Assembly: GCF_024170505.1 (NCBI RefSeq)
Contig: NZ_JALJYG010000008.1
Span: 1 to 64,000, forward strand
Reading direction: 5' to 3'
DNA from: Methanocalculus alkaliphilus
GTDB lineage: Archaea > Halobacteriota > Methanomicrobia > Methanomicrobiales > Methanocorpusculaceae
Length of the DNA: 64,000 nt
Shown here: positions 1 through 64,000 of the stretch, piece by piece
How positions within the stretch are numbered: the first letter of the stretch is position 1
How the letters are laid out: the number at the start of each line of letters is the position of its first letter
Program-made: the position numbers and the translations under genes
The notes under the pieces: generated by a model
Seen by the model: the letters and a program-made list of their open reading frames with translations, nothing else
The model's database searches: none
What the model was told of the DNA's origin: nothing

Positions 1-95
1 GGATTTTTATTCCGACATAACTGGGGAATTTTATCCCGACGCATTTGGGTATTTTTACGCCGACGGAAATGGGGAAAAGTAAACCGACATTGACA
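1..95. mobile_element. Terminal repeat array of an IS21-like insertion sequence (element lies mostly left of the window)
   Basis: Four copies of a short motif with core CCGAC sit about 24 bases apart, separated by T/A-rich spacers containing a TGGG-like block. The array ends in ...ATTGACA at 91-95, which read on the other strand starts TGTCAAT. Multiple short direct repeats inside each end, with a TGTCA-like tip, are typical of the IS21 (istA/istB) family. No transposase lies in the window, so the body must be to the left. HIT-gene homology starts directly after it. Confidence 0.65.
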
Positions 96-96
96 C

Positions 97-392
97 GGAA
101 TCACATGCAGATGCAGGTGCATCACGCTCTGGCCGGCCGCAGCCCCGATGTTCACGCCGATATTATAGCCGTCGGGGGCATATCGCTCATCCTGCAGCCG
201 ACGGGCATCATGAACAAGAGCCTGGAGGGCGGCCTGTTCGTCTCCGGTCGCCTCGAAGAACGAGGCCACGTGCCGGAAGGGGATGAGGAGGAGATGGCCG
301 GGGCTGACCGGGTAGAGGTCGAACCGGGCGTAGGCGAGGTCGTTTGCGAGGAGGATCTCGGAGGGGGCGGGGTCGCAGAAGGGGCAGGTCAT
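97..392 (-). pseudogene. HIT-family gene truncated by the IS21-like end
   Basis: The minus strand from 392 reads MTCPFCDPAPSDILLAND and continues in register with the two intact HIT genes at 1214-1606 and 3295-3684. It stays open through the histidine-triad region and then stops matching at about 97, where the insertion-sequence end begins, so the last residues of the domain (the IPRY... tail) are lost. An in-frame stop just upstream of the ATG at 392 fixes the start. HIT proteins hydrolyse or transfer nucleotides from dinucleotide or nucleoside-conjugate substrates. The interruption probably inactivates this copy, although the catalytic HxHxH is still encoded next to the junction. Confidence 0.75.
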
Positions 393-482
393 CGTATTGA
401 TTTGAAATTATTTTTCTGGAGGTTTTAGGCTCAGAGTTTGTTTTGTATGGTGTTGAGTTGAATGATCGTTACTTCCGCTGTA

Positions 483-830
483 TTATTTGATGCCTAATGA
501 ATATCTTTCAAGAATCATTCGTACTGATTCCAGTAACTCAGGCAGTTCATTGTCAATAATGATCCAGATCTCCTCCATATCAACAGACATGTATTTGTGA
601 GTGAGTATGTCACGGAAACCTGCAATATCACGCCATCTTATATGAGGGTATTCAGATTTTAAGGTTGTAGAGACCTTTTTTGCAGCTTCTCCAATAATTT
701 GAAAATTTCGCACTACCGCATCCTGAATGAGGGGTGTTGCCAAAAATACATCCCGGCCTTCGTGGGTGTACGAAACTATTTTCTCAGCAGATTCAAGGAT
801 GTGAAGCAGATATAATCGATCATCTTTCAT
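483..830 (-). CDS. hepT: HepT-like HEPN-domain toxin (DUF86)
   Basis: This 115-residue all-helical protein has the HEPN signature R-x4-H-x-Y (RDILTHKY) at about residues 73-80, preceded by the RNFQIIGEAAKK helix typical of DUF86/HepT. HepT proteins are ribonucleases that are silenced when the partner MntA nucleotidyltransferase adds AMP to the tyrosine of this motif. Its ATG overlaps the stop of the upstream mntA-like gene by 4 bases, so the two are co-translated with the antitoxin first. All signature residues are present, so the toxin should be active when unmodified. The function is inferred from the family and gene pairing. Confidence 0.88.
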   Translation of the reverse strand: MKDDRLYLLHILESAEKIVSYTHEGRDVFLATPLIQDAVVRNFQIIGEAAKKVSTTLKSEYPHIRWRDIAGFRDILTHKYMSVDMEEIWIIIDNELPELLESVRMILERYSLGIK

Positions 831-1117
831 AATGGAACCGCTTCCTGAAGAATCTGATCGCGGATAAACCAGTGAAGTCCCTTTTCGCTCACAACATCCA
901 CCTTGCGTCCAAGGAGATCTTCAAGATCATGGATGAGTGCAATATGATCGAGGAGGCTTGTTCCTGGTTTAAATTCAACAAGGATATCGAGGTCACTATC
1001 CGGGTTCTCTTCTCCACGGATTACCGATCCGAAGAGCCGAATATTAACCGCTCCACGTGCTGCGGCTAACTGCCTGATCTTCTCTTTCTGCCTCATTACT
1101 TCATTATAGAAGCTCAT
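827..1117 (-). CDS. mntA: MntA-like minimal nucleotidyltransferase antitoxin
   Basis: This 96-residue protein carries the minimal nucleotidyltransferase motif GSx10DxD (GSVIRGEENPDSDLDILV, about residues 30-47), with a third candidate acidic residue in KVDVV near residue 75. MntA antitoxins use ATP to AMPylate the HEPN toxin of the same operon, here encoded directly downstream with a 4-base overlap. The start at 1117 gives a usual family length; an internal Met at residue 8 is an alternative. The pair sits between an IS-interrupted HIT gene and an intact one, a typical accessory location. Confidence 0.88.
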   Translation of the reverse strand: MSFYNEVMRQKEKIRQLAAARGAVNIRLFGSVIRGEENPDSDLDILVEFKPGTSLLDHIALIHDLEDLLGRKVDVVSEKGLHWFIRDQILQEAVPL

Positions 1118-1213
1118 TGCATCGACTCGATCCTAATATTGTCAGGTGGAATGATAATCTTTATTGTCATGAAATCATGAGAGTTTCAATCTGAATCTCC
1201 CTCTTCACTCTTC

Positions 1214-1606
1214 TCAATACCCCCTCCTCCCCGGGATCACCCCTCTCACCCCGCCCTTCGGATCATCCATATCCCCGGCATACCGGGGGATCACATGCAG
1301 ATGCAGGTGCATCACGCTCTGGCCGGCCGCCGCCCCGACGTTCACCCCGATATTATACCCGTCGGGGGCATACTGCCCATCCAAGAGCCGACGGGCATCA
1401 TGGACGAGAGAGAGGAGGGCGGCCTGCTCGGTTGCGGTTGCCTCGAAGAACGAGGCCACGTGACGGAAGGGGATTGCGAGGAGGTGGCCGGGGCTGACCG
1501 GGTAGAGGTCGAACCGGGCGTAGGCGAGGTCGTTTGCGAGGAGGATGTCGGAGGGGGCGGGGGTGCAGAAGGGGCAGATCCTTCTATCATCGGTTAGATC
1601 GACCAT
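1214..1606 (-). CDS. HIT-family nucleotide hydrolase, intact copy 2
   Basis: The 130-residue protein has the full histidine triad near its C-terminus (QSVMHLHLHVIPRY) and an N-terminal zinc-type pair CPFC. It covers a full-length minimal HIT domain. HIT enzymes act on dinucleoside polyphosphates or AMP conjugates in the cytosol; the substrate here is unknown. The first 20 bases overlap the end of the upstream Schlafen/AlbA-type gene, so the two form an operon. It is closely similar to the HIT genes at 97-392 and 3295-3684, showing local duplication. The first residues (MVDLTDDRR) differ from those of the other two copies. Confidence 0.85.
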   Translation of the reverse strand: MVDLTDDRRICPFCTPAPSDILLANDLAYARFDLYPVSPGHLLAIPFRHVASFFEATATEQAALLSLVHDARRLLDGQYAPDGYNIGVNVGAAAGQSVMHLHLHVIPRYAGDMDDPKGGVRGVIPGRRGY

Positions 1607-3047
1607 GGTTCGTATCTTCCTGTTTTAGGCGGAGAAATGCCCTTCCTTTAGCCGTCAGACTGTATTTCTGTGTAGGGCTTTTGGGTGAATCCGGTTGTGT
1701 CATCTCTGCAAATCCAAAACTCATTGCAGGCTTTACGTAATCATACATAAATGTCGGACGATGATTCAGTCCGAGTTTTTCCATCGCCTCCTTCACACTG
1801 AGCGGCTCTTCTTCCAGGGACAGAAGTAGTTTTTTTACTTGTTCGGTTACTTGTTCGGTTACTTGTTCGGTTACTTGTTCGATTGTAGTAATGTCAAGAT
1901 TTTCAGAGAGAAATACAGTGACCCTTACCCGCATCCCTATCTCTATGATCTGAGGTTCAGGTAACCTAAGATCCTCTGCTTCCCGTAAGATCCGGCGAAA
2001 CCCGCTGCCCCACTGCTCAATTAAGTCAAGCTCCCTGAAGACCCTGGCAATGACACGGTTTCGTATCTTTGAGACGCCCTGTTTTACGTCTTCGATTGTC
2101 ATTCCCGGGAGGAGAATGCCGGGATTTTCGATTTCAATTCTGTCATGAAAAAAAGAAACCCTGATCGGCGCCCCTTTCTGGGAGTAGTCGGCATGCACGA
2201 TAGCGTTAATGACAGCCTCACGGAGGATGGTGAGAGGGATACTCCATACATCGCGACGCCTGATCTCCGAGAAATCTGCACCCCTGAATGCATGTTTTTT
2301 AAGAAAGAGCATCACACTCTCGACCGCATCCGGGAGGTGTTCATGTATCTCGATATGGTCGAATATGTATGCCTTGTCAACCCCGATGAATCTCCCGCAC
2401 TGAATCCAGGCATCGGGGAAGTAATACTCTCTTTTCTTCCCAAACAAGAGCATGCCGCCGATTGTCGGGACAAGCTTCCCCTGCACCGGAACCAGAAGCT
2501 TCAGCGTGAGGATTTCTTCTTCGCTTACATCCTTACGAACCCTGAATTGTCTTCTGGCAGCTTCAATATCAAGATCATCTGAAGAGAGATCGGGCATTGG
2601 CATCTCATCAAAGGAGATACCGGAGACACTTCGCTGAAGTTCAGTGATCAGTTCCTGATCCGCTTTACGGTTGGTTGAGCCGAGCCTGACATACACACCA
2701 TCAAAAGGACCTTCCCTCTTCACGAAATGTGGCCGCTGACCGCTTGGATAGACGCAGATCGTAAGGAGGGTCTTATCCCCGATAGAGACGAGCTCGACAT
2801 CTGGAACAAGCCTTGGTGCAATGGAGTCGGCGATCAGACTGCAAAGCCTCTCTTCCTCATCCAGAGGATCAGGTACGCCGATCACCTCGTGGGAGTTATC
2901 TTCAACACCAATGAGGATGTGGCCACCGGCAGTATTTGCAAAGGCGACTATCGTCTTGAGGATGTTCTTTGGGGAGGAGAGATCCCGCTTGAATTCAAGG
3001 GTTTTGCCTTCTGGTTGTGTAATAAGTTCTGATATTGGGATATACAT
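1587..3047 (-). CDS. Schlafen/AlbA_2-domain ATP-binding protein, putative transcriptional regulator
   Basis: This 486-residue protein opens with an AlbA_2/Schlafen-like domain (EGKTLEFKRDLS, about 13-24, and FANTAGGHILIGVED, about 36-50). A conserved middle follows (REAVINAIVHADYS and ENPGILLPGM), with the ATP-binding C-terminal domain fold seen in this family, and then a winged-helix-like tail. Members are annotated as RecG-like helicases or regulators, but no helicase motifs are visible here. Residues EQVT are repeated just before the last domain, from 12-base tandem repeats at about 1832-1880. The gene overlaps the HIT gene downstream. Schlafen-like proteins often travel in defence islands; the role here is not known. 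Confidence 0.75.
   Translation of the reverse strand: MYIPISELITQPEGKTLEFKRDLSSPKNILKTIVAFANTAGGHILIGVEDNSHEVIGVPDPLDEEERLCSLIADSIAPRLVPDVELVSIGDKTLLTICVYPSGQRPHFVKREGPFDGVYVRLGSTNRKADQELITELQRSVSGISFDEMPMPDLSSDDLDIEAARRQFRVRKDVSEEEILTLKLLVPVQGKLVPTIGGMLLFGKKREYYFPDAWIQCGRFIGVDKAYIFDHIEIHEHLPDAVESVMLFLKKHAFRGADFSEIRRRDVWSIPLTILREAVINAIVHADYSQKGAPIRVSFFHDRIEIENPGILLPGMTIEDVKQGVSKIRNRVIARVFRELDLIEQWGSGFRRILREAEDLRLPEPQIIEIGMRVRVTVFLSENLDITTIEQVTEQVTEQVTEQVKKLLLSLEEEPLSVKEAMEKLGLNHRPTFMYDYVKPAMSFGFAEMTQPDSPKSPTQKYSLTAKGRAFLRLKQEDTNHGRSNR
1832..1880. repeat. Tandem 12-bp repeat inside the AlbA_2-domain gene
   Basis: The unit TTACTTGTTCGG is repeated nearly four times in frame, giving EQVT-EQVT-EQVT-EQV in the encoded protein between the ATP-binding domain and the C-terminal winged helix. 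Because the unit is a multiple of three, slippage would lengthen or shorten a linker without breaking the frame. Confidence 0.85.
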
Positions 3048-3294
3048 CAGGCTTCCTCAAGGCATTTATCATAACTGTTGATTATCTCTACAATGTCACG
3101 TTATCCAAGCATAATAGCATCTCCTCTCTTAGAGCTATTCTTTGGTGATATTGGCCTGATCAAAATGCACAAAAGTGGCGGTCTAAAAATGCTCACCTGC
3201 TAATCTCTCTGTATCTACAGATGGGATAGCAATAGTGCTCACCGAAAGGTGCTGGTTATTTCCTGAATTGGGAAACTAACCTCTCCTCATATTC

Positions 3295-3684
3295 TCAATA
3301 CCCCCTCTTCCCCGGAATAACCCCCCGGACCCCGCCCTTCGGCTCCTCCATATCCCCGACATACCGAGGAATCACATGGACATGCAGGTGCATCACGCTC
3401 TGGCCGGCCGCCGCCCCGATGTTCACCCCGATATTGTAGCCGTCGGGGGCATACCGCTCATCCAACAGCCGACGGGCAGCGTGGATGAGGGAGTGCAGGG
3501 CGGCCTGCTCGTCTCCGGTTGCGTCAAAGAATGAGACCACGTGCCGGAAGGGGATGAGGAGGAGGTGGCCGGGGCTGACCGGGTAGAGGTCATACCGGGC
3601 GTAGGCGAGGTCGTTTGCGAGGACGATGTCGGAGGGGACGGGGTCGCAGAAGGGGCAGGTCATAGCATTGATTTGTTTGTCCAT
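3295..3684 (-). CDS. HIT-family nucleotide hydrolase, intact copy 3
   Basis: This HIT domain protein has CPFC near the N-terminus and the triad QSVMHLHVHVIPRY near the C-terminus, and ends with the same RGVIPGKRGY tail as copy 2. I chose the ATG at 3684 (MDKQINAMTCPFC), because AAAGGTG lies about 8 bases upstream; an ATG eight codons earlier is also open. A stand-alone gene, it is followed by a 247-base gap to the AlbA_2 gene and preceded by the divergent helicase operon. Sequence identity to the other two copies in the window is very high over the domain. Confidence 0.85.
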   Translation of the reverse strand: MDKQINAMTCPFCDPVPSDIVLANDLAYARYDLYPVSPGHLLLIPFRHVVSFFDATGDEQAALHSLIHAARRLLDERYAPDGYNIGVNIGAAAGQSVMHLHVHVIPRYVGDMEEPKGGVRGVIPGKRGY

Positions 3685-3867
3685 GGAATAAACACCTTTA
3701 CTGAGCATGTTATGTCAGGGTTGTTGGTACGAATAAACTAAATAGACTTTCTACATGCTCTTTGTTTGGACTATCAGGTGCCGCTTGATAGCTGTTTGTA
3801 GTTGTAACAATATCTTAATAGATACAATTATTAATCATAAAAAATGATAAAATGTTGTTGATATTAT

Positions 3868-6000
3868 ATGTCATTTCGAGATCTAAACTTAAAAAACTCA
3901 TATACTTCAGAAAAAGATAATATCTTACATGGCTTTTATATTCCCATTTTAAAAGAAGCTATTTATTATAAACGAATAACAGGTTATTTCTCATCAAGCT
4001 CATTTCTAATTGCCGCATCGGGCCTTTCACATTTTATTAAAAATGATGGTAAAATGAAATTTATATTAAATATAGTCTTATCTGAGTTGGATTATGCTCA
4101 AATTGAAAAAGGAATTCAGACTCCAGAAAAAATTATTGAGGAACGCTTAATTGAAGATCTTGACCTATTTGAAGATAAATGTAAGAATGACTATACTAAA
4201 GTATTAGGATGGCTAATTGCCAAGGGATATTTAGAAGTAAAAATTGGTTACATTAAAGAAAAAAATAAAGCATATGAAATTCTTCATCAGAAGGTAGGAA
4301 TATTGGAGGATAATGAAGGAAATATAATTACTTTTAGTGGCTCAAACAATGAGAGTGCTTATGGTTGGGCATATAATTCAGAAAAATTTAAAGTATTTTT
4401 TAATTGGATTGAGAACCAAGAATCCTATATTGTTGAAGATATCCAAGATTTTGAGGATTTATGGAATAATAAATCAAATCGAACTAATGTCATTTCTTTC
4501 CCTGAAGCAATAAAACAAAAAGTAATATCTCTTGTAAATAGAGACCCTCTCGACATTGAAGAGATATTATCCAAAATTAATTATGCTCAAAATCCATCAT
4601 CACTTCTCGTTTGTGAGAAACCAACAAAAATTCATCTTCGTGGCTATCAAAATGAAGCTATTGGTAAATGGTTTGATAATGGATGTCAAGGTATTTTTGA
4701 GATGGCGACAGGTACAGGTAAGACTTTTACTGCAATAGGAGCATTAGAAAAACTTCTTGAGAGAGAGAGTAACCTTATAGCAATTATTAGTGCACCATAT
4801 CTTCATCTTGTTAATCAATGGGAAAAGGCATTATTAGAGATGTCCCTCAAAGTCCCAATTATTCATGTAAGTAGTATCAACCCGAAATGGAAAGAGGAAC
4901 TTACAGAAAAAATCTTGAATAATCGACTCGGGAGAGATAACCAATTAATTATCTTAATTACTCACGATTCGCTATCTTCTGATTTATTTATTGAAAAAAT
5001 GAAGGATGTTGGACCTACAACTTCAATTCTTCTTATAGGTGATGAAGTACATGGTCTTGGTTCTATAACAAGATTAGCGGGGCTATTATCGATCTATAAT
5101 TATCGACTTGGTTTAAGTGCCACACCTAAACGACATTTTGATGAGTTAGGAACTGAGGGTTTACTAGATTATTTTGGGGGAGTTATTTATACCTTTGATC
5201 TACATAGAGCAATAAATGAAATTAATCCAGACACAGGAGAGACTTTTCTAGCTCCTTATGAATATCATCCAATAATAGTTGAATTAACAAAAACAGAAAT
5301 GGATAAATACTCATCATTAAGTGGAAAAATTGCTATTTTATTAAATAAAAAAAATAAGACGACAAAAGACCAATTGGGTCTTGAAAAAAAACTTAGAGAA
5401 CGACAAGATATATTGAAAAATTCATCAACTAAATATCCGGCATTTGAAATGATTATTGATGAATTAATTCGGAACAATTTCATTAAACATACACTTATCT
5501 ATTGTTCTCCCCAGCAGATTAATGCGGTTCAAGAATTACTACGAACAGAAGGCGATATTGTTCAGCACCGTTTTACCAGTAAAGAGAATGCAATTCGAAA
5601 ACAGAAAAGATATGGAGACTTAACTGAAAGAGAGTACCTTCTTAATAATTTTTCACGAGGAAATTATCATGTTTTAGTTGCAATTCGATGTTTAGATGAA
5701 GGAGTAGATGTTCCAGCAACTCGCAATGCAATTCTTATGTGCAGTTCGGGCAATCCAAAAGAATATATTCAAAGGCGTGGACGTGTTTTGAGACGTTTTC
5801 CAGGAAAGAGTAAAGCAATTATTTATGACATTACAGCCATACCGACCACTCTGGATGGTCATCAACATAAAATTGACAAAAAAAATTTGGAATTACAATT
5901 AAATCGACTTGAGGAGTTTTCTCAAGATGCAATTAACCGTGAAGATGTTGAGAGAATCATATTTGATATTCGAAAAAGATATTCAGCTTATGGGGGTTAG
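3868..6000 (+). CDS. PLD-nuclease/DEVH superfamily 2 helicase, first gene of the putative phosphorothioate-linked interference operon
   Basis: The 710-residue protein joins two parts. Residues 1-200 form a phospholipase-D-type nuclease domain with a single HxK (His140, Lys142) followed by GSNN at 158-161. From about residue 255 comes a superfamily 2 helicase with Walker A ATGTGKT (280-286), DEVH (392-395), a conserved GLSATP and an arginine-finger motif QRRGRVLR near the C-terminus. Such proteins move along DNA and can cleave it. It heads a four-gene operon with 4- to 11-base spacing or overlaps, convergent with the dnd genes. The coding sequence is very AT-rich compared with the flanking genes, which suggests separate acquisition. 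Confidence 0.8.
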   Translation: MSFRDLNLKNSYTSEKDNILHGFYIPILKEAIYYKRITGYFSSSSFLIAASGLSHFIKNDGKMKFILNIVLSELDYAQIEKGIQTPEKIIEERLIEDLDLFEDKCKNDYTKVLGWLIAKGYLEVKIGYIKEKNKAYEILHQKVGILEDNEGNIITFSGSNNESAYGWAYNSEKFKVFFNWIENQESYIVEDIQDFEDLWNNKSNRTNVISFPEAIKQKVISLVNRDPLDIEEILSKINYAQNPSSLLVCEKPTKIHLRGYQNEAIGKWFDNGCQGIFEMATGTGKTFTAIGALEKLLERESNLIAIISAPYLHLVNQWEKALLEMSLKVPIIHVSSINPKWKEELTEKILNNRLGRDNQLIILITHDSLSSDLFIEKMKDVGPTTSILLIGDEVHGLGSITRLAGLLSIYNYRLGLSATPKRHFDELGTEGLLDYFGGVIYTFDLHRAINEINPDTGETFLAPYEYHPIIVELTKTEMDKYSSLSGKIAILLNKKNKTTKDQLGLEKKLRERQDILKNSSTKYPAFEMIIDELIRNNFIKHTLIYCSPQQINAVQELLRTEGDIVQHRFTSKENAIRKQKRYGDLTEREYLLNNFSRGNYHVLVAIRCLDEGVDVPATRNAILMCSSGNPKEYIQRRGRVLRRFPGKSKAIIYDITAIPTTLDGHQHKIDKKNLELQLNRLEEFSQDAINREDVERIIFDIRKRYSAYGG

Positions 6001-6003
6001 ATT

Positions 6004-6201
6004 ATGACTGAAGGGCTTGAAATCAATCAAATTATTAAGGATGGTATTAAAGAGGAATCTCCAAATAAATATGTAGAAAAACTAATTCATGCTTCTATTC
6101 AGTATGAACTTGATATTTGGAATCGATATCCTCCACAGCGTGAGATAGAAAGTCAATATGATCAAATGGTAGATAGGATTTTGAAGGAGATGAAAGAATG
6201 A
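6004..6201 (+). CDS. Small helical protein of the interference operon, family not recognised
   Basis: The 65-residue product is charged and predicted mostly helical, with no signal peptide or cysteine. It starts 3 bases after the helicase stop and overlaps the SMC-like ATPase start by 4 bases (ATGA), so it is surely co-translated with them. It may be a connector subunit between the helicase and the ATPase; that is inference from position only. Base composition is as AT-rich as the rest of the operon. Confidence 0.7.
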   Translation: MTEGLEINQIIKDGIKEESPNKYVEKLIHASIQYELDIWNRYPPQREIESQYDQMVDRILKEMKE

Positions 6202-8183
6202 AGTTTTCTATATCATCTCTTGAACTAACCAATTATCGGCAATACCAAGGAAAGCAGATATTGAAATTTTCTAATGATAAAAATAAGAATGTTTTTGTCA
6301 TTTTAGGGAAAAATGGAGCTGGAAAATCGAATATTTTAAATGCTCTCACATGGTGTTTTTATGGGCTTGAAGTCCATAAGGATCAAAACAATCATTATTC
6401 TGATGGGATGCCAATAATAAATGTACAAGAAATAGAATCTTTAAAACCAAATCAAAGTACTTCTGCTGAAGTCCGTGTGAATATAAAAACAGAAGGTGGT
6501 CCATGGACAATAATAAGACGGTTTGATGCTAAAAAAAATGATGTAGGGGATTTACTAATAGGAGGATCAAAATTAACAGTAATATATCCAGTAGGAGGAC
6601 AGGATAAATATATTGAAGGTGAAGAGACTCAAATACTTATCAATAATCTATTACCGGAAGCTCTTCGCAATTTCTTTTTTATTGATGGTGAACAACTTAG
6701 AGAATTTTTCAAATATAAAGGTTCTTCTGAAATAGCCGAAGCTATTGATAAAGTTTCACAAATGGAATTAATAGATAAAGCCGCAAAAAATCTTGAAAAA
6801 TATAGAAAATCGTTAAGAAGAGATGTTAAAGCAACAACACCCAAACTTCAACAAGTTCAAAATGAAATAATTTCTATTCAAGAGGAAATTGAGTTCCGAC
6901 AGAATTTTATTAAGAATTATGAAAAAGCAATCGAAAAGGATATTGTAGATTTACATGAGGTTGAGGGTTTTCTTCGGCAGTATAACGAACCAAAGATTGC
7001 AGTTCTACAAAGCGAAAGAGACAGTCTAATAAAGGATATTAACTACTTTAAATTACAAATTGCGGAAAAAGAAATTAATCGTAATAATTATCTTGTTGAA
7101 ATTGCCCCTTCTATATTTCTTAAAGAGGAGATCGAAACCGCATATAAACTAATACAATATAAAGTTGACAAAGGAGAGTTGCCGCCAAAAGTAAAAGAGA
7201 CATTTGTTCGCGAATTAATAGAGCGTGGAACGTGTATTTGCGGAAATGAACTGACGGATCAAGCCAAAGCTGAGCTTGCGTCATATAGTAAAAAACTAAC
7301 TCTATCTGAATTAAGCGAAGTCTGTATCTATGGAAAAACTACAATTGAAGAGATTTTATCCGATGTTTCTGAATTTTCCAATGTAATCGACAAATATAAT
7401 GGTGATATAGAATCTTTAAAAGATTTATATGATGGGAAAAAACGAAGGGAAGAGCAAATTTCGAATATTTTGAGTGAGCATGATATTGATGAAATAAGGA
7501 GATATGAAGAAAGAAGAAGGCAGTTAAATGAGGCAATCGATCATAAGAAGAGAGAAATTCTTATCACCAGTAAAGATATTGAAAAAAATAACTATCAATT
7601 AAAAATGAAAGAGGGAGAAGAAAGATTAGAACTATCTAAAGATAAAAAAAATATAATTCTAAAAAATAAACTCCAAATCGTTCAAGACGCTCTAGAAACG
7701 CTTGCTGAAATTGAGCTAATTGTGAAAACAAAAATTCGAAATTTAGTTGAAACAAGGACTAAAGAGAACTTCAATAAACTTATACGGAAAAAAACAGCAT
7801 TTAAAAATATAATTATAGATGATGATTTTAATGTAAAGGTAATTCATGCAAATAATTATAATGTAATTAATGATTTGTCTGCAGGGGAATATATGATATT
7901 AGGTCTCTCATTCATGAGTGCACTTATGACAATATCGGGTTTCCATGCTCCAGTTATTATTGATACACCTCTCGGGAAAATTGATAAAGAGCATCGTGAT
8001 TATATCACTACTGAATTACCAAAATTTTTAGAGGGAACTCAATTAATCTTGCTAGTTACTCCAACAGAATATGACGATAAGGTGCAAGAAAATTTAAATA
8101 CATATTTATTAAAAGATAGTTTCTTTGAGATTTTTGAGAACGATTCAAATACAGTATCTGAGGTGAAGCAACATGACCGTTAA
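6198..8183 (+). CDS. DndD-like SMC/Rad50-type ATPase of the interference operon
   Basis: The 661-residue protein has an ABC-type ATPase split by a long coiled coil: Walker A GKNGAGKSN (37-45) and Q-loop/FFFIDGEQL in the first lobe, coiled coil from about 200 to 530, an ABC signature DLSAGEYM, and Walker B with D-loop VIIDTPLGKID near 585-595. A CxCG (CICGNEL) at about 345 marks the apex of the coil, like a reduced zinc hook. The Walker B region IIDTPLG.(I/L)D.EHR matches DndD encoded across the convergent junction, so the two ATPases are probably related. It would sense or remodel DNA for the helicase/nuclease. Confidence 0.8.
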   Translation: MKFSISSLELTNYRQYQGKQILKFSNDKNKNVFVILGKNGAGKSNILNALTWCFYGLEVHKDQNNHYSDGMPIINVQEIESLKPNQSTSAEVRVNIKTEGGPWTIIRRFDAKKNDVGDLLIGGSKLTVIYPVGGQDKYIEGEETQILINNLLPEALRNFFFIDGEQLREFFKYKGSSEIAEAIDKVSQMELIDKAAKNLEKYRKSLRRDVKATTPKLQQVQNEIISIQEEIEFRQNFIKNYEKAIEKDIVDLHEVEGFLRQYNEPKIAVLQSERDSLIKDINYFKLQIAEKEINRNNYLVEIAPSIFLKEEIETAYKLIQYKVDKGELPPKVKETFVRELIERGTCICGNELTDQAKAELASYSKKLTLSELSEVCIYGKTTIEEILSDVSEFSNVIDKYNGDIESLKDLYDGKKRREEQISNILSEHDIDEIRRYEERRRQLNEAIDHKKREILITSKDIEKNNYQLKMKEGEERLELSKDKKNIILKNKLQIVQDALETLAEIELIVKTKIRNLVETRTKENFNKLIRKKTAFKNIIIDDDFNVKVIHANNYNVINDLSAGEYMILGLSFMSALMTISGFHAPVIIDTPLGKIDKEHRDYITTELPKFLEGTQLILLVTPTEYDDKVQENLNTYLLKDSFFEIFENDSNTVSEVKQHDR

Positions 8184-8631
8184 ACATTATAACGAACCAA
8201 GAGATTTAGCTTATAGTAAGAAAAATGCTCATTTTTTTAAAGTTGATGAGCCAGGATCGTGGACTCATAAAGGTTCAACCACAATTTTTGCAGGAAAAAA
8301 TCAAAAGGATCTATTTATTTTTGCAATGGCTTTAGGCAAAAATAGACAATCGAAACAAACCGAAGTTAAAGATCGTCAAGCAAATATTCCTGTAGTAGCC
8401 CTTAATGAAAGACAGAAATGGACGTTACTTTCAATTGCATTAGCTAATACTGATGACTTGTTATGCCTGAAAGATGAAAATCCACATTACAAAGAAGCTG
8501 AAAGCTACGCAGAAGAGGGTATTAATATATTAAAGGCTCATATAGAAAAATATGGTATTAATTACCCGAAATTTCTTGAAGCTGAGTTAAAAGATATACT
8601 TAAAAACTCTGATTCGACAGGTGATGTTTGA
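8173..8631 (+). CDS. 152-aa protein closing the interference operon, possibly a dnd-associated small subunit
   Basis: The gene overlaps the ATPase gene by 11 bases and ends 52 bases before the convergent dndA stop. The 152-residue soluble protein has no motif that I can name; it has a basic N-terminal half (FAGKNQKDLFIFAMALGKN) and a helical acidic C-terminal half. Size and position fit small proteins annotated as dnd system-associated, but I could not confirm homology. It most likely works with the PLD-helicase and the DndD-like ATPase encoded upstream. Confidence 0.65.
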   Translation: MTVKHYNEPRDLAYSKKNAHFFKVDEPGSWTHKGSTTIFAGKNQKDLFIFAMALGKNRQSKQTEVKDRQANIPVVALNERQKWTLLSIALANTDDLLCLKDENPHYKEAESYAEEGINILKAHIEKYGINYPKFLEAELKDILKNSDSTGDV

Positions 8632-8633
8632 AA

Positions 8634-8640
8634 TTTTTTT
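8634..8640 (+). terminator. T-tract terminator of the interference operon
   Basis: A run of seven T residues starts 2 bases after the stop of the 152-aa gene and is followed by more T-rich sequence in the 52-base gap between the two convergent operons. Archaeal transcription ends at such T-tracts without needing a hairpin. Confidence 0.5.
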
Positions 8641-8683
8641 CTTTAATTTTCATTAATTCTACTGATAATTAATTGATGAAATC

Positions 8684-9847
8684 TTATTCTAAATTTCTTA
8701 GTCTTTGCACGAATCCTCTAAACTTGTAAATAACGTGATATATAGCCTCCTCGGTCGTAAACCTCCCCAATCCAAACCGTATAGCAGAGTGAAGATACTC
8801 CTCCTCCCTGCCAATTGCCTGTAATACATACGATGCCTCAACCGATGTTGTCGAGCAGGCTGACCCCGTTGAAATTGCCACGTCATCTCTGAGCAAATGA
8901 ATCAGCGCTTTGCTCTCAATGCCAGGGAAACAGACGTTGAGATTATGAGGGAGCCTCTGTTCCGGATGGCCATTGAGAATAACTCCTCCACACTCATTCT
9001 GAAATGCTTCGAGCATCATGGTCGTCCATTTTTTATACCGCTCGGCCTCAGCTTTCATCTCCTTCTGGGCGATCTCAATAGCTTTCCCAAGTCCGACAAT
9101 GCCGGGAACATTATAGGTCCCGGATCGAATGCCCTTCTCGTGACCGCCACCAAACATCACTGGTGATATGTTCTTTTTTGGATTCAGACCTGTGATGTAC
9201 AGAGCCCCGATCCCTTTAGGGCCATAGATCTTATGTCCTGATAATGAAAGGAGATCGATCTTCATTGCTTTTACATCAATGGGGATGTGGCCGACCGCCT
9301 GGGCAGCATCGGTATGGAACCGGACACCATGCTTTTTGGCAATCTCTCCAATCTCCTGTAATGGTGCTATTGTTCCTATCTCATTATTTGCAGCCATTAT
9401 CGAGATGAGGATGGTTCGATCCGTAATGGCAGCCTCAATATCTGCGGGATTAACCATCCCATATTGGTCGACCGGAAGATAAGTAACGGACTTTCCCATC
9501 TTTTCAAGATGTTTGGCGGTATCGAGGACTGCTTTGTGTTCTGTTACACAGGTGATGATATGGTTGCCTTTTGCGGCTAACTTATCCGTAACCCCAAGAA
9601 GTGCAATATTATCAGATTCTGTTGCTCCGCTTGTAAAATAAATTTCATTTGGCTTTGCATTCAGTATCGATGCAACCTGCTTCCTTGCCTTCTCAACGGC
9701 TTCATAAGCCCTGGCTCCATACATATGATCGATACTGGATGCATTACCAAAATCATCCTTAAAATAAGGGAGCATTGCTTCAAGCACTCGGGGATCAACC
9801 GGGGTTGTTGCATGATGATCCATGTAAACTGGTCTTGTATTATTCAT
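8684..9847 (-). CDS. dndA: Cysteine desulfurase of the DNA phosphorothioation system
   Basis: The 387-residue class V aminotransferase-fold enzyme shows the PLP lysine in SGHKIYGPKG (Lys206), FHTDAAQAVGH for cofactor contacts, and the catalytic cysteine in STGSACSTTS (Cys331). It removes sulfur from cysteine as an enzyme persulfide and passes it to DndC. It is the last gene of dndBCDEA and overlaps the end of dndE by 8 bases. General IscS/NifS-type desulfurases look the same, so the assignment as DndA rests on its place in the operon. The order with dndA last is also the order named in the archaeal DndCDEA systems. Confidence 0.9.
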   Translation of the reverse strand: MNNTRPVYMDHHATTPVDPRVLEAMLPYFKDDFGNASSIDHMYGARAYEAVEKARKQVASILNAKPNEIYFTSGATESDNIALLGVTDKLAAKGNHIITCVTEHKAVLDTAKHLEKMGKSVTYLPVDQYGMVNPADIEAAITDRTILISIMAANNEIGTIAPLQEIGEIAKKHGVRFHTDAAQAVGHIPIDVKAMKIDLLSLSGHKIYGPKGIGALYITGLNPKKNISPVMFGGGHEKGIRSGTYNVPGIVGLGKAIEIAQKEMKAEAERYKKWTTMMLEAFQNECGGVILNGHPEQRLPHNLNVCFPGIESKALIHLLRDDVAISTGSACSTTSVEASYVLQAIGREEEYLHSAIRFGLGRFTTEEAIYHVIYKFRGFVQRLRNLE

Positions 9848-10253
9848 GAGATCTCTCCTCTGACAGCATACCGGACTTAATCCCTTCGGCCTGGTGTTTT
9901 AGCAGGATCTGAAAATCTCCAAGACCTTTAATCTGGGGATACATACCAAATACCCCTCTATTTAAATGAGCCCTGAGCTGATGGTAGAGATCCTTCTCTG
10001 GATCAAGTCCATCGTGAATACAACGCTCTTTGACAAGTGCAATGAAAAATGTATCCCATTCACCTGTCAGTGTGTAACGGTTCAACTCCTGGCCGCGTTC
10101 ATCGTAATCATTCGGATTAGGTACTGTTTGATCATTCAATGAATAGCAGATAGCAATCCTTGAAAGAATATTGGGGGTAAGGCCCGTTTTTCCCTTCAAC
10201 TGACTGAGCCGATAGGTGGCTTTTTCACTAATCCTGATTCGATTGAAGTTCAT
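9840..10253 (-). CDS. dndE: DNA sulfur modification protein DndE
   Basis: The 137-residue protein matches DndE in size, placement and in the conserved block ELNRYTLTGEWDTFF (about residues 55-69). DndE is a small, basic, helical protein that binds nicked double-stranded DNA as a multimer and works with DndC and DndD to insert sulfur. The N-terminal part (ISEKATYRLSQLKGKTGLTPNILSRIAICYS) resembles a ribbon-helix-helix-like start. Its ATG overlaps the dndD stop by 4 bases, and its end overlaps dndA. At 137 residues it is a little longer than minimal DndE proteins. Confidence 0.88.
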   Translation of the reverse strand: MNFNRIRISEKATYRLSQLKGKTGLTPNILSRIAICYSLNDQTVPNPNDYDERGQELNRYTLTGEWDTFFIALVKERCIHDGLDPEKDLYHQLRAHLNRGVFGMYPQIKGLGDFQILLKHQAEGIKSGMLSEERSHE

Positions 10254-12271
10254 ACTTCCACCTCGGACCAGAAGTACCCAGGAGATATGGATGTCATCCG
10301 ATCTTTCTTAGAATAATCAAGATGGTATGCACGAGAGATATATGGCTGGAGAGTACGGAAATACTCAAGATCTATCTCTGTATCGGTTGAAAAGATGATC
10401 ATCTGTTCTCCGGCATGTTGGAAGAAATCCATTACAAGATTCCCCCTGTGCTCACTATCCAGCCGGCCGAGGGGAGTATCAATAATAAATGGGAGCTCCC
10501 GGCTTGAGGTGAGTGTCAGGCCCCAGAGTAATGATACTGCAAAGATCTCTTTCTCTCCGGCCGAGAGTAGTTCTTTGGGAATAACCTGACCATCGTGATC
10601 ATAAAGGGTGATAGTATAATCCCCATCTATCACCAGATTGCGGACATAGTCATCCTTTCTAATTAACCGGTTAAAACACATCAGAATATTATCTGCAAGC
10701 TGTTTTACCTTCTGTTCCTGAAGCTCTGTTGCATAATCATCAAGAACACGAATAACCTTATGTGCAAGATCAAGTTTCTTGGAGTCGCTCTTGACACTTT
10801 GAATTTCCTCAAGGCTTTTCTCACGTTTTCTGTTCAGTTCATTCAACTGGAAGGTCAGTTCACGCATTGAGGTATCCAGTGTATTCAGCTTCTCTTCGAG
10901 TCCACCAAAGGATTTATTTAATTTATTAAGTTCCTGAATATAAGGGGCGATAATTTCATCATCGGGAGCTTTATTAATATTCCCGACTATTTTCTGGCGT
11001 TGATGAGTGAGCTTTTCCAACGTTTCGGATAATGTATTCATTTTTTGTGGGACCCGAGATACCGCTTCATCAATCCATTGCAGAAGCTGATGGTATTCTG
11101 CCTGAGATACCTGATGGATTAATTTCTTCCCGATATGATCGTCACCTGGCTCTAGCTGGTTTTTTATGAGCGTGACAATTTTCTCTCTGATCTTCTCTAT
11201 TTGCTCTGATGGTACAGAAATATCAGACCAGAATTCAGATGACTGAATTGCTTTGTCAAAATCACTCATATTTGCCTGAATAAGCTCTTTTAAACGCTTT
11301 TGAGTCTGTATTGCATCCTCTTTTGTGATATTATCCTTCAGGATTTTACAATACTGTGGGGTGATTGAGAATGGAAATAGCCCTGCACATAAATCCCGAA
11401 GCTCATTTTCAACCTTCTCTATCTCATGTTCCAGCCGTATCTTTTCACCCTTCCACTCCTCACGTTTCCGGGCATATCCTCCCCCTTCACCAGCAAGAAT
11501 CTGTTCCTGTCGCTCTATCTCAGCCTTGATCTGATCACTCTGGCTTTTAATCTTGGCACGTTCCTGAAAAACATCATCCAACAAATGTTCTTTATCTGAG
11601 ATCTGCTTCATGATATCTTCAAGATTTTGATCAATCGAAGTTACTTTGGATCCTTTGAGGTGACGACTTGAGAATATCCCAAGATCAGCTCGGAGCCTGT
11701 CAACGATGTCAAGACCCAGAAGAGACTTGAAAGAATCTCTAAGATAGATATTCTCTGCATTATCCTCAACCAGGTTCTGAATCTTTTCGCCATCGAAGAG
11801 AAATAATCGTGCAAATCGGGGAGGTATTAATTCATTCAACAACTCCTGCCATTGATCTCTCTCCAAATCTGAGAGGACTTCACCATCATGTTGTATCGTC
11901 AGCTTCTCTGAAAATTTTGGATCAAAGAACCACTCACGCCGTACCTCATAGACTTTTTTCACCCCGGCATGGGTGAATTCAAAGATAATTTCTATAATTG
12001 GTCTGATAGTATTGGAGGTATTTCGGCTGCGAGGAACCATCTGCCGAACATATTTTTCATATTTTGTATTAGACATCTTGTTCCCGGGTGCGTACTGACC
12101 ATAGAGGCAGAGAAGAATTGAATCAAATAGTGTTGTTTTTCCTGCACCATTTCTGCCGCCAATGAGGATAATAGGTTTTGGGGTGTTTCCATTGGTCTTT
12201 GGCCTGAAATCCAGGACATTTCTACCTTGGAAGATCCGAACATTTTCCAGAGTTAATGAATGTAGCAACAT
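10250..12271 (-). CDS. dndD: DNA sulfur modification ATPase DndD
   Basis: The SMC/Rad50-like ATPase has Walker A GGRNGAGKTT near residue 38-47, a long coiled coil, LLSAGEKEIFAVSLLWGL as ABC signature, and Walker B/D-loop FIIDTPLGRLDSEHR near the C-terminus. DndD supplies ATPase activity that probably opens or nicks DNA during phosphorothioation. I start it at 12271 (MLLHSLTLENV), because GAGGG lies 5 bases before this ATG and the position gives a 10-base gap after dndC; an upstream open frame overlaps dndC by 77 bases and is unlikely to be used. The length, 673 residues, is usual for DndD. Confidence 0.9.
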   Translation of the reverse strand: MLLHSLTLENVRIFQGRNVLDFRPKTNGNTPKPIILIGGRNGAGKTTLFDSILLCLYGQYAPGNKMSNTKYEKYVRQMVPRSRNTSNTIRPIIEIIFEFTHAGVKKVYEVRREWFFDPKFSEKLTIQHDGEVLSDLERDQWQELLNELIPPRFARLFLFDGEKIQNLVEDNAENIYLRDSFKSLLGLDIVDRLRADLGIFSSRHLKGSKVTSIDQNLEDIMKQISDKEHLLDDVFQERAKIKSQSDQIKAEIERQEQILAGEGGGYARKREEWKGEKIRLEHEIEKVENELRDLCAGLFPFSITPQYCKILKDNITKEDAIQTQKRLKELIQANMSDFDKAIQSSEFWSDISVPSEQIEKIREKIVTLIKNQLEPGDDHIGKKLIHQVSQAEYHQLLQWIDEAVSRVPQKMNTLSETLEKLTHQRQKIVGNINKAPDDEIIAPYIQELNKLNKSFGGLEEKLNTLDTSMRELTFQLNELNRKREKSLEEIQSVKSDSKKLDLAHKVIRVLDDYATELQEQKVKQLADNILMCFNRLIRKDDYVRNLVIDGDYTITLYDHDGQVIPKELLSAGEKEIFAVSLLWGLTLTSSRELPFIIDTPLGRLDSEHRGNLVMDFFQHAGEQMIIFSTDTEIDLEYFRTLQPYISRAYHLDYSKKDRMTSISPGYFWSEVEV

Positions 12272-12281
12272 AAAAAGACCC

Positions 12282-13745
12282 TCAAATATACCGAAGATTA
12301 CGCCTTCTGGTATCAATACCATCTGGCTTGGCAATATGTTCCCGTATTTCTTCCTCACTCAACCAATCTTCGGACAGCACATCCCCAATCCGGTTATACA
12401 CAGATGAACGACGGGACATCCCCTGCATCTGATGCTCAACATCCAGAAGTTTTGTTACAAGACGAAGTGGAAGATTGTGTTTCTCACATATTTCATTCAG
12501 GAGATCCTGTTCAGCCTGAGAGAATGAGCCCAGGTCATCCTTCGTAAAGTTCAGGCTCTCTCCCATAACTTCCTCGTATATTTGTGCTAAGGAATCGTTC
12601 CAGTCACTTCGCTGTGCCATCCATATTCGGCGGATTTCCTCGATTTCTTCGGGCTGAATTAATTGAACGTCCGGATATGGTCCCTTTTCCTGAACGTCTT
12701 TCTGAATTTCAAGTAATTTTCTGAGGAGATATTTACAATAATCAAATGTATATGGACCTCTGATGATATCCCAGTCATCACCTTTCTTCATGACTTTTAC
12801 TTTACCATTCATCCGACGATAATCACGGTAGAGATGCTTCTTTTCAGGTATCTGGGTTTCGGCAAGCTCATTGCGTAATTCAAGTAAAGGCTCAAGCCAA
12901 TCCTCTCCACTCTCAATAAGGGCCTCCATGCTCCGGTCTCGCTGGACAACGGTGCACACCCAGCATCCAAACCGGCTATTCCCACATGATCCCGTCTGGG
13001 TATCTACCACAAGCGGACATTCGCCATCCTGAGCATTTTTGTAGAGAGCCAACAGGTCCCGATTATTATTGCCCCAGGGGGAGGGTTTCTGGAGGAGATA
13101 CGTCCAGACATCATCAACCGAAAAATCCTCAATCGGAGTATATACATAGGACTGAGCAAAACGTGAGTGGTGAGAAAGCTTTGATCCCTCGATCTTGTAG
13201 AGGTTCATGACCTGATCACGGGTGTTACTCTCCCCTTTCCTGACACCGAGGATCATGACTACTTCCCCATACTTCGTGACACTCTCAAGAATAAATCGAT
13301 CAGCAGTCCGAATCTTGAGTCGCTCAGTGCACCAGCGAAACTGTGTACTGGGTGCAGGATACCCTTTGCCAATCAGATTGACCCAGAAAGAGTCGATGAT
13401 TCGTGGAGTTAACTGAAATGCCTTAAATGGCAATTTCTTTTCTGTCGCTGTTTGATTGATTCTCTCAAGCGTTGTTGTAATATAATCAACGATGACAGGT
13501 GTTTCAACGAGGGTATCCGAGGAGATAACAAAAACCGGCTTTTGTCGCTTTGATTCAGGCAATTCGCCAAGTGCATACCAGACGAGTTGCAAAGCGGTTG
13601 TTGAGTCTTTTCCACCACTGTATCCGATAACCCACGGCCGGTTATCACTCAGGTATACTTCCTGAATCTCACGGTAATGTTCAGCCAGATTTTTCTTATC
13701 AAAAACTGAGACCGTTTTTCCATTCAGGGTCTGCTGGGGGGTCAT
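12282..13745 (-). CDS. dndC: Phosphorothioation PAPS-reductase-like protein DndC
   Basis: The 487-residue protein carries the PP-loop SGGKDS (43-48) of the PAPS-reductase/ATP-pyrophosphatase fold and conserved cysteines: one in WCTERLK near 139 and a cluster GSCGNSRFGCWVC near 262-274, which can bind a 4Fe-4S centre. DndC activates DNA phosphate with ATP and receives sulfur from DndA. The helical C-terminal domain is also typical. Its ATG overlaps the dndB stop by 4 bases, and dndD follows 10 bases downstream. Confidence 0.93.
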   Translation of the reverse strand: MTPQQTLNGKTVSVFDKKNLAEHYREIQEVYLSDNRPWVIGYSGGKDSTTALQLVWYALGELPESKRQKPVFVISSDTLVETPVIVDYITTTLERINQTATEKKLPFKAFQLTPRIIDSFWVNLIGKGYPAPSTQFRWCTERLKIRTADRFILESVTKYGEVVMILGVRKGESNTRDQVMNLYKIEGSKLSHHSRFAQSYVYTPIEDFSVDDVWTYLLQKPSPWGNNNRDLLALYKNAQDGECPLVVDTQTGSCGNSRFGCWVCTVVQRDRSMEALIESGEDWLEPLLELRNELAETQIPEKKHLYRDYRRMNGKVKVMKKGDDWDIIRGPYTFDYCKYLLRKLLEIQKDVQEKGPYPDVQLIQPEEIEEIRRIWMAQRSDWNDSLAQIYEEVMGESLNFTKDDLGSFSQAEQDLLNEICEKHNLPLRLVTKLLDVEHQMQGMSRRSSVYNRIGDVLSEDWLSEEEIREHIAKPDGIDTRRRNLRYI

Positions 13746-14881
13746 AATGCCCTTCCTTTCATGACATTCATAAATTTAATCTCATTCTCTTCTTCATCCT
13801 GAGAGAGGGGGACATTCATTTTTAGCTTAAGATAATTGCTGGTTAAAGCAAGGTTCATCTGACTTTTGGATATCCTTCCGTTATTCATTGCTCTGCCTTC
13901 CCAATCGGGGTTCGAACGTGACCAGTCAATCTGATGGAGTCCGGTTAATTGCTCTCTCCAGTTATTCGGATATTCTGATACGAGTGCATGTCCAAGAATA
14001 CCAAGTGAATGAAGGGCAATTCCATGTGCATGAACAAAGTCATTTCGAAGTGAACTGGCTGAGACATCCCTTCTGATCAATAGTTGCCAATCTGGGATAT
14101 TTTCTGCGACAACACTCCAGTATTCAGATGCAAGCTTTTCATCATCTTTTGTGATCTTTTTACTTTTTTCCGTCTTTCCAAGAAGAGCAGCTGTTGCCTG
14201 ATAAATACTGGAGAGAGTGAACATTTTTCTGGATCTATTCGAGATTGTTGTTTTTTCTAACTCGGTCAGATCTTTGAACAGTGGAATTGAATCTGCTATG
14301 ACTCTTATCGACTGCGCGAATTCATCTCTTGCATCATAGAGGATTGATATAGATTTTGTGGGTCGGATCGCATGACGATTAAGATCTGAAAACATCTGCT
14401 GACTTCGTTGTAATCCTGCATCCACAAAGAAAACAACGGATAATGTTTCATTCCCCAGCTCAGGACGCTCTTTTAACGCCTCTTCAATTGCAGCCCGGCG
14501 GTGCTGGCCATCATTAATGAGGACTCTGGCATCCATGGGAAAAACAATTTTACCTACTTTGCTATTTGGATTATCCGGGTCGGCAGGAATGAATTTAACC
14601 GGGGCTTCACTGATTGATGCTGCTATTGATGAGAATATATAATCATTTGGATTATTGATGATATAACGCGCAATCTCGGGGATCCTGGCCCTATTTATAA
14701 CTCGTTGCGAACGAAACTGAACAGGAACTTCTGACTCATTAAACCGGAAGATAGCCGGAATAAGTTTAAGCTGGACCATAGCAGAATAGTATTCTCTTCC
14801 GGCTTGAATACCACGGATTGCTGGAAAAGAATATACAGCAGTGTTGAGATCATCAATCTCATCAAAAGCCACAGATTTCAT
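13742..14881 (-). CDS. dndB: DGQHR-domain protein DndB, putative repressor of the dnd operon
   Basis: The 379-residue protein contains the hallmark DGQHR (residues 124-128) in the context INDGQHRRAAIEEAL, and the expected following FSDLNRHA region. DndB in bacteria represses its own operon and tunes the level of DNA sulfur. It is the first gene of dndBCDEA. A cluster of three related half-sites lies immediately upstream, at 14895-14953, overlapping the likely TATA box, which fits autoregulation. The archaeal operons described as DndCDEA lack an obligatory dndB, so its presence here is of interest. Confidence 0.92.
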   Translation of the reverse strand: MKSVAFDEIDDLNTAVYSFPAIRGIQAGREYYSAMVQLKLIPAIFRFNESEVPVQFRSQRVINRARIPEIARYIINNPNDYIFSSIAASISEAPVKFIPADPDNPNSKVGKIVFPMDARVLINDGQHRRAAIEEALKERPELGNETLSVVFFVDAGLQRSQQMFSDLNRHAIRPTKSISILYDARDEFAQSIRVIADSIPLFKDLTELEKTTISNRSRKMFTLSSIYQATAALLGKTEKSKKITKDDEKLASEYWSVVAENIPDWQLLIRRDVSASSLRNDFVHAHGIALHSLGILGHALVSEYPNNWREQLTGLHQIDWSRSNPDWEGRAMNNGRISKSQMNLALTSNYLKLKMNVPLSQDEEENEIKFMNVMKGRAL

Positions 14882-14894
14882 ATGCTCATTCTAT

Positions 14895-14953
14895 GTGGAA
14901 GTTTGTATTTATATGTTTGGAAGTATGTTTTTACTCAATATGTAAACTTCCAC
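14895..14953 (-). promoter_or_regulatory. dnd promoter with three operator-like half-sites
   Basis: Read on the plus strand, TGGAAGTTTGTATTTA (14896-14911) is repeated as TGGAAGTATGTTTTTA (14918-14933), 22 bases apart, and AAACTTCCAC (14944-14953) is the exact inverse of GTGGAAGTTT (14895-14904). On the minus strand TATAAATA (14906-14913) forms a TATA box about 25-30 bases before the dndB ATG, so the transcript is probably leaderless or nearly so. The repeats overlap the TATA box, as expected for a repressor site; DndB is the obvious candidate ligand. Confidence 0.6.
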
Positions 14954-15041
14954 TACCGGGTGACTGATACAATCCAGCTCACTATGAATGCAGGGTTTTA
15001 GTGCATATCAAGGGACAGTCTGTAGCCATAGTAACTCGACT

Positions 15042-15848
15042 TTATGGCACCTCGTCGCTATTTTCCTCATATTCATAATCCCACAAATCATCGAGATCGT
15101 CTGAAAGCAAGTGCAATGCCGAGCTGACGCAGTCCACCAGCCATGAGTGTTTTTCGATGTTTGGATCAGACACTGCTTTCACAAGAGGGGGGATTGCCCT
15201 TGGGTCACCTATTCTTCCAAGTGCCAATGCAGCTGCACTCCGGCTCTCTTCTTCAGATAGGTTTTCATTCAATAATATTTCACAGAGAGGCTCAAACGCC
15301 GGAGCCCATTGGTTCATGCCTAATGCAGTTATAGCTTCATCTAAAAGGTATTCATCAGTATCTGGATCGTTGAGAAACTTCAAAAGAATATAATTTGAAT
15401 CGATTGTGTTAATGTCCATCAGAATATGAATGATAAGTTTTTTGATATAAACCGAGTATGAACCAAAAGCTACCTCGTCTAACACATCCTCCTCAAGTTC
15501 ATAATATTCGGCCAAACTATGGATAACCGATCTATCGCCCCCCTCAGTCAGTTCGTATATATAATCAAAAGGGTCATCGAAGATCTCATCGAGTATGGCT
15601 GCCAATTGCTTTATGATCGAGGTGTCATAAAAAATGCAGAGATTAATTATTGTTTCATTGATATATTGGAAAAGGGTGTCTCTATCCTCAGTGGGGATAT
15701 CCCTGATAGATTCTATTATTGGGCCAATCGCTCTCGCATCACCCAGGCGAACAAGACATTTTATTGCGGCTTTCCGGACATCAAGAAAAGGAGATGCAAG
15801 GGCATCAATCAGGGCATAGGTGCATTCATCAAACAGATTGGTAGCCAT
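15042..15848 (-). CDS. HEAT-repeat (PBS-lyase-like) protein next to the dnd operon
   Basis: The 268-residue acidic protein contains HEAT-like repeats at both ends: DVRKAAIKCLVRLGDARAI (about 23-41), DEAITALGMNQWAPAFEPL and SAAALALGRIGDPRAIPPL (about 205-225). These form a helical solenoid for protein binding; no catalytic motif or signal peptide is visible. It is codirectional with dndB, from which it is separated by the dnd promoter, so it has its own transcription unit. Whether it takes part in the phosphorothioation defence is unknown. Confidence 0.7.
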   Translation of the reverse strand: MATNLFDECTYALIDALASPFLDVRKAAIKCLVRLGDARAIGPIIESIRDIPTEDRDTLFQYINETIINLCIFYDTSIIKQLAAILDEIFDDPFDYIYELTEGGDRSVIHSLAEYYELEEDVLDEVAFGSYSVYIKKLIIHILMDINTIDSNYILLKFLNDPDTDEYLLDEAITALGMNQWAPAFEPLCEILLNENLSEEESRSAAALALGRIGDPRAIPPLVKAVSDPNIEKHSWLVDCVSSALHLLSDDLDDLWDYEYEENSDEVP

Positions 15849-16243
15849 GTCATAAACCTCAGAGTGATCTCAACCATGAAGTAATCAAATGAAGAGTTAT
15901 TGGGTTTGATCAGGATAAGGCTTGGGTTTTAAAACAATGCTATCGTTGGATGATTAAGAAATCCAAAGCTCAAAAGAAAATATCTCACTCATAAAAACGT
16001 TGTCTAACATTACATGGGATGTATACAAATGGCCAAAAGTCCAAGATACCTATGGAAATGGTGAGCAATCCCCCCCAAAGACCATACCTCATACCTGACC
16101 GACGTTGACAGTTGACAATAAACAACATCCTTTCTTCCACCCTATCGTTCTCTTGGCAGAGCAGGTTCTCTTCTCGACTCCTCTCTTTTGATTTCGATTC
16201 CGTCAGGAAAAAGAAGCTAGTACTATATCAACGTATGATCTTT
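15849..16243. other. Gene-poor region between the HEAT-repeat gene and the duplication zone
   Basis: I see no credible gene from 15849 to 16243. The stretch is AT-rich at its left, with many short open frames broken by stops. From about 16134 it enters a sequence that is repeated at 17703-17852 (direct repeat A). The following 16244-16479 is a MITE-like insertion described separately. Confidence 0.6.
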
Positions 16244-16249
16244 CATCAT
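16134..16249. repeat. Direct repeat A, left part of copy 1 (interrupted by the MITE-like element)
   Basis: The block starting CCACCCTATCGTT and running through GGCAGAGCAGGTTCTCTTC to ATGATCTTTCATCAT matches 17703-17819 with scattered substitutions. Copy 1 resumes after the inserted element at about 16480-16516 with CATCATATCC...CATGGTATCCGGATTCATG, which continues the match to 17814-17852. The uninterrupted copy is therefore the ancestral arrangement. Confidence 0.75.
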
Positions 16250-16479
16250 GGTATGAATCATCATCAGGAGAGGAGCGATTCCGAAGAACGAAAACACATT
16301 CGGACTGCAGGAGAGGGGTATATACTCCTGCGACGAAGAGATATCCATCTAAGTAAGATCCATCTAAGAGAGATCCATTTGTTTCATCCAGAGGGTGGGG
16401 ATCGATCCCCGGAGGGTACGCCGGAGAGTACCTGCTCTTTCGCTCTTCAAGGATCAGTATGATCCTTCATACCATGATG
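16244..16479. mobile_element. MITE-like element of 236 bp with 14-bp terminal inverted repeats
   Basis: The segment begins CATCATGGTATGAA (16244-16257) and ends with the exact inverse TTCATACCATGATG (16466-16479). It is absent from the otherwise matching repeat A copy at 17703-17852, so it is an insertion. CATCAT occurs at both borders and may be a 6-base target duplication. It contains no gene; the inside has short repeats of the type ATCCATCTAAG and a small palindrome GGATCGATCC. A non-autonomous transposable element is the simplest explanation; the parent family is not recognised. Confidence 0.65.
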
Positions 16480-16492
16480 ATCCATCATATCC

Positions 16493-16864
16493 TCACCCCC
16501 CATGGTATCCGGATTCATGAATGACGCACGGATGAAACCAGGGTATTTGTGCAGCAGCCCGCTGCACAAATTCAGGATCGGGCCATGCCTCTGCAAACGA
16601 GCGCATGTACTTCAGGTTTCGGGGAGAGAAACCCCGTACATCCGGGAACTCCTTTCTGAGATCGTCTGAGAGCCGGTCGATCACCTTTGATCCCCACCCC
16701 TCCTGCTCCTGCCTCTCCATGATCTCCCGTCCTATCTGCCAGTAGAGCAGGATGAGCTCCCGGTTCACCGAAAGAATCGCCCGGGTCTGTGCCTGCCGTA
16801 TCCGCACCTTCAGAGCCGCAAGAAACGTGGGATAATCCTCCGGGAGTGCATCACTCAAACCCAT
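16493..16864 (-). pseudogene. Truncated DUF1016 (YhcG-type) nuclease, N-terminal part only
   Basis: The first roughly 110 residues from MGLSDALPED are nearly identical to the intact gene at 19146-20174, covering the N-terminal helical domain (WQIGREIMERQ, GFSPRNLKYMRSFAEAWPDPEFVQ). After AQIPWFH the sequence runs into repeat A and ends at a chance stop (16493), so the whole PD-(D/E)XK nuclease domain is missing. A strong GGAGGGG site sits 7 bases before the ATG. It represents the decayed copy of a duplication of about 1 kb. Confidence 0.85.
16546..16570. repeat. 25-bp perfect hairpin in the truncated DUF1016 gene
   Basis: TTTGTGCAGC, a 5-base loop and GCTGCACAAA form a perfect 10-bp stem. 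The intact paralogue has a hairpin at the matching place (19856-19880) with a different stem sequence that still pairs fully. Confidence 0.8.
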
Positions 16865-17574
16865 ACACGCCCCTCCGCAGGCTCTCCCCGACCTCCCGGA
16901 TTTTCGATTCAAATCCAGGTATTGCCCCGTTCTCTGTTGTATTCCTTGCCCACATCGTCATCTTTCCAACCCTCTCTTATCACCGATAGGTATACTTCCT
17001 GGATAGGGAGAAAAGAGTACTCATTTGACATTATTGCTGTTCTCCCCGATCACCACATCACAGCCTTTAAGACACCCCATACCAATGGATCGCTTATGAG
17101 GACCGACGAAACGACCCTCACCAGCGCCACCAGCGTCTCCGGCGCTACCGGCGTTACCGGCGTCACCTTCCCCGTCCCGAAACAGTATATGAACCGGTTC
17201 TTCTCCGGAGGGAAGACCGTCTTTGTGAAACCGGCGACTGTCTTCAAGGAGCTGCGGCGGGGGATGCGGCTCGTCTTCTACCAGTCGCATGAAGATACCG
17301 GGTATGTGGGGAAGGGGCGATCAGGTGGATACTGATCGCACAAGACCCCCTCACCTTCTATGACACCTATGGCGATTCCGTCTTCCTCACACGGGATGAG
17401 ATGATCGCATATCTCGGGAACCAGGAGCGGTGGAAGGCCGTCCGGGTCAGGAAGGGGAGTGAGAGCCGGAAGCGAAACTGGATAGCACTGGAGCTTGAGG
17501 ATATCCGGAAATATGAAGTGTTGCGGAAACCTGAGCGGTTTGTGCCGGTCGGAGGACAGTATCTAAGGGATTGA
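16563..17574. repeat. Large direct duplication, copy 1 (decayed)
   Basis: This segment of about 1 kb is nearly identical to 19873-20935. It includes the N-terminal part of a DUF1016 nuclease gene, the divergent promoter region and a DUF365 gene. In this copy both genes are damaged: the nuclease is truncated at the left edge and the DUF365 gene is frameshifted. For most of its length the offset between the copies is a constant 3310 bases, changing only at the frameshift and at a simple-repeat expansion. Confidence 0.9.
17096..17574 (+). pseudogene. DUF365 family gene, frameshifted copy
   Basis: This copy matches the intact gene at 20406-20933 from MRTDETTL through FPVPKQYM and KPATVFKELRRGMRL. 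Around 17309-17318 it has one base fewer, so the frame shifts after YVGKG and stops at 17335. Beyond that the original frame is still readable to a stop at 17574 (RFVPVG.QYLRD), showing recent decay. It also lacks the Asn/Glu-rich insertion found in the intact copy, which indicates the shorter version is closer to the ancestor. Confidence 0.85.
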
Positions 17575-17628
17575 AATCAATAGAGTACTACAAGTGAGAC
17601 CAGAGACTCAGGGATTTAAAGACATTGA

Positions 17629-17700
17629 ATGAAGATCATGAATATCGTCTGCCCCGGCGACCCCCAATAGTTCCTCCCCTTTCAGCGGATGGAGGAAAAT
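17629..17700 (+). pseudogene. Remnant of a second TBP-paralogue gene
   Basis: From the ATG at 17629 the DNA matches the start of the TBP-like gene at 22930 (MKI.NIVC.GD, then the region coding PFQR.EE), but it has an early stop after 12 codons and the match ends at about 17700, where repeat A begins. It lies directly behind the decayed DUF365 gene, whereas in the intact locus two other genes lie between DUF365 and TBP. Confidence 0.75.
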
Positions 17701-17702
17701 CC

Positions 17703-17852
17703 CTTCCTCACCCTATCGTTGCATTGGCAGAGCAGGTTCTCTTCCCGGCTTCTCTCTTTTGATTTCGAATCCATCTGGAAAAAGAATCTGGTACTATATC
17801 AAAGTATGATCTTTCATCATATCCTTCTCCCCCATGGTATCCGGATTCATGT
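17703..17852. repeat. Direct repeat A, copy 2 (uninterrupted)
   Basis: It matches 16134-16249 plus 16480-16516 in the same order and direction, without the MITE-like insertion. It includes the shared tail CCATGGTATCCGGATTCATG, which is also the sequence fused to the truncated DUF1016 gene. Repeat A thus borders the decayed half of the duplication on both sides and may have served in recombination. No gene is visible in it. Confidence 0.75.
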
Positions 17853-17860
17853 CTGAGTTA

Positions 17861-18886
17861 TCAGATCTCATCCTCCAGCAGTTTTGCAATCTCTTCAGGC
17901 CCCGGCAGCTGGCCTTGAAGCTCAGAGGGGAGCTCACTTACAATCCTGTATGTAGCAACTCCGATAGGTGTTGTGGAAGACTGAAGGGCATATTCAACTA
18001 CAGTACGGTTCTTCTCCTTACACAGAATAATGCCTATGGAAGCATGTTCATTATTCTCACGTACCTGCTGGTCAAGAGCCGTCAGATAAAACTGCATCTT
18101 ACCTACAAATTCTGGCTGAAACTCACCGACTTTAAGTTCGACTGCAACAAGACAACAAAGCCTGCGGTGAAAGAGAAGAAGGTCAATAAAATACTCCTTA
18201 TCACCCACTTCAAGCCTGAACTGGCTGCCTAAAAAGGCAAAGACCCCGCCCATTGCACGAAGAAAATCTTCAATCCGGTTTATCAGTGCTCGTTCAAGTT
18301 CCCTTTCGGAATGTTCCTCTCCAAGTTCAAGAAAATCAAAAATGTAATCGTCTCTTAAAGCCAGTTTTGCCTGTGCCCTTATCTCCGGCGTAAGCTCCGT
18401 ATCAAAATTATTCTGACCGGAAAGCATCTTCTCATATGAATGGTTCTCTATCTGGTGAATCAAAACGTTCTTTGACCAGCCAAATTTCCGGGTCATTCGA
18501 ATATAGAATTCACGTTGCAGAGGATCTTTGCAGCGTGACATTATAACGATATTATGACTCCAGCTAATTTCTCCAACCAATGGCTGGATTTTTTCACTCG
18601 TGCAATACTCCAGGTAAAACTGGCGCATATACCATAGATTCTGAACCGAGAAGCCTTTTATACCCGGAAATTCGCGTTTTAGATCATCTGATAGTTGTTG
18701 GACTACAGATTTCCCATAGCCCTGTTCAATCTGTCTGCTGGCAATAATACTGCCAATATCCCAGTAAAGGCCGACAAGCTCTTTGTTAACGGCACGAAGT
18801 GCTGTATACTGTGCTTCCCTTAACCGGTCTTTTACCTTGGAAAGTAAGACATTGTATCCTTCCGGAAGGTCGGATGTATCCATCAT
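17861..18886 (-). CDS. DUF1016 (YhcG-type) PD-(D/E)XK nuclease-domain protein, divergent paralogue
   Basis: The 341-residue protein has the YhcG N-terminal helical domain (WDIGSIIASRQ, GFSVQNLWYMRQF) and a C-terminal PD-(D/E)XK fold with EYFIDLLLFHRRLCCLVAVELK (about 235-256) holding the catalytic D and ExK. YhcG/DUF1016 proteins bind or cut DNA and are common in accessory regions, often near restriction genes. It is clearly a separate lineage from the duplicated DUF1016 genes on either side. AGGGAG precedes the double ATG at 18886/18883. Base composition is more AT-rich than the neighbouring copies. Confidence 0.85.
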   Translation of the reverse strand: MMDTSDLPEGYNVLLSKVKDRLREAQYTALRAVNKELVGLYWDIGSIIASRQIEQGYGKSVVQQLSDDLKREFPGIKGFSVQNLWYMRQFYLEYCTSEKIQPLVGEISWSHNIVIMSRCKDPLQREFYIRMTRKFGWSKNVLIHQIENHSYEKMLSGQNNFDTELTPEIRAQAKLALRDDYIFDFLELGEEHSERELERALINRIEDFLRAMGGVFAFLGSQFRLEVGDKEYFIDLLLFHRRLCCLVAVELKVGEFQPEFVGKMQFYLTALDQQVRENNEHASIGIILCKEKNRTVVEYALQSSTTPIGVATYRIVSELPSELQGQLPGPEEIAKLLEDEI

Positions 18887-19145
18887 AATTCTCCCTATCT
18901 GATATTTCAGAGAAGATATACCCTGCTATTTGCTAAAAGCTAAATCCCCTCAGCTCATCATTATTGATGATCCTGAGCCTGGATCCCATCATCCACACTC
19001 CAAGGTAGTGGCATACCTGATCGGTGGTACACCACACCGTGAGTCAGATCGTGGAGTCTTTTGAATAATCTCTCCATATACTCCTCTCCTCATGCAGATC
19101 CTCTTAAGATCGTTACCTTACCCGGTACAGACGCCCCCTCCTCAT

Positions 19146-20174
19146 TCAGCCTTCCCTCCGTCCCAGCTCCTCTTCCAGTTCATCCACCGTCGGCAGTCTC
19201 CCCCGCAAATCCTCGGGAAGGTGAGTAGTCAGTTCATATCCGGCGACGCCAATCGGTTTCTCCATATCCCTGAGGGCATACTCAGCAATGATGCGGTTCT
19301 GTGACTTGCAGAGGATGATCCCAATGCTTGGGCTATCATCAGGGTGGCGGAGGAGATCATCAACAGCTGAGAGGTAGAAGTTCATCTTCCCGGCATACTC
19401 CGGGATGAACTCTCCAATTTTCAATTCGATCACCACGTATGACCGAAGTTTGAGATGGTAGAAGAGGAGATCAATAGAGAATTCTCTCCCTCCAATAGAG
19501 AGCCTGTACTGATTCCCGATGAACGCAAAACCTACCCCGAGCTCCAGAAGGAAATCGCGGATATGCTCGATCAACGCCCGCTCCAGCTCCCTCTCGGCTG
19601 CATCCTCCCCGATCCCGAGGAAATCAAAGATATAGGGATCTTTGAGTACCGATCGTGCAAGATCTGACTGAGGTGCAGGAAGTGCTGATGAAAAGTTCGT
19701 CACCGCCCGCCCCTCGCGTCTGATAAGCCCACTCTCGATCTGATGCACGAGAACGTTCCTTGACCACCCGTTCGCAATTGTTCTTTGGATATACCACTCC
19801 CTCGCCATCTGGTCTTTGACCTTGTCGAGTAAGGTGATCGCATGATACCATGTTATTTGTGCAAGCACCTCTTGCACAAATTCAGGATCGGGCCATGCCT
19901 CTGCAAACGAGCGCATGTACTTCAGGTTTCGGGGAGAGAAACCCCGTACCTCCGGAAACTCCTTTCTGAGATCGTCTGAGAGCCGGTCGATCACCTTTGA
20001 TCCCCACCCCTCCTGCTCCTGCCTCTCCATGATCTCCCGTCCTATCTGCCAGTAGAGCAGGATGAGCTCCCGGTTCACCGAAAGAATCGCCCGGGTCTGT
20101 GCCTGCCGTATCCGCACCTTCAGAGCCGCAAGAAACGTGGGATAATCCTCCGGGAGTGCATCACTCAAACCCAT
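19146..20174 (-). CDS. DUF1016 (YhcG-type) PD-(D/E)XK nuclease-domain protein, intact copy of the duplication
   Basis: From the ATG at 20174 (MGLSDALPEDYPTF, with GGAGGGG 7 bases before it) it gives 342 residues, the same length as the neighbouring paralogue. The N-terminal domain contains WQIGREIMERQ and GFSPRNLKYMRSFAEAW. The C-terminal nuclease fold shows EFSIDLLFYHLKLRSYVVIE with LK, carrying catalytic D and ExK. An in-frame ATG 16 codons upstream is possible but has no ribosome site. It is divergent from the DUF365 gene. The complete motifs suggest an active enzyme; the cellular role is unknown. Confidence 0.87.
   Translation of the reverse strand: MGLSDALPEDYPTFLAALKVRIRQAQTRAILSVNRELILLYWQIGREIMERQEQEGWGSKVIDRLSDDLRKEFPEVRGFSPRNLKYMRSFAEAWPDPEFVQEVLAQITWYHAITLLDKVKDQMAREWYIQRTIANGWSRNVLVHQIESGLIRREGRAVTNFSSALPAPQSDLARSVLKDPYIFDFLGIGEDAAERELERALIEHIRDFLLELGVGFAFIGNQYRLSIGGREFSIDLLFYHLKLRSYVVIELKIGEFIPEYAGKMNFYLSAVDDLLRHPDDSPSIGIILCKSQNRIIAEYALRDMEKPIGVAGYELTTHLPEDLRGRLPTVDELEEELGRREG
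19856..19880. repeat. 25-bp perfect hairpin in the intact DUF1016 gene
   Basis: TTTGTGCAAG, a 5-base loop and CTTGCACAAA form a perfect 10-bp stem. Compared with the copy at 16546-16570, the inner stem bases differ on both arms in a compensating way, so base pairing is kept although the encoded residues change from RAA to EVL. Confidence 0.8.
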
Positions 20175-20405
20175 ACACGCCCCTCCGCAGGCTCTCCCCG
20201 AACTCCCGGATTTTCGATTCAAATCCAGGTATTGCCCCGTTCTCTGTTGTATTCCTTGCCCACATCGTCATCTTTCCAACCCTCTCTTATCACCGATAGG
20301 TATACTTCCTGGATAGGGAGAAAAGAGTACTCATTTGACATTATTGCTGTTCTCCCCGATCACCACATCACAGCCTTTAAGACACCCCATACCAATGGAT
20401 CGCTT

Positions 20406-20933
20406 ATGAGGACCGACGAAACGACCCTCACCAGCGCCACCAGCGCCCCCGGCGCTACTGGCGTTACCGGCGTCACCTTCCCCGTCCCGAAACAGTATAT
20501 GCACCGGTTCTTCTCCGGGGGGAAGACCGTCTTTGTGAAACCGGCGACCGTCTTCAAGGAGCTGCGGCGGGGGATGCGGCTCGTCTTCTACCAGTCGCAC
20601 GAAGATACCGGGTATGTGGGGGAGGCGACGATCAGGCGGATACTGATCGCAGCAGATCCGCTCACCTTCTATGACACCTATGGCGACGCCGTCTTCCTCA
20701 CCAGGGATGAGATGATCGCGTATCTGGAGAACCAGGAGCGGTGGAAGGCCGTCCGGGTCAGGAAGGGGAAGGAAAATGAGAATGGAAGTGAGAATGAGAA
20801 TGTGAATGGGAGTGAGAATAAGAGCCGGAAGCGGGACTGGATGGCACTCGAGCTTGAGGATATCCGGGCGTATGGGGCGGTGCAGAAGCCGGAGCGGTTT
20901 GTGCCGGTCGGAGGACGGTATTTAAGGGAATAA
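20406..20933 (+). CDS. DUF365 family protein
   Basis: This archaeal protein of about 175 residues contains the conserved core FPVPKQYMHRFFSGGKTVFVKPATVFKEL, broken here into visible blocks VPKQYM, KTVFVKPA and FYQSHED, then RRILIAADPLTFYD and FLTRDEMIAYL. DUF365 proteins have a PUA/ASCH-like appearance, suggesting RNA or nucleic-acid binding; no activity is established to my knowledge. The N-terminal 20 residues are low complexity (TSATSAPGATGVTGV). A second simple repeat, rich in Glu and Asn, inserts into the C-terminal half at about residues 120-140. The ATG at 20406 is favoured over an earlier one, because the family domain begins shortly after it. Confidence 0.72.
   Translation: MRTDETTLTSATSAPGATGVTGVTFPVPKQYMHRFFSGGKTVFVKPATVFKELRRGMRLVFYQSHEDTGYVGEATIRRILIAADPLTFYDTYGDAVFLTRDEMIAYLENQERWKAVRVRKGKENENGSENENVNGSENKSRKRDWMALELEDIRAYGAVQKPERFVPVGGRYLRE
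20767..20824. repeat. GAAAATGAGAATG-type simple repeat in DUF365
   Basis: Irregular units of GAGAATG and GGAAGTG encode alternating Glu/Asn/Gly/Ser (ENENGSENENVNGSENK). The decayed copy has only a few bases here, so this block is an expansion of roughly 45 bases, in frame, within a surface loop. Confidence 0.75.
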
Positions 20934-21068
20934 TGCCAACTATCTTCAATTGCAATGAAGGTGCAAAGCGTTCATCTGGTGCCTTCCTTACATTCCGGGC
21001 AGGGGAGCACCAGCAAAGAGATGGATGAACAAGATGCATGAAAGAGATGCAGCAGAAGGAGAGGAGAG

Positions 21069-22214
21069 ATGGAGAACCTGTACAGCATCAGAATTCAGGG
21101 GTACAAATCAATTCGGGATCTCACACTTGACATCAGGGCGATTACCATCCTGATTGGAGCAAACAGCTCCGGCAAGAGCAATATCCTGAGCATCTTCAAA
21201 CTACTCAATGCAATCGCCAAAGGAAGGCTCAAACTAGCCATGAGCAGGGGCGGTGGCGCATCCTCAACACTTCACTATGGATCGAAGCGAACAGGTGAGA
21301 TGGCCATAGAAGTCAAACTTGGACCTCACCAGTATCAGTGTGTACTTGCTCCTGCACAGGATGGGCATCTCATCTTCACTGAAGAAAGACCGGGGATTCA
21401 TCTGGATCTTCAGCCGTCATTTGTCAGGGATCAGGGGACCTCTGCTGGCGTTGAGGGGAAAGGCCGATCAAACTGGCATCGTTCAATTGATGCAGGCGGC
21501 AACTGGGAGAGTTCCCTCTCAAAACTGGCAGAAAAGGGAGATCCTGCATCAAGGCAGATCCTCAGGACCTTCAATGATCTCCGGGTATATCATTTCCAGG
21601 ATACATCAGATACTGCTGATGTGAAAGGGATACAGCAGATCAATGATAACCTCTACCTCCGGGAGGATGGAGGAAACCTGGCCCCTTTTCTCTATGCACT
21701 TTCCCATACACATCCCGATCATTATACGAGAATTGTTGAGACAATACAGCTTGTTATCCCGGGTTTCGATGACTTTACCCTTCGCCCAATGGTGGAAAAT
21801 ACCAATATGATGCGACTTGAATGGAGAGAGATCGACTCGGATTACCTATTTCTTGCGCATCAGCTATCGGATGGAACCCTCAGATTCATCTGCCTTGCAA
21901 CTCTTCTCCTCCAACCGGATCCACCTGATCTGATCATCATTGATGAGCCGGAACTTGGTCTCCATCCATCTGCCATCCAGGTTCTGGCAGCACTGATCGG
22001 GAGTGCATCACATCGGACACACGTGATTGTAGCAACACAATCAGCGATGCTTGTTGATCTTTTTGAACCAGAGGATGTTGTTGTTGTCGATCGGCTGCAA
22101 GGAGAAACAACCGCAAGAAGACTCAATCCAGAAGAACTGGAGTCATGGCTCTCAGAGTATTCACTGAGCGAACTCTGGGAGATGAACATCCTTGGCGGCA
22201 AACCCGTCTGGTGA
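21069..22214 (+). CDS. AAA family ATPase (RecF/OLD-like) of a two-gene defence-like pair
   Basis: The 381-residue ATPase has Walker A ILIGANSSGKSN (about 28-39), an ABC-type signature region LAHQLSDGTLRFICLATLL (about 261-279), and Walker B with D-loop IIIDEPELGLHPSAI (about 290-305), followed by VIVATQSAMLVDLF. There is no long coiled coil, which places it with AAA_21/AAA_15-type proteins. The DUF4276 gene starts 4 bases after its stop. ATPases of this type paired with a TOPRIM-like partner act as phage sensors in abortive-infection systems such as PARIS; the role here is inferred from that analogy. Confidence 0.82.
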   Translation: MENLYSIRIQGYKSIRDLTLDIRAITILIGANSSGKSNILSIFKLLNAIAKGRLKLAMSRGGGASSTLHYGSKRTGEMAIEVKLGPHQYQCVLAPAQDGHLIFTEERPGIHLDLQPSFVRDQGTSAGVEGKGRSNWHRSIDAGGNWESSLSKLAEKGDPASRQILRTFNDLRVYHFQDTSDTADVKGIQQINDNLYLREDGGNLAPFLYALSHTHPDHYTRIVETIQLVIPGFDDFTLRPMVENTNMMRLEWREIDSDYLFLAHQLSDGTLRFICLATLLLQPDPPDLIIIDEPELGLHPSAIQVLAALIGSASHRTHVIVATQSAMLVDLFEPEDVVVVDRLQGETTARRLNPEELESWLSEYSLSELWEMNILGGKPVW

Positions 22215-22218
22215 TTTG

Positions 22219-22896
22219 ATGATAAGGCTGAAGATCATAACCGAGGGTCAGACCGAAGAGTCTTTTGTACGATCCCTCCTTGCTCCTCATCTTGCAGGAC
22301 ATCAGATCATTGCAATTCCTATTACCATACCAACAGCAGTTGGAAAGAGGACTCACCGTGGAGGAATTGGAAGCTACACTCGTATGAGAAGATTAATTCT
22401 CGGATCTTTTGAACGGACTGGAGCATATATCACCACGATGATTGATCTTTACAAACTACCAGAGTCATTTCCGGGCATGCAGGAGGCTGCACCTATCACC
22501 GATCCTTATCAGCGGATTCAGTTGCTTGAGGAGGCTCTGCGTCTGGATATTGACAATCGTTTTTTCATCCCTTATATTCAGCTTTATGAATTTGAAACAC
22601 TCCTCTTCTCTGATATCGAGGGTATTGATGCGCATATGAGAGTCTACACCCGTTCCCGGCTCCGTGATCTCAGAAATATTCTGAGAGACTATCCTGGCGG
22701 ACCCGAATATATTAACGATGGGGAGATGACTGCCCCCTCAAAACGACTTTTAAAAGTCTATCCCTCCTACCGAAAAGTGCTCGATGGCAGTCAGATTGCA
22801 AAACGAATCAGCCTTGGTCCCATGCGGGAGAAGTGCCCGCATTTTAATTCCTGGATCTCCGGACTTGAAGAGCTCTCCAGAAGGCAACCTATCTGA
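22219..22896 (+). CDS. DUF4276 family protein, probable TOPRIM-like effector partner
   Basis: Starting at the ATG at 22219, 4 bases after the ATPase stop, the 225-residue protein begins with KIITEGQTEESFVRSLLAPHL, the DUF4276 N-terminal signature, where the glutamate of TEGQTE matches the first acidic residue of TOPRIM folds. Further blocks are TTMIDLYKLP (possible DxD-like metal site) and IQLYEFETLLFSD. Together with the ATPase it resembles two-gene ATPase + TOPRIM-type effector systems. The nuclease activity is inferred, not shown. Confidence 0.8.
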   Translation: MIRLKIITEGQTEESFVRSLLAPHLAGHQIIAIPITIPTAVGKRTHRGGIGSYTRMRRLILGSFERTGAYITTMIDLYKLPESFPGMQEAAPITDPYQRIQLLEEALRLDIDNRFFIPYIQLYEFETLLFSDIEGIDAHMRVYTRSRLRDLRNILRDYPGGPEYINDGEMTAPSKRLLKVYPSYRKVLDGSQIAKRISLGPMREKCPHFNSWISGLEELSRRQPI

Positions 22897-22929
22897 AGAA
22901 GAAAGACCAACACTCTCACCAGACCTCAG

Positions 22930-23445
22930 ATGAAGATCATCAATATCGTCTGCTCCGGCGACCTCCGTCAGGCCATCCCGTTTCAGCGGCTGGAGGAGCT
23001 CCCATCCGCATCATACCGCTATGACCCCGGAAAGTACCATGGGGCGTATATCCTCATCTCCACCGGCAAAGTCACCCTGTATAAAAGTGGGAAGTATATC
23101 ATCTATGGCCTGAAATCCCTCGATCAGATCAATGGAGCCTACCAGGAGTTCCTCGCCATCATCTCCCCGATCATCGACCCTGCAGCCGCCACGCCGCCGA
23201 AGGTCCAGAATATCGTCGGGATGGAGGACTTCGGGATGGCGATCAACCTCTCCCGGTTCGTCATCGCCGAGGGGATGGAGCGGGTCGAGTACGAACCCGA
23301 GCAGTTCCCGGGCGTCGTCTACCGGGGGGAGACGGGGACCGCCCTCCTCTTCTCATCAGGGAAGGTGATCTTCCCGGGATTTAAAGATCCGGAAACGATG
23401 GAGGCGTTTGCAGCAGAGCTGAAGGAGAGAACGAGCAGGATATGA
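22930..23445 (+). CDS. Divergent TATA-box-binding protein (TBP) paralogue
   Basis: The 171-residue protein has the two-fold TBP repeat. The first half holds NIVCSGDL, SYRYDPGKYHGAYI and STGKVTLYKSGKYIIYGLKS; the second has NIVGMEDFGMAINLSRF, VEYEPEQFPGVVYR and TALLFSSGKVIFPGFKD, close to standard archaeal TBP. The first half is strongly altered around the usual PEQFPG and SGK blocks. TBP recognises TATA boxes and recruits TFB and RNA polymerase. Being outside the core genome, next to defence genes, this copy may direct a special promoter set or act as a competitor. A broken second copy lies at 17629. Confidence 0.85.
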   Translation: MKIINIVCSGDLRQAIPFQRLEELPSASYRYDPGKYHGAYILISTGKVTLYKSGKYIIYGLKSLDQINGAYQEFLAIISPIIDPAAATPPKVQNIVGMEDFGMAINLSRFVIAEGMERVEYEPEQFPGVVYRGETGTALLFSSGKVIFPGFKDPETMEAFAAELKERTSRI

Positions 23446-23678
23446 AGCATGTATCAATGCTTCCGTACATCCCGTATCTTCCCTGGGATTAATTGATCAG
23501 AGGAGGATTGTGGGTAGAGGGCGGGGGCACTGAAGTAACTCACGCCCGGAGCATGGAAGGATATCTTTATAGTTACAGGTGAGAATAATACAATCAGAAC
23601 CAGAATCCTCAACCGACCCCTTACGAAGAAAATTTATATTATGGGTGTTGTGATTGTGTACGATATTGGAGGCTCCTC

Positions 23679-23837
23679 ATGGCAAAAGAGATTGAATTAG
23701 GTCTGGAATTAACAGGAGAGGATGCTCTCACCTTCCATAGATACAATAAAAAACCATATGATACGAGAGATGGTCGTGAGTTGATCAAGGAGGCTGTTCG
23801 ACTCTCGAAAAAGGCATCTGAAACCATACATCTTTGA
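23679..23837 (+). CDS. Small protein upstream of GNAT gene, probable antitoxin
   Basis: The 52-residue protein (MAKEIELGLELTGEDALTFH...) starts 6 bases after a good GGAGG site and ends 3 bases before the GNAT ATG. It is charged and looks helical in its C-terminal half (RELIKEAVRLSKKA). Small genes directly upstream of GNAT toxins normally encode the neutralising antitoxin; it lacks an obvious ribbon-helix-helix pattern. It appears intact while its partner is frameshifted. Confidence 0.6.
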   Translation: MAKEIELGLELTGEDALTFHRYNKKPYDTRDGRELIKEAVRLSKKASETIHL

Positions 23838-23840
23838 AAG

Positions 23841-24364
23841 ATGCCTCCGTTTCATCAGGATCTCGAGTATCATCTTTTTGATAAGACATCAAATATTCAG
23901 TCATTTCAGTGCAGCAATCAGGATCTTGACGAATTTTAAAAAAGGATGCCTTCACGTACACACAGGAGAACTGGGCAATTACCAGATTGGCATATGATAA
24001 AGGTCAATTAATAGGATATTTTACCCTGACAGCAGACAGTATTGAAGTTGATGCAATTATTGCAGATGGTGTGACATATCCTCACAGAAGGTACCCGGCG
24101 ATAAAACTTGCACGACTGGCTGTAGATGATAGATGGAGGAGAAATGGATATGGGAAAAATATTCTCCTCAAGTCACTCGTTGTTGCTTTGACCCTTTCGA
24201 AGTATGTTGGAATCAAATATTTAACCGTTGATTCTGAACCGGAATCTGTAGATTTCTATAGAAAATACGGCTTTATTACTGCTAAAAGACGTATTCATAA
24301 TACAATTCCTCTATATAAGCTTCTCCATCCACCTATGGACAATGGTGATGACAACTCCCATTGA
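23841..24364 (+). pseudogene. GNAT acetyltransferase (toxin-type), frameshifted
   Basis: The first frame (MPPFHQDLEYHLFDK... NQDLDEF) stops at 23934-23936 in a T4A6 run; adding one T there restores LKKDAFTYTQENWAITRLAYDKG and joins the long downstream frame. That second frame has the acetyl-CoA signature RLAVDDRWRRNGYGKNIL and DSEPESVDFYRKYGF, as in TacT/AtaT-like toxins that acetylate aminoacyl-tRNA. The single-base loss probably inactivates it, unless slippage at the run restores some product or the base is a sequencing error. Confidence 0.8.
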
Positions 24365-24398
24365 TAACTGTGGAAAAAGGTTTGAATACGAATCAGAA

Positions 24399-24843
24399 AT
24401 GACTATTCTCCATACGATCCGCTTCTGTATACCCCCCATCACCCTCCTCCTCATCTCCGCAATACCTGCCCTTATTGGAGCATCGGGATGTGTTGGGAAC
24501 CCTGACATCACCAGTCCCGATCACCGAATCATTCCGCACCACCCACCCAGACCCCCTCACCTGGTTTGTGGACTTTGGGGAGGTTGCCGATCCCGGTGCC
24601 GTGCAGGCGCAGTTTCATGCCTTCAGATCATGGGAGGGTGTCTCTGCGGATCTCCCCACAATCCGTGCCAGGATACTCGTCATCACCGGAGATCAGGATA
24701 TCGTCATCCCTCCGGAGAATGCGTTTATCATCGCTGATGCAATCCCGGATGCCACACTCATCATCGGCGAAGGACAGGGGCACGGGATGATCTTTGTCGA
24801 GCCTGAGAAGATCGCGGGAATCATCGTGGATTTTCTGGATTGA
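24399..24843 (+). pseudogene. Remnant of a secreted or lipoprotein alpha/beta hydrolase
   Basis: From 24399 one frame gives a hydrophobic leader ending in a lipobox-like GASGC (PPITLLLISAIPALIGASGC). A different frame then codes the C-terminal part of an alpha/beta hydrolase, ARILVITGDQDIVIPPENAF with the acid residue, and GEGQGHGMIFVEPEKI with the histidine, to a stop at 24843. The nucleophile elbow and cap are missing, so the gene has suffered an internal deletion plus frameshift. Confidence 0.6.
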
Positions 24844-25095
24844 TCGCATAAGGTCTGGTAGTTGGAAGGGGGGAGGAGAGCACCTTGCTGGTATGACGGA
24901 CATGAGCCACTCATTAGCCAGATCCACGTCCAGCCACCACATAATCAGGTTCATCAAAAAATGCCAATCAAGGAAGGTACTCCGTTATGGGTCTTGGAAC
25001 GTGGGTAAAACGGATCTATTTAGCCAGATCCAAAAGGTACCCCCAACCCCCTGTAGATACACAACCACTATCTCCCCGGAGATCCATCCACCTTC

Positions 25096-26421
25096 ATGGA
25101 GCTCTGGTCATCCCGCCTCGGCTTTATCCTCGCTGCGATCGGATCAGCCGTCGGCATCGGGAACATCTGGCGTTTCTCAACAGTCGTCGGCCAGAACGGA
25201 GGCGGCGCCTACCTCATCCCCTACCTCACCGCCGTCCTCCTCGTCGGCCTCCCGCTGATGATCCTTGAGATGCAGGCGGGCCAGCGGACCCGGAGCACCG
25301 TCATCGCCGCCTTCAACAAAGCCGGAGGGCTGGGTGGAAGGAAGGACGGCGATACATCCCGGTCGCCGGTCAGGTTCGCCGGCTGGATCATCTGCATCGT
25401 GATGACCGGGATCTTTTCGTACTATCTGGTCATCACCGGCTGGACATTCGGGTACCTTGCCTTCTCTCTCACCGGGACCATTGCACCATTTTCGGAGTTC
25501 ACGGGATCCTATCTCCCGATCCTCTTCTTCGTCCTCTCGGCAGTTATCTGCGGGATCATCATATCCTCGGGCGTCCGAAGAGGGATCGAACGGACAACGA
25601 CACTCCTCGTTCCGATCATCTTCGTCCTCCTCGCTGCGATGATCATCGTCGCCGTCCGCCTCCCCGGGGCAGGTGCAGGACTTGCCTTCCTCTTCACCCC
25701 TGACTTCTCGGTCCTCTCCGATCCCCTCATCTGGGCAGCAGCCCTCGGCCAGGCCTTCTTCTCGCTCTCGGTCGGGTACGGGACCCTCCTCACCTATGGT
25801 GCATACCTCGGATCCGCTGAGAAGATCCCGGCATCCGCTGCAATCGTTACAATCGCGGATGTCTGCGTCTCCCTCCTGGCCGGGATCGTCATCTTCTCGA
25901 TCGTCTTTGCCTTTGGCCTTGAACCGGCAGCAGGCCCGGAGCTCGTCTTCACCACCCTTCCGTACGCCTTTGAGATGATGCCGCTTGGCGGAATCGCCGC
26001 TGTCTTCTTCTTTGCAATCGTCTTCTTTGCCGCGATAAGCTCAGGGATTTCCTTTATCGAGGTCCCGACCGCTGCCCTGGCAGAGACGTTTGGGCAGTCG
26101 CGGAAGAAGATGGCGGCCCTTGTCACCGGTATTGCCATCCTCGCAGGGCTTCCCGCCGCTGCAAGCTATACCCCGCTTGCCCTCTCCATTGGGGGCATCC
26201 CCATCCTTGACCTGATGGATGAGGTCTTCGGGACGATCGGCCTCTCTGTCACCTCCCTCCTCATCGCGGTGACCTTCTCCTGGTTCTTCGATCCCAAAGC
26301 CCTCTGGGGCGATCTCTCAGGCAGGCATCCCCTCGTCCGGGCACTCCCCCCGCTCTGCAGGTATCTCATCCCGGTCGCCCTCCTCATCACCACGACGTTT
26401 CGGATCGCCGCCCTCTTCTGA
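25096..26421 (+). CDS. Sodium-dependent transporter of the neurotransmitter:sodium symporter (SNF) family
   Basis: The 441-residue membrane protein begins WSSRLGFILAAIGSAVGIGNIWRF, blocks typical of NSS transporter helix 1, which carries sodium-binding residues. About eleven hydrophobic segments follow, including a region YFFSLSVGYG (here FFSLSVGYGTLLTYGAY) and the later FFFAIVFFAAISSGISFIEV. These proteins import amino acids or related solutes with sodium; prokaryotic members have 11-12 helices, and the substrate cannot be told. It stands alone between the pseudogene and a convergent gene. Confidence 0.9.
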   Translation: MELWSSRLGFILAAIGSAVGIGNIWRFSTVVGQNGGGAYLIPYLTAVLLVGLPLMILEMQAGQRTRSTVIAAFNKAGGLGGRKDGDTSRSPVRFAGWIICIVMTGIFSYYLVITGWTFGYLAFSLTGTIAPFSEFTGSYLPILFFVLSAVICGIIISSGVRRGIERTTTLLVPIIFVLLAAMIIVAVRLPGAGAGLAFLFTPDFSVLSDPLIWAAALGQAFFSLSVGYGTLLTYGAYLGSAEKIPASAAIVTIADVCVSLLAGIVIFSIVFAFGLEPAAGPELVFTTLPYAFEMMPLGGIAAVFFFAIVFFAAISSGISFIEVPTAALAETFGQSRKKMAALVTGIAILAGLPAAASYTPLALSIGGIPILDLMDEVFGTIGLSVTSLLIAVTFSWFFDPKALWGDLSGRHPLVRALPPLCRYLIPVALLITTTFRIAALF

Positions 26422-26516
26422 AGGGTGCTATCCGAACTCCCCCCTTTTGAAGAGGTGGATATCCATCGATATCCCATCTCTGGTGGTAGAGAAGACCATC
26501 ACCGGCTGGTATACTC

Positions 26517-26756
26517 TCAACAGGTTACAGAACCTGGAACATATCTGCGGACATCGATAAGAGTACCATTCTTTGCAATCCGCTCAGCCAGCAGCATGAT
26601 CTCATGGGTGATCGACGCATCCACGTAATCTTCCCCGCAGTTCATGCAGATCTCTGCCGGGACCTCCTTCACCACCAGAAGAACCCCCTCCCGCTCGAAG
26701 GTGATCGTGGTCGTACCGTGCTGCCTCTCTCCACTCCTGCAAACTACACAGATCAT
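26517..26756 (-). CDS. YgiT-type zinc-finger protein (MqsA N-terminal-like), orphan antitoxin candidate
   Basis: The 79-residue protein has CVVC near the N-terminus and CMNC around residue 37, the two zinc knuckles of YgiT-type proteins, followed by a short helical tail. Such proteins are antitoxins of MqsR or DUF4258-type toxins. No toxin gene is next to it: the upstream gene is the polymerase at 26753-28708, whose stop overlaps this ATG by 4 bases, and 95 empty bases follow its stop. It therefore may serve another role or act on a distant toxin. Confidence 0.8.
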   Translation of the reverse strand: MICVVCRSGERQHGTTTITFEREGVLLVVKEVPAEICMNCGEDYVDASITHEIMLLAERIAKNGTLIDVRRYVPGSVTC

Positions 26757-28708
26757 CCTCTTCTCTCTCCATTATCATCTCCCCTCCTCGGAGAAAAAAC
26801 AGGTGCCACCTCCTCAAATGCCCGTTCAAGGAGCACCTGGTAGTACTGCAGATCTGCCGTCGCTGCCTCCCAGGGGGGATCGACGAGGAGCCGCTTCCCG
26901 TCCCGGACCACATACCCGATCTCCATCCCCGCCTCAACCGGGACACCCGCCATCCCATAGGCACGGATTGCAGACGCTTCAAGGCAGCGGCGGGCATACT
27001 CCGTCCTGCTCACCCGCCGGGTGATGACGAGATCCTCCATCGCCGCAGCCGGAAGGGAAGAGATCGCCTCATGGAGCATCCGGCGTGCCTCCCCGGCAAG
27101 CCCGGGAAGATCACCCGCAGATGCCGCCCTCTCAAAGATGGCAAACAGCCCCTCCTGGAAGGATCGAACATACGGGGGGGTATCCCTCCGGCGGGCGGCA
27201 ACCCCCCGGATCTTCATCCCCCCTCCCCTCAGCCGCCCGAAGTACCGGTTATATGCCCCGGTCCCGTCTGCCATCGGGAGAAACGCAATCCAGTGGTATC
27301 CCTCGGACTCGGTCGCAATCCCCGTCTCCCTCTCCGTCTCCCTGATGAACGCCTCACTATCCCCCCCGGTTATCCAGAGCGAATCGACGATCCCATGAAG
27401 GACGGTGCATCCCGCATCCTCGGCGATCTCCTTTGCCCGGATCAGGATCTCGCGTGCATGCCGTGTCACCGCCTCATGCACCTCGATCCGCCCGAACTTC
27501 GCGTTTCGATACCCGGTATAGCCAAAACTTGTCACCAGCATCCATTTCAGCAGGCTGTCCATCCCGGCATACCTGGGCTCCTCCTTCTTCAGCCCCTTCG
27601 TCCTGATCCGGAGTGCAAGCACCGGAGCAAGGACCGAGGCGAGGAACCCCTCACCCGTCGATCCCGTCACCGTCTCGGGGGAGAGGTTCTGGCCGACGAT
27701 GATCGAGGGGTACATCGAGGTGAAATCGACCTGCAGCAGATCATCATAGACCCCCGGAACCGGCTGGAAGATCATCCCTCCCTTATCTGCCTCCCGGAGC
27801 ATCGAGATCGGACGCGACCCTTCAGCATCCCATTTCCGGTACGGCACCGCGATGCCACGCCTGATCGCCTCATAGTTCTCATAGGAGGAGATGAGGGTTC
27901 CCGGCGTAAACCGTGCCGTCAGGTTTGGGGAGAGGCCGGTCAGCCGTGCTGCAAAGAGGACCCCGGCAAGGCCGCACTCACGGTACGTAAAGCTCCGGTC
28001 GGTATCGATGAGGCACCGCCCCTCCGGGATCACCGCCCCCTCGCGGTGGACCATCTGCCCGTAGCTCCAGTATGACCGTGCAGAGAGGCGGCTGTACCTC
28101 CCCGTCCTGCTGATCGGAACGATCACCCCTTCTCTCTCCGCCTCGTCGATGAGGATCGGCATCCAGTAATCCGCATGGGGGAAGAGGATCAGATCCGGAT
28201 CAGCATCATCTATCACCCCGGCAAGCCGGTCGATCACCGGCCCGGTGATCGCGTCCCCATCGACCCGGATGCCGCTCACCCGGCGGCTTCGGTACGGGGG
28301 ATCAGCGACCTCGATCTCCATCACTGCAAGGCTCCGGTCAAAGACGGGGCTGAACCGGTCCTCTCCCGGTACTGCGCAGAAGGTGATCCCCGCGTCGGCA
28401 AGAAACCGCTGTTCCGGCCTGAGATCAAGGTTATAGATCCGGGCGGTATGACCGCTCTGCTCCTCGATCAGCCCGGCAACCCGGCGCGACGCAACGATGC
28501 TGTACCCATCCTCGACCCCGAAGATCGTCTCTATCCGGCATTCGGAGAGGCCATACCGGTCATCCAGGGCATCGAGCATCTCACGGTGGCGGTGGGGATC
28601 CTCGATGACGAACGAGAAGGCCGGGGTATAGGTGACCCGCCTCCTCTCCCCGCCCCGGCCGAAGAACCGGATCGACCCCCCGTCTGTGGCCGCATCAAGG
28701 ATCCACAT
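26753..28708 (-). CDS. Aberrant B-family DNA polymerase (PolB2-like)
   Basis: The 651-residue protein keeps the polymerase motif [20 protein letters not shown] (about 326-344) and a motif B-like [20 protein letters not shown], but motif C is HGIVDSLWI, in which the usual first aspartate of DTDS is replaced. The exonuclease region also lacks clear catalytic acids (MEIEV, then FPHADYWMP). This pattern fits archaeal PolB2-type proteins thought to be weakened or inactive enzymes. It lies in an operon with two small upstream genes, which overlap it or each other, and with the YgiT gene downstream. A DNA-repair or translesion role is possible but unproven. Confidence 0.82.
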
Positions 28709-28922
28709 CGCGTTCCTTCACCAGTTCGAGGAGGACCGAGAAGACCGCCGCCTCAAGGGGATCATCGAAGGCATAGAACCCCTCCCCGGTATGTGCCCGT
28801 GCCATCTCAGCCAGCCGGGCGGCATACGGCCGATCCTCCTTCCGCAGTGCCCGGCCTGCCCGCTCCCACCGGCGTGCCGTCTCGTTGACGCCCTGCCGGA
28901 CGCTTTCGATACTCCGGCCCAT
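28695..28922 (-). CDS. Small conserved-looking protein in the PolB2-like operon
   Basis: The 75-residue hydrophilic product (MGRSIESVRQGVNETARRW..., ending ...[15 protein letters not shown]) has no motif I recognise. It looks helical. It overlaps the polymerase start by 14 bases and begins where the upstream ATPase-like gene ends, so the three are translationally coupled. This suggests a subunit or regulator of the polymerase-like protein. Confidence 0.6.
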   Translation of the reverse strand: MGRSIESVRQGVNETARRWERAGRALRKEDRPYAARLAEMARAHTGEGFYAFDDPLEAAVFSVLLELVKERDVDP

Positions 28923-29431
28923 CAGAACGCCCCCAGCGAGACCTGGCCGGCCGGCCTCTCACGCGGCCCCCTTCCTCCCTTCGGCTCCTCCTTCTGCTCA
29001 GATGCAAGCGTGACGATCCGGTCGGCATAGCCGGCGAGCGTTCCAAATGTCCGATCAGGAACCGGGGTATACAGCAGTACAATCGATCCCGCCGCCATCT
29101 CCTGCATCGTCCGTCCAACCGTGGTGATCAGATGAGCGGGAGCTCCGTCGAAGAGGGTCGGATCATGCTCGATGAAGATGATCGTATGTGCAGCCTCACG
29201 GAGGATCGTCAGGAGCTGGTGGGTCGTGAACGCCCGCCTGACATCAAACCGGGCTGTCCGGTCCCCGACCCGTGAGAGGAGCCGGGAATAGTTCCCGGAG
29301 ATGTACAGAAAGAGGTACCGCCTCAGTTCATCCCGCCGTGCGAGCAGGCGGACCATCTCCTCCTCAGGCGAGACGATTGCAGAGAACGTTCCGGTTGTGA
29401 GGGTGATCCAGGGTGTCAGTCGCATCTCCAT
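28922..29431 (-). CDS. RecA/Rad51-superfamily-like protein lacking a P-loop
   Basis: From the ATG at 29431 (MEMRLTPWITLTTGTFSA) the protein has 169 residues. It contains HTIIFIEHDPTLFDG, which has a Walker B-like hydrophobic strand, and GSIVLLYTPVPDRTFGTLAGYADRIVTL, as in the core of RecA/KaiC-like ATPases. No GxxxxGK[ST] is present. The longer open frame to 29623 crosses the promoter of the divergent STAS gene and is unlikely to be coding. It is the first gene of the PolB2-like operon. Assignment to the RecA fold is by pattern only. Confidence 0.6.
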   Translation of the reverse strand: MEMRLTPWITLTTGTFSAIVSPEEEMVRLLARRDELRRYLFLYISGNYSRLLSRVGDRTARFDVRRAFTTHQLLTILREAAHTIIFIEHDPTLFDGAPAHLITTVGRTMQEMAAGSIVLLYTPVPDRTFGTLAGYADRIVTLASEQKEEPKGGRGPRERPAGQVSLGAF

Positions 29432-29492
29432 ACCATCAGTATGGATGAGCCGGGTATTGATGATCAGCGTCCGGGATGCGAAAGTGAACGGG

Positions 29493-29502
29493 AGATATAT
29501 AT
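29493..29502 (+). promoter_or_regulatory. TATA box of the STAS-domain gene
   Basis: GATATATATC lies about 27-36 bases before the ATG at 29529, the distance expected if transcription starts a few bases before the start codon. It is the strongest TATA-like element in the 97-base divergent spacer. Confidence 0.5.
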
Positions 29503-29528
29503 CTCTTCCTCTCCAAGCTACCTGTATC

Positions 29529-30827
29529 ATGCAGATAACAGTCACCCGAAACGATGGTATCCTCGTCTTTGTGCTGGATGGACGGCTCGATGGCCATGGT
29601 GCCAGTATCCTTGAGGATGCCATCCGGTCTGCGTTCTATGACGACGACACCGCTGCAACCGTTGATATGTCCTCTGTCGGGTACCTGTCAAGCGCAGGGA
29701 TCCGTACCCTCCTGACCCTTGCAAAGGAGGTGAAACGGCGTGGCGGGGTGATGGCACTCGTCGGTGTTCAGGAGTACCCTCTGAAGGTGCTGAAGATGGC
29801 GGGATTCCAGTCGATCTTCTCGATCGTTCCGACCGTTGAGGAGGCGATCCGGATCTGTGGGAAAGGAGATGTCGCCCTCTCCCTCATCGATGAACTCTCC
29901 CTCCCCTCGGTGACGAAGGATGGTGTACGGTACCAGACCGAGGTTGCAGAGGTTGCCCCTGCCGGGCTGAAGGTCCGGGGCAGCCTTGATACCCTCCTCC
30001 ATGCCCGGATCACACAGGATGACCTCAAAGAAGCGTCGTTCTCATCCATTGAGTACTCGTTTGGCCTTGGGGCGCTCGGGCCGGATGCCGCGTCCGCCCT
30101 CCCGATCCTCGGTGAGATGATCACCCTCCATGGCACGATGATCTGGCTCCCGACCGATGGGAACGACACCCCGGACTTCCTTGCACCTGCAGGAGATACG
30201 ATGGATATCCCGGTCTATACCGCCTTCAATGTCACACTTGAAGGGCCGTTCCATGAGTATGTCTCCTTTGAATCCGATGATCCCGCCGGGGTTTCACTCG
30301 CCGATCTCTATCGCCAGATCATCTCGGCCGCCCGTGTCAGGCGCAGGGACTTCAAAGGGATCATCGCACTTGCCATCGCCGGGGTCAGTGCAGGCATCAC
30401 CGGATCAAGCATCACCCGGGCACCGCTGAAGGAGTACTCCGGCGGCCTCAAAGGCACCATCATGGAAGGCGATGCATCCGGCGACTGGATATCGACCAAC
30501 GAGTATCCCCTCTACCCGGGGGACACCCTCGTCTCGTTTGGAGTCGGGGTCGATATGACGGCCGACCTCTCAGCCTATGATCCCGCTGCTCTCCACGCCC
30601 TCGCCTCAACCCACCCGGCAAAGAGAGGGGAGCAGGATCTCAGCCTCCATAACCATGGCGTCATCTTCAAGGGGAAGCCATGGGACAGAAACACCGACCT
30701 CGGACGACAGATACAGTCCCTCATCGATACCGGCGAGGTGACTGATATCCGCCACCTGAGCGATACGACCCGTCTCCGGCGCGGAAAGATCGGGGTCGCC
30801 TATATCGGTGCGGTCGTCGAGGAGTAG
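29529..30827 (+). CDS. STAS-domain protein with a long C-terminal domain of unknown function
   Basis: The first 110 residues form a STAS (anti-sigma-antagonist-like) domain: FVLDGRLDGHGASIL, DMSSVGYLSSAGIRTLL with the regulatory serine region, and LKVLKMAGFQSIFSI. About 320 more residues follow (SSIEYSFGLGALGPDAASA, HNHGVIFKGKPWDRN), which I cannot assign; they hold no transmembrane helix. Known STAS proteins pass signals by serine phosphorylation, but archaea lack the sigma factors they control in bacteria. CorA starts 8 bases downstream, suggesting an operon. The start at 29529 is supported by the upstream TATA box. Confidence 0.75.
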   Translation: MQITVTRNDGILVFVLDGRLDGHGASILEDAIRSAFYDDDTAATVDMSSVGYLSSAGIRTLLTLAKEVKRRGGVMALVGVQEYPLKVLKMAGFQSIFSIVPTVEEAIRICGKGDVALSLIDELSLPSVTKDGVRYQTEVAEVAPAGLKVRGSLDTLLHARITQDDLKEASFSSIEYSFGLGALGPDAASALPILGEMITLHGTMIWLPTDGNDTPDFLAPAGDTMDIPVYTAFNVTLEGPFHEYVSFESDDPAGVSLADLYRQIISAARVRRRDFKGIIALAIAGVSAGITGSSITRAPLKEYSGGLKGTIMEGDASGDWISTNEYPLYPGDTLVSFGVGVDMTADLSAYDPAALHALASTHPAKRGEQDLSLHNHGVIFKGKPWDRNTDLGRQIQSLIDTGEVTDIRHLSDTTRLRRGKIGVAYIGAVVEE

Positions 30828-30835
30828 GCAGGCGT

Positions 30836-31897
30836 ATGTTCCCCCACCGGTTCATCAAGCCATCCGGAAAGGCGGGCCTCCCGCCCGGCTCCCTCGTTCA
30901 TATCGGGGAGAAGCCGGTAGAACCCGTCTCGATAACGGTGATGGATTATGATGCCGGTGATTCGCTCCGGGAACTCTGCCTCCTTGATCCCGATACCATC
31001 AGCCAGTACCGGGACAGCCCGTCAACAACCTGGATCAACATCAACGGCATCCATGACAAGGATGTGATCCGGATGATCGGATCGCTCTTCTCGATCCATC
31101 CGCTCACCCTTGAAGATCTGATGAATACCACCCAGCGGCCGAAGTTCGAGGAGTTCCCCTCCTATCTCTTCATCGTCCTCCGGATGCTCTCGCGTGAGGA
31201 CGGTGAGATCCGTTCCGAACAGGTGAGCCTGATCCTCACGGACCATTGCGTCATCTCTCTCCAGGAACGTGCAGGCGATGTCTTTGATCCCATCCGGGCA
31301 CGGATCCGGAACAAAGGGCGGATCAGATCCTATGGATCCGATTTCCTCTGCTACTCGCTCATCGATACCATTGTTGATGAATACTTTGGTATCCTCGAGT
31401 CGCTCGGCGATGATATCGAGATTCTTGAAACCACCCTTCTGGCGGATCCAAATCCCGATACCGTCCAGACGATCCGGGGCTTCAAACGAGATCTCATCAT
31501 GCTCAGAAAGGCGATATGGCCGCTTCGTGAGGTCCTCTCCGCCATCGAGCGGACCGAGACTCCGCTCATCTCGGCAAAGACCGGGATCTATTTCCGTGAC
31601 ATCTATGATCACACCATCCAGGTGATCGATGCCATCGAATCCCTCCGCGATATCACTGCGGGGATGCTTGATCTCTACCTCTCCACCATATCGTTTAAGA
31701 TGAACGAGGTGATGAAGGTCCTGACCATCATCGCGACCATCTTCATCCCCCTCACCTTCATCGCCGGTGTCTATGGGATGAACTTTATGTACATGCCCGA
31801 GCTGGAATGGACTCTCGCCTACCCGGCCGTCCTCGCCCTGATGTTTGGCATCTCGATTCTGATGCTCGCCTACTTCCGGAAGAAACGCTGGATATAG
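30836..31897 (+). CDS. corA: CorA-type magnesium/cobalt channel
   Basis: The 353-residue protein ends in two transmembrane helices with the family signature YGMNF at the first helix exit (about residue 318) and a basic tail (FRKKRWI). A large cytosolic N-terminal domain precedes it (HPLTLEDLMNTTQRPKFEEF). CorA pentamers import Mg2+ and are gated by it. It lies 8 bases after the STAS-domain gene and overlaps the convergent gene at 31870 by 28 bases. Confidence 0.92.
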   Translation: MFPHRFIKPSGKAGLPPGSLVHIGEKPVEPVSITVMDYDAGDSLRELCLLDPDTISQYRDSPSTTWININGIHDKDVIRMIGSLFSIHPLTLEDLMNTTQRPKFEEFPSYLFIVLRMLSREDGEIRSEQVSLILTDHCVISLQERAGDVFDPIRARIRNKGRIRSYGSDFLCYSLIDTIVDEYFGILESLGDDIEILETTLLADPNPDTVQTIRGFKRDLIMLRKAIWPLREVLSAIERTETPLISAKTGIYFRDIYDHTIQVIDAIESLRDITAGMLDLYLSTISFKMNEVMKVLTIIATIFIPLTFIAGVYGMNFMYMPELEWTLAYPAVLALMFGISILMLAYFRKKRWI

Positions 31898-32577
31898 GAG
31901 AAGAAACCCTCCTCCACTCTCTCCGTTCTGAAGATTGCGGCCCCATCCGTCACCTTCGGATGCGGGATCGGCCGCCTCTTCTTCCTTGGCGCCGCCAGCG
32001 TCCCGGCGACCTCCTCCCTGAGAGCAGGGAGATCCGGCCTGATGATCGGGTACCCCCCCTCCGCAAAGAGGGGACCAAGTACATCGGGTGGAGGGGATGG
32101 AGAGAGATAGAGGAAGATGATCTCCCTCCCCCCTGCGAGTTCCGAGAGGAGTGCTTTCTTCTCTCTCACCTCGCTGATGAACGAGGCCGGCGGGGGAGCA
32201 ATCGTCGCCTCCCCAAAGAAGATCCGCCCCCGGTTATCTGCGAAGAGGAGATCGATCTCTGCGGCGATGACCCCGTCCCGGCAGATCCGGATATTCCCAT
32301 CACGGGTGTAGCGTATCCCGTTCTTCGCCCGGCTCTCCTCCGGCACATCCGCACCAAAAGCTGCTATGCCTGCGATCAGGGGGCTCTCTTCTCCGGCTTT
32401 CCTGAGGAGTTCGTAGATGATCGCCTCAAAGAACCTCCCCTCGGATCGCCGCCTCGCCTCATGATCCTCTGCAGCAAGCTCCTGCCGGACCGGTAGCGGA
32501 AGATGGCGGAGTGCGGCGACGGCATCGGCTCTCTGCACCGATGCCTCTCTCAGGAGGGAGACGACGGGATCATCCAT
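31870..32577 (-). CDS. Unknown protein with a possible PD-(D/E)XK-like core
   Basis: The 235-residue soluble protein contains a block GVIAAEIDLLFADNRGRIFFGEATIAP followed 11 residues later by EKKALL; the parts EID, GEAT and EKK could form a restriction-endonuclease-like core. The N-terminal part is helical and charged (RRSEGRFFEAIIYELL), which fits the first helix of that fold, with the conserved glutamate. I cannot name a family. It is convergent with corA, overlapping it by 28 bases, and its start lies 9 bases beyond the gltX stop, so it follows gltX in the same direction. Confidence 0.6.
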   Translation of the reverse strand: MDDPVVSLLREASVQRADAVAALRHLPLPVRQELAAEDHEARRRSEGRFFEAIIYELLRKAGEESPLIAGIAAFGADVPEESRAKNGIRYTRDGNIRICRDGVIAAEIDLLFADNRGRIFFGEATIAPPPASFISEVREKKALLSELAGGREIIFLYLSPSPPPDVLGPLFAEGGYPIIRPDLPALREEVAGTLAAPRKKRRPIPHPKVTDGAAIFRTERVEEGFFSYIQRFFRK

Positions 32578-32586
32578 AAAAAAGTG

Positions 32587-34263
32587 TTATCTGTGGGTGA
32601 AGTATGCAGTGACGCATCCATCGTCGACGGCATCAATCCTGACGAAGCCGAACCGTTCAAACTGGATCGTCGTACCAATGGATCCGGCAACCCCGGCTTC
32701 GCAGACGCCGCTGATGATCCCCTCCGGTGTCAGGATCCGACAGGGGATCGTCTGATCCGGCGGGAGCCACTGGATGATCGGCGATTTTGCAGCCCGTATC
32801 TCGGTGAGGGAGTCGCCTGCATAGACTGCGGTACTCTCGCCCGTCACCCTGATATTGAAGAGATCCTTCAGCCGGATCAGTTCGTTTCCTTCCATCTCCT
32901 TTCCGGGGATGAGCACCTCTCCCCTGAAGGTGATCGTCCGGTAGCCACGCTCCTCATCACCCGGATAGAGGGGTGCATGGGCCGTCTGCTCCGGCCCGTC
33001 TTTCACGGTGAGATGCACCGGATCCTGGACGAAGAAGTACCGGTCCGATCCTTTATCGATCAGCTCCCGGTTCTTTGCAAAGAGATTATCCCATGAAAAC
33101 GAGATGTCGGTCCCGCCACAGCCGATATCGATGACCGCCGCCCGGACCGCCTCAGGCCGGATACCCCGGCGGGCCATCGCCCGGAGTGTTCCAAGCCTGA
33201 TATCATCCCATCCGGTGAAAGTTCCGTCTGCGATCCCCTGGTGCATGGAGGAGGTCGAGAGGACGAGCCCCTCGATGGACATCCTCCCGTAATGGAGATA
33301 GTGGGGGGGCTTCCACCCGAAGTAATCGAAGATGTACTTCTGCCTCCGGGTATTGGCGATATGATCTTTTCCCCTGATCACATGGGTCATCCCGAGGAGG
33401 TGATCATCAATTGCAACCGAGAAGTTCATCAGCGGATAGACGGTCGCATCCACACGGGGGTGGAGTGTTGAACTGACGATCCGCATCGCCGAGAAGTCCC
33501 GGATTGCCGGGTCCGGGTGATCGATCTCGGTCCTGATCCGGACGGTCGCCTCCCCTTCGAGGAAGGTCCCGTCGAGCATCTGCTCCCAGCGGAGAAGATT
33601 CTCTTCAACAGTGAGATCCCGGCATGGACATGCCTTCTTTGCAAGCTTCAGCTCACGGAACCTCTCTGCCTCACAGGTACAGACATATGCACCGCCGATC
33701 CCGATGATCCGGCGTGCATACTCATAATAGATATCGAGCCGGTCGCTCTGGTACACAATATCCGAGATCGCAATCCCGAGCCATTCGAGATCCTCGCGGA
33801 CCATCTCATATGCCTCCGGGACGACCCTCTTCGGATCGGTATCCTCGATCCGGTAGATGTAGGATCCACCGTATCGCCGGACATAATAGTCATTTAAGAT
33901 GGATGCACGGGCATGGCCAAGATGCAGGGGACCGGATGGGTTTGGAGCAAACCGCATCACAACCCCGCCGTCTGCATCGGGGAGCGGAGGGAGATCCGCT
34001 GACTTCTCCTTCTTCTCATGCATCGAGGCGATGAGATCCGGTGCAATCGCTGCAAGCCTCGCCTCACGCTCCTCATGGGTGAGGGCTTCGACCCCGGCAA
34101 GGACAGAGCCGATGATGGCGTTTAACTCCTTCGCCCTGCTCCGGAGCTCCGCATGCTTTCCAAGGACAGCACCGATCACCGCCCCGGCACGGGGGACATT
34201 CTGATGTTTTACTGCATTCTGGAGTGCATACTGCTCAAGGATCGTCCGGATCTCATCACCCAT
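32587..34263 (-). CDS. gltX: Glutamyl-tRNA synthetase, archaeal type
   Basis: The 558-residue enzyme has the class I HIGH motif as PNPSGPLHLGHARASIL (about 111-127) and the KMSKS-equivalent around LSTSSM, with an N-terminal archaeal extension and a C-terminal beta-barrel anticodon-binding domain. It charges tRNA-Glu, and in archaea without GlnRS often prepares Glu-tRNA-Gln for amidation only through a discriminating partner. It is the last main gene of the long minus-strand array, placed 1 base after idsA. Confidence 0.94.
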   Translation of the reverse strand: MGDEIRTILEQYALQNAVKHQNVPRAGAVIGAVLGKHAELRSRAKELNAIIGSVLAGVEALTHEEREARLAAIAPDLIASMHEKKEKSADLPPLPDADGGVVMRFAPNPSGPLHLGHARASILNDYYVRRYGGSYIYRIEDTDPKRVVPEAYEMVREDLEWLGIAISDIVYQSDRLDIYYEYARRIIGIGGAYVCTCEAERFRELKLAKKACPCRDLTVEENLLRWEQMLDGTFLEGEATVRIRTEIDHPDPAIRDFSAMRIVSSTLHPRVDATVYPLMNFSVAIDDHLLGMTHVIRGKDHIANTRRQKYIFDYFGWKPPHYLHYGRMSIEGLVLSTSSMHQGIADGTFTGWDDIRLGTLRAMARRGIRPEAVRAAVIDIGCGGTDISFSWDNLFAKNRELIDKGSDRYFFVQDPVHLTVKDGPEQTAHAPLYPGDEERGYRTITFRGEVLIPGKEMEGNELIRLKDLFNIRVTGESTAVYAGDSLTEIRAAKSPIIQWLPPDQTIPCRILTPEGIISGVCEAGVAGSIGTTIQFERFGFVRIDAVDDGCVTAYFTHR

Positions 34264-34264
34264 C

Positions 34265-35227
34265 TCAGAACCCCCGCGTCACGAAGAAATCGACCATCTT
34301 ATTGATCAGTCGCTTCTCTTCGGAGTCGGGGATGACGGAGAGGCCTTTCTTGGCATTCGTTACGAGATCACGTGCGATCTGTTTGACATCATCGATGACG
34401 CCTGCATCCTGCAGCCTGGTGATGATTACATCGATCTCGTCATCGGTGAGATCCTTGCGGTATGGTTTGAGATCGATTCCCTTCTCCCGTGCGACGATGG
34501 CGATCAGGGTCTGCTTCCCTGCCCTGAGATCGGATGCCCGGTCTTTCCCGCTTCCGTCCCGTGGTGAGAGGAGATCGATGAGATCGTCCTGTATCTGAAA
34601 CCCGATACCTGTCGTCATGCCGAGGTTATAGAGCGCCTCTGCCTGTGGTGGACTCGCTCCTGCAAGGATCGCACCGATACCGGCGGCAGCTGCGTATAAT
34701 GCCCCGGTCTTCATGCGTACCATCTCAAGGTACTCGCCACGGGAGACATCATCCCTCTTCTCAAAGGACATATCATCCGCCTGCCCCTGGCAGATCTCCG
34801 CACAGGCATTGGCAAGCATCGAGACGGCACGTACCTGTGCCTTGGGATCAGCCTCCGCCTTGCAGATCAGGTCGAATGCCCGTGCATACAGGACATCACC
34901 GGCGAGGATGGCGGTCGCCTCATCCCAGATGGTATGGACGGTCGGAACCCCCCTCCGGAGCGAATCCTTGTCCATGATATCATCATGGACGAGGGTGAAG
35001 GTATGGGTCAGCTCAAGTGCCAGTGCTGCCGGAAAGATCCGATCGGACGACTTCTTCTCGATCGCTTCGGCTGCAAGCATCACCATTGCCGGCCGGAGAC
35101 GCTTTCCCCCGGCGAGGAGGAGGTGGGCGCTTGCCTTGTTCAGATCTCCCGGAGGGTCTCCGAGGGAGCGAAAAAGCGTCTTATCAACGAGATTCTCAAC
35201 TGATTTCAGGTATTCATTCAGATCCAT
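34265..35227 (-). CDS. idsA: Polyprenyl (geranylgeranyl/farnesyl) diphosphate synthase
   Basis: The 320-residue trans-prenyltransferase shows the two aspartate-rich motifs, HDDIMDKDSLRRG (about 83-95) and GFQIQDDLIDLL, with the GKDRASDLRAGKQT block. It condenses IPP with allylic diphosphates to make the C15-C20 chains of archaeal membrane lipids. It belongs to the mevalonate-lipid gene run mvk-ipk-fni-rnj-idsA. Length is typical. Confidence 0.93.
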   Translation of the reverse strand: MDLNEYLKSVENLVDKTLFRSLGDPPGDLNKASAHLLLAGGKRLRPAMVMLAAEAIEKKSSDRIFPAALALELTHTFTLVHDDIMDKDSLRRGVPTVHTIWDEATAILAGDVLYARAFDLICKAEADPKAQVRAVSMLANACAEICQGQADDMSFEKRDDVSRGEYLEMVRMKTGALYAAAAGIGAILAGASPPQAEALYNLGMTTGIGFQIQDDLIDLLSPRDGSGKDRASDLRAGKQTLIAIVAREKGIDLKPYRKDLTDDEIDVIITRLQDAGVIDDVKQIARDLVTNAKKGLSVIPDSEEKRLINKMVDFFVTRGF

Positions 35228-35239
35228 ATTTCGTACCTC

Positions 35240-36592
35240 TCACTTCTGAAGCAGAAGCCTCTGACCATTATTCATCAGGTGCACATCTTTGTGGAGTGTG
35301 TATCCAAGTTCAGCTGTAAACGCGGCATATGCCCCGGACATATCCAGACCCCCGTGTGATGGGATGATATGCTGGGGGTTGAGCATATGGATAAAGTCAT
35401 AGTGATCCTCCCGGTAGGCGTGGCCGGTGACATGCAGGTCATCAAAGATGCGTGCCCCCTTCATCGCAAGCCTCGTCTCGGTGAGATACCGCTGCCCGAA
35501 GTTCATCGGGTTTGGGATCACCTTTGCGGAGAAGAGGACTTTGTCCCCCTTCTCGATCTGATAGGGTGTATCACCCTGGGCGATCCTGGTCAGGACCGAT
35601 CCCGGCTCGCCCTGGTGGCCGGTGATGATCGGCATGAACTTCTCCTTCCCCTCCTTCATCATCCGCCGGAAGATCCGATCCACGGTCCTCCGGTTCCCAA
35701 AGACCGAGGTGGATCTGGGGAATGCGACAAGTTTCATCTGCTCTGCCGTCGTCGAGTACCGTTCCATCGAGCGGCCGAGGAGAACCGGCTTTCTCCCGAT
35801 CTCATGGGCCGCTTCGGTCAATGTCTTCAGGCGGGCGACATGGGATGAAAAGGTCGTCACAAGGATGGCGTTTTTGTCATCCTCAAAACTGGTGATGACA
35901 TCACGGACGAGATCCCGTGCGATCCGCTCGCTCGGTGCTCTCCCCTTCGACTCGACATTAACACACTCTGTGATGAGGCAGAGGACCCCCTCCTTCCCGA
36001 TCTGTGTGAGGCGGTTAAAGTCCGGGGGCTCCCCGATCACCGGGGTCCGGTCAAACTTGAAGTCATTTGCATAGATGACCGCACCATGGGGTGTGTGGAG
36101 AACCGCCATGACGGTATCGATGATCGAGTGCTGGGTTCTGACAAACTCAAGCGTGAGATGCTGCGAGATGGTGTACTTCCCACCGGCCTTCAGGGCAAAG
36201 AGTTTGTTATTCACTCCGAACTTCTGTTCGCCTGCAATCTGCTGCCTGATCAGCTCGGTTGTATATGGTGTCGAGATGATGGGGGCATTATATCGGTGGG
36301 CGAGTTTTGGGAGTGCTCCGATATGGTCGAGATGCCCGTGGGTACAGACGATTGCCTTGACGGTCCCCTCGATCCCGTTCATGACGGTATCATCAGGGAT
36401 GGCCTTCATCTGGATGAGATCGAGGGAATGCATATTCTCGACCTCGGCATCCTCATGGATCATGATCCGATCGAGGCGCAGACCCATGTCAAAGATGACG
36501 ATATCTTTACCGCAGCGGACAGCGGTCATATTCCGACCGACTTCTTCATATCCGCCGACGGCTATTACTTCTATCTCCATAGTGTTTTTCAC
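35240..36592 (-). CDS. rnj: Ribonuclease J (beta-CASP metallo-beta-lactamase)
   Basis: The 450-residue protein carries the metal-binding HGHLDHIG (about 85-92), further histidines in RTQHSI and the beta-CASP motifs, and a final HIIPSHGGLDMSG. Archaeal RNase J is a 5-prime to 3-prime exoribonuclease in RNA turnover. It sits between idsA and fni, the usual place in euryarchaea. Its ATG lies within the final codons of fni, an overlap of 47 bases. Confidence 0.92.
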   Translation of the reverse strand: MKNTMEIEVIAVGGYEEVGRNMTAVRCGKDIVIFDMGLRLDRIMIHEDAEVENMHSLDLIQMKAIPDDTVMNGIEGTVKAIVCTHGHLDHIGALPKLAHRYNAPIISTPYTTELIRQQIAGEQKFGVNNKLFALKAGGKYTISQHLTLEFVRTQHSIIDTVMAVLHTPHGAVIYANDFKFDRTPVIGEPPDFNRLTQIGKEGVLCLITECVNVESKGRAPSERIARDLVRDVITSFEDDKNAILVTTFSSHVARLKTLTEAAHEIGRKPVLLGRSMERYSTTAEQMKLVAFPRSTSVFGNRRTVDRIFRRMMKEGKEKFMPIITGHQGEPGSVLTRIAQGDTPYQIEKGDKVLFSAKVIPNPMNFGQRYLTETRLAMKGARIFDDLHVTGHAYREDHYDFIHMLNPQHIIPSHGGLDMSGAYAAFTAELGYTLHKDVHLMNNGQRLLLQK

Positions 36593-37652
36593 ATCCTGTT
36601 TCCTGTATCATATCGCGCGTATCTCCGGTTATATACGTCCTGACTCTTCGCATATCGCGTATCGTCGCGGCTCCCGAGAGGAACATCGCTACTGTTAATT
36701 CTCTGTGTATCTCTTCGATTGCTGCATTGAGAGCTGCATCGCTCTCCATCGCTGGTGCAAGGAGTGGAAGTGCCATCCCTGCCATATCAGCACCGAGTGC
36801 GAGGGCCTTTGCAATATCGAGGCCGTTACGAAGGCCTCCTGTTGCAATAACCGGCCCTCCGGTCTCTCTGACCTCCATCAGGCTCACCACTGTCGGGATC
36901 CCCCAGCTCAGGAAGTCGTCACCGAGGCGTCTCTGTACGGGGTCGCCAGCTTCGTCGGCCCGGACCCCTTCGACACGGGCCCATGATGTGCCACCGTATC
37001 CTCCGATATCTATCGCCTGAACCCCGGCGTTCCAGAGGTTATATGCGGTCTCCCGTGAGATGCCCGATCCCGTCTCTTTTGCGATCACCGGGAATGGAAC
37101 GAGCGAGCAGAGCTCTTCTATCGCCTTGAGGCATCCGGTTGCATCATGATCACCTTCGGGCTGAATCGCTTCCTGGAGTGGATTTAAATGGATTGCTATT
37201 GCATCCGCCTCGATCATCGAGACGGCCTCCTCAGCCCAGGCAGGTCCATGGTCGCGGAGCTGTATCGCCCCGATATTTGCAACAATGAACGCAGTCGGAG
37301 CCTCTTCCCTGACCACAGAGAACGAGTGTCTGAGATCGGACCGCTCAAGTGCTGCCCGCTGTGATCCGACACCGATGGCGCATCCGAATCGCTCGGCCGC
37401 ACGCCCGAGACGGCGGTTCACCTCGGTCGTTCCGGGATGGCCACCAGTCATCGCGGCGATGAAGAGGGGGGATGAGAGGGTTGTGTTCAGGAAACGGCAG
37501 GAGAGATCGATATGATCCATATCTGCCTCAGGAAGTGCGGAATGAACGATCCGTACATCGGAAAACCCCGAACATCCTGCTTCAATCTCCTTCTCACTGC
37601 AGATGCGGAGGTGATCGAGTTTGCGTGATGTCGTCTGTTCAGGAAGGGTCAT
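36546..37652 (-). CDS. fni: Type 2 isopentenyl-diphosphate delta-isomerase
   Basis: The 368-residue FMN- and NADPH-dependent enzyme starts with TSRKLDHLRIC, has PLFIAAMTGGHPG (about 58-70), VGSQRAAL, and FPVIAKETGSGIS with GVQAIDIGGYGGTSWA. It interconverts IPP and DMAPP. The first Met overlaps the end of the isopentenyl phosphate kinase by 4 bases, confirming co-translation, and its C-terminal end overlaps the RNase J start. Confidence 0.93.
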   Translation of the reverse strand: MTLPEQTTSRKLDHLRICSEKEIEAGCSGFSDVRIVHSALPEADMDHIDLSCRFLNTTLSSPLFIAAMTGGHPGTTEVNRRLGRAAERFGCAIGVGSQRAALERSDLRHSFSVVREEAPTAFIVANIGAIQLRDHGPAWAEEAVSMIEADAIAIHLNPLQEAIQPEGDHDATGCLKAIEELCSLVPFPVIAKETGSGISRETAYNLWNAGVQAIDIGGYGGTSWARVEGVRADEAGDPVQRRLGDDFLSWGIPTVVSLMEVRETGGPVIATGGLRNGLDIAKALALGADMAGMALPLLAPAMESDAALNAAIEEIHRELTVAMFLSGAATIRDMRRVRTYITGDTRDMIQETGCEKHYGDRSNSRRRI

Positions 37653-38410
37653 AGCTGCTCCATGACGATCTCAGTTCCGCCGTGATCGTCTCCGGCGAGA
37701 AAGTCTCCGAGTCGCCCAATATGAAATATCGATGACGTGATGCCCGTATCGGCGAGGGCGAGAAGTTCTTGTACCTTCCCCCGCATCCCTCCGGTCACAT
37801 CCATCTTCTCCGAGTCCCCGAGATCGATGGTATCTACGGTTGATCGTGTCAGCTCCCGGACCACCTCTCCTCCGGAGAGGACGCCGGCCACATCGGTGGC
37901 AAGGCCGACGCGATCTGCCCGGACCCCTTCTGCAATTCTGAGGACGAGCTGATCACCGGAGATGATGCAGGCTCCACGTCTCCTGTCCATAACGACATCG
38001 CCATGGAGGACCGGTACAACACCGAGATCTGCCATCACTGCAAGCTGCCCGGTCTCAAAAGAGATGAGCCGTCCATCCTCTGCAAGTGAGCCGCAGAGGG
38101 GGTGGACCCCGACGGCATCGATACCGGCATCCCGGAGTATCGAGACAACGGTGCCGTTGAGACCTGCAACGGCACGGTGTGTCTCTCCGATACCAGCGGC
38201 ATTCTCCTCTCCGACGCCCTCCTGAATTCGGTACTGGTGGGCTTCAGGGTGGCCGCAGGATCCCGCACCATGGACGATGATAAGGGGGAGATCCCGATGG
38301 AGAGCGATAGTCTCCGCTATCGCCTGGAGCCGGGTGGTGTGTATCACCCCCGGGTTCTGCTTCTCGGTGATCACGGATCCCCCGAGCTTGAGTACGGTCG
38401 TCTTACTCAT
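37649..38410 (-). CDS. ipk: Isopentenyl phosphate kinase
   Basis: The amino-acid-kinase-fold protein starts at 38410 (MSKTTVLKLGGSVITEK), where ATG overlaps the stop of mevalonate kinase by 8 bases; a longer open frame upstream runs inside mvk and is not used. VHGAGSCGHPEAHQY contains the IPK-specific histidine, and TDVAGVLSG the nucleotide region. It phosphorylates isopentenyl phosphate to IPP in the archaeal mevalonate pathway. About 253 residues, the usual size. Confidence 0.93.
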   Translation of the reverse strand: MSKTTVLKLGGSVITEKQNPGVIHTTRLQAIAETIALHRDLPLIIVHGAGSCGHPEAHQYRIQEGVGEENAAGIGETHRAVAGLNGTVVSILRDAGIDAVGVHPLCGSLAEDGRLISFETGQLAVMADLGVVPVLHGDVVMDRRRGACIISGDQLVLRIAEGVRADRVGLATDVAGVLSGGEVVRELTRSTVDTIDLGDSEKMDVTGGMRGKVQELLALADTGITSSIFHIGRLGDFLAGDDHGGTEIVMEQL

Positions 38411-39272
38411 CCTTCTCTTTCCGGACACCCTGGGTGTCAATGGTGGTGATGATTGCCCGTGCATCGCACGCCTCAATCGCACCAGCGACACGGGTTTTGG
38501 CACTCTTGGAACAGAGTGCAAACATACACCCGCCACCTCCGGCCCCGGTCACCTTTGCTCCAAGCGCCCCGGCTGCCCGGGCAGCCAGGACGAGACGGGA
38601 TATCTGGGGATGGCCGACGCCGAGGGCATCCAGGAGTGCATGATTCATATTCATCAGGTTGCCGAGTTCACGCGGATTGTTGAAGTGGTGCATCGAACAT
38701 TTGGTGACCGCGGCGATTGCTTCGATTATCGGATCGGCTATCTGGGGGCGTGTCCTCTTCAGCTCGGCCACCTTCCCGACCATCTCGGATGTATTGTGAT
38801 GGGTGAGGCTGTTGCCGATGACAAGCTGGATCGGCTGGGGGGGGAGCCGCCTCTTTGTGTTGCCGGTGATGAGCACCATCCCTCCGACGGTTGAGACATA
38901 CGTATCTGTCGCGCTTGCCCGCCCCTTCTGAACGTTCTTCTCAACAATATGAGCAAGAGATGATAGCTCTTCCGGACTTTTGCCCATCTCAAACTCATCA
39001 TTTATTGCAAAGAGGGTCGCAACCGTCACTGCCGCCGAGGATCCGAGCCCTGATGAACTTGGAAGCTGGGACCTGACATAGACCGATCCCGAGACCCCCA
39101 TCTGCCGGAAACACTCGGCAATATACGATGAGTTTGGTTTCTTCTGCCGCTTGGCTCTCCGGACGGTGACCATCACCCTCGGCTTGATCGCCATTGCAAT
39201 ACCGGGTTTGCCATAGACGACAGCATGTTCACCAAAGAGGAAGACCTTCCCTGGAGCACTCCATGTTGCCAC
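38403..39272 (-). CDS. mvk: Mevalonate kinase (GHMP family)
   Basis: The likely start is GTG at 39272 (VATWSAPGKVFLFGEHAVVYG), because it lies 1 base after the MEMO-family gene stop and gives the usual N-terminus; an ATG 18 codons upstream lies inside that gene. The GHMP ATP loop is LPSSSGLGSSAAVTVA and the C-terminal motif KVTGAGGGGCMFAL. It phosphorylates mevalonate with ATP. It overlaps ipk, the next pathway gene after decarboxylation. Confidence 0.92.
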   Translation of the reverse strand: MATWSAPGKVFLFGEHAVVYGKPGIAMAIKPRVMVTVRRAKRQKKPNSSYIAECFRQMGVSGSVYVRSQLPSSSGLGSSAAVTVATLFAINDEFEMGKSPEELSSLAHIVEKNVQKGRASATDTYVSTVGGMVLITGNTKRRLPPQPIQLVIGNSLTHHNTSEMVGKVAELKRTRPQIADPIIEAIAAVTKCSMHHFNNPRELGNLMNMNHALLDALGVGHPQISRLVLAARAAGALGAKVTGAGGGGCMFALCSKSAKTRVAGAIEACDARAIITTIDTQGVRKEKDE

Positions 39273-39273
39273 C

Positions 39274-40062
39274 CTACACCACCGCAATGGCCGCATACCC
39301 GACGACTTCCGGATCCCCGGTGACATCGCCGCTTGTCATATAGGTGAGAAGAATCCCCTTCTCAGCACCGAGATCCCCGGTTGCACGGAGCATGGCTGCG
39401 ATAGGGCCGACGCCACAGGCCGATACCCCAAGCTCCCTGATCGTTTTGTAAAATGCATCGGTATCAAGGGAGAGGATCGGTTTAATCGCTTCAGCATCAA
39501 TCTTCTCGGCAGTATTCTTTGGTATATAATGGGAGAAGTCGCTTGATGCAACGATAACCACATCCCGCTTCGTCTTCTGAATGGCACGGAGGATCAGCCC
39601 TGACAGGCGTTCCGCCTCTTCCGCTGACTGGTCTCCCATCAGGATCGGTGTGATCCTGGCTCGTGGGAACCGGTATTTGATAAGCGGCATCTGTGTCTCA
39701 AGTGAGTTTTCATCATCCTGATGTGCCGCTTCATCAACGGGGAGCTCAAGTGCCAGAGAGAGCTCTTCATCATTGGTCAGAATGCCAAGCGGGGTCTCCC
39801 AGGGGAGTGCGGATACGCATGTCCTGTATCCCCGATGGCTTGGGCCGATGATGATGAATGTCCCTGCGAATCCGGGATCGATGGTACTGTATCCGCGGGC
39901 GGCGACAGCACCGGAGTACGGATACCCTGCATGCGGAACAATAATGCCAAGGGGATGAAGCTGCTCACCCTGCTTCGTGAAGAACATCCCAAGCACCTGC
40001 TCAAGGTGCCCGGGTTCCCCGGGATAAAACATCCCTGCCATAGTACACCGTCGGATCTCCAT
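39274..40062 (-). CDS. MEMO1 family protein (AmmeMemoRadiSam system B-type)
   Basis: The 262-residue protein shows PHAGYPYSGAVAARGY (about 44-59), IIGPSHRGYRTCVSALPWETPLG and VASSDFSHYIP, the conserved histidines and cysteine of MEMO proteins. In archaea it is widely encoded between rpsB and mvk; the biochemical role is not known, although linkage with a radical SAM and an AMMECR1 protein suggests a metal-dependent modification. Confidence 0.9.
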   Translation of the reverse strand: MEIRRCTMAGMFYPGEPGHLEQVLGMFFTKQGEQLHPLGIIVPHAGYPYSGAVAARGYSTIDPGFAGTFIIIGPSHRGYRTCVSALPWETPLGILTNDEELSLALELPVDEAAHQDDENSLETQMPLIKYRFPRARITPILMGDQSAEEAERLSGLILRAIQKTKRDVVIVASSDFSHYIPKNTAEKIDAEAIKPILSLDTDAFYKTIRELGVSACGVGPIAAMLRATGDLGAEKGILLTYMTSGDVTGDPEVVGYAAIAVV

Positions 40063-40100
40063 AGGTTCGCACCTCTTCTGGCAGTTGTTCTTCTGACTAT

Positions 40101-40724
40101 TTAAAGATCGGTCTCGAAGTCTTCGGGGGTGAGTGAGGTTGTAATACCACGGATTCTGAGCATCTCCTTGGTCAGGAGATAGTAGATCATGGAGAGAGCC
40201 TTCCGTCCCTTGTTGTTCGTCGGGATGACGAGATCGATGTTCTTTGTGCTGTTGTTCGTGTCGCAGAGGGCAATGACGGGGATACCGTTTAAGACTGCCT
40301 CGCGAACGACCTGGGCATCGCCGATCGGGTCGGTGACGATGACGACATCAGGCTCGATGTACTTCTGGAGCGATGTCTTGTTCAGGGCAGGATTTGTGAG
40401 GGTCCCTGGGATGAACCGTCCGGTGGTTGCCATTGCTCCGATCGTCTCTGAAAATTTCCTTGCCGGATACTGGCCGTACTGACGTGATGTGACGGCAAGA
40501 ATCTTTGGGGCTTCAAAACCGGAGAGGAACTTTGCAACCTGCTTGATCCGCTCATCGGTCTTTCTGATATCGATGATATACAGACCATCTCCGCGGACGC
40601 GGTAGATGAAATTCATCATCTCATTGCTCTTCTGCTGCGTTCCGATGTGAACACCTGCTGCAAGGTACTCCTCGACAGGGATGAGGGGTTCGTTCAGTTC
40701 GATATCAAGTTCAGTCTCGCTCAT
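40101..40724 (-). CDS. rpsB: 30S ribosomal protein S2
   Basis: The 207-residue protein has [14 protein letters not shown] (about 19-32), [18 protein letters not shown], and [19 protein letters not shown] with [10 protein letters not shown], all typical of archaeal S2 (Rps0-type). It binds the small subunit head-body junction. It overlaps eno by 4 bases at its start. Confidence 0.95.
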
Positions 40725-41911
40725 GCGAAATTCTCCGAAATACGAATTAATTCATTTAATTTTGCTATCCGTTCGCCACCAACAATACCGCATTTGAGAT
40801 AGATGCATCCAAATGCTGTTGCCAGGTGGGCAATGGTTGTATCTGTCGTCTCTCCGGACCGGTGGCTCATCACCGTCTCCATACCTGTTCTGTGTGAGAG
40901 GCTCACGGCTTCGAAGGTATCGGTGAGGGTTCCGATCTGGTTGGGTTTGATCAGCACCGCAGTCGCCGAGGAGAGTTCCACTCCTCTCTGGATACGCTCA
41001 GGGTTTGTGACGAAGAGATCATCGCCACAGATGAGGCAGTTGTCAGGGATCTGGCTGGTGAGGGTTCCAAACCCTTCAAAATCCTCCTCATGGAGTGGAT
41101 CCTCAACATAGATGAGCCCATAGGTATCGACGAGATCGGCGATATACGCAATCTGATCCTCGGTTGCCCGGCTGATGTCACGGTACGCATACCGTTCTCC
41201 ATCCCAGAGCTCGCTTGCAGCGACATCCAGGCCGATTCCGACGGTGACACCGGTCTCATCGGTGATGGTATCGATCGCCTCTCCGATGATCTCAAGCGCA
41301 TCTGTATCGCTGATCTGTGGAGCCCAGCCCCCCTCGTCTCCCTTACCGCAGGTGATCCCCCGTCCGCTCAGGAGCTTTTTAACCTCCTTATGGACGAGTG
41401 CGTTGGTAAAGACCGCCTCTTCTGTTGAGGAGGCACCGGTTGGGACGATAAGAAACTCCTGGATCTCGGTCGCTCCGGGTGCGTGTGCACCCCCGCCGAT
41501 GGCATTACCAAGCGGCAACGGGGCTTCATCGGCATAGACTCCCCCAAGGTGGGTATAGAGTTCGATACCGGTCGCCGATGCTGCTGCCTTTGCGTTGGCA
41601 AGTGAGAGAGCAACAGCGATATTGGCGCCGATACCCTCAAAGGTGGCTGTTCCATCGATTTCATGAAGAATTCGATCAAAGGTCACCTGGTCACGGGAGT
41701 CAAGACCGATCAGCTGGGGGATGACCGTATTGTATGCATACGGTATCGCCTCCTGCGGAGGTCTGACGACCGCCTCATGCCTCCCGGTGCTGGCCCCGCT
41801 CGGGGCTGCAGCACGCCCGTACCCGCCGTTGACAATCACATCGGCCTCGATGGTCGGATTCCCACGGCTATCGAGGATGGTCCTGAGCGTCACTGCTTCT
41901 ATCGATGTCAT
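40721..41911 (-). CDS. eno: Enolase
   Basis: The 396-residue enzyme starts [14 protein letters not shown] and includes [11 protein letters not shown], a catalytic loop region [27 protein letters not shown], and CGDDLFVTN with ALIKPNQIG equivalent ([13 protein letters not shown]) and SHRSGETTD. It converts 2-phosphoglycerate to phosphoenolpyruvate. It is slightly shorter than bacterial enolases, as often in archaea. It lies within the ribosomal-RNA polymerase operon, as in most euryarchaea, and overlaps rpoK by 4 bases. Confidence 0.94.
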
Positions 41912-42111
41912 GCAACCACAACTTCCTGATCCCCGAAATGGCGCTTGACGGTGATGGGTACAAGACCCTTATCAAATTCCTCAAGTGCGATCTCAAGTGG
42001 ATCAATCCGACCGGTTTTGATCAGTACCGGGGCACCCATCGATATCTGCAATGCTCTGGCTCCGATGATCCTGGCTCGTTCGTATCGAGTGTAGGATATC
42101 ATAGTAATCAT
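41908..42111 (-). CDS. rpoK: DNA-directed RNA polymerase subunit K (Rpb6/omega homologue)
   Basis: The 67-residue protein contains the conserved core [20 protein letters not shown] and [16 protein letters not shown]. It helps assemble and stabilise the archaeal polymerase. The third Met residue-start (MISYTRYE) is a likely alternative start four residues in. It lies between tRNA-Pro and eno. Confidence 0.93.
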
Positions 42112-42133
42112 TCCGTAAAATTTTGAACAGAAA

Positions 42134-42208
42134 TGGGGTCGCTGAGATTCGAACTCAGGTCACTGCGTCCCGAACGCAATAGGATAGTCCAGGCTACCCC
42201 ACGACCCC
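42134..42208 (-). tRNA. tRNA-Pro (anticodon CGG)
   Basis: The minus strand folds as a cloverleaf: acceptor GGGGTCG pairs with CGACCCC, the anticodon loop is TTCGGGA with anticodon CGG, and the T-loop is GTTCGAATC. The discriminator is A. CCA is not encoded. It lies between rpoN and rpoK in the operon. Confidence 0.93.
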
Positions 42209-42397
42209 TCACTGATAGGGATACTGTTCATCAATAATCTCCTTATGCGAGAGGAGCATTCTTCTGCAACAGTACCGCTCTAAACCGAGGGTGTTGAGGA
42301 TCTCTTTTGGATCCTCACCTGCCGCTTTCCGCTCCTTGAACTCATCCCATGCCGTGGAAACCACTTTTCCACAGGTGAAACATCGTACAGGTATCAT
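42209..42397 (-). CDS. rpoN: DNA-directed RNA polymerase subunit N (Rpb10 homologue)
   Basis: The 62-residue protein starts [14 protein letters not shown] and carries the zinc ligands CFTC and RYCCRR, the diagnostic Rpb10 pattern. The start at 42397 gives the canonical length; a longer open frame upstream overlaps rpsI and is not used. The gene ends 1 base before tRNA-Pro. Confidence 0.95.
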
Positions 42398-42428
42398 TGT
42401 CCTCGATTCCTTATTATCCTGCCTGTAT

Positions 42429-42830
42429 TTAACGGTACGACTTCTGGAATCTCTTCCGTGCACCACGGCCATGCGGCTTCTTCGCCTCTTTCTGGCGTGA
42501 GTCATTGACGAGGAGCGTCCTGTCGTATCCAAGATACACCTCTTTGATGGCAGGATCATTCGTCCAGCTCAGAAGACCCCGTCCAAGTGCTGTCCTGACC
42601 GCTTCTGCCTGGCCGTTGATACCGCCTCCACTGACATTGATCTCGATATCAATCGAGTCATTGACGCCAGGTGCAAGGACGAGTGCCTCAGTGATCTTCA
42701 TCCGGATAAGCTCAGATCCATAGATCTCAAGAGGTACCGAGTTGATTCTGATCCTGCCCTTCCCCTCCCTGAGGGTTGCGCGGGCGACGGCTGTCTTTCT
42801 CTTTCCGCTTGTATTGATGATTTTTCCCAT
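42429..42830 (-). CDS. rpsI: 30S ribosomal protein S9
   Basis: The protein starts at 42830 ([19 protein letters not shown]), 13 bases after the L13 stop, and ends with the universal C-terminal RKRFQKSYR that reaches the P-site tRNA. About 133 residues. The open frame extends 10 codons further upstream into rplM but lacks the family pattern there. Confidence 0.95.
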
Positions 42831-42843
42831 ATCCCGATCCCTC

Positions 42844-43266
42844 CTAGAACTTTGCACCAAGGTTCTGGCTGACTGTGCCGAGCGTCACGTACATGGGCTT
42901 GTTCAGCCTGTTACGGTGAGCTTCGTCGATGCTCTCCATCTCCTGTCCTGCAAACTCATCCGGAACACCGACATATGCCTTGACACGGCGGAGCGCCTCG
43001 GCGCCATGGCCTGTCTTGTACGGGATCATTCCACGGATGGTCCGCTTCATGATGTCATCAGGACGGCGGGGGTAGAACGGACCTCCCTCGACAGATCCAC
43101 GGTTTCTCTTCTCATGGTACTTGCCAAGGACATGTGCCCTGCTCCCTGAGATGATCGCCTTCTCCACATTGACGATGGCGATCTCTTCACCATTGATGAC
43201 CCGCTTTGCAACGATGCTTGCAAGTCTTCCGAGGAGGAGATTATCTGCATTGATGATTGTTGTCAT
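42844..43266 (-). CDS. rplM: 50S ribosomal protein L13
   Basis: The 140-residue protein shows [45 protein letters not shown] and [12 protein letters not shown], matching archaeal L13. It lies between L18e and S9, the conserved archaeal order. Confidence 0.95.
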
Positions 43267-43272
43267 CCCCGT

Positions 43273-43635
43273 TCACCTCAGTATCCTGACCCGGCTGCCG
43301 GCAGGATGTGCCGAGACGAGCTCTTCGATCGTCATACAATCTCCCTCAGCCTGCACAATCTTCTCACGTGCTGACTCGGAGAAGTGAAGTGCCGCTACCT
43401 TGACGGACTGATCGAGTATACCGCTTCCGAGAACCTTCCCGGGGACGAGAATGATCTCGCCTGCCTGCGCATAGCGGTTGATCTTGCCGATATTGACTTC
43501 GGCATAGTTACTGCTGGACGTGTCGAGCCTCCGTGCAATCTCACGCCAGATATTCGCCTCGTTCTCATGGGATGCGGATTTGAGCATCCTGATAAGATTG
43601 ACGAGGCGCGGGTTTGTTTTGCCCGATCTCTTCAT
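43273..43635 (-). CDS. rpl18e: 50S ribosomal protein L18e
   Basis: The 120-residue protein contains NPRLVNLIRMLKSASHE, WREIARRLD and VPGKVLGSGIL, matching archaeal and eukaryotic L18e (related to L15). It is one of the archaeal-specific members of this operon, directly after RpoD. Confidence 0.94.
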   Translation of the reverse strand: MKRSGKTNPRLVNLIRMLKSASHENEANIWREIARRLDTSSSNYAEVNIGKINRYAQAGEIILVPGKVLGSGILDQSVKVAALHFSESAREKIVQAEGDCMTIEELVSAHPAGSRVRILR

Positions 43636-44463
43636 CTACAGTCCCTCCGTGGATATTTCCTGTAACGCTTCTACCAGGCTGTCTGACCTGGTTCTGATAT
43701 ATCGCAGTCCCTCTTCGACGATCTGCCGGGCGGATAGGGATCCGTCACCTTCGACGACAAAGAGGAACTTTGTCTCATCTGTATCTATTATGATGGCTGA
43801 TTCTTCCCCGATACCTGTTCCTATGCATGCCTTCTCACAGAGCCGGCAGAGTGAACAGGCCTCGAGTTTTCCGTCAACGACACGCACCGTCTGACCCTTT
43901 ACCTCAAGGACATTCCGGGGGCACTCATCGACACACATTCCGCATCCGTCACACCGATCGGTGACGTCTATCACGGGGTACTCTTTGTATCCGCATGCGA
44001 TTGTCGGCTGCCACTTTGCGTGTTCGGTTCCGATATTCAGAACTGCCACTGCTTCAAGGACGAGTTTCTGATCTCCCCAGAGCTTCACTATGGGGACGTT
44101 CGCTTCGACAGGCCCGGTCATCGGGTCATCTGATATCATATCACCTGACATGACGGTCTTTGGACCTTCAACGGTGATGGTGAATGTGACCTGGCAGTGG
44201 GGGCAGCCGACACCCTCACAGGTGCAGTCTTCCTTCCTCACAAATCTGGACAGGTCTGTCTTCAGCGGGATCATACCGATACGGTGGGCGAGCATCTCGT
44301 CAAAGAGGACGCTTGTGTTATCATAGATCCTGATATCTTCGATGGCGAGTGTCGGAACCTCACCCATCATCGACCGTCTGAGGCTGTTTGCAAATGCCAC
44401 AGATGTCGAGCTGAGGGTGAACTGTGCAACGCTCTCGTCAAGCCTGCCGAATACGATCTCCAT
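43636..44463 (-). CDS. rpoD: DNA-directed RNA polymerase subunit D (Rpb3/alpha homologue) with ferredoxin-like domain
   Basis: The 275-residue subunit has the alpha-like N-terminal motif SLRRSMMGEVPTLAIE and then a ferredoxin-like insertion with two four-cysteine sets, CDGCGMCVDECPRNV and CSLCRLCEKAC, about residues 170-215. This is enough for two 4Fe-4S clusters, as in a subset of archaeal polymerases. RpoD pairs with RpoL to seed assembly. ATG overlaps the S11 stop by one base. Confidence 0.95.
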   Translation of the reverse strand: MEIVFGRLDESVAQFTLSSTSVAFANSLRRSMMGEVPTLAIEDIRIYDNTSVLFDEMLAHRIGMIPLKTDLSRFVRKEDCTCEGVGCPHCQVTFTITVEGPKTVMSGDMISDDPMTGPVEANVPIVKLWGDQKLVLEAVAVLNIGTEHAKWQPTIACGYKEYPVIDVTDRCDGCGMCVDECPRNVLEVKGQTVRVVDGKLEACSLCRLCEKACIGTGIGEESAIIIDTDETKFLFVVEGDGSLSARQIVEEGLRYIRTRSDSLVEALQEISTEGL

Positions 44464-44858
44464 CAGACTCTCCTTCCCCGCCTGCCACCCTTGGTCCGGA
44501 TACTGTCATGTGAGACCGGGGTGACATCTTCGATTCTGCCGATGCGGACACCTGCACGGGCAAGAGCCCGGATGGCCGCCTGAGCGCCGGGACCCGGGCT
44601 CCTCTGCTTTCCGCGGCCTGGTGCACGAACCTTCACATGCAGACCAACGAATCCCTTGTCACGAGCTGCATGGGCAATGTTTGTTGCCATCTGCATTGCG
44701 GCATAGGGCGAGCTCTCGTTCCGTGCCTGTTTAACGACCATTCCACCACTGCTCTTACAGATAGTCTCAGCTCCCGAGAGATCCGTGACGGTGATGATGG
44801 TGTTGTTGAATGATGCAAATATGTGGGCGATACCCCACTTATCCTTCTCAGCTGCCAT
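44463..44858 (-). CDS. rpsK: 30S ribosomal protein S11
   Basis: The 131-residue protein contains [33 protein letters not shown] and the ending [14 protein letters not shown], typical of S11 on the platform of the small subunit. Located between S4 and RpoD as in other archaea. Confidence 0.95.
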
Positions 44859-44860
44859 GG

Positions 44861-45406
44861 TTATGCCCTTACATTATTGATTCGGCCGCGTTCGGGGTTA
44901 CTCTCGCTTGAGAGTGGCGACGTCTTGTAGTAGCTGATCTGCTCTTCATCAGCCCGGGTGACCATGTAGCCCGGGACGGTGACACGCCTGCCGGCGATGG
45001 CGATATGGCCATGGCCGATGAGCTGGCGTGCCTGCTTTGGTGAGCGCGCAAGACCCTTTCTGTAGACGATCGTCTGGAGACGGCGTTCAAGGATATGATT
45101 AATCGTCAGCGAAAGGACGTCATCAATCGTTGCCCCTGCACCGACGATGGCATACCGCTGCAGGTGCTGAAGAAGCTCTTCCTGCCGTCCCTCGATACGC
45201 TCCTGGTCTATACCACCGGAGGTCATCGCAAGGATGTTCCGTGCACCCTGGCGGTGGCGGCGGAGGATATGGGTTGCCTTCCAGATCTCCTTCTTGTTTC
45301 GGAGACCAAAGTCAATGGCAATCTTACGTTCGTCGTCGATCCGGGCCTTCTCGAAACGGCGCTTCGGTGACTGGTACTGCTTGTGGTTCTTTCCTGGGTA
45401 TCCCAT
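44861..45406 (-). CDS. rpsD: 30S ribosomal protein S4
   Basis: The 181-residue archaeal S4 has [21 protein letters not shown] at its start and the S4 domain [32 protein letters not shown] (in blocks). It binds 16S rRNA early in assembly. Spaced 12 bases after S13. Confidence 0.95.
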
Positions 45407-45418
45407 TCAAATCACCGC

Positions 45419-45865
45419 TCACTTCTTCTTCTTCGAGACACCGACAGTTGTTCCGGTTCTGCCTGTGGACTTTGTCCGCTGGCCACGTACTTTCTGTCCT
45501 GTCTCATGTCTGATACCACGGTAGCACCGCATCTTCTTCATGATGTTTAAGTCCTCTTCACGTGTAAGAGCGACATCAACACCGGTGATGTGGCGGGCTT
45601 TCCCTGTATAGAGATCTTTTGGGCGGTTCATCATCCAGGTGGGAGCTGTATTGACGTACTCATCCACAACGGAGCGGATACGGTCAACCTCTTCATCTGA
45701 GAGTTTTCCCATGACTGCATGGGTGTTGACGTCTGCCTTCCGTGCAAGGATGAGCGCGGTGTGGAGCCCCACGCCTTTGATGCCCGTCAGCGAGATCCGG
45801 ACCGACTGTGTGCCGTCGAGATCTGTGTTACTGACGCGTACGAAGTAATTCAGTTCTTCTTCCAT
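45419..45865 (-). CDS. rpsM: 30S ribosomal protein S13
   Basis: I start it at 45865 ([18 protein letters not shown]), giving 148 residues; the open frame upstream continues into the tRNA-Ser gene. It contains [17 protein letters not shown] and the basic C-terminal [16 protein letters not shown]. First protein gene of the operon, directly downstream of tRNA-Ser. Confidence 0.95.
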
Positions 45866-45893
45866 GGATTTTCCTCTAATCTTCTCCTTGGAG

Positions 45894-45978
45894 CGCTGAG
45901 GGAGGGATTTGAACCCTCGAGTCCCAGGGGGACACAGGTTTAGCAAACCTGCGCCATACCAGGCTTGGCTACCTCAAC
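45894..45978 (-). tRNA. tRNA-Ser (anticodon GCT)
   Basis: The minus strand folds as a type II tRNA: acceptor GTTGAGG with CCTCAGC (one G-U), anticodon stem-loop CAGGTTTGCTAAACCTG with anticodon GCT, a long variable arm, and T-loop GGTTCAAATCC. The discriminator is G, as required for serine. CCA is not encoded. It lies immediately upstream of rpsM. Confidence 0.94.
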
Positions 45979-46083
45979 AGAGATATGTCGCATCTTTCGA
46001 CACTCGCAGTGCAAATGAATCACTGCTCCATGAATTGAGTGCTCTAATAGATTGGTGGAAAAGAGTATTAATGGTTGTGGCTG

Positions 46084-47070
46084 TCAGCCACGATCCGGCC
46101 GCCTGATCCCTGAGGATACGAGGGCAGAGGTCATCAGGGGGATGGCGATTGTTGCATCGCAGAAGCACTGGACCCGCGGGCAGGTAACCGTCTCCTTGCC
46201 CCAGCTGATCGCTTCTTCGAAGGTGCATCCCGAGAGACCTCCCCAGTGGGGGGCATCGGTGGTGAACTGGATGGCATAGGCATGCCCCTCAAGGTCACTA
46301 TCGTGGATGGATGCGATCACCTGGGTCTGCTGGATAAAGTTCTTCGGCACTCCACCTCCGATATAGATGACCCCTGTCTTTGCCGATCGCTCAACGATAG
46401 CGGTGATCTCGTCGGCATCGCTGATCTGATCGACCTGGACATCGGTCCCCTCACGTCGCGCCATGACAAGGCTGATCCCGATTGACGAGTCGGCAAGCGC
46501 AGGGACGAAGATTGGGATCCCTTCGGCAGCACAGGTGGCGGTGAGCGACCGGCCTTCCGGTCGGACCTCGATGAGCCATTCTCCAAGCCTCCGGATCAGT
46601 TCACGGCTTGATCCCCGGAAGGGTGCGATACTGGCGATAAAGTCGGCAACCCGCTGATCAACACTCCGGAACTGTTCTTCATAGGCGAAGACATCATAGA
46701 TCCGGTCGATCCCCTTCTCAAAGAGGGCCACATCATCGGCATGGTGGTGGCCCCGGTAGTGCCGGACGCCGAGGTGCTCACAGATGTCGTGAAAGATGTT
46801 CGCCCCGGTTGAGACGATGGCATCCATGTAGTGCCGTTCTGCGAGACTGATTAAGCATTCCTGCATACCGGCGGGGACCATCGCACCGGAGAGGCCAAGA
46901 AGAATGGTGCAATCCGGCTCCTGAATCATCTCTTTCCATATAATGTATGCTTCTCCTAGTTTTCGCCCCTGAAAACCGGTTCGGCTCATGGACTCAAGGA
47001 GTTCTGCGATATGTTCCGTCGGTTTCACCGGGCTTGTCGGGGTCAGATCCATAGCAAGTATGTTTCTCAT
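46084..47070 (-). CDS. dys: Deoxyhypusine synthase
   Basis: The 328-residue enzyme has LLGLSGAMVPAGMQECL, DAIVSTGANIFHD and IYIGGGVPKNFIQQ, with ISWGKE for the active-site lysine region (EAISWGKETV). It transfers the aminobutyl group of spermidine to a lysine of aIF5A. Two early ATGs (MRNILAM and MDLTPTS) are both possible starts. It stands alone between tRNA-Ser and the CBS-gene run. Confidence 0.93.
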   Translation of the reverse strand: MRNILAMDLTPTSPVKPTEHIAELLESMSRTGFQGRKLGEAYIIWKEMIQEPDCTILLGLSGAMVPAGMQECLISLAERHYMDAIVSTGANIFHDICEHLGVRHYRGHHHADDVALFEKGIDRIYDVFAYEEQFRSVDQRVADFIASIAPFRGSSRELIRRLGEWLIEVRPEGRSLTATCAAEGIPIFVPALADSSIGISLVMARREGTDVQVDQISDADEITAIVERSAKTGVIYIGGGVPKNFIQQTQVIASIHDSDLEGHAYAIQFTTDAPHWGGLSGCTFEEAISWGKETVTCPRVQCFCDATIAIPLMTSALVSSGIRRPDRG

Positions 47071-47125
47071 CGTCGGTATTAAAGCAGATGTTGCGGGCGG
47101 TACCCGCTATGCGAAAAAAAGGGGG

Positions 47126-47902
47126 TCAGAGCGCGTTGATAAGCGATCTGCGAGTGACAAGACCGACCGGCTTTGTATCGTTAGTTACAAGGACGGTACT
47201 GATATTCTTCTCTTCCATCAATGCGATGACATCATCGACGGTTTTACTCTTCTCGACGGAGGTGACGGGGGTGCTCATGATATCCTGGGCGATCAGATTG
47301 CGGATCCGGTTATCATGGTGTTTTACCTCCACCAGCTCTTTGAGCTTCATTATGGACTGTGCGAGATCGGTCTCGGTGACGATACCAAGGACCCTGCTAT
47401 TGTCAGCAACGATGAACCGTGTTGCTGAATCATCGACCATCCTCCTGTGGAGGTGAACGATCCGGTCCTCGGGTGAGATCTTCGGTGCAAGCTCGATGAC
47501 CTCTTCAAGCGGGCAGTCGGGTTTCATCACTTTAAGGAGATCGCCCATTGTCACCATGCCGATGAGCTTGTGCTCTGCATCCAGCACGACGACGATCTTA
47601 TAGCTCTGGAGGAGGGGGATGAGGATGTCAATATCCTGATCCTGGTAGGCGAAGGTGTAGTCTTCTTTGGTGACGTTCGCTACATGAATCTGCGTCGGGG
47701 GAATGGGGCCACTCCTTTTGCTCCCGATCTTTTCGGCAATTGTGCGCCGGGATGCAGTCCCTACGACCTGATTGTGGTGAGTGACGATGATCGGATCGAC
47801 CCCCTCATCGAGCATGCGTTCGAGTGCCTCGGTGATGAGTGAGGATTTTGCGATACTGACGGGCTTTGACATGACGTCTTTGATGGTGATCTGTGTTGTC
47901 AT
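47126..47902 (-). CDS. CBS-domain protein, fifth gene of the CBS operon
   Basis: The 258-residue protein is made of CBS motifs only: DVMSKPVSIAKSS, GMVTMGDLL, GIVTETDLA and DIMSTPVTSVEKS with a final VGLVTRRSL. CBS pairs bind adenine nucleotides or S-adenosylmethionine and act as sensors. No enzymatic or DNA-binding domain is visible. ATG overlaps the upstream CBS gene's stop by 4 bases. Confidence 0.88.
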   Translation of the reverse strand: MTTQITIKDVMSKPVSIAKSSLITEALERMLDEGVDPIIVTHHNQVVGTASRRTIAEKIGSKRSGPIPPTQIHVANVTKEDYTFAYQDQDIDILIPLLQSYKIVVVLDAEHKLIGMVTMGDLLKVMKPDCPLEEVIELAPKISPEDRIVHLHRRMVDDSATRFIVADNSRVLGIVTETDLAQSIMKLKELVEVKHHDNRIRNLIAQDIMSTPVTSVEKSKTVDDVIALMEEKNISTVLVTNDTKPVGLVTRRSLINAL

Positions 47903-48744
47903 TGTGCTACCTCTTTCAGTATGTCGTCTCGTTTTAATATTCCTTTGATGTCGGTACCCTCAACAGCGATGATACTGTTGATATTGTGCTTGCGCATCAG
48001 TGCGATCGCGCTTGCAACAGACTCGGACGGGCTGATGGTGATCACGGGCCGTGACATGACGTCTTCGGCGATTGCTGAAACACTCCTGACATGCCGCAGG
48101 CTCTTTCTCCCCCCGCTCTCTTCACGGCGCAGATGCATGATCTCCTTTTCAGGAACTCCGTTTTCAAAGATATACCCGTAGAATGCAATATTTGACTCGG
48201 TGATAACACCTGCAAGCGTGCCGTCATTATTGATGACGAGGAGCTTGTCGTTTCGTTCCCGTATCACATCAATGACATGGCTGAGTGAGTGGTACCGGGA
48301 GATAGTCACCACATCCTCCATGATATCAGCAACTGTCGCCTTGATCTTCTCGACATCGGGTGCCGCCATGATATCCGTCTTTGTGATGATCCCGGCGACG
48401 GTATCGCCATCGGTAACCGGGAGACTGCTGATATCATGCAGAAGCATGATCCGGGCGGCTTCCTTCAGTTCGAGATCCGGTGCGATCGTCATCGGATCGT
48501 TTGTCATCATCACCTCAACCGGAATACTGTCGATAGGCCGCCGTCTCCACCGGGGATCACTGTGCCGGAAGCCGTGGGCAATATCCTTCTTGGTGATGAT
48601 ACCTGTGAGATTATCTCCATCCATTACCAGAAGCCGTGAGATATGGTGCTTCAGTAACAGGTTGCGTGCGTATGCAATGGTGTCTGTTCTGCTCACGACA
48701 TAGACCGGGGATGACATCATCTCTCTGACAATCATGGCTCTCAC
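47899..48744 (-). CDS. CBS-domain protein, fourth gene of the CBS operon
   Basis: The 281-residue protein has four CBS motifs, starting VREMMSSPVYVVSR, then VEVMMTNDPMTIAP, VADIMEDVVTISR and AEDVMSRPVITISP, each followed by a GI[IV]T-type strand (GIITKKDIA, GIITKTDIM, GVITESNIA). Two stacked CBS pairs are expected. Overlaps on both sides by 4 bases show tight translational coupling with its neighbours. Confidence 0.88.
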   Translation of the reverse strand: MRAMIVREMMSSPVYVVSRTDTIAYARNLLLKHHISRLLVMDGDNLTGIITKKDIAHGFRHSDPRWRRRPIDSIPVEVMMTNDPMTIAPDLELKEAARIMLLHDISSLPVTDGDTVAGIITKTDIMAAPDVEKIKATVADIMEDVVTISRYHSLSHVIDVIRERNDKLLVINNDGTLAGVITESNIAFYGYIFENGVPEKEIMHLRREESGGRKSLRHVRSVSAIAEDVMSRPVITISPSESVASAIALMRKHNINSIIAVEGTDIKGILKRDDILKEVAQ

Positions 48745-49682
48745 CTCAGTGCGAGTGCTTTAACAAGATCATATTCTGTTATCATTCCGATAAGGCGCGC
48801 ATCTTCTGTAACGGGAAACGCACCAATCTGCTTCTGAATCATCTCGCGTGCTATCTCATGAATATCCTTATCCGGGGTGGTCGTCTGGAGGTTGCCGGAG
48901 ATGATCGAGCGGATCGGCCGTGCGGTCACTTCTGCCACATCGCCTGTCTGCATCGACCGGAATACTTCACCGGAGCCGACATACGTCATGATGTCGGTTG
49001 CTGTGATGATTCCAAAGAGGACGTCATCTGAGACGACCGGCAATCTCCTGAAATGATATTTATTCATCTGTCGTGCAACTTCGGCGATTGAACAGTCGGG
49101 ATAGGTTACCCGTGGTGAATAGGACATAACATCCTCGACCGTCAGCTGGCTCTGCTCGATGGAGAGAGACTTGAGGAGATCATATTCGGTGACGATACCA
49201 ACAACGTGCTCATCTCCGTCAATGATCGGTACACCTCCATGCCTCTTCCCGACGATGATATCGACTGCGTCATCAATGTCATCGCTCGTCTGCAGTGTCA
49301 TCACATTCTCGGTCATGATGGATCTGAGACTCTCATTGATGGCAGAGAGGAAATTGCCCTGATGTTTGTTTTTGACCAGGTTGTGCCGGTCTCCACCTCC
49401 CATAAAGTCAACGATGTCGGAGACGGTGATAATGCCACGCAGCTTCCGACTTCCGGCATCCGCTATCGGGAGCCTCCGGAATCCTTCACGCGTCATCGTC
49501 TCGACGCCGTCGCAGATGGTCATTGTCGGGGGGACGCAGATAACATTTCCAACAGCAATGCTCATCACACCTCCCTGACGACCGGCCGGGCGTGATTTAA
49601 ACTCAACCGGTCCCCGATCCTGTTTGCCGGCTCTCATAAGATACCGTTCACTTTTATTATGGCCTGAATTATTATCGTGCAT
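48741..49682 (-). CDS. CBS-domain protein, third gene of the CBS operon
   Basis: The 313-residue protein begins with a basic segment of about 40 residues (MHDNNSGHNKSERYLMRAGK) before four CBS motifs: PPTMTICDG, ENVMTLQTS, VEDVMSYSPRVTYP and RPIRSIISG with GIITVSDIV, GIVTEYDLL, GIITATDIM and GMITEYDLV. A later Met at about residue 40 (MSIAVGNVICVPP) could be the true start. It lies 9 bases after the second gene. Confidence 0.86.
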   Translation of the reverse strand: MHDNNSGHNKSERYLMRAGKQDRGPVEFKSRPAGRQGGVMSIAVGNVICVPPTMTICDGVETMTREGFRRLPIADAGSRKLRGIITVSDIVDFMGGGDRHNLVKNKHQGNFLSAINESLRSIMTENVMTLQTSDDIDDAVDIIVGKRHGGVPIIDGDEHVVGIVTEYDLLKSLSIEQSQLTVEDVMSYSPRVTYPDCSIAEVARQMNKYHFRRLPVVSDDVLFGIITATDIMTYVGSGEVFRSMQTGDVAEVTARPIRSIISGNLQTTTPDKDIHEIAREMIQKQIGAFPVTEDARLIGMITEYDLVKALALR

Positions 49683-49691
49683 GGTGATTCC

Positions 49692-50450
49692 TTACGCCTT
49701 TTTGACAATGGTTCTCAGGACATCATGGCGATCCAGGATGCCAACGACAGTACCCTCAGAAACAACCGGCATCCGGCTGATATCGTGAGATACAAGGAGG
49801 TGGGACGCTTCTGACACCTGCATATCCGGTGTCGCCGTAATGACAGGTGTGGTCATCACCTTGTTTACCTGGGTCCTGGTGCTGTTTCCAAGGGATCGCC
49901 TGATACCGCCGTTCTCAACAAGATCCCGGCGTGAAATCACTCCGAGGAGCTCCTTTCCCCTGACAATGGGGAGGGATGCATATCCGGTATCTGTGATAAG
50001 GGAATAGACCTTCTGAATGCTGTCTCCCGTATTGCAGCAGACGACATCCTCCGTCATGGCATCCCTGACCAGCCCGGTGATCTCATGGCGTGAGACCAGT
50101 ATCGGAAAGAGATCGCGGAGAAGGATGGATCCGATGAACTTCCCGTTCCCGGCTGATACCGGTATGCTGTCGGTTCCCGCCTTCAGAATTGCTGAAGCGG
50201 CCTCCTCAAGTGGTGTATCAGGGGAGATGCCCGATACATCACGGATGAAGCCCGCAATAGTGACATTGGATCGTGTGTCAGTCACCCTGAGGACATCGGT
50301 GATATCGATCATTCCTCTCAGGTGTCCCTGATCATCGGTGATGTAGATCTCGCGGTAGACATCATCACGAAGAATCTGCCGTGCTCTGGTGACATACTCA
50401 TCCCTCTTCAGAGATGTCACCTCTACCATCAGGTCTCGTGCAACTTTCAT
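49692..50450 (-). CDS. CBS-domain protein, second gene of the CBS operon
   Basis: The 252-residue protein has CBS motifs ARDLMVEVTSLKRD, VRDAMTEDVVCCNT and VNKVMTTPVITATP, with partner strands GMIDITDVL, GVISRRDLV and GILDRHDVL, plus a more degenerate one in the middle (GNGKFIGSILLRDL). Its ATG overlaps the first gene by 4 bases. Cytosolic; function not known. Confidence 0.87.
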   Translation of the reverse strand: MKVARDLMVEVTSLKRDEYVTRARQILRDDVYREIYITDDQGHLRGMIDITDVLRVTDTRSNVTIAGFIRDVSGISPDTPLEEAASAILKAGTDSIPVSAGNGKFIGSILLRDLFPILVSRHEITGLVRDAMTEDVVCCNTGDSIQKVYSLITDTGYASLPIVRGKELLGVISRRDLVENGGIRRSLGNSTRTQVNKVMTTPVITATPDMQVSEASHLLVSHDISRMPVVSEGTVVGILDRHDVLRTIVKKA

Positions 50451-51010
50451 AAGATTGACTCCTCTTCACGGCATATCGGGCAGAGATTCTGGCTGTCGAA
50501 GTTCCTGAGTTCATCAGACATGCTTCCGCACCGATCACAGATGCCGTCATTGTAGGCCTGCACCCGGTTAATCTCGATCAGGTCGCTCATAATCTCGTTC
50601 ATCTCTGTCGCAATGCTGAGAATGTCCCGCACCGTGATGATCCCGATGACCTTCTGGTCACCATTGACGACCGGGAGTCTGCGAACCCGTTTGTTTGCCA
50701 TCATCCGTGCAGCATCAGCAATGGATGCATCAGCACCGATGGTGATGAGGGGGGTGCTCATGACATCCCTGACAAATACCTCGCCAGGCTTTTTGTCGAG
50801 TGCCATGATCTTGCAGTTGAAGTCCTCCTCGGTTACAATACCGATTGGAAGATTATGGTGCAGAACGATGCAGCTTCCCACCTCATCGCGGCACATCACC
50901 TGTGCTGCCTCGGCAGTGGTTGCATTTCCATCAATGGTGGTTGGATGAAGCTTCATCACTTCGCGAACCGGAATGCGTGTCTCGAAATCCATGTTGTCAC
51001 TTTGTTTCAT
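50447..51010 (-). CDS. CBS-domain protein with C-terminal zinc ribbon, first gene of the CBS operon
   Basis: The 187-residue protein has one CBS pair (VREVMKLHPTTIDG, then VRDVMSTPLITIGA) and ends with a zinc-binding tail CDRCGSMSDEL... CPICREEE (about 162-183). This architecture, CBS plus rubredoxin-like knuckle, is common in archaea. A strong AAAGGAGGTG lies 7 bases before the ATG, making it the leading gene of the five-gene operon. Confidence 0.88.
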   Translation of the reverse strand: MKQSDNMDFETRIPVREVMKLHPTTIDGNATTAEAAQVMCRDEVGSCIVLHHNLPIGIVTEEDFNCKIMALDKKPGEVFVRDVMSTPLITIGADASIADAARMMANKRVRRLPVVNGDQKVIGIITVRDILSIATEMNEIMSDLIEINRVQAYNDGICDRCGSMSDELRNFDSQNLCPICREEESIL

Positions 51011-51017
51011 CTCTCTT

Positions 51018-51027
51018 CACCTCCTTT
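51018..51027 (-). promoter_or_regulatory. Strong ribosome-binding site of the CBS operon
   Basis: On the minus strand AAGGAGGTGA precedes the ATG at 51010 by 7 bases, near full complementarity to the 16S rRNA tail. The downstream genes of the operon rely on stop-start overlaps. Confidence 0.6.
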
Positions 51028-51230
51028 CTCTTTTCCGCTGATGACATCTTCTACTATGCAATACCCCTATTAAAAGGATTCGTAACAGGAAAGGAGACCT
51101 GTCCAACTCGTTCAGGGAAGGAATTGAACGCCAATACGGGCAATGATGGGGAGGGTAGTATTATTAGGATTCGGAAAGAGAGTACAGTAACTATCATAGT
51201 TGTAATAACTTTTCATGAAGGGGTAGACAG

Positions 51231-51872
51231 ATGGGTATGTTTAGTCGGGCTAAAAAGAGGTTGAGCAGATTTCTTCATCAGCTGTTTCGGAGGAAACGAT
51301 CCCGTATAGGGATTTATGGTCCGCCGAATGCGGGGAAGACAACGCTGGCAAACCGGATTGTGAGAGACTGCTCAGGTGACGCCATAGGTCCTGTCTCTGA
51401 GATTCCGCACGAGACACGGAGGGCACGGCGGCGTGAGGATGTTGTGATCACCGGAGCAAATGGAAACACACTAACGCTCGATATCGTTGATACTCCGGGT
51501 GTAACGACAAAGATTGACTATCATGAGTTTCTGGAGTACGGCCTTGAACAGAACGAGGCGATCTCACGTGCACGTGAAGCAACCGAAGGTGTTGCTGAGG
51601 CGATGCACTGGCTTCGGGAGGATATCAACGGCGTCATCTATGTGATGGACAGCACGCTGGATCCATTTATGCAGGTGAATATCATGATGGTCGGGATCAT
51701 CGAGAGCCGGGATCTTCCCGTCGTCATTGTGGCGAATAAAACCGATCTGCCCGATGCTGCCCCCTCCCGGATTAAGAGCGCATTCCCACAGCATCCGGTT
51801 ATTATGGTCTCCGGACTTGAAGGCACGAATATGTCAGAGCTCTATGATATAATGACAGAGCACTTTGGGTGA
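51231..51872 (+). CDS. Era/Der-like small GTPase of the archaeal GTPase-DUF2073-zinc-ribbon trio
   Basis: The 213-residue GTPase shows G1 GPPNAGKTT (about 30-38), G3 DTPG, G4 NKTD and G5-like VSGLEG, after a basic N-terminus (KKRLSRFLHQLFRRKRSR). It is the first of three tightly linked genes that recur together in archaea and are called origin-associated proteins in haloarchaea (from memory). A short positively charged N-terminal helix may bind RNA or membranes. Confidence 0.87.
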   Translation: MGMFSRAKKRLSRFLHQLFRRKRSRIGIYGPPNAGKTTLANRIVRDCSGDAIGPVSEIPHETRRARRREDVVITGANGNTLTLDIVDTPGVTTKIDYHEFLEYGLEQNEAISRAREATEGVAEAMHWLREDINGVIYVMDSTLDPFMQVNIMMVGIIESRDLPVVIVANKTDLPDAAPSRIKSAFPQHPVIMVSGLEGTNMSELYDIMTEHFG

Positions 51873-51878
51873 TACGTG

Positions 51879-52256
51879 ATGATACAGGGAGTACAGATAG
51901 AACTCATCTCAGCGGATCGCCTCTCAAGCCTCACAACGCTTGAAAAGATCAGGACGATCCTTGACTCTGTAATGCTTGGAAACATCGTCGTGCTTGAGCG
52001 TGGACTGAGCCCTGATGAGCAGAGTATGCTCGTTGAGGTGACGATGCGGGAGATTGAGCCGGGTGGCTTTTCCGGGATCGAGATGGAGACCTATCCCGGA
52101 AAGGACGCCGCAAAAGGGGGCTTCTTTGCCCGTCTCTTCCATGGAAAAGGACCTGAGGGGAGGATGACGGTCATTGGTCCCGCCGGGCAGCTGAAGATGT
52201 TGAAGATAGAGAGGGATCGCCTGGTTGCCTGGGCCTCCCTCTCGTCAGGGAGGTGA
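51879..52256 (+). CDS. DUF2073 (OapB-type) protein
   Basis: About 125 residues from ATG 51879 (MIQGVQIELISADRLS); a GTG just upstream is an alternative. It contains VVLERGLSPDEQSMLVEVTMREIEP and a GRMTVIGPAGQL strand, typical of this archaeal family. It follows the GTPase after a gap of a few bases and precedes the zinc-ribbon gene. Function is not established to my knowledge. Confidence 0.82.
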   Translation: MIQGVQIELISADRLSSLTTLEKIRTILDSVMLGNIVVLERGLSPDEQSMLVEVTMREIEPGGFSGIEMETYPGKDAAKGGFFARLFHGKGPEGRMTVIGPAGQLKMLKIERDRLVAWASLSSGR

Positions 52257-52263
52257 AGATCCG

Positions 52264-52653
52264 ATGCCTCACAAATGTACCCAGTGTGGGCGGGAATTTC
52301 GGGATGGCTCAACCGAAATTCTCAGGGGGTGTCCAAGCTGTGACGGGAAGAAGTTTCTGTACGTCAGTGAGAGGGTGAGGCATCAGGATGTCCTGAATGA
52401 GAAGACGATCGAGGAGATTGCCAGTGAGACGAAAGAGGAGGTTCTTGAGGTTAAGACTCCTGAGAAGAAACATGTCGATTCATATGAGCGGGTCGAGAGC
52501 GTCAGGATTGTCGGACCCGGCACGTATGAACTCAATATCGAAAAGCTTGCCTCAACCGATGAACGGGTGATCGGTGTCGGCAAAGACGGGAGTTACGTCG
52601 TCGATCTCATCTCGATGTCAAAGTCAAAAGGGAAGAAAGAGAAGCGCAAATAA
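52264..52653 (+). CDS. Zinc-ribbon protein DUF2072 (OapC-type)
   Basis: The 129-residue protein starts MPHKCTQCGREFRDG and has a second knuckle CPSC at about residue 25, then a charged linker and a C-terminal beta domain (ESVRIVGPGTYELNIEKL) with a lysine-rich tail. It follows DUF2073 by 7 bases. The start at 52264 is clear from the cysteine pattern. Confidence 0.85.
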   Translation: MPHKCTQCGREFRDGSTEILRGCPSCDGKKFLYVSERVRHQDVLNEKTIEEIASETKEEVLEVKTPEKKHVDSYERVESVRIVGPGTYELNIEKLASTDERVIGVGKDGSYVVDLISMSKSKGKKEKRK

Positions 52654-52827
52654 CTTATTAATAGCGCTATTTTTCCATTTAAGGCATTATATAGTCATAT
52701 TTTTCAGGGTTCCCATATATTTTATATATCTGTAGGTTCTAGTAACAGACAGAATTTTCAACGTTGTAAGACCCGTATCTGCTTGTATACTCTTTGTTGT
52801 ATATTTCTGATTCGGGCGTTTCCTCTC

Positions 52828-52845
52828 TGCACCAAAACTGGTGCA
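52828..52845 (+). promoter_or_regulatory. Leader hairpin of the KamA-type gene
   Basis: TGCACCA, loop AAAC, TGGTGCA form a perfect 7-bp stem just before the ribosome site GGAGGTGATC (52862-52871) and the GTG start at 52874. A TATA-like TTTTATATAT lies about 150 bases upstream of the start. The hairpin may be a protein-binding operator or affect translation. Confidence 0.5.
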
Positions 52846-52873
52846 TGATGCTACCTGTTCCGGAGGTGATCCT

Positions 52874-54040
52874 GTGAAGACACACTATCTGACATCCGTA
52901 TCCCAAATTAAAGGTCTCTCGCCAGAAGAGCGGGAGGAGATCGCTGAAACTGAGAGATGGTTCTCATTCAGAGCGACCGACTACTATCTGAACCTGATCG
53001 ACTGGTCCGATCCATATGATCCGATCCGCAGGATTGTTGTTCCGGATATTGCTGAACTGGAAAAAGACGGGGATCTCGATCCGTCCTCGGAATCCTCCTA
53101 TACAAAGGCTCCCGGCCTCCAGCATAAATACGCACGAACCGGTCTTTTACTCGTCTCCGATCGGTGCGCAGGGCTCTGCCGGTACTGTTTCAGGAAGCGG
53201 CTCTTTGTTGATAGTGCCGATGAGGTTGTCCCTGATATCTCTCTGGGGATTGAGTATATACGCAACCATCCTGAAATAACCAATGTCCTTCTCACCGGCG
53301 GAGATCCCCTGATGCTTCCCACCAGGGAGCTCAGAAAGATCATCGAAGAGATCAGATCGATTGATCATGTGAAGATCATCCGCATCGGGAGTAAGATGCC
53401 CGCGTACTTCCCGATGAGGATCTCAGGGGATCAGGAGCTCCTCGATCTCCTGGCCGAATATAGCCTTCCCGAGAAGCGGATCTATCTGATGAGCCAGTTC
53501 ACGCATCCACGGGAGATAACTCCGGAGGCGATGGAGGCGGTCACTGCCCTCCTTGATCATGGTGTGATGATCTTAAACCAGACACCGGTACTCAGGGGCA
53601 TCAATGATTCTGCGGAGGTGCTTGGGGAACTCTTCCGGACCCTCTCCTTCATCGGGGTCTCTCCATATTACATCTTCCAGTGCAGGCCGACACGTGGGAA
53701 CAGAACCTATGCCGTTCCGATTGAGGAAGGCTACCGTATCTTTGAGGAGGCACGTGCGACAGCATCAGGGATTGCCAAGCGTGCCCGGTTTGTGATGTCC
53801 CATGCGACAGGAAAGATTGAGGTGACTGCCGTAACCAGGGAATTTATCGTGATGAAGTATCATCAGGCGGCTGACCCCGACGAGATGGGGAAGGTCCTCG
53901 TCTTCCGGAGAGATCCCTCGGCATACTGGCTGGATGATTATTCTGTTCCTGTGGACAGCTGTGACATCTCTGATCTCAACAACCACACATCCTCGCATAT
54001 CGTGCGGAAATCATATGGGGTAGACACCGCATCGGAGTAG
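52874..54040 (+). CDS. KamA-family radical SAM aminomutase (lysine 2,3-aminomutase-like)
   Basis: I start it at GTG 52874 (VKTHYLTSVSQIKGL), because a full GGAGGTGATC site sits directly before it; an ATG 11 codons upstream lies inside a leader hairpin. The protein of about 388 residues has the radical SAM cysteines CAGLCRYCFRKR (about 99-110), LTGGDPLML, and a PLP region with SHATGK. Family members convert L-lysine to beta-lysine (AblA, osmolyte synthesis) or modify elongation factor P. No ablB acetyltransferase gene is adjacent, so the product is uncertain. Confidence 0.85.
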   Translation: MKTHYLTSVSQIKGLSPEEREEIAETERWFSFRATDYYLNLIDWSDPYDPIRRIVVPDIAELEKDGDLDPSSESSYTKAPGLQHKYARTGLLLVSDRCAGLCRYCFRKRLFVDSADEVVPDISLGIEYIRNHPEITNVLLTGGDPLMLPTRELRKIIEEIRSIDHVKIIRIGSKMPAYFPMRISGDQELLDLLAEYSLPEKRIYLMSQFTHPREITPEAMEAVTALLDHGVMILNQTPVLRGINDSAEVLGELFRTLSFIGVSPYYIFQCRPTRGNRTYAVPIEEGYRIFEEARATASGIAKRARFVMSHATGKIEVTAVTREFIVMKYHQAADPDEMGKVLVFRRDPSAYWLDDYSVPVDSCDISDLNNHTSSHIVRKSYGVDTASE

Positions 54041-54114
54041 TGGGTTCTCCCCCACCTTCCGATACCCTTATTCCCTCTTCTGATCAACAAAGTATCCGCA
54101 CATCATGTGCTGGC

Positions 54115-54206
54115 TGAGGTAAGTCCGACGTGCTCAAGTAGCACTGCCCTGTACGTGGGCTTGGGATTGCGGCGAGTCAGATACGGCTCTTTTCGTGACT
54201 TACGGT
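54115..54206 (+). ncRNA. Possible structured RNA upstream of rpsO
   Basis: GTAAGTC (54119-54125) can pair with GACTTAC (54197-54203), enclosing the hairpins GTGCT-CAAGT-AGCAC and GCCC-TGTACGT-GGGC and a weaker GAG...CTC stem. It resembles a tRNA acceptor plus D- and anticodon-like arms but lacks a T-loop. It lies about 65 bases before rpsO and could be a leader element or a free small RNA. Confidence 0.3.
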
Positions 54207-54269
54207 GAACGGTATGACCGGACACCTCTGCTATAACCAGCAGGCAGCTACAGAATTTCGAGGTACCAT

Positions 54270-54728
54270 ATGGCACGAATGTATGCACGACGGAAGGGAT
54301 CATCCGGCTCCGTCCGTCCTCACAGGAAGGATGTTCCGGAATGGTTCAACACCGATCTCGCTGAGATCGAGAAGCTGGTCGTCGATATGAGAAAGGACGG
54401 TCTCTCAACAGCCGTCATCGGGACGGTTCTCCGTGATAAATACGGGGTTCCTGATGTAAAACTTGCAACAGGGAAGCGTGTTGGTGCAATCCTTGCAGAA
54501 CACAACATGACCTCTGACATCCCTGAGGATCTCAGAAACCTGATGCAGAAGGCTCTTGGGCTCCGCAAGCACCTTGCAGAGAATAAGAAGGATGTTCATA
54601 ACAAGCGGCAGCTTCAGCTGACCGAATCGAAGGTCCGGCGTCTCGTCAAATATTATCGGAAGGCAGGCAAACTCCCACAGGAGTGGGTCTACAAACCGGA
54701 GACCGCAGAGATTCTCCTCTCAAGATAA
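54270..54728 (+). CDS. rpsO: 30S ribosomal protein S15
   Basis: The 152-residue archaeal S15 (S13e-type) starts [14 protein letters not shown] and contains [16 protein letters not shown] and [20 protein letters not shown]. It is followed after 3 bases by a DHH phosphoesterase gene, in the archaeal rpsO-recJ-pcc1-rps3ae operon. Confidence 0.95.
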
Positions 54729-54731
54729 TCC

Positions 54732-55946
54732 ATGCCACTATCGCCGTCAGCAGATATGCTTGCAGAACATCTGCAATCCCTCGACTTCGTGGAGGTTTGT
54801 GCCCACCATGATGCCGATGGTATCGCAGCTGCGGCTATCCTCTGTACGGCGTTATCCCGGTGCCATATTCCGTTTCATCTGAGGGTCCTCCCGGCAATAA
54901 CCGCGGATCAGGTCCCCCCGGATCGCCCGGTGCTCCTCTGCGACTTCGGTTCGTCATTCCATGATCTGGCTGACTCTGCGATGGTCATCGATCACCATAT
55001 CCCTCTTTTTACCGGAGAATTCCATGTAAATCCGAGGCTCCATGGGATCGATGGGGATCGTGAACTCTCAACCTCGGGAGCGGCGTACTTTGTTGCGGAG
55101 AAGATGGGTGATAATCGTGATCTCGCGGGCCTGGCCCTCCTTGGAGTGATCGGCGATCGCCAGGAGTACTCCGGTCCCAACCGCGAGATCCTCAATCAGG
55201 GGATCGGTCATGGGATCATCTCGACGAGGAGGGGCTGCACGCTCCCCGGAAGGGAACTCTTTGAGCGTCTCTTCCTCTCAACAGATCCATATCTTCCGTC
55301 CGTAACGGGCAATGAAGATGTCTGCAGGGAACTTGCGGCATCTCCCGAAGCAGATCTCTCTGCTGAGGAGGACCCGCTCTTCCTCTCACGGCTTGTCCTC
55401 TCGGTGGGTGATACCGCCTCTGCTGAGGCTCTTCTTCGTATATATGGGGACGCCTACGCTCTTGAGCGCGAGGTTGTGCCTGATGCCCCCACCCTTGCAG
55501 CCCTCGTTGATGCCTGCGGAAAATCCGGTCATGGCGGGCTTGCAGCCTCGCTCTGCCTCGGTGACTCCTCCGGGATCCCTGAGGCATGGGACCATTTCAA
55601 GGCTTTCCGGGAGAGGATTATTGCGGGTATACGATCCGTCACCTCTCTTGGTGAAGGGTGGTATCGCCTGGATGATCCGGTAGCGGCATCTGATATTGCC
55701 GATATCCTCTCTCATGACTGCCTCTCTCATGATCCGATCTTTGTTCTTGTTGATGATGGCGGGATATGCCGGGTTTCTGCCCGTGCTCCGCCTGACAACG
55801 GAATAAATCTTGGTGATATTGTGAAGGATGCAGCAGCATATGCCGGAGGAAGCGGTGGTGGACACAACCGGAGGGCAGGAGCGATGATACCACAACAGAA
55901 TGTGGATGTATTCAGGAAGGCGGTCATGGAGGCGGGTTTCTCATGA
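54732..55946 (+). CDS. RecJ-like DHH-family phosphoesterase
   Basis: The 404-residue protein has HHDADGIAAAAIL (about 26-38) and VIDHH (about 85-89) of the DHH domain, and a C-terminal DHHA1 motif GGSGGGHNRRAGAMI. Archaeal homologues next to S15 are RecJ-like nucleases, some bound to GINS at the replication fork. Some have exonuclease activity on DNA or RNA; the specific substrate cannot be read from the sequence. It overlaps pcc1 by 4 bases. Confidence 0.88.
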   Translation: MPLSPSADMLAEHLQSLDFVEVCAHHDADGIAAAAILCTALSRCHIPFHLRVLPAITADQVPPDRPVLLCDFGSSFHDLADSAMVIDHHIPLFTGEFHVNPRLHGIDGDRELSTSGAAYFVAEKMGDNRDLAGLALLGVIGDRQEYSGPNREILNQGIGHGIISTRRGCTLPGRELFERLFLSTDPYLPSVTGNEDVCRELAASPEADLSAEEDPLFLSRLVLSVGDTASAEALLRIYGDAYALEREVVPDAPTLAALVDACGKSGHGGLAASLCLGDSSGIPEAWDHFKAFRERIIAGIRSVTSLGEGWYRLDDPVAASDIADILSHDCLSHDPIFVLVDDGGICRVSARAPPDNGINLGDIVKDAAAYAGGSGGGHNRRAGAMIPQQNVDVFRKAVMEAGFS

Positions 55947-56215
55947 TGATTGGAAGCGGCAGGATTCGATCCCGCCATTCGGATCCCGGTACTGTTGCAG
56001 GGAGCCTCTCACCCGACAATCTCCTTGGTATGGAGATGCGGGTGGATGGTGAGCATGTCGGGATGGTGATCAGGAACAAGCCGATCCGGTCTCTTATCGC
56101 ATCGGTGGATGATTACCTGATGAACCTCTCCATTGCAGATGGGCTCAGTGACGGGGAGATGAAGACGATGACAGCGGGCAATGGCATGGATCCCACAATT
56201 GATGAAGAACAGTAG
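55943..56215 (+). CDS. pcc1: KEOPS complex subunit Pcc1
   Basis: The 90-residue protein shows SLSPDNL and RVDGEHVGMVIRNKPIRSLIASVDDYLMNLSIAD (in blocks), the Pcc1 pattern. Pcc1 is the dimerisation subunit of KEOPS, which with Kae1 makes threonylcarbamoyl-adenosine in tRNA. Its start (MMIGSG) overlaps the recJ-like stop. Confidence 0.88.
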   Translation: MMIGSGRIRSRHSDPGTVAGSLSPDNLLGMEMRVDGEHVGMVIRNKPIRSLIASVDDYLMNLSIADGLSDGEMKTMTAGNGMDPTIDEEQ

Positions 56216-56223
56216 GTGATACG

Positions 56224-56838
56224 ATGGCAAAGAAGAAGCAGGTTGGACGAAGGGTTGAAGGCTGGAAGGCGAAGAGCTGGTACAAGGTCTATACCCCTGA
56301 AATCTTTGGAAAAGTGTATATCGGTGATGTGGTTTCTGCAGATACCACAAACATGATCGGGCGTGTTATGCAGGTCTCATATGGTGAGATCGCCCAGGAC
56401 TACTCCAAGCAGCATATCAAGATGCAGTTTAAGATCAACCATGTCGCCGGTGACTCGGCATACACCGAGTTTGTCGGCCATGAAGTGACCCGTGACTATC
56501 TCCGCTCGCATGTGAAGCGGCGAACCTCCCGGATAGATGCCACGGTGACCCTGAAAGTCCAGGGCGGCCGTGATATCCAGGTGACGCTCACCTGTTTCAC
56601 CTTAAACCGTGCCAAGGTTTCACAGATCCATGCGATCCGTGGAAAGATGGTAGAGGTTGTCAGGCGCCTTGCTGGCGAGATGGAATATGACTCCTTTGCA
56701 AAGGCTGCGGTGAACGGCGATATCTCCCGCGAGATCTTCAAAGAGACCAAGACGATCTTCCCGATCCGCAGGATCGATGTGATCAAGACCGAAGCAGTAC
56801 GAACTGCTGCTGAGAAGGCCGCGGCAATCGCCGCATAA
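56224..56838 (+). CDS. rps3ae: 30S ribosomal protein S3Ae
   Basis: The 204-residue protein with KKKQVGRRVEGWKAKSWYKV, YTPEIFGKVYIGDVV and FVGHEVTRDYLRSHVKRRTSR (in blocks) matches archaeal S3Ae (eS1). It ends the rpsO operon, 1 base before a run of eight T residues. Confidence 0.95.
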   Translation: MAKKKQVGRRVEGWKAKSWYKVYTPEIFGKVYIGDVVSADTTNMIGRVMQVSYGEIAQDYSKQHIKMQFKINHVAGDSAYTEFVGHEVTRDYLRSHVKRRTSRIDATVTLKVQGGRDIQVTLTCFTLNRAKVSQIHAIRGKMVEVVRRLAGEMEYDSFAKAAVNGDISREIFKETKTIFPIRRIDVIKTEAVRTAAEKAAAIAA

Positions 56839-56839
56839 C

Positions 56840-56847
56840 TTTTTTTT
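56840..56847 (+). terminator. T-tract terminator after rps3ae
   Basis: Eight T residues start 1 base after the S3Ae stop, typical for archaeal termination, and separate the ribosomal operon from apgM. Confidence 0.6.
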
Positions 56848-56892
56848 CAAGGGGCATCCTCATAAGAGATCGAGGTGTACCATCTATGCAGG

Positions 56893-58128
56893 ATGACTGC
56901 ACAGAAGATACTTCTCCTGATTCTTGACGGGATTGCTGATCGCCCCTGTGATGCACTTGATGGAAGGACTCCCCTTCAGGCAGCAGCGACGCCTGTGCTG
57001 GATCGACTTGCATCCGAGGGCATCTGCGGTATCATGGATACGATTGCTCCGGGTATCAGGCCCGGGTCGGATACCGCACATCTCAGTCTCCTTGGATACC
57101 CTCCAAAACGATACTATACCGGCCGGGGTCCCCTTGAAGCGGAGGGGTGCGGGATACGGATGGAGCCGGGGATGATCGGGTTCCGGGCAAATTTTGCAAC
57201 ACTCGATGATAACGGTGCGATCAGCGATCGCAGGGCGGGCCGGATCCCGTCGACTGCCCCTCTCTGTGAGGCGATCAGGGAGGGTGTGGATCTCTCGGGT
57301 TTTGGTGTGGATCTCTTCTTCGAACCTGGTGCGGGTCATCGGGCAGCCCTTGCCCTTCGGGGTGACGGGCTTGGTGCAAATGTGACCTCAAATGATCCAA
57401 AGCATGAGGGGTTCCCGCCGCTTCCGATCAGGCCGATGACCGAAGCGGGTTCTGATCAGCATACTGCTGACGTTGCGAATGAATTCCTCCGCCAGTCCCA
57501 GGATATTCTTGTGGATCACCCCTTGAACAGGGAGCGGAAAGGCTCCGGTCTTGCCCCTGCAAATGTCGTTCTGATACGTGGTGCCGGGTTGATGGGCCGG
57601 TTTGAACCCTTCTCTGAGAAGTGGAAGATGACGGGGAGTGTCATATCCGCAGCGGCGCTCATCTCAGGCATCGGATCTGCAGTCGGGCTTGAAAACATTG
57701 AGGTTCCGGGAATCACCGGATCTGCCGACTCGGATCTCGGAGCCAAGATCGCCCGCGCAGAGTCTGAGCTCGAACGGAAAGACTTCGTTCTTGTCAATAT
57801 CAAAGGGGCCGATGAGTTTGGCCATGATGGCAAGGCTGAGGGCAAGCGTGACTTCATCGAGGTGATCGATGCGGCACTCGCCCCGCTCCTTGCACGGGAC
57901 GATATCCTGATTGCTCTATGCAGTGATCATACGACTCCGTGCTCGGTGAAGGATCACTCCGGGGATCCCGTCCCCGTGGTCATCCGGGGGCCCGATGTCA
58001 GGGTCGATTCGGTGACTGCATTTGATGAGATCTCTGTGGCGTCCGGTGGGCTCTCACGAATCCGGGGCGGAGATCTTATGCCGATCCTCGCCGATCTCAT
58101 TAATAGATCATCAAAGTATGGTGCATGA
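56893..58128 (+). CDS. apgM: 2,3-bisphosphoglycerate-independent phosphoglycerate mutase, archaeal type
   Basis: From ATG 56893 (MTAQKILLLILDGIADRP) the protein has 411 residues. LILDGIADRP holds the metal aspartate; GSDTAHLSLLGY has the catalytic phosphoserine; GADEFGHDGKAEGK and CSDHTTPCSVKDHSGDPVP (in part) hold other metal ligands. It converts 3- to 2-phosphoglycerate for glycolysis/gluconeogenesis. The earlier in-frame ATG at 56875 is less likely, as it lacks a ribosome site. Confidence 0.94.
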   Translation: MTAQKILLLILDGIADRPCDALDGRTPLQAAATPVLDRLASEGICGIMDTIAPGIRPGSDTAHLSLLGYPPKRYYTGRGPLEAEGCGIRMEPGMIGFRANFATLDDNGAISDRRAGRIPSTAPLCEAIREGVDLSGFGVDLFFEPGAGHRAALALRGDGLGANVTSNDPKHEGFPPLPIRPMTEAGSDQHTADVANEFLRQSQDILVDHPLNRERKGSGLAPANVVLIRGAGLMGRFEPFSEKWKMTGSVISAAALISGIGSAVGLENIEVPGITGSADSDLGAKIARAESELERKDFVLVNIKGADEFGHDGKAEGKRDFIEVIDAALAPLLARDDILIALCSDHTTPCSVKDHSGDPVPVVIRGPDVRVDSVTAFDEISVASGGLSRIRGGDLMPILADLINRSSKYGA

Positions 58129-58140
58129 GGAGCAGGAAGC

Positions 58141-58986
58141 ATGGATGACGGGGTCACAACTGAGGAGCAGGCTGTTCTGAGGGGATGCATCCTCCCGGAT
58201 GGAACGGAACTTCAGGAACGGATCTTAAAGGCTCCTGGAGATGTGATCATCGGGGAACACTCGCGGATAGAATACGGCCTCTCGGGAGACGAGATCTTCA
58301 TCGCGGACTCATGCACTCTGCAGGGTGATATAACAGCAGAAGGCGATCTCCGGATCGGAAACTTCTGTGAGATCGATGGAAACATCATCGCCGGTACTGA
58401 CGCTTTTATCGGTGAAGGGGTCGTGATCCGGGGGAAGCTCACCGTCACCGGCAATCTCGACATCGGCGACAATGTCACGATAGATAAGGGATTTGAGGCA
58501 CTGGGTGAGATTGCGGTCAGAAATCCGATGCCGGTGATCCTCTACATCATCCTCTATGTCATGACGATGCTTCGGATTGACCATGAGGAGGAGATCGACC
58601 GGTTCATGGAAGAGCTCTCCTCCTATGATGACCGGCCGCTTATCCTGCCCCCCCGCTCTCTTCTCGACCAGTCCAGGCTTGTTGTTCTGATGCCCGTTCA
58701 GATCGGATCGTCATGCCGGCTTCATGGACTTATTCATGGGTCGCAGATGACGGTCGGATCGAAGACGACGGTCTTTGGGAGTGTCCGGGGTGATGATTCG
58801 GTACTTGTCGAATCCGGGGCGATGATCCATGGGAATGTCGAGGCGGAGAAAGAAGTCCTCATCGAAGAGGGTGTCCGTATCCTCGGCAATGTCGAAGGCA
58901 CGCGGGTGACGATGGATGAGGATGCCACCGTCGAAGGGGTTATCCGGTCAAGCGGAGGCCTGACGATCAGGAGAAAGAAGAAATGA
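58141..58986 (+). CDS. Bactofilin-like/polymer-forming beta-helix protein
   Basis: The 281-residue protein consists of repeating short beta-helix turns of type GDITAEGDLRIGNFCEIDG (about 60-78) and GNVEAEKEVLIEEGVRILGN (about 240-259), interrupted by a 60-residue helical segment (ILYIILYVMTMLRIDHEEEIDRF). Such right-handed beta-helices form cytoskeletal polymers or transferases. No catalytic histidine of hexapeptide acyltransferases is apparent. It overlaps the next gene by 4 bases. Confidence 0.75.
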   Translation: MDDGVTTEEQAVLRGCILPDGTELQERILKAPGDVIIGEHSRIEYGLSGDEIFIADSCTLQGDITAEGDLRIGNFCEIDGNIIAGTDAFIGEGVVIRGKLTVTGNLDIGDNVTIDKGFEALGEIAVRNPMPVILYIILYVMTMLRIDHEEEIDRFMEELSSYDDRPLILPPRSLLDQSRLVVLMPVQIGSSCRLHGLIHGSQMTVGSKTTVFGSVRGDDSVLVESGAMIHGNVEAEKEVLIEEGVRILGNVEGTRVTMDEDATVEGVIRSSGGLTIRRKKK

Positions 58987-59819
58987 ATGTTGCGGAGATT
59001 TTTGAGGTTCCGGAAGTATCGTTTGTTGAACCATCATTTGGATATCTTGCCGGGACGGAGGCACTCCCTGATCTCTTCTCCCTCTCGGCTGTGGAAGGGT
59101 CTGCCCGTCTTCTCATCGATACCGGGGATGAGCCGATGGCACTTGCCCTCTCAACAGATGGCCTGACCTGGTGGGCGACATCCTGTCTGTACCGGGATCT
59201 GACGGCAGCGGAGGTGGACTGCTTTGATACGGTAGGGGGAGATCTCTACCAGATTGAACGGAAGATCTTTGAACGGGCTCTTCGACGCTCATTTTCTGAA
59301 GAGATTACAACAGCCGTCCATCCTGCGTTTGAGGATCTTCCTCCAGACCGGATCGGGAAGCTGGAGTCGCTCATTCACGAGGTCTTTGGATCAACCGGGA
59401 GCGGCCCCTGTATTGACTGCTGCTGTGGCTCAGGGATCGGATCTGCCATCCTCAGGGGGATGGGGATGGAACCGCTCGCCTATGATAATGATCCTGCACT
59501 CATCGCCCGCGGCCTCCTCGCCGGGCGGCTCGATCCCGAGGGGACACTTCTGATCGATGGGAGGTCGGCAGATATCTTCCTTCCACAGACGAGCAGGGGC
59601 CTTGGGATCATGCTTGGCGAGATACACTCATTTGAGTCAGGTCTGTGGGAGGAGATCGTCAGTGTCCTCTTTGATCTCTGTGATGAGGTGCTGATCACCG
59701 TCGGGACGGAACGGGAGTCACAGCTCATCGTCGAATGGGGCGATGCCTTCGACCGGGCCATCGATGTCTTTGAGAATGAACGTGACCCGATCTATGATCG
59801 ATGGGTCTGTGTCGGGTGA
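58983..59819 (+). CDS. Methyltransferase-fold protein
   Basis: The 278-residue protein has a SAM-binding motif GPCIDCCCGSGIGSAILRG (about 139-157) and LAYDNDPALIARGLLAG (motif II, about 163-179). An N-terminal domain of about 130 residues precedes this Rossmann part and is unrecognised. The target is unknown. It is translationally coupled (ATGA) to the bactofilin-like gene, so the two likely cooperate. Confidence 0.72.
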   Translation: MNVAEIFEVPEVSFVEPSFGYLAGTEALPDLFSLSAVEGSARLLIDTGDEPMALALSTDGLTWWATSCLYRDLTAAEVDCFDTVGGDLYQIERKIFERALRRSFSEEITTAVHPAFEDLPPDRIGKLESLIHEVFGSTGSGPCIDCCCGSGIGSAILRGMGMEPLAYDNDPALIARGLLAGRLDPEGTLLIDGRSADIFLPQTSRGLGIMLGEIHSFESGLWEEIVSVLFDLCDEVLITVGTERESQLIVEWGDAFDRAIDVFENERDPIYDRWVCVG

Positions 59820-59838
59820 GATATCCCCGGAAGATGCC

Positions 59839-59845
59839 TTTTTTT
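59839..59845 (+). terminator. T-tract terminator before the ahb cluster
   Basis: Seven T residues 20 bases after the methyltransferase-fold stop, in the 112-base gap to the haem genes. Confidence 0.45.
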
Positions 59846-59931
59846 GCATTCAGCCTTTCATGATCTCCTGATTTGTTGTCTGTATCGCAATCTATATCTT
59901 CTCTATCGGCACGATTAAGATACGAGGGAGT

Positions 59932-61038
59932 ATGGGTTTGAAACAGCATGAGACCGTGAAGAGAGGATCTGATCCCCCCCGTCTCATCTCATGGAATATC
60001 ACGCTCAGATGCCCGCTGAAGTGCGCCCACTGCTATGTTGATGCTGGTGCGACTGAGCCTGATGACGTCCTCACAACAGATGAGGCCGAAGGTGTCATCG
60101 ATCAGATCTGTGACGTCGGATCCCCGATTTTGATCCTGAGCGGTGGTGAACCCCTCCTCAGGGAAGACATCCTCAGGATCATCAGATACGGAACCGGCAG
60201 AGGTCTCAGGATGGTCATGGGAACCTCCGGGTATGGGCTGGATCCGCAGATGGCAGAGGATCTGAAGGAAGCGGGGCTGAAGGCTGCTGCGATCAGCATC
60301 GACTCGACAGATCCCTCTCTCCATGATGCGTTTAGGGGGGTGGATGGTGCATGGGAGCAGGCGGTTGCAGCAATACGGAACTGCCGTGATGCCGGGATCG
60401 GTGTTCAGATCAATATGACGGTGATGCGGCCGTCGCTGGATGAGGTTGATGCCGTCATCAGGATGGGGAGAGAGATGGGCGTCACCGATTATCATATCTT
60501 CTTCCCTGTGCATACGGGGCGTGGAGAGGGGATCGCCCCCCAAAATCCCCTGGAGTATGAGTCAATGATAGCAGATATCCTCAGGCGGTATGAGAAGAGC
60601 GGCCTCTCGGTCAGACCGACCTGTGCACCGCAGTTCCGGCGTATCGCAGAGGAGCATGGTATCAGTGATGGCGGCTGGGGGCGTGGCTGCCTTGCCGGGA
60701 TCTCATACTGCAGGATCTATGCGACCGGAGAGGTGACGCCATGCCCGTATCTCCCGGTGAGTGCAGGAAATCTGAGGGAGATGACCTTTTCTGATATCTG
60801 GATGGGCTCTCCACTCTTTGCCCGGCTCCGCGATCCGGATCAGCTCACTGGCAGGTGCGGTATGTGTGGGTACAGAACGATCTGCGGTGGCTGCCGGGCA
60901 CGGGCCTATGCAGGAACACGGAATGTCTCCACACGATGGTGCGACGGCCTCCGTCATCCTGAGGCGGCTGATGGCGATCCCACCAGTGAAGATCCCTGGT
61001 GCCCGTATATTCCGGCGGGGTGGTCCGATACAGACTGA
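59932..61038 (+). CDS. ahbD: Radical SAM protein of the alternative haem pathway, AhbD-type (haem synthase)
   Basis: The 368-residue enzyme starts with ISWNITLRCPLKCAHCYVDAG (radical SAM CxxxCxxC, about 19-39), then LSGGEPLL, and ends with a SPASM-like cluster CRIYATGEVTPCPYLP, CGMCGYRTICGGCRARAY for auxiliary FeS centres. AhbD converts Fe-coproporphyrin III to protohaem. The choice between AhbC and AhbD rests on the NirJ2-like WNxTxRC..HCY.DAG pattern and position; the two could be switched. The next gene starts 1 base after its stop. Confidence 0.75.
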   Translation: MGLKQHETVKRGSDPPRLISWNITLRCPLKCAHCYVDAGATEPDDVLTTDEAEGVIDQICDVGSPILILSGGEPLLREDILRIIRYGTGRGLRMVMGTSGYGLDPQMAEDLKEAGLKAAAISIDSTDPSLHDAFRGVDGAWEQAVAAIRNCRDAGIGVQINMTVMRPSLDEVDAVIRMGREMGVTDYHIFFPVHTGRGEGIAPQNPLEYESMIADILRRYEKSGLSVRPTCAPQFRRIAEEHGISDGGWGRGCLAGISYCRIYATGEVTPCPYLPVSAGNLREMTFSDIWMGSPLFARLRDPDQLTGRCGMCGYRTICGGCRARAYAGTRNVSTRWCDGLRHPEAADGDPTSEDPWCPYIPAGWSDTD

Positions 61039-61039
61039 T

Positions 61040-61528
61040 GTGCAGGTCGATCAGATCGATCTCCTCATCCTTGATGCTCTTCAGGAGGATCTTCCCCTGG
61101 TTCCCCGCCCGTTTGAGATGATCGCTGATCGGATCGGGATTTCCTCTGCCGATCTCCTCCGGCGTACAGAACGCCTCCGGGAGATGGGGATCGTTCGCGG
61201 GATTACGCCTGTCCTTGAGTCCCGAAGCCTCGGTCTTCATGCAGGTACCCTCGTCGGCCTCCATGTACCGGATGATAAGGCCGAGGAAACGATTGGGATC
61301 ATCAACAGTTACCCGGAGATCTCCCATAATTACCGGCGCGAGCATCACTATTCTCTCTGGTTTACCATCTCCGCTCCGACGGGTGAGCGTCTCTCCCGGA
61401 TACTTGGCGAGATACAGGAAAAGGCATCCATCCCGGATGAGGATATCCTTAATCTCCCGACGATCCGGTCGTATAAAATAGATGTCCGGTTCGACTGCCG
61501 GACGGAGGATGCAGATGGATCAGAATGA
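61040..61528 (+). CDS. ahbA: Siroheme decarboxylase subunit (AhbA/NirDL-type)
   Basis: I start it at GTG 61040 (VQVDQIDLLILDALQED), which follows the ahbD stop by 1 base; no ATG in frame is available. The 162-residue Lrp-like protein has a winged-helix start and a conserved REHHYSLWFTISAPTGERL, the Ahb/NirDL signature with histidines. With the next gene it decarboxylates sirohaem to 12,18-didecarboxysirohaem. Which of the two is AhbA or AhbB I cannot tell with certainty. Confidence 0.8.
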   Translation: MQVDQIDLLILDALQEDLPLVPRPFEMIADRIGISSADLLRRTERLREMGIVRGITPVLESRSLGLHAGTLVGLHVPDDKAEETIGIINSYPEISHNYRREHHYSLWFTISAPTGERLSRILGEIQEKASIPDEDILNLPTIRSYKIDVRFDCRTEDADGSE

Positions 61529-61997
61529 TCGCAGGCTCATCATCGAGCTTGAGAAGGGAATTGCCTTAACCCATGAGCCGTTTGCTGCAATCGGGTTACG
61601 GCTTGGTATCGCTGAGGATGAGGTGATCCTCCGGATCCGCCGCCTCCGGGCAGACGGGGTCATCCGGAAGATACGTGCCCGGATCAACCAGCGGAAGATT
61701 GGGATCATGGCAAATGCCCTTGTTGCATGGAAGCCTCCGGAGGAGTGGACCGGTTATGAGGCACTCGCATCCCAACCTGGTGTTTCACATTGTTACCTCA
61801 GGGAACCGGTACCGGGGAGGTGGGAATATACAGTGTATACCGTTCATCATAAACGGACAAGGGATGAAGTATATGACGAGGTCAGGACCATTGCAGACGA
61901 GATCGGAATCAGAGACTATCGTGTTCTCTTCAGTACTGAAGAGCTCAAGCGCACCCCTGCTGTCCGGATTAATGATAGTACGGGGGATCTGAGATGA
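61515..61997 (+). CDS. ahbB: Siroheme decarboxylase subunit (AhbB/NirGH-type)
   Basis: The start at 61515 (MDQNDRRLIIELEKG) lies 6 bases after GGAGG and overlaps the previous gene by 14 bases. The protein of 160 residues is paralogous to its neighbour: winged helix (AIGLRLGIAEDEVILRIRRL), RKIRARINQRKIG and a C-terminal ferredoxin-like part (YLREPVPGRWEYTVYTVHHK). It forms a heterodimer with the other subunit. Confidence 0.8.
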   Translation: MDQNDRRLIIELEKGIALTHEPFAAIGLRLGIAEDEVILRIRRLRADGVIRKIRARINQRKIGIMANALVAWKPPEEWTGYEALASQPGVSHCYLREPVPGRWEYTVYTVHHKRTRDEVYDEVRTIADEIGIRDYRVLFSTEELKRTPAVRINDSTGDLR

Positions 61998-63175
61998 ACC
62001 GCATCACCCAGTGTATGCATGGGAGGGGAACCGTCAGCGATCTCCACCGGCATGGTTCGGGGAGGAAGCCCCGGCATCTTGCGTTCTCCGGGATGAACCG
62101 CCCGGTCATCTTCTGGAACCTGACAAATGCGTGTAATCTGCAATGTATCCACTGCTACAGCGGGTCAGATATGGCTGACGAGAATGAGCTTTCAACAGAT
62201 GAAGCACGTCGGGTTATCGATGATCTTGCTGTTGCGGGTGTCCCCCTTATCCTCTTTACCGGGGGGGAGCCCCTCCTCCGCCATGATATCTTTGAGCTTG
62301 CGGGATATGCCCGGGAGAAGGGATTATCAATCGCTCTTTCATCGAATGGAACTCTGATCGATGCGACATGTGCCAGACGGATCAAGGAGAGCGGGATCTC
62401 GTATGTCGGGATCTCCCTTGACGGAGCAGATGCAGCGACTCATAACCGGTTCCGGGGATCAGATGACGCATTTGAACGGACGACCGCGGCATTTGCCCAT
62501 TGCCTGGATGCCGGGCTCAGGTGCGGTGTCCGTGTCACCCTCACCCGGGAGAATCTCGGAGAACTTGAACCTCTCATCGATCTCGCAGCCGATCTTGGCG
62601 CATCCCGGTTCTGCCTGTACTGGCTTGTTCCCACCGGGCGGGGGATCGACGGGTATGACCGGCTGCAGCTTGACGGCGGCCAGGTGATTGATGCATTAAA
62701 TCTTCTGTACAGGAAGGCAAAGGAGATCGATCCCGCAGAGATGGAGTTTCTGACCGTTGATGCTCCACAGGATGCGATCCATCTCCTCGCCTCGATGCGG
62801 CGGGATGAATCGCCCGATCTCCCTGATGCCGAACGGCTCGTCGCCTCACTTAACGGTGGCTGTAGTGCGGGGACGAAGGTTGCAAACATTGACCACCTGG
62901 GGGATATCTATCCCTGCCAGTTTGCCCGATCGGAGACCTTCCGTATCGGGAATATCCGGAAAACCCCGTTTGCAGCGATCTGGGATGACGATACCAACCC
63001 GGTCCTGCGGCTCTTCCGGACCCCCCCGGCCGCGTATACGGGAAGATGCGGATCGTGCAGCCATCAGGTCCTCTGTGGAGGGGGATGCCGGGTGCGGGCG
63101 TATATGAAAAATGGTGAGTTTTTTGCCGAGGATCCCTTCTGCTTCATCAGCGGGAATGGGGATTCTCCGATATGA
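61994..63175 (+). CDS. ahbC: Radical SAM protein of the alternative haem pathway, AhbC-type
   Basis: The 393-residue protein has FWNLTNACNLQCIHCYSGSD (about 36-55) as radical SAM cluster site, LFTGGEPLLRHD, and a SPASM-like C-terminus CQFARSETFRIGNI and CGSCSHQVLCGGGCRVRAY. An N-terminal 30-residue basic extension precedes it. AhbC removes the acetate side chains of didecarboxysirohaem to give Fe-coproporphyrin III. ATG overlaps the ahbB stop by 4 bases. Confidence 0.78.
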   Translation: MNRITQCMHGRGTVSDLHRHGSGRKPRHLAFSGMNRPVIFWNLTNACNLQCIHCYSGSDMADENELSTDEARRVIDDLAVAGVPLILFTGGEPLLRHDIFELAGYAREKGLSIALSSNGTLIDATCARRIKESGISYVGISLDGADAATHNRFRGSDDAFERTTAAFAHCLDAGLRCGVRVTLTRENLGELEPLIDLAADLGASRFCLYWLVPTGRGIDGYDRLQLDGGQVIDALNLLYRKAKEIDPAEMEFLTVDAPQDAIHLLASMRRDESPDLPDAERLVASLNGGCSAGTKVANIDHLGDIYPCQFARSETFRIGNIRKTPFAAIWDDDTNPVLRLFRTPPAAYTGRCGSCSHQVLCGGGCRVRAYMKNGEFFAEDPFCFISGNGDSPI

Positions 63176-63208
63176 ATGGGGGCTATCCCCCTTTCGCAAA
63201 GAATTTCT

Positions 63209-63814
63209 CTATTTTGTTCTGTTCAGTTCCCGCCAGACATGCATAAACCGCTGGATTGCGGTGATATGTCCGAGGACTCCAAAGAGGAGGAGCATTATCC
63301 CAAGATAGGTCCATGTGAAGAGGCCGGCCGGGAAGAGGATGTCAGCAATGCCTGCAAGGAGGATCAGGACGAGCCGGTCGGCACGCCCGAGGAGACCGCC
63401 ATAGTATCTTCCGACACCGACCGCCTGTGCCTGTGTTCCAAGATATGAGGACATCAGCACGCCGGTGAGTGCAAAGACCCCGATCTCCCAGGAGGCAAAC
63501 CCTCCGGCGAAGATCCCGATGATGATGAGAATATCGGCATATCTGTCAAGGACATGGTCGAGAAAGTCCCCGGTCATCCCTGCCGATCCGAGCTCCCGTG
63601 CGATAGCACCATCGATTGCATCAAAGAAGGCATTAATGGCGACAAAGAGGACACCGATCCCTATCTCCCGGTACCAGAAGGCGGTCCCTGCAACCATCGC
63701 CGCCAGAAGGGCAAGAACAGTACAGCTGTTGGGTGTCAGCCCAACCCGTATCGAGAGGCGTGCAACCGGACGTACTATCCCGGTCAGGTGAGGGCGGAGT
63801 TGATCCAGGGTCAT
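63209..63814 (-). CDS. CDP-alcohol phosphatidyltransferase (archaetidyl-inositol/-glycerol phosphate synthase-like)
   Basis: Starting at 63814 (MTLDQLRPHLTG), with its ATG overlapping the stop of the upstream gene, the protein has 201 residues and about five membrane helices. The family motif DGx2ARx8Gx3Dx3D appears as DAIDGAIARELGSAGMTGDFLDHVLD. It joins CDP-archaeol to an alcohol such as inositol phosphate. The exact head group is not readable. Confidence 0.87.
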   Translation of the reverse strand: MTLDQLRPHLTGIVRPVARLSIRVGLTPNSCTVLALLAAMVAGTAFWYREIGIGVLFVAINAFFDAIDGAIARELGSAGMTGDFLDHVLDRYADILIIIGIFAGGFASWEIGVFALTGVLMSSYLGTQAQAVGVGRYYGGLLGRADRLVLILLAGIADILFPAGLFTWTYLGIMLLLFGVLGHITAIQRFMHVWRELNRTK

Positions 63815-64000
63815 GGCATCCGGTTCACGAGGTAGTCGGACCAGTCGCACATGCCATGTGATGGTGTTGCCCTGTCGGCGAGGACATCCATGACACAATT
63901 GGCGACCGTCCCGCTATCGATATCTGTCGTCTCGAACTCATAAATCACTTCTGATTCAAATGCCTCGAATGCCTCGATCAATATAGTATCGAGGGCCTCG
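63811..64000 (-). CDS. C-terminal end of an unidentified gene, cut by the window edge
   Basis: On the minus strand the reading frame from 63999 gives EALDTILIEAFEAFESEVIY, continues through NCVMDVLADRATPSHGMCD, and stops at 63811-63813, with TGA overlapping the phosphatidyltransferase ATG. At least 62 residues are seen, acidic and without a known motif. It is upstream in the same operon. Confidence 0.65.
   Translation of the reverse strand, partial: EALDTILIEAFEAFESEVIYEFETTDIDSGTVANCVMDVLADRATPSHGMCDWSDYLVNRMP

Follow-up and report, generated by a model that had tools for sequence, protein, structure and literature searches.

The gene at positions 22930-23445 of the window, by which we mean the whole stretch of 64,000 nucleotides of Methanocalculus alkaliphilus DNA analysed here, is a complete two-lobe TBP, the third and a divergent copy in its genome. 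Its family, which we name dTBP (defence-associated TBP), occurs within or next to loci of type I, IIG and III R-M, BREX and Dnd and, judged against the open-access literature, is a previously undescribed TBP family that travels in antiviral operons of methanogens and halophiles. These findings suggest that the defence genes of archaea bring with them a promoter-recognition factor of their own.

Results

A third, divergent TBP in the Methanocalculus genome

An earlier note on this DNA, made from the sequence alone, had called the gene a TBP paralogue, a reading to be abandoned if it proved to be the only TBP of the genome. PF00352 covers both repeats, matching two stretches with 98.8 bits against a curated cut-off of 22.9, and both lobes exceed this cut-off in a six-frame search as well. 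The genome holds three TBP genes, the other two on other contigs (C6:14516-15037 and C2:138530-139024), and a single TFB gene. As the note had it, the second half of the protein is near normal and the first much changed: lobe 2 (residues ~90-165) is near canonical, with 46-49% identity to the two other host TBPs, whereas lobe 1 (residues ~1-83) is divergent, with 21-23%. Because the two canonical host TBPs share 57% (repeat 1) and 53% (repeat 2) identity with each other in the same halves, this asymmetry is a property of dTBP itself.

The nearest species copy, in M. chunghsingensis, is 98% identical. Comparison with the copies of genomes G002 (dN 0.095, dS 0.78) and G006 (dN 0.109, dS 0.73) gives dN/dS values of 0.12-0.15, which indicate purifying selection. 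We also considered whether dTBP is a recent duplicate of a host TBP and rejected this, since the host TBPs fall in another clade and lobe 1 has so little identity to them.

Phylogeny, signature residues and fold

In quick IQ-TREE searches that included 53 housekeeping TBPs and contained long branches, the full-length tree recovered a housekeeping group and a methanogen dTBP group (99 each), and a tree of lobe 2 alone placed 17 haloarchaeal and 15 methanogen dTBPs together (99). On these trees the methanogen and haloarchaeal dTBPs form a clade apart from housekeeping TBPs, and the lobe-1 signature can play no part in the result from lobe 2. The NCBIfam TBP subfamily models gave no separation of dTBP from housekeeping TBP.

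Lobe-1 positions 36, 37, 40, 49 and 51 split the groups almost completely. Position 36, which we take from TBP-DNA structures to be the second kinking Phe, is Phe in all 117 housekeeping TBPs and Tyr in 15 of 15 methanogen and 14 of 17 haloarchaeal dTBPs. Leu at position 49 and Phe at position 51 are likewise invariant among the housekeeping proteins (117/117), as against Thr and Tyr, respectively, each in 31 of 32 dTBPs. Position 40 passes from V/I to Y and position 56 from V/I to Y or F, and P37H is present in the methanogen dTBPs and in roughly half of those from haloarchaea. The changes F36Y, P37H, V40Y, L49T and F51Y lie on the DNA-contacting face of lobe 1, in agreement with the note's remark that the protein is altered around its DNA-contacting blocks, and none is found in the 117 housekeeping TBPs.

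Other residues are kept. TATA is read at its centre by Asn-Val pairs, and the dTBP of the window retains these (N5, V7, N94 and V96) together with F126 and F141 of lobe 2; N94, E122 and E124 are retained in 32 of 32 dTBPs. The four kinking Phe are not all present, the lobe-1 pair being Y36 and Y51; with both lobe-1 Phe replaced by Tyr the case for ordinary TATA reading is weaker, and homology is unaffected. Residue 51 corresponds to N.L5.1 (yeast F116), a near-universal Phe whose change, including to Tyr, is reported to affect TATA binding, and E122 and E124 to human E284 and E286 (C.L3.2 and C.L3.4), which are TFIIB/TFB contacts (PMC7221094).

An AF2 model predicts the TBP saddle with a pLDDT of 94.6, although the alignment behind it contained other TBP sequences, so that the fold is partly given. 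Loss of the DNA-binding surface in a model was the other finding the note had named against its reading; the saddle superposes on DNA-bound TBPs (TM 0.92 and rmsd 1.5 with 4rod).

The island in the window and its decayed copies

The gene lies in a defence island, as had been proposed, made up of Dnd and Pbe genes assigned by PADLOC and two YhcG-type PDDEXK nucleases (Table 1). PbeA and PbeC belong to the half of archaeal Dnd-Pbe that carries out restriction. The stretch 3868-14881 is a Dnd-Pbe phosphorothioation defence locus in a methanogen host, in which PbeB, PbeD and DndE received no assignment; the BREX genes PglZ and BrxL/BrxC are absent from the window.

The decayed second copy that the note had seen nearby consists of a piece at 17629-17703 (25 aa, 64%) and a frame-shifted piece at 17678-17803 (35% over 48 aa) by tblastn, and it has 81% DNA identity to 22921-22997. 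It follows a truncated YhcG gene and a decayed DUF365 gene, in that order, so that a unit of YhcG (-), DUF365 (+) and TBP (+) has been duplicated and one copy has decayed; the suggestion that the gene duplicates with its island is thus borne out for all three members. Genes for an AAA ATPase and a DUF4276 protein separate DUF365 from TBP in the intact unit. The open reading frame of DUF365 opens with TTG at 20232, the likely start being ATG at 20406. Its family has a solved relative (2KKU, found with the G040 protein as query), and our own DUF365 model had no reliable fold (pLDDT 35). Profile comparison of DUF365 with EVE gave no homology at the depth used, so that DUF365 is a conjectural reader of modified bases, the role suggested for both.

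The protein encoded at window 1587-3047 (486 aa) weakly resembles Argonaute-type models (pAgo, E 1.9e-13). A gene like it in genome G039 (L180:2298-4190) adjoins an EVE-DUF365-DUF5655-TBP cassette.

Table 1. Features of the window around dTBP, by position.
Feature	Position	Strand	Basis
PbeA	3868-6000	+	PADLOC E 5.6e-232
PbeC	6198-8183	+	PADLOC E 1.7e-181
DndA/SspA	8753-9829	-	PADLOC
DndD	10250-12358	-	PADLOC
DndC	12282-13745	-	PADLOC
DndB	13742-14881	-	PADLOC
Further dTBP remnant	16138-16249	+	89% DNA repeat of 17709-17820 (decayed dTBP copy, 3' part)
Truncated YhcG copy	16493-16912	-	91% to YhcG nuclease 2
Decayed DUF365 copy, frame-shifted	16922-17571	+	95% and 69% identity pieces to intact DUF365
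Decayed dTBP copy: beginning of lobe 1, with frame shift and stops	17620-17820	+	tblastn, DNA identity
YhcG-type PDDEXK nuclease 1	17861-18886	-	PF06250 E 2.8e-60
YhcG-type PDDEXK nuclease 2 (DUF1016_N + YhcG_C), divergent from DUF365	19146-20222	-	PF06250 E 3.2e-65
DUF365 protein, upstream partner of dTBP	20232-20933	+	PF04033 E 8.1e-32
AAA_21 ATPase (HEC-01A-like), between DUF365 and dTBP	21069-22214	+	PF13304 E 3.3e-29; PADLOC HEC-01A E 5.7e-133
DUF4276 partner of AAA ATPase	22192-22896	+	PF14103 E 3.8e-49
dTBP	22930-23445	+	171 aa; PF00352 E 1.6e-28, tree, diagnostic residues, AF2 model

Methanogen relatives and their cassette

Protein searches found dTBP orthologues in 16 of 232 Methanomicrobiales genomes, among them 4 of the 8 genomes of the genus, and DUF365 in 38 of the 232. 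The earlier note had proposed looking for TBP genes beside DUF365 in other archaea, and eight further genomes have them, with 23-103 nt between the end of DUF365 and TBP (G002, G006, G040, G070, G085, G095, G101 and G103). The note had nevertheless drawn the association too narrowly: it reaches beyond DUF365 and this island, the family being tied to type I, IIG and III R-M, BREX and Dnd in two archaeal classes. The DUF365-TBP pair usually lies behind a gene for an EVE protein, and at some loci also behind one for DUF5655 (PADLOC PDC-S18).

The cassette stands beside BREX PglZ and BrxL in G003, G040 and G202, and also in a G087 fragment, beside BrxC and PglX in G070, beside BrxC in G103, and beside a type IIG enzyme with a PLD/SNF2 helicase in G095. 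Type III methyltransferase genes are neighbours in G101 and G106. Type I R-M genes adjoin the second dTBP copy of G040, whose other copy lies with BREX, and the dTBP of G200, there without the cassette; c19, c56 and c27 are called HsdM, HsdS and HsdR by similarity to Pfam-named Halobellus genes. At L170-L174 and L176 the EVE-(DUF5655)-DUF365-TBP cassette is divergent from the R-M or BREX genes, and methanogen dTBP genes are mostly divergent from the enzyme operon, not inside it. Related loci in G005 and G067 have EVE-DUF365 without dTBP and G056 has a dTBP remnant only, which shows that dTBP is dispensable. DUF365 and EVE appear to be regular accessories of BREX and R-M loci in archaea, in G005 and G067 even where TBP is missing.

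Two further observations concern G040. Its L169:8930-17381 is a BREX-like operon of the order HD/dGTPase-PglZ-BrxL-EVE-DUF5655-DUF365-TBP, and L173:11452-14199, near a dTBP cassette, encodes a 915-aa protein with no Pfam or PADLOC match, of a family also present in L177.

The haloarchaeal branch and its linkage to R-M genes

The protein search, run in named genomes, found divergent haloarchaeal TBPs with the same lobe-1 signature. TBP is the last gene of an IIG-helicase-TBP operon in L045 and L212, with a stop/start overlap of ~4 nt, and in L211, where the genes abut rather than overlap. It follows a IIG gene in L046, L255, L256 and L257, and flanks type I R-M genes in L048 (HsdM, HsdS and HsdR confirmed by Pfam), L250 and L252. 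SNF2/SWI2 helicase genes are frequent among dTBP neighbours. The annotated order on Halorubrum lacusprofundi pHLAC01 is IIG-helicase-TBP, as in L045 and L212, and a plasmid search returned 76 records, haloarchaeal plasmids among them.

A dTBP family profile run over 394 genomes of the phylum brought in new members, eight of which served as an out-of-sample set. Seven of these eight have R-M genes no more than 6 kb away, as compared with 1 of 80 control loci of housekeeping TBPs (Fisher p ~1e-8), with the limits that flanks are short at some control loci and that near relatives are non-independent. For the eighth, L253, a different tool (PADLOC), used post hoc, places type II methyltransferase-like genes ~2.7 kb away.

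As a check of viral origin we searched a viral contig collection, in which one of 7 TBP loci has a type IIG gene. In this locus, L243 (an IMG/VR contig of 17 kb), the gene behind the type IIG enzyme is a dTBP interrupted by a stop; it may be a misassigned contig or a mobile element. Two type I R-M loci (L048:3536-10543 and L215:8988-10212) have two divergent TBPs, the first of the pair far more diverged; these might form a heteromeric or antagonistic pair.

A family member in Halobacterium NRC-1

All signature residues are present in a Halobacterium NRC-1 TBP (pNRC100 111987-112532, carried on pNRC100 and pNRC200). It ends a DNA methyltransferase-helicase-TBP operon with 4-nt overlaps. Both partners have counterparts in L211: the helicase shares 80% identity with the L211 helicase, and the methyltransferase matches the L211 type IIG protein. 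By gene order the TBP is tbpC, a name that the record does not give. The three other full-length NRC-1 plasmid TBPs have a canonical lobe 1, with no annotated R-M genes immediately beside them. The delta-tbpC strain is viable and shows no apparent phenotype in normal growth, and deletion of tbpD changed 413 genes (PMC2121645). Elsewhere on pNRC100, L274:10045-10347 encodes a 100-aa TBP, tbpA by gene order, in which a canonical TBP start and end are joined, and 3 kb away a helicase-related fragment lies among IS elements (L274:13405-14532).

Discussion

On balance, we think it probable, if only by a little, that dTBP is an alternative TBP dedicated to DNA-modification-based defence loci, where it would control the linked genes together with the host TFB. 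Lobe 2 would bind TFB as an ordinary TBP does, and the Tyr-rich lobe 1 would recognise a downstream TATA half-site unlike the usual one, so that dTBP could direct or limit transcription from linked defence promoters and its own promoter. In a new host, a cassette that brings its own promoter-recognition factor could perhaps delay or gate restriction. This regulatory role fits best with the invariant TFB contacts, the single host TFB, a lobe 1 that is altered but still aromatic, and the linkage to many unrelated enzymes. The last of these, as in G040 with its BREX-linked and type I-linked copies, favours a role in control that all of these loci could share. We are evenly divided on the broader proposition that operon-embedded dTBPs and host TFB amount to a separate promoter-recognition system for R-M, BREX and phosphorothioation loci, an archaeal counterpart of R-M controller (C) proteins and of BrxR, made from a basal factor of transcription.

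A search for a promoter motif common to dTBP-linked operons, upstream of methanogen EVE cassettes and of haloarchaeal R-M or TBP genes, found no obvious one, which leaves the regulatory reading without its cis element. In the window, dTBP is <3 kb from the YhcG nucleases and ~8 kb from the Dnd genes, a distance that counts against their control by dTBP. L255 and L256, alone, have a block of ~75 nt in common; it precedes the IIG gene, and in it TGAGAGAT and ATCTCTCA enclose a TATA-like CTTATAAC. With two close loci, the block is a possible control element or may be just the edge of the cassette.

The 4-nt overlap with enzyme genes counts against a regulator in that it is equally expected of a structural subunit, and so does the dispensability of dTBP at related loci. 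We regard it as possible, though rather doubtful, that dTBP would act as a structural or targeting subunit, a reader of the minor groove or of DNA bends. Its task would be to bring in or position the linked enzyme (nuclease, methyltransferase or SNF2-type translocase) where DNA is invading or being transcribed, much as has been proposed for TBP-fold components in conflict systems of bacteria. The overlaps with R-M enzyme genes, with the translational coupling that they presumably entail, would suit such a part, as would the frequent SNF2/SWI2 helicase neighbours; Mot1, a Swi2/Snf2 ATPase, acts on TBP (PMC4565979), TBP genes are reported in the TOTE and TALON conflict systems, which are bacterial precedents (PMC12458937), and TBP-like domains are reported in RNase LS toxins (PMC3710099). 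However, a single subunit would have to suit the unrelated enzymes of type I, IIG, III, BREX and Dnd systems, the TFB-contact glutamates are invariant although a subunit needs no TFB, and the methanogen gene mostly points away from the enzyme operon.

The earlier note had offered redirection of transcription to island promoters and a block of host or viral promoters as two possibilities. As a decoy or dominant-negative TBP, the protein would block or redirect the promoters of host or virus upon infection; with its DNA-binding face kept but altered and its TFB patch kept, it could take TFB out of use by titration or sit on TATA boxes. Control of island promoters is the better fit, given the invariance of the residues that contact TFB and an arrangement in which the gene shares a transcript with defence genes or is divergent from them. 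The linkage is moreover with modification-based systems and not with abortive-infection genes, and we consider a decoy improbable; the lack of an apparent phenotype in NRC-1 delta-tbpC speaks neither for nor against it. Patchy spread in the order and the genus, decayed copies and presence on haloarchaeal plasmids would also be expected of a passenger, a spare TBP riding mobile islands without defence function. We disfavour this most strongly of all and give it very little weight, in view of the specific linkage of the out-of-sample members, the conserved DUF365-TBP spacing, diagnostic residues fixed across two classes, purifying selection and the overlaps with enzyme genes.

Several known systems invite comparison. 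Like BrxR/WYL proteins, dTBP would represent one regulator family across BREX, type I and other defence systems, and no BrxR homologues were found in 222 archaeal genomes (PMC9122601). BrxR/WYL and C proteins are, however, bacterial wHTH-WYL (or HTH) repressors or activators, whereas dTBP has a basal-factor fold and a putative regulatory function. In vertebrate TBPL1, likewise a paralogue of TBP, the aromatic at N.L5.1 has become Trp, and the protein is thought to recognise other promoters (PMC7221094); dTBP differs in its Tyr at this position, its further lobe-1 changes, its independent origin and its operon linkage. In TOTE/TALON systems (TPR, OB, TBP, Effector), too, TBP belongs to a conflict operon of prokaryotes (PMC12458937), but the partners of dTBP are, unlike theirs, EVE, DUF365, DUF5655 and R-M/BREX genes. 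Membership of the window gene in TOTE was rejected, as Pfam and PADLOC scans found no TPR or OB/CSD among the larger neighbouring genes. The island of the window carries DndABCD and PbeA/C of archaeal Dnd-Pbe, to which dTBP is not confined, and the accounts of Dnd-Pbe that we consulted make no mention of a TBP. Nor did we find in the open-access literature, subscription papers being outside its scope, a description of an archaeal TBP paralogue tied to restriction or BREX operons.

Why some archaea have many TBPs has been a standing question since the Halobacterium NRC-1 genome. TbpA-F of that organism and TBP1-3 of Methanosarcina are likewise extra TBP genes beside a housekeeping TBP. Our results split TBP paralogues into canonical ones and a family of defence-operon cargo that can be recognised by a short lobe-1 signature; if this is true, part of the TBP multiplicity of haloarchaea and methanogens is defence cargo. 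The signature predicts which TBP paralogues, NRC-1 tbpC for example, are worth testing for control or function of linked R-M genes. Should the regulatory reading be right, dTBP would represent a new form of defence control, in which a mobile cassette brings its own general transcription factor and not a conventional repressor or activator.
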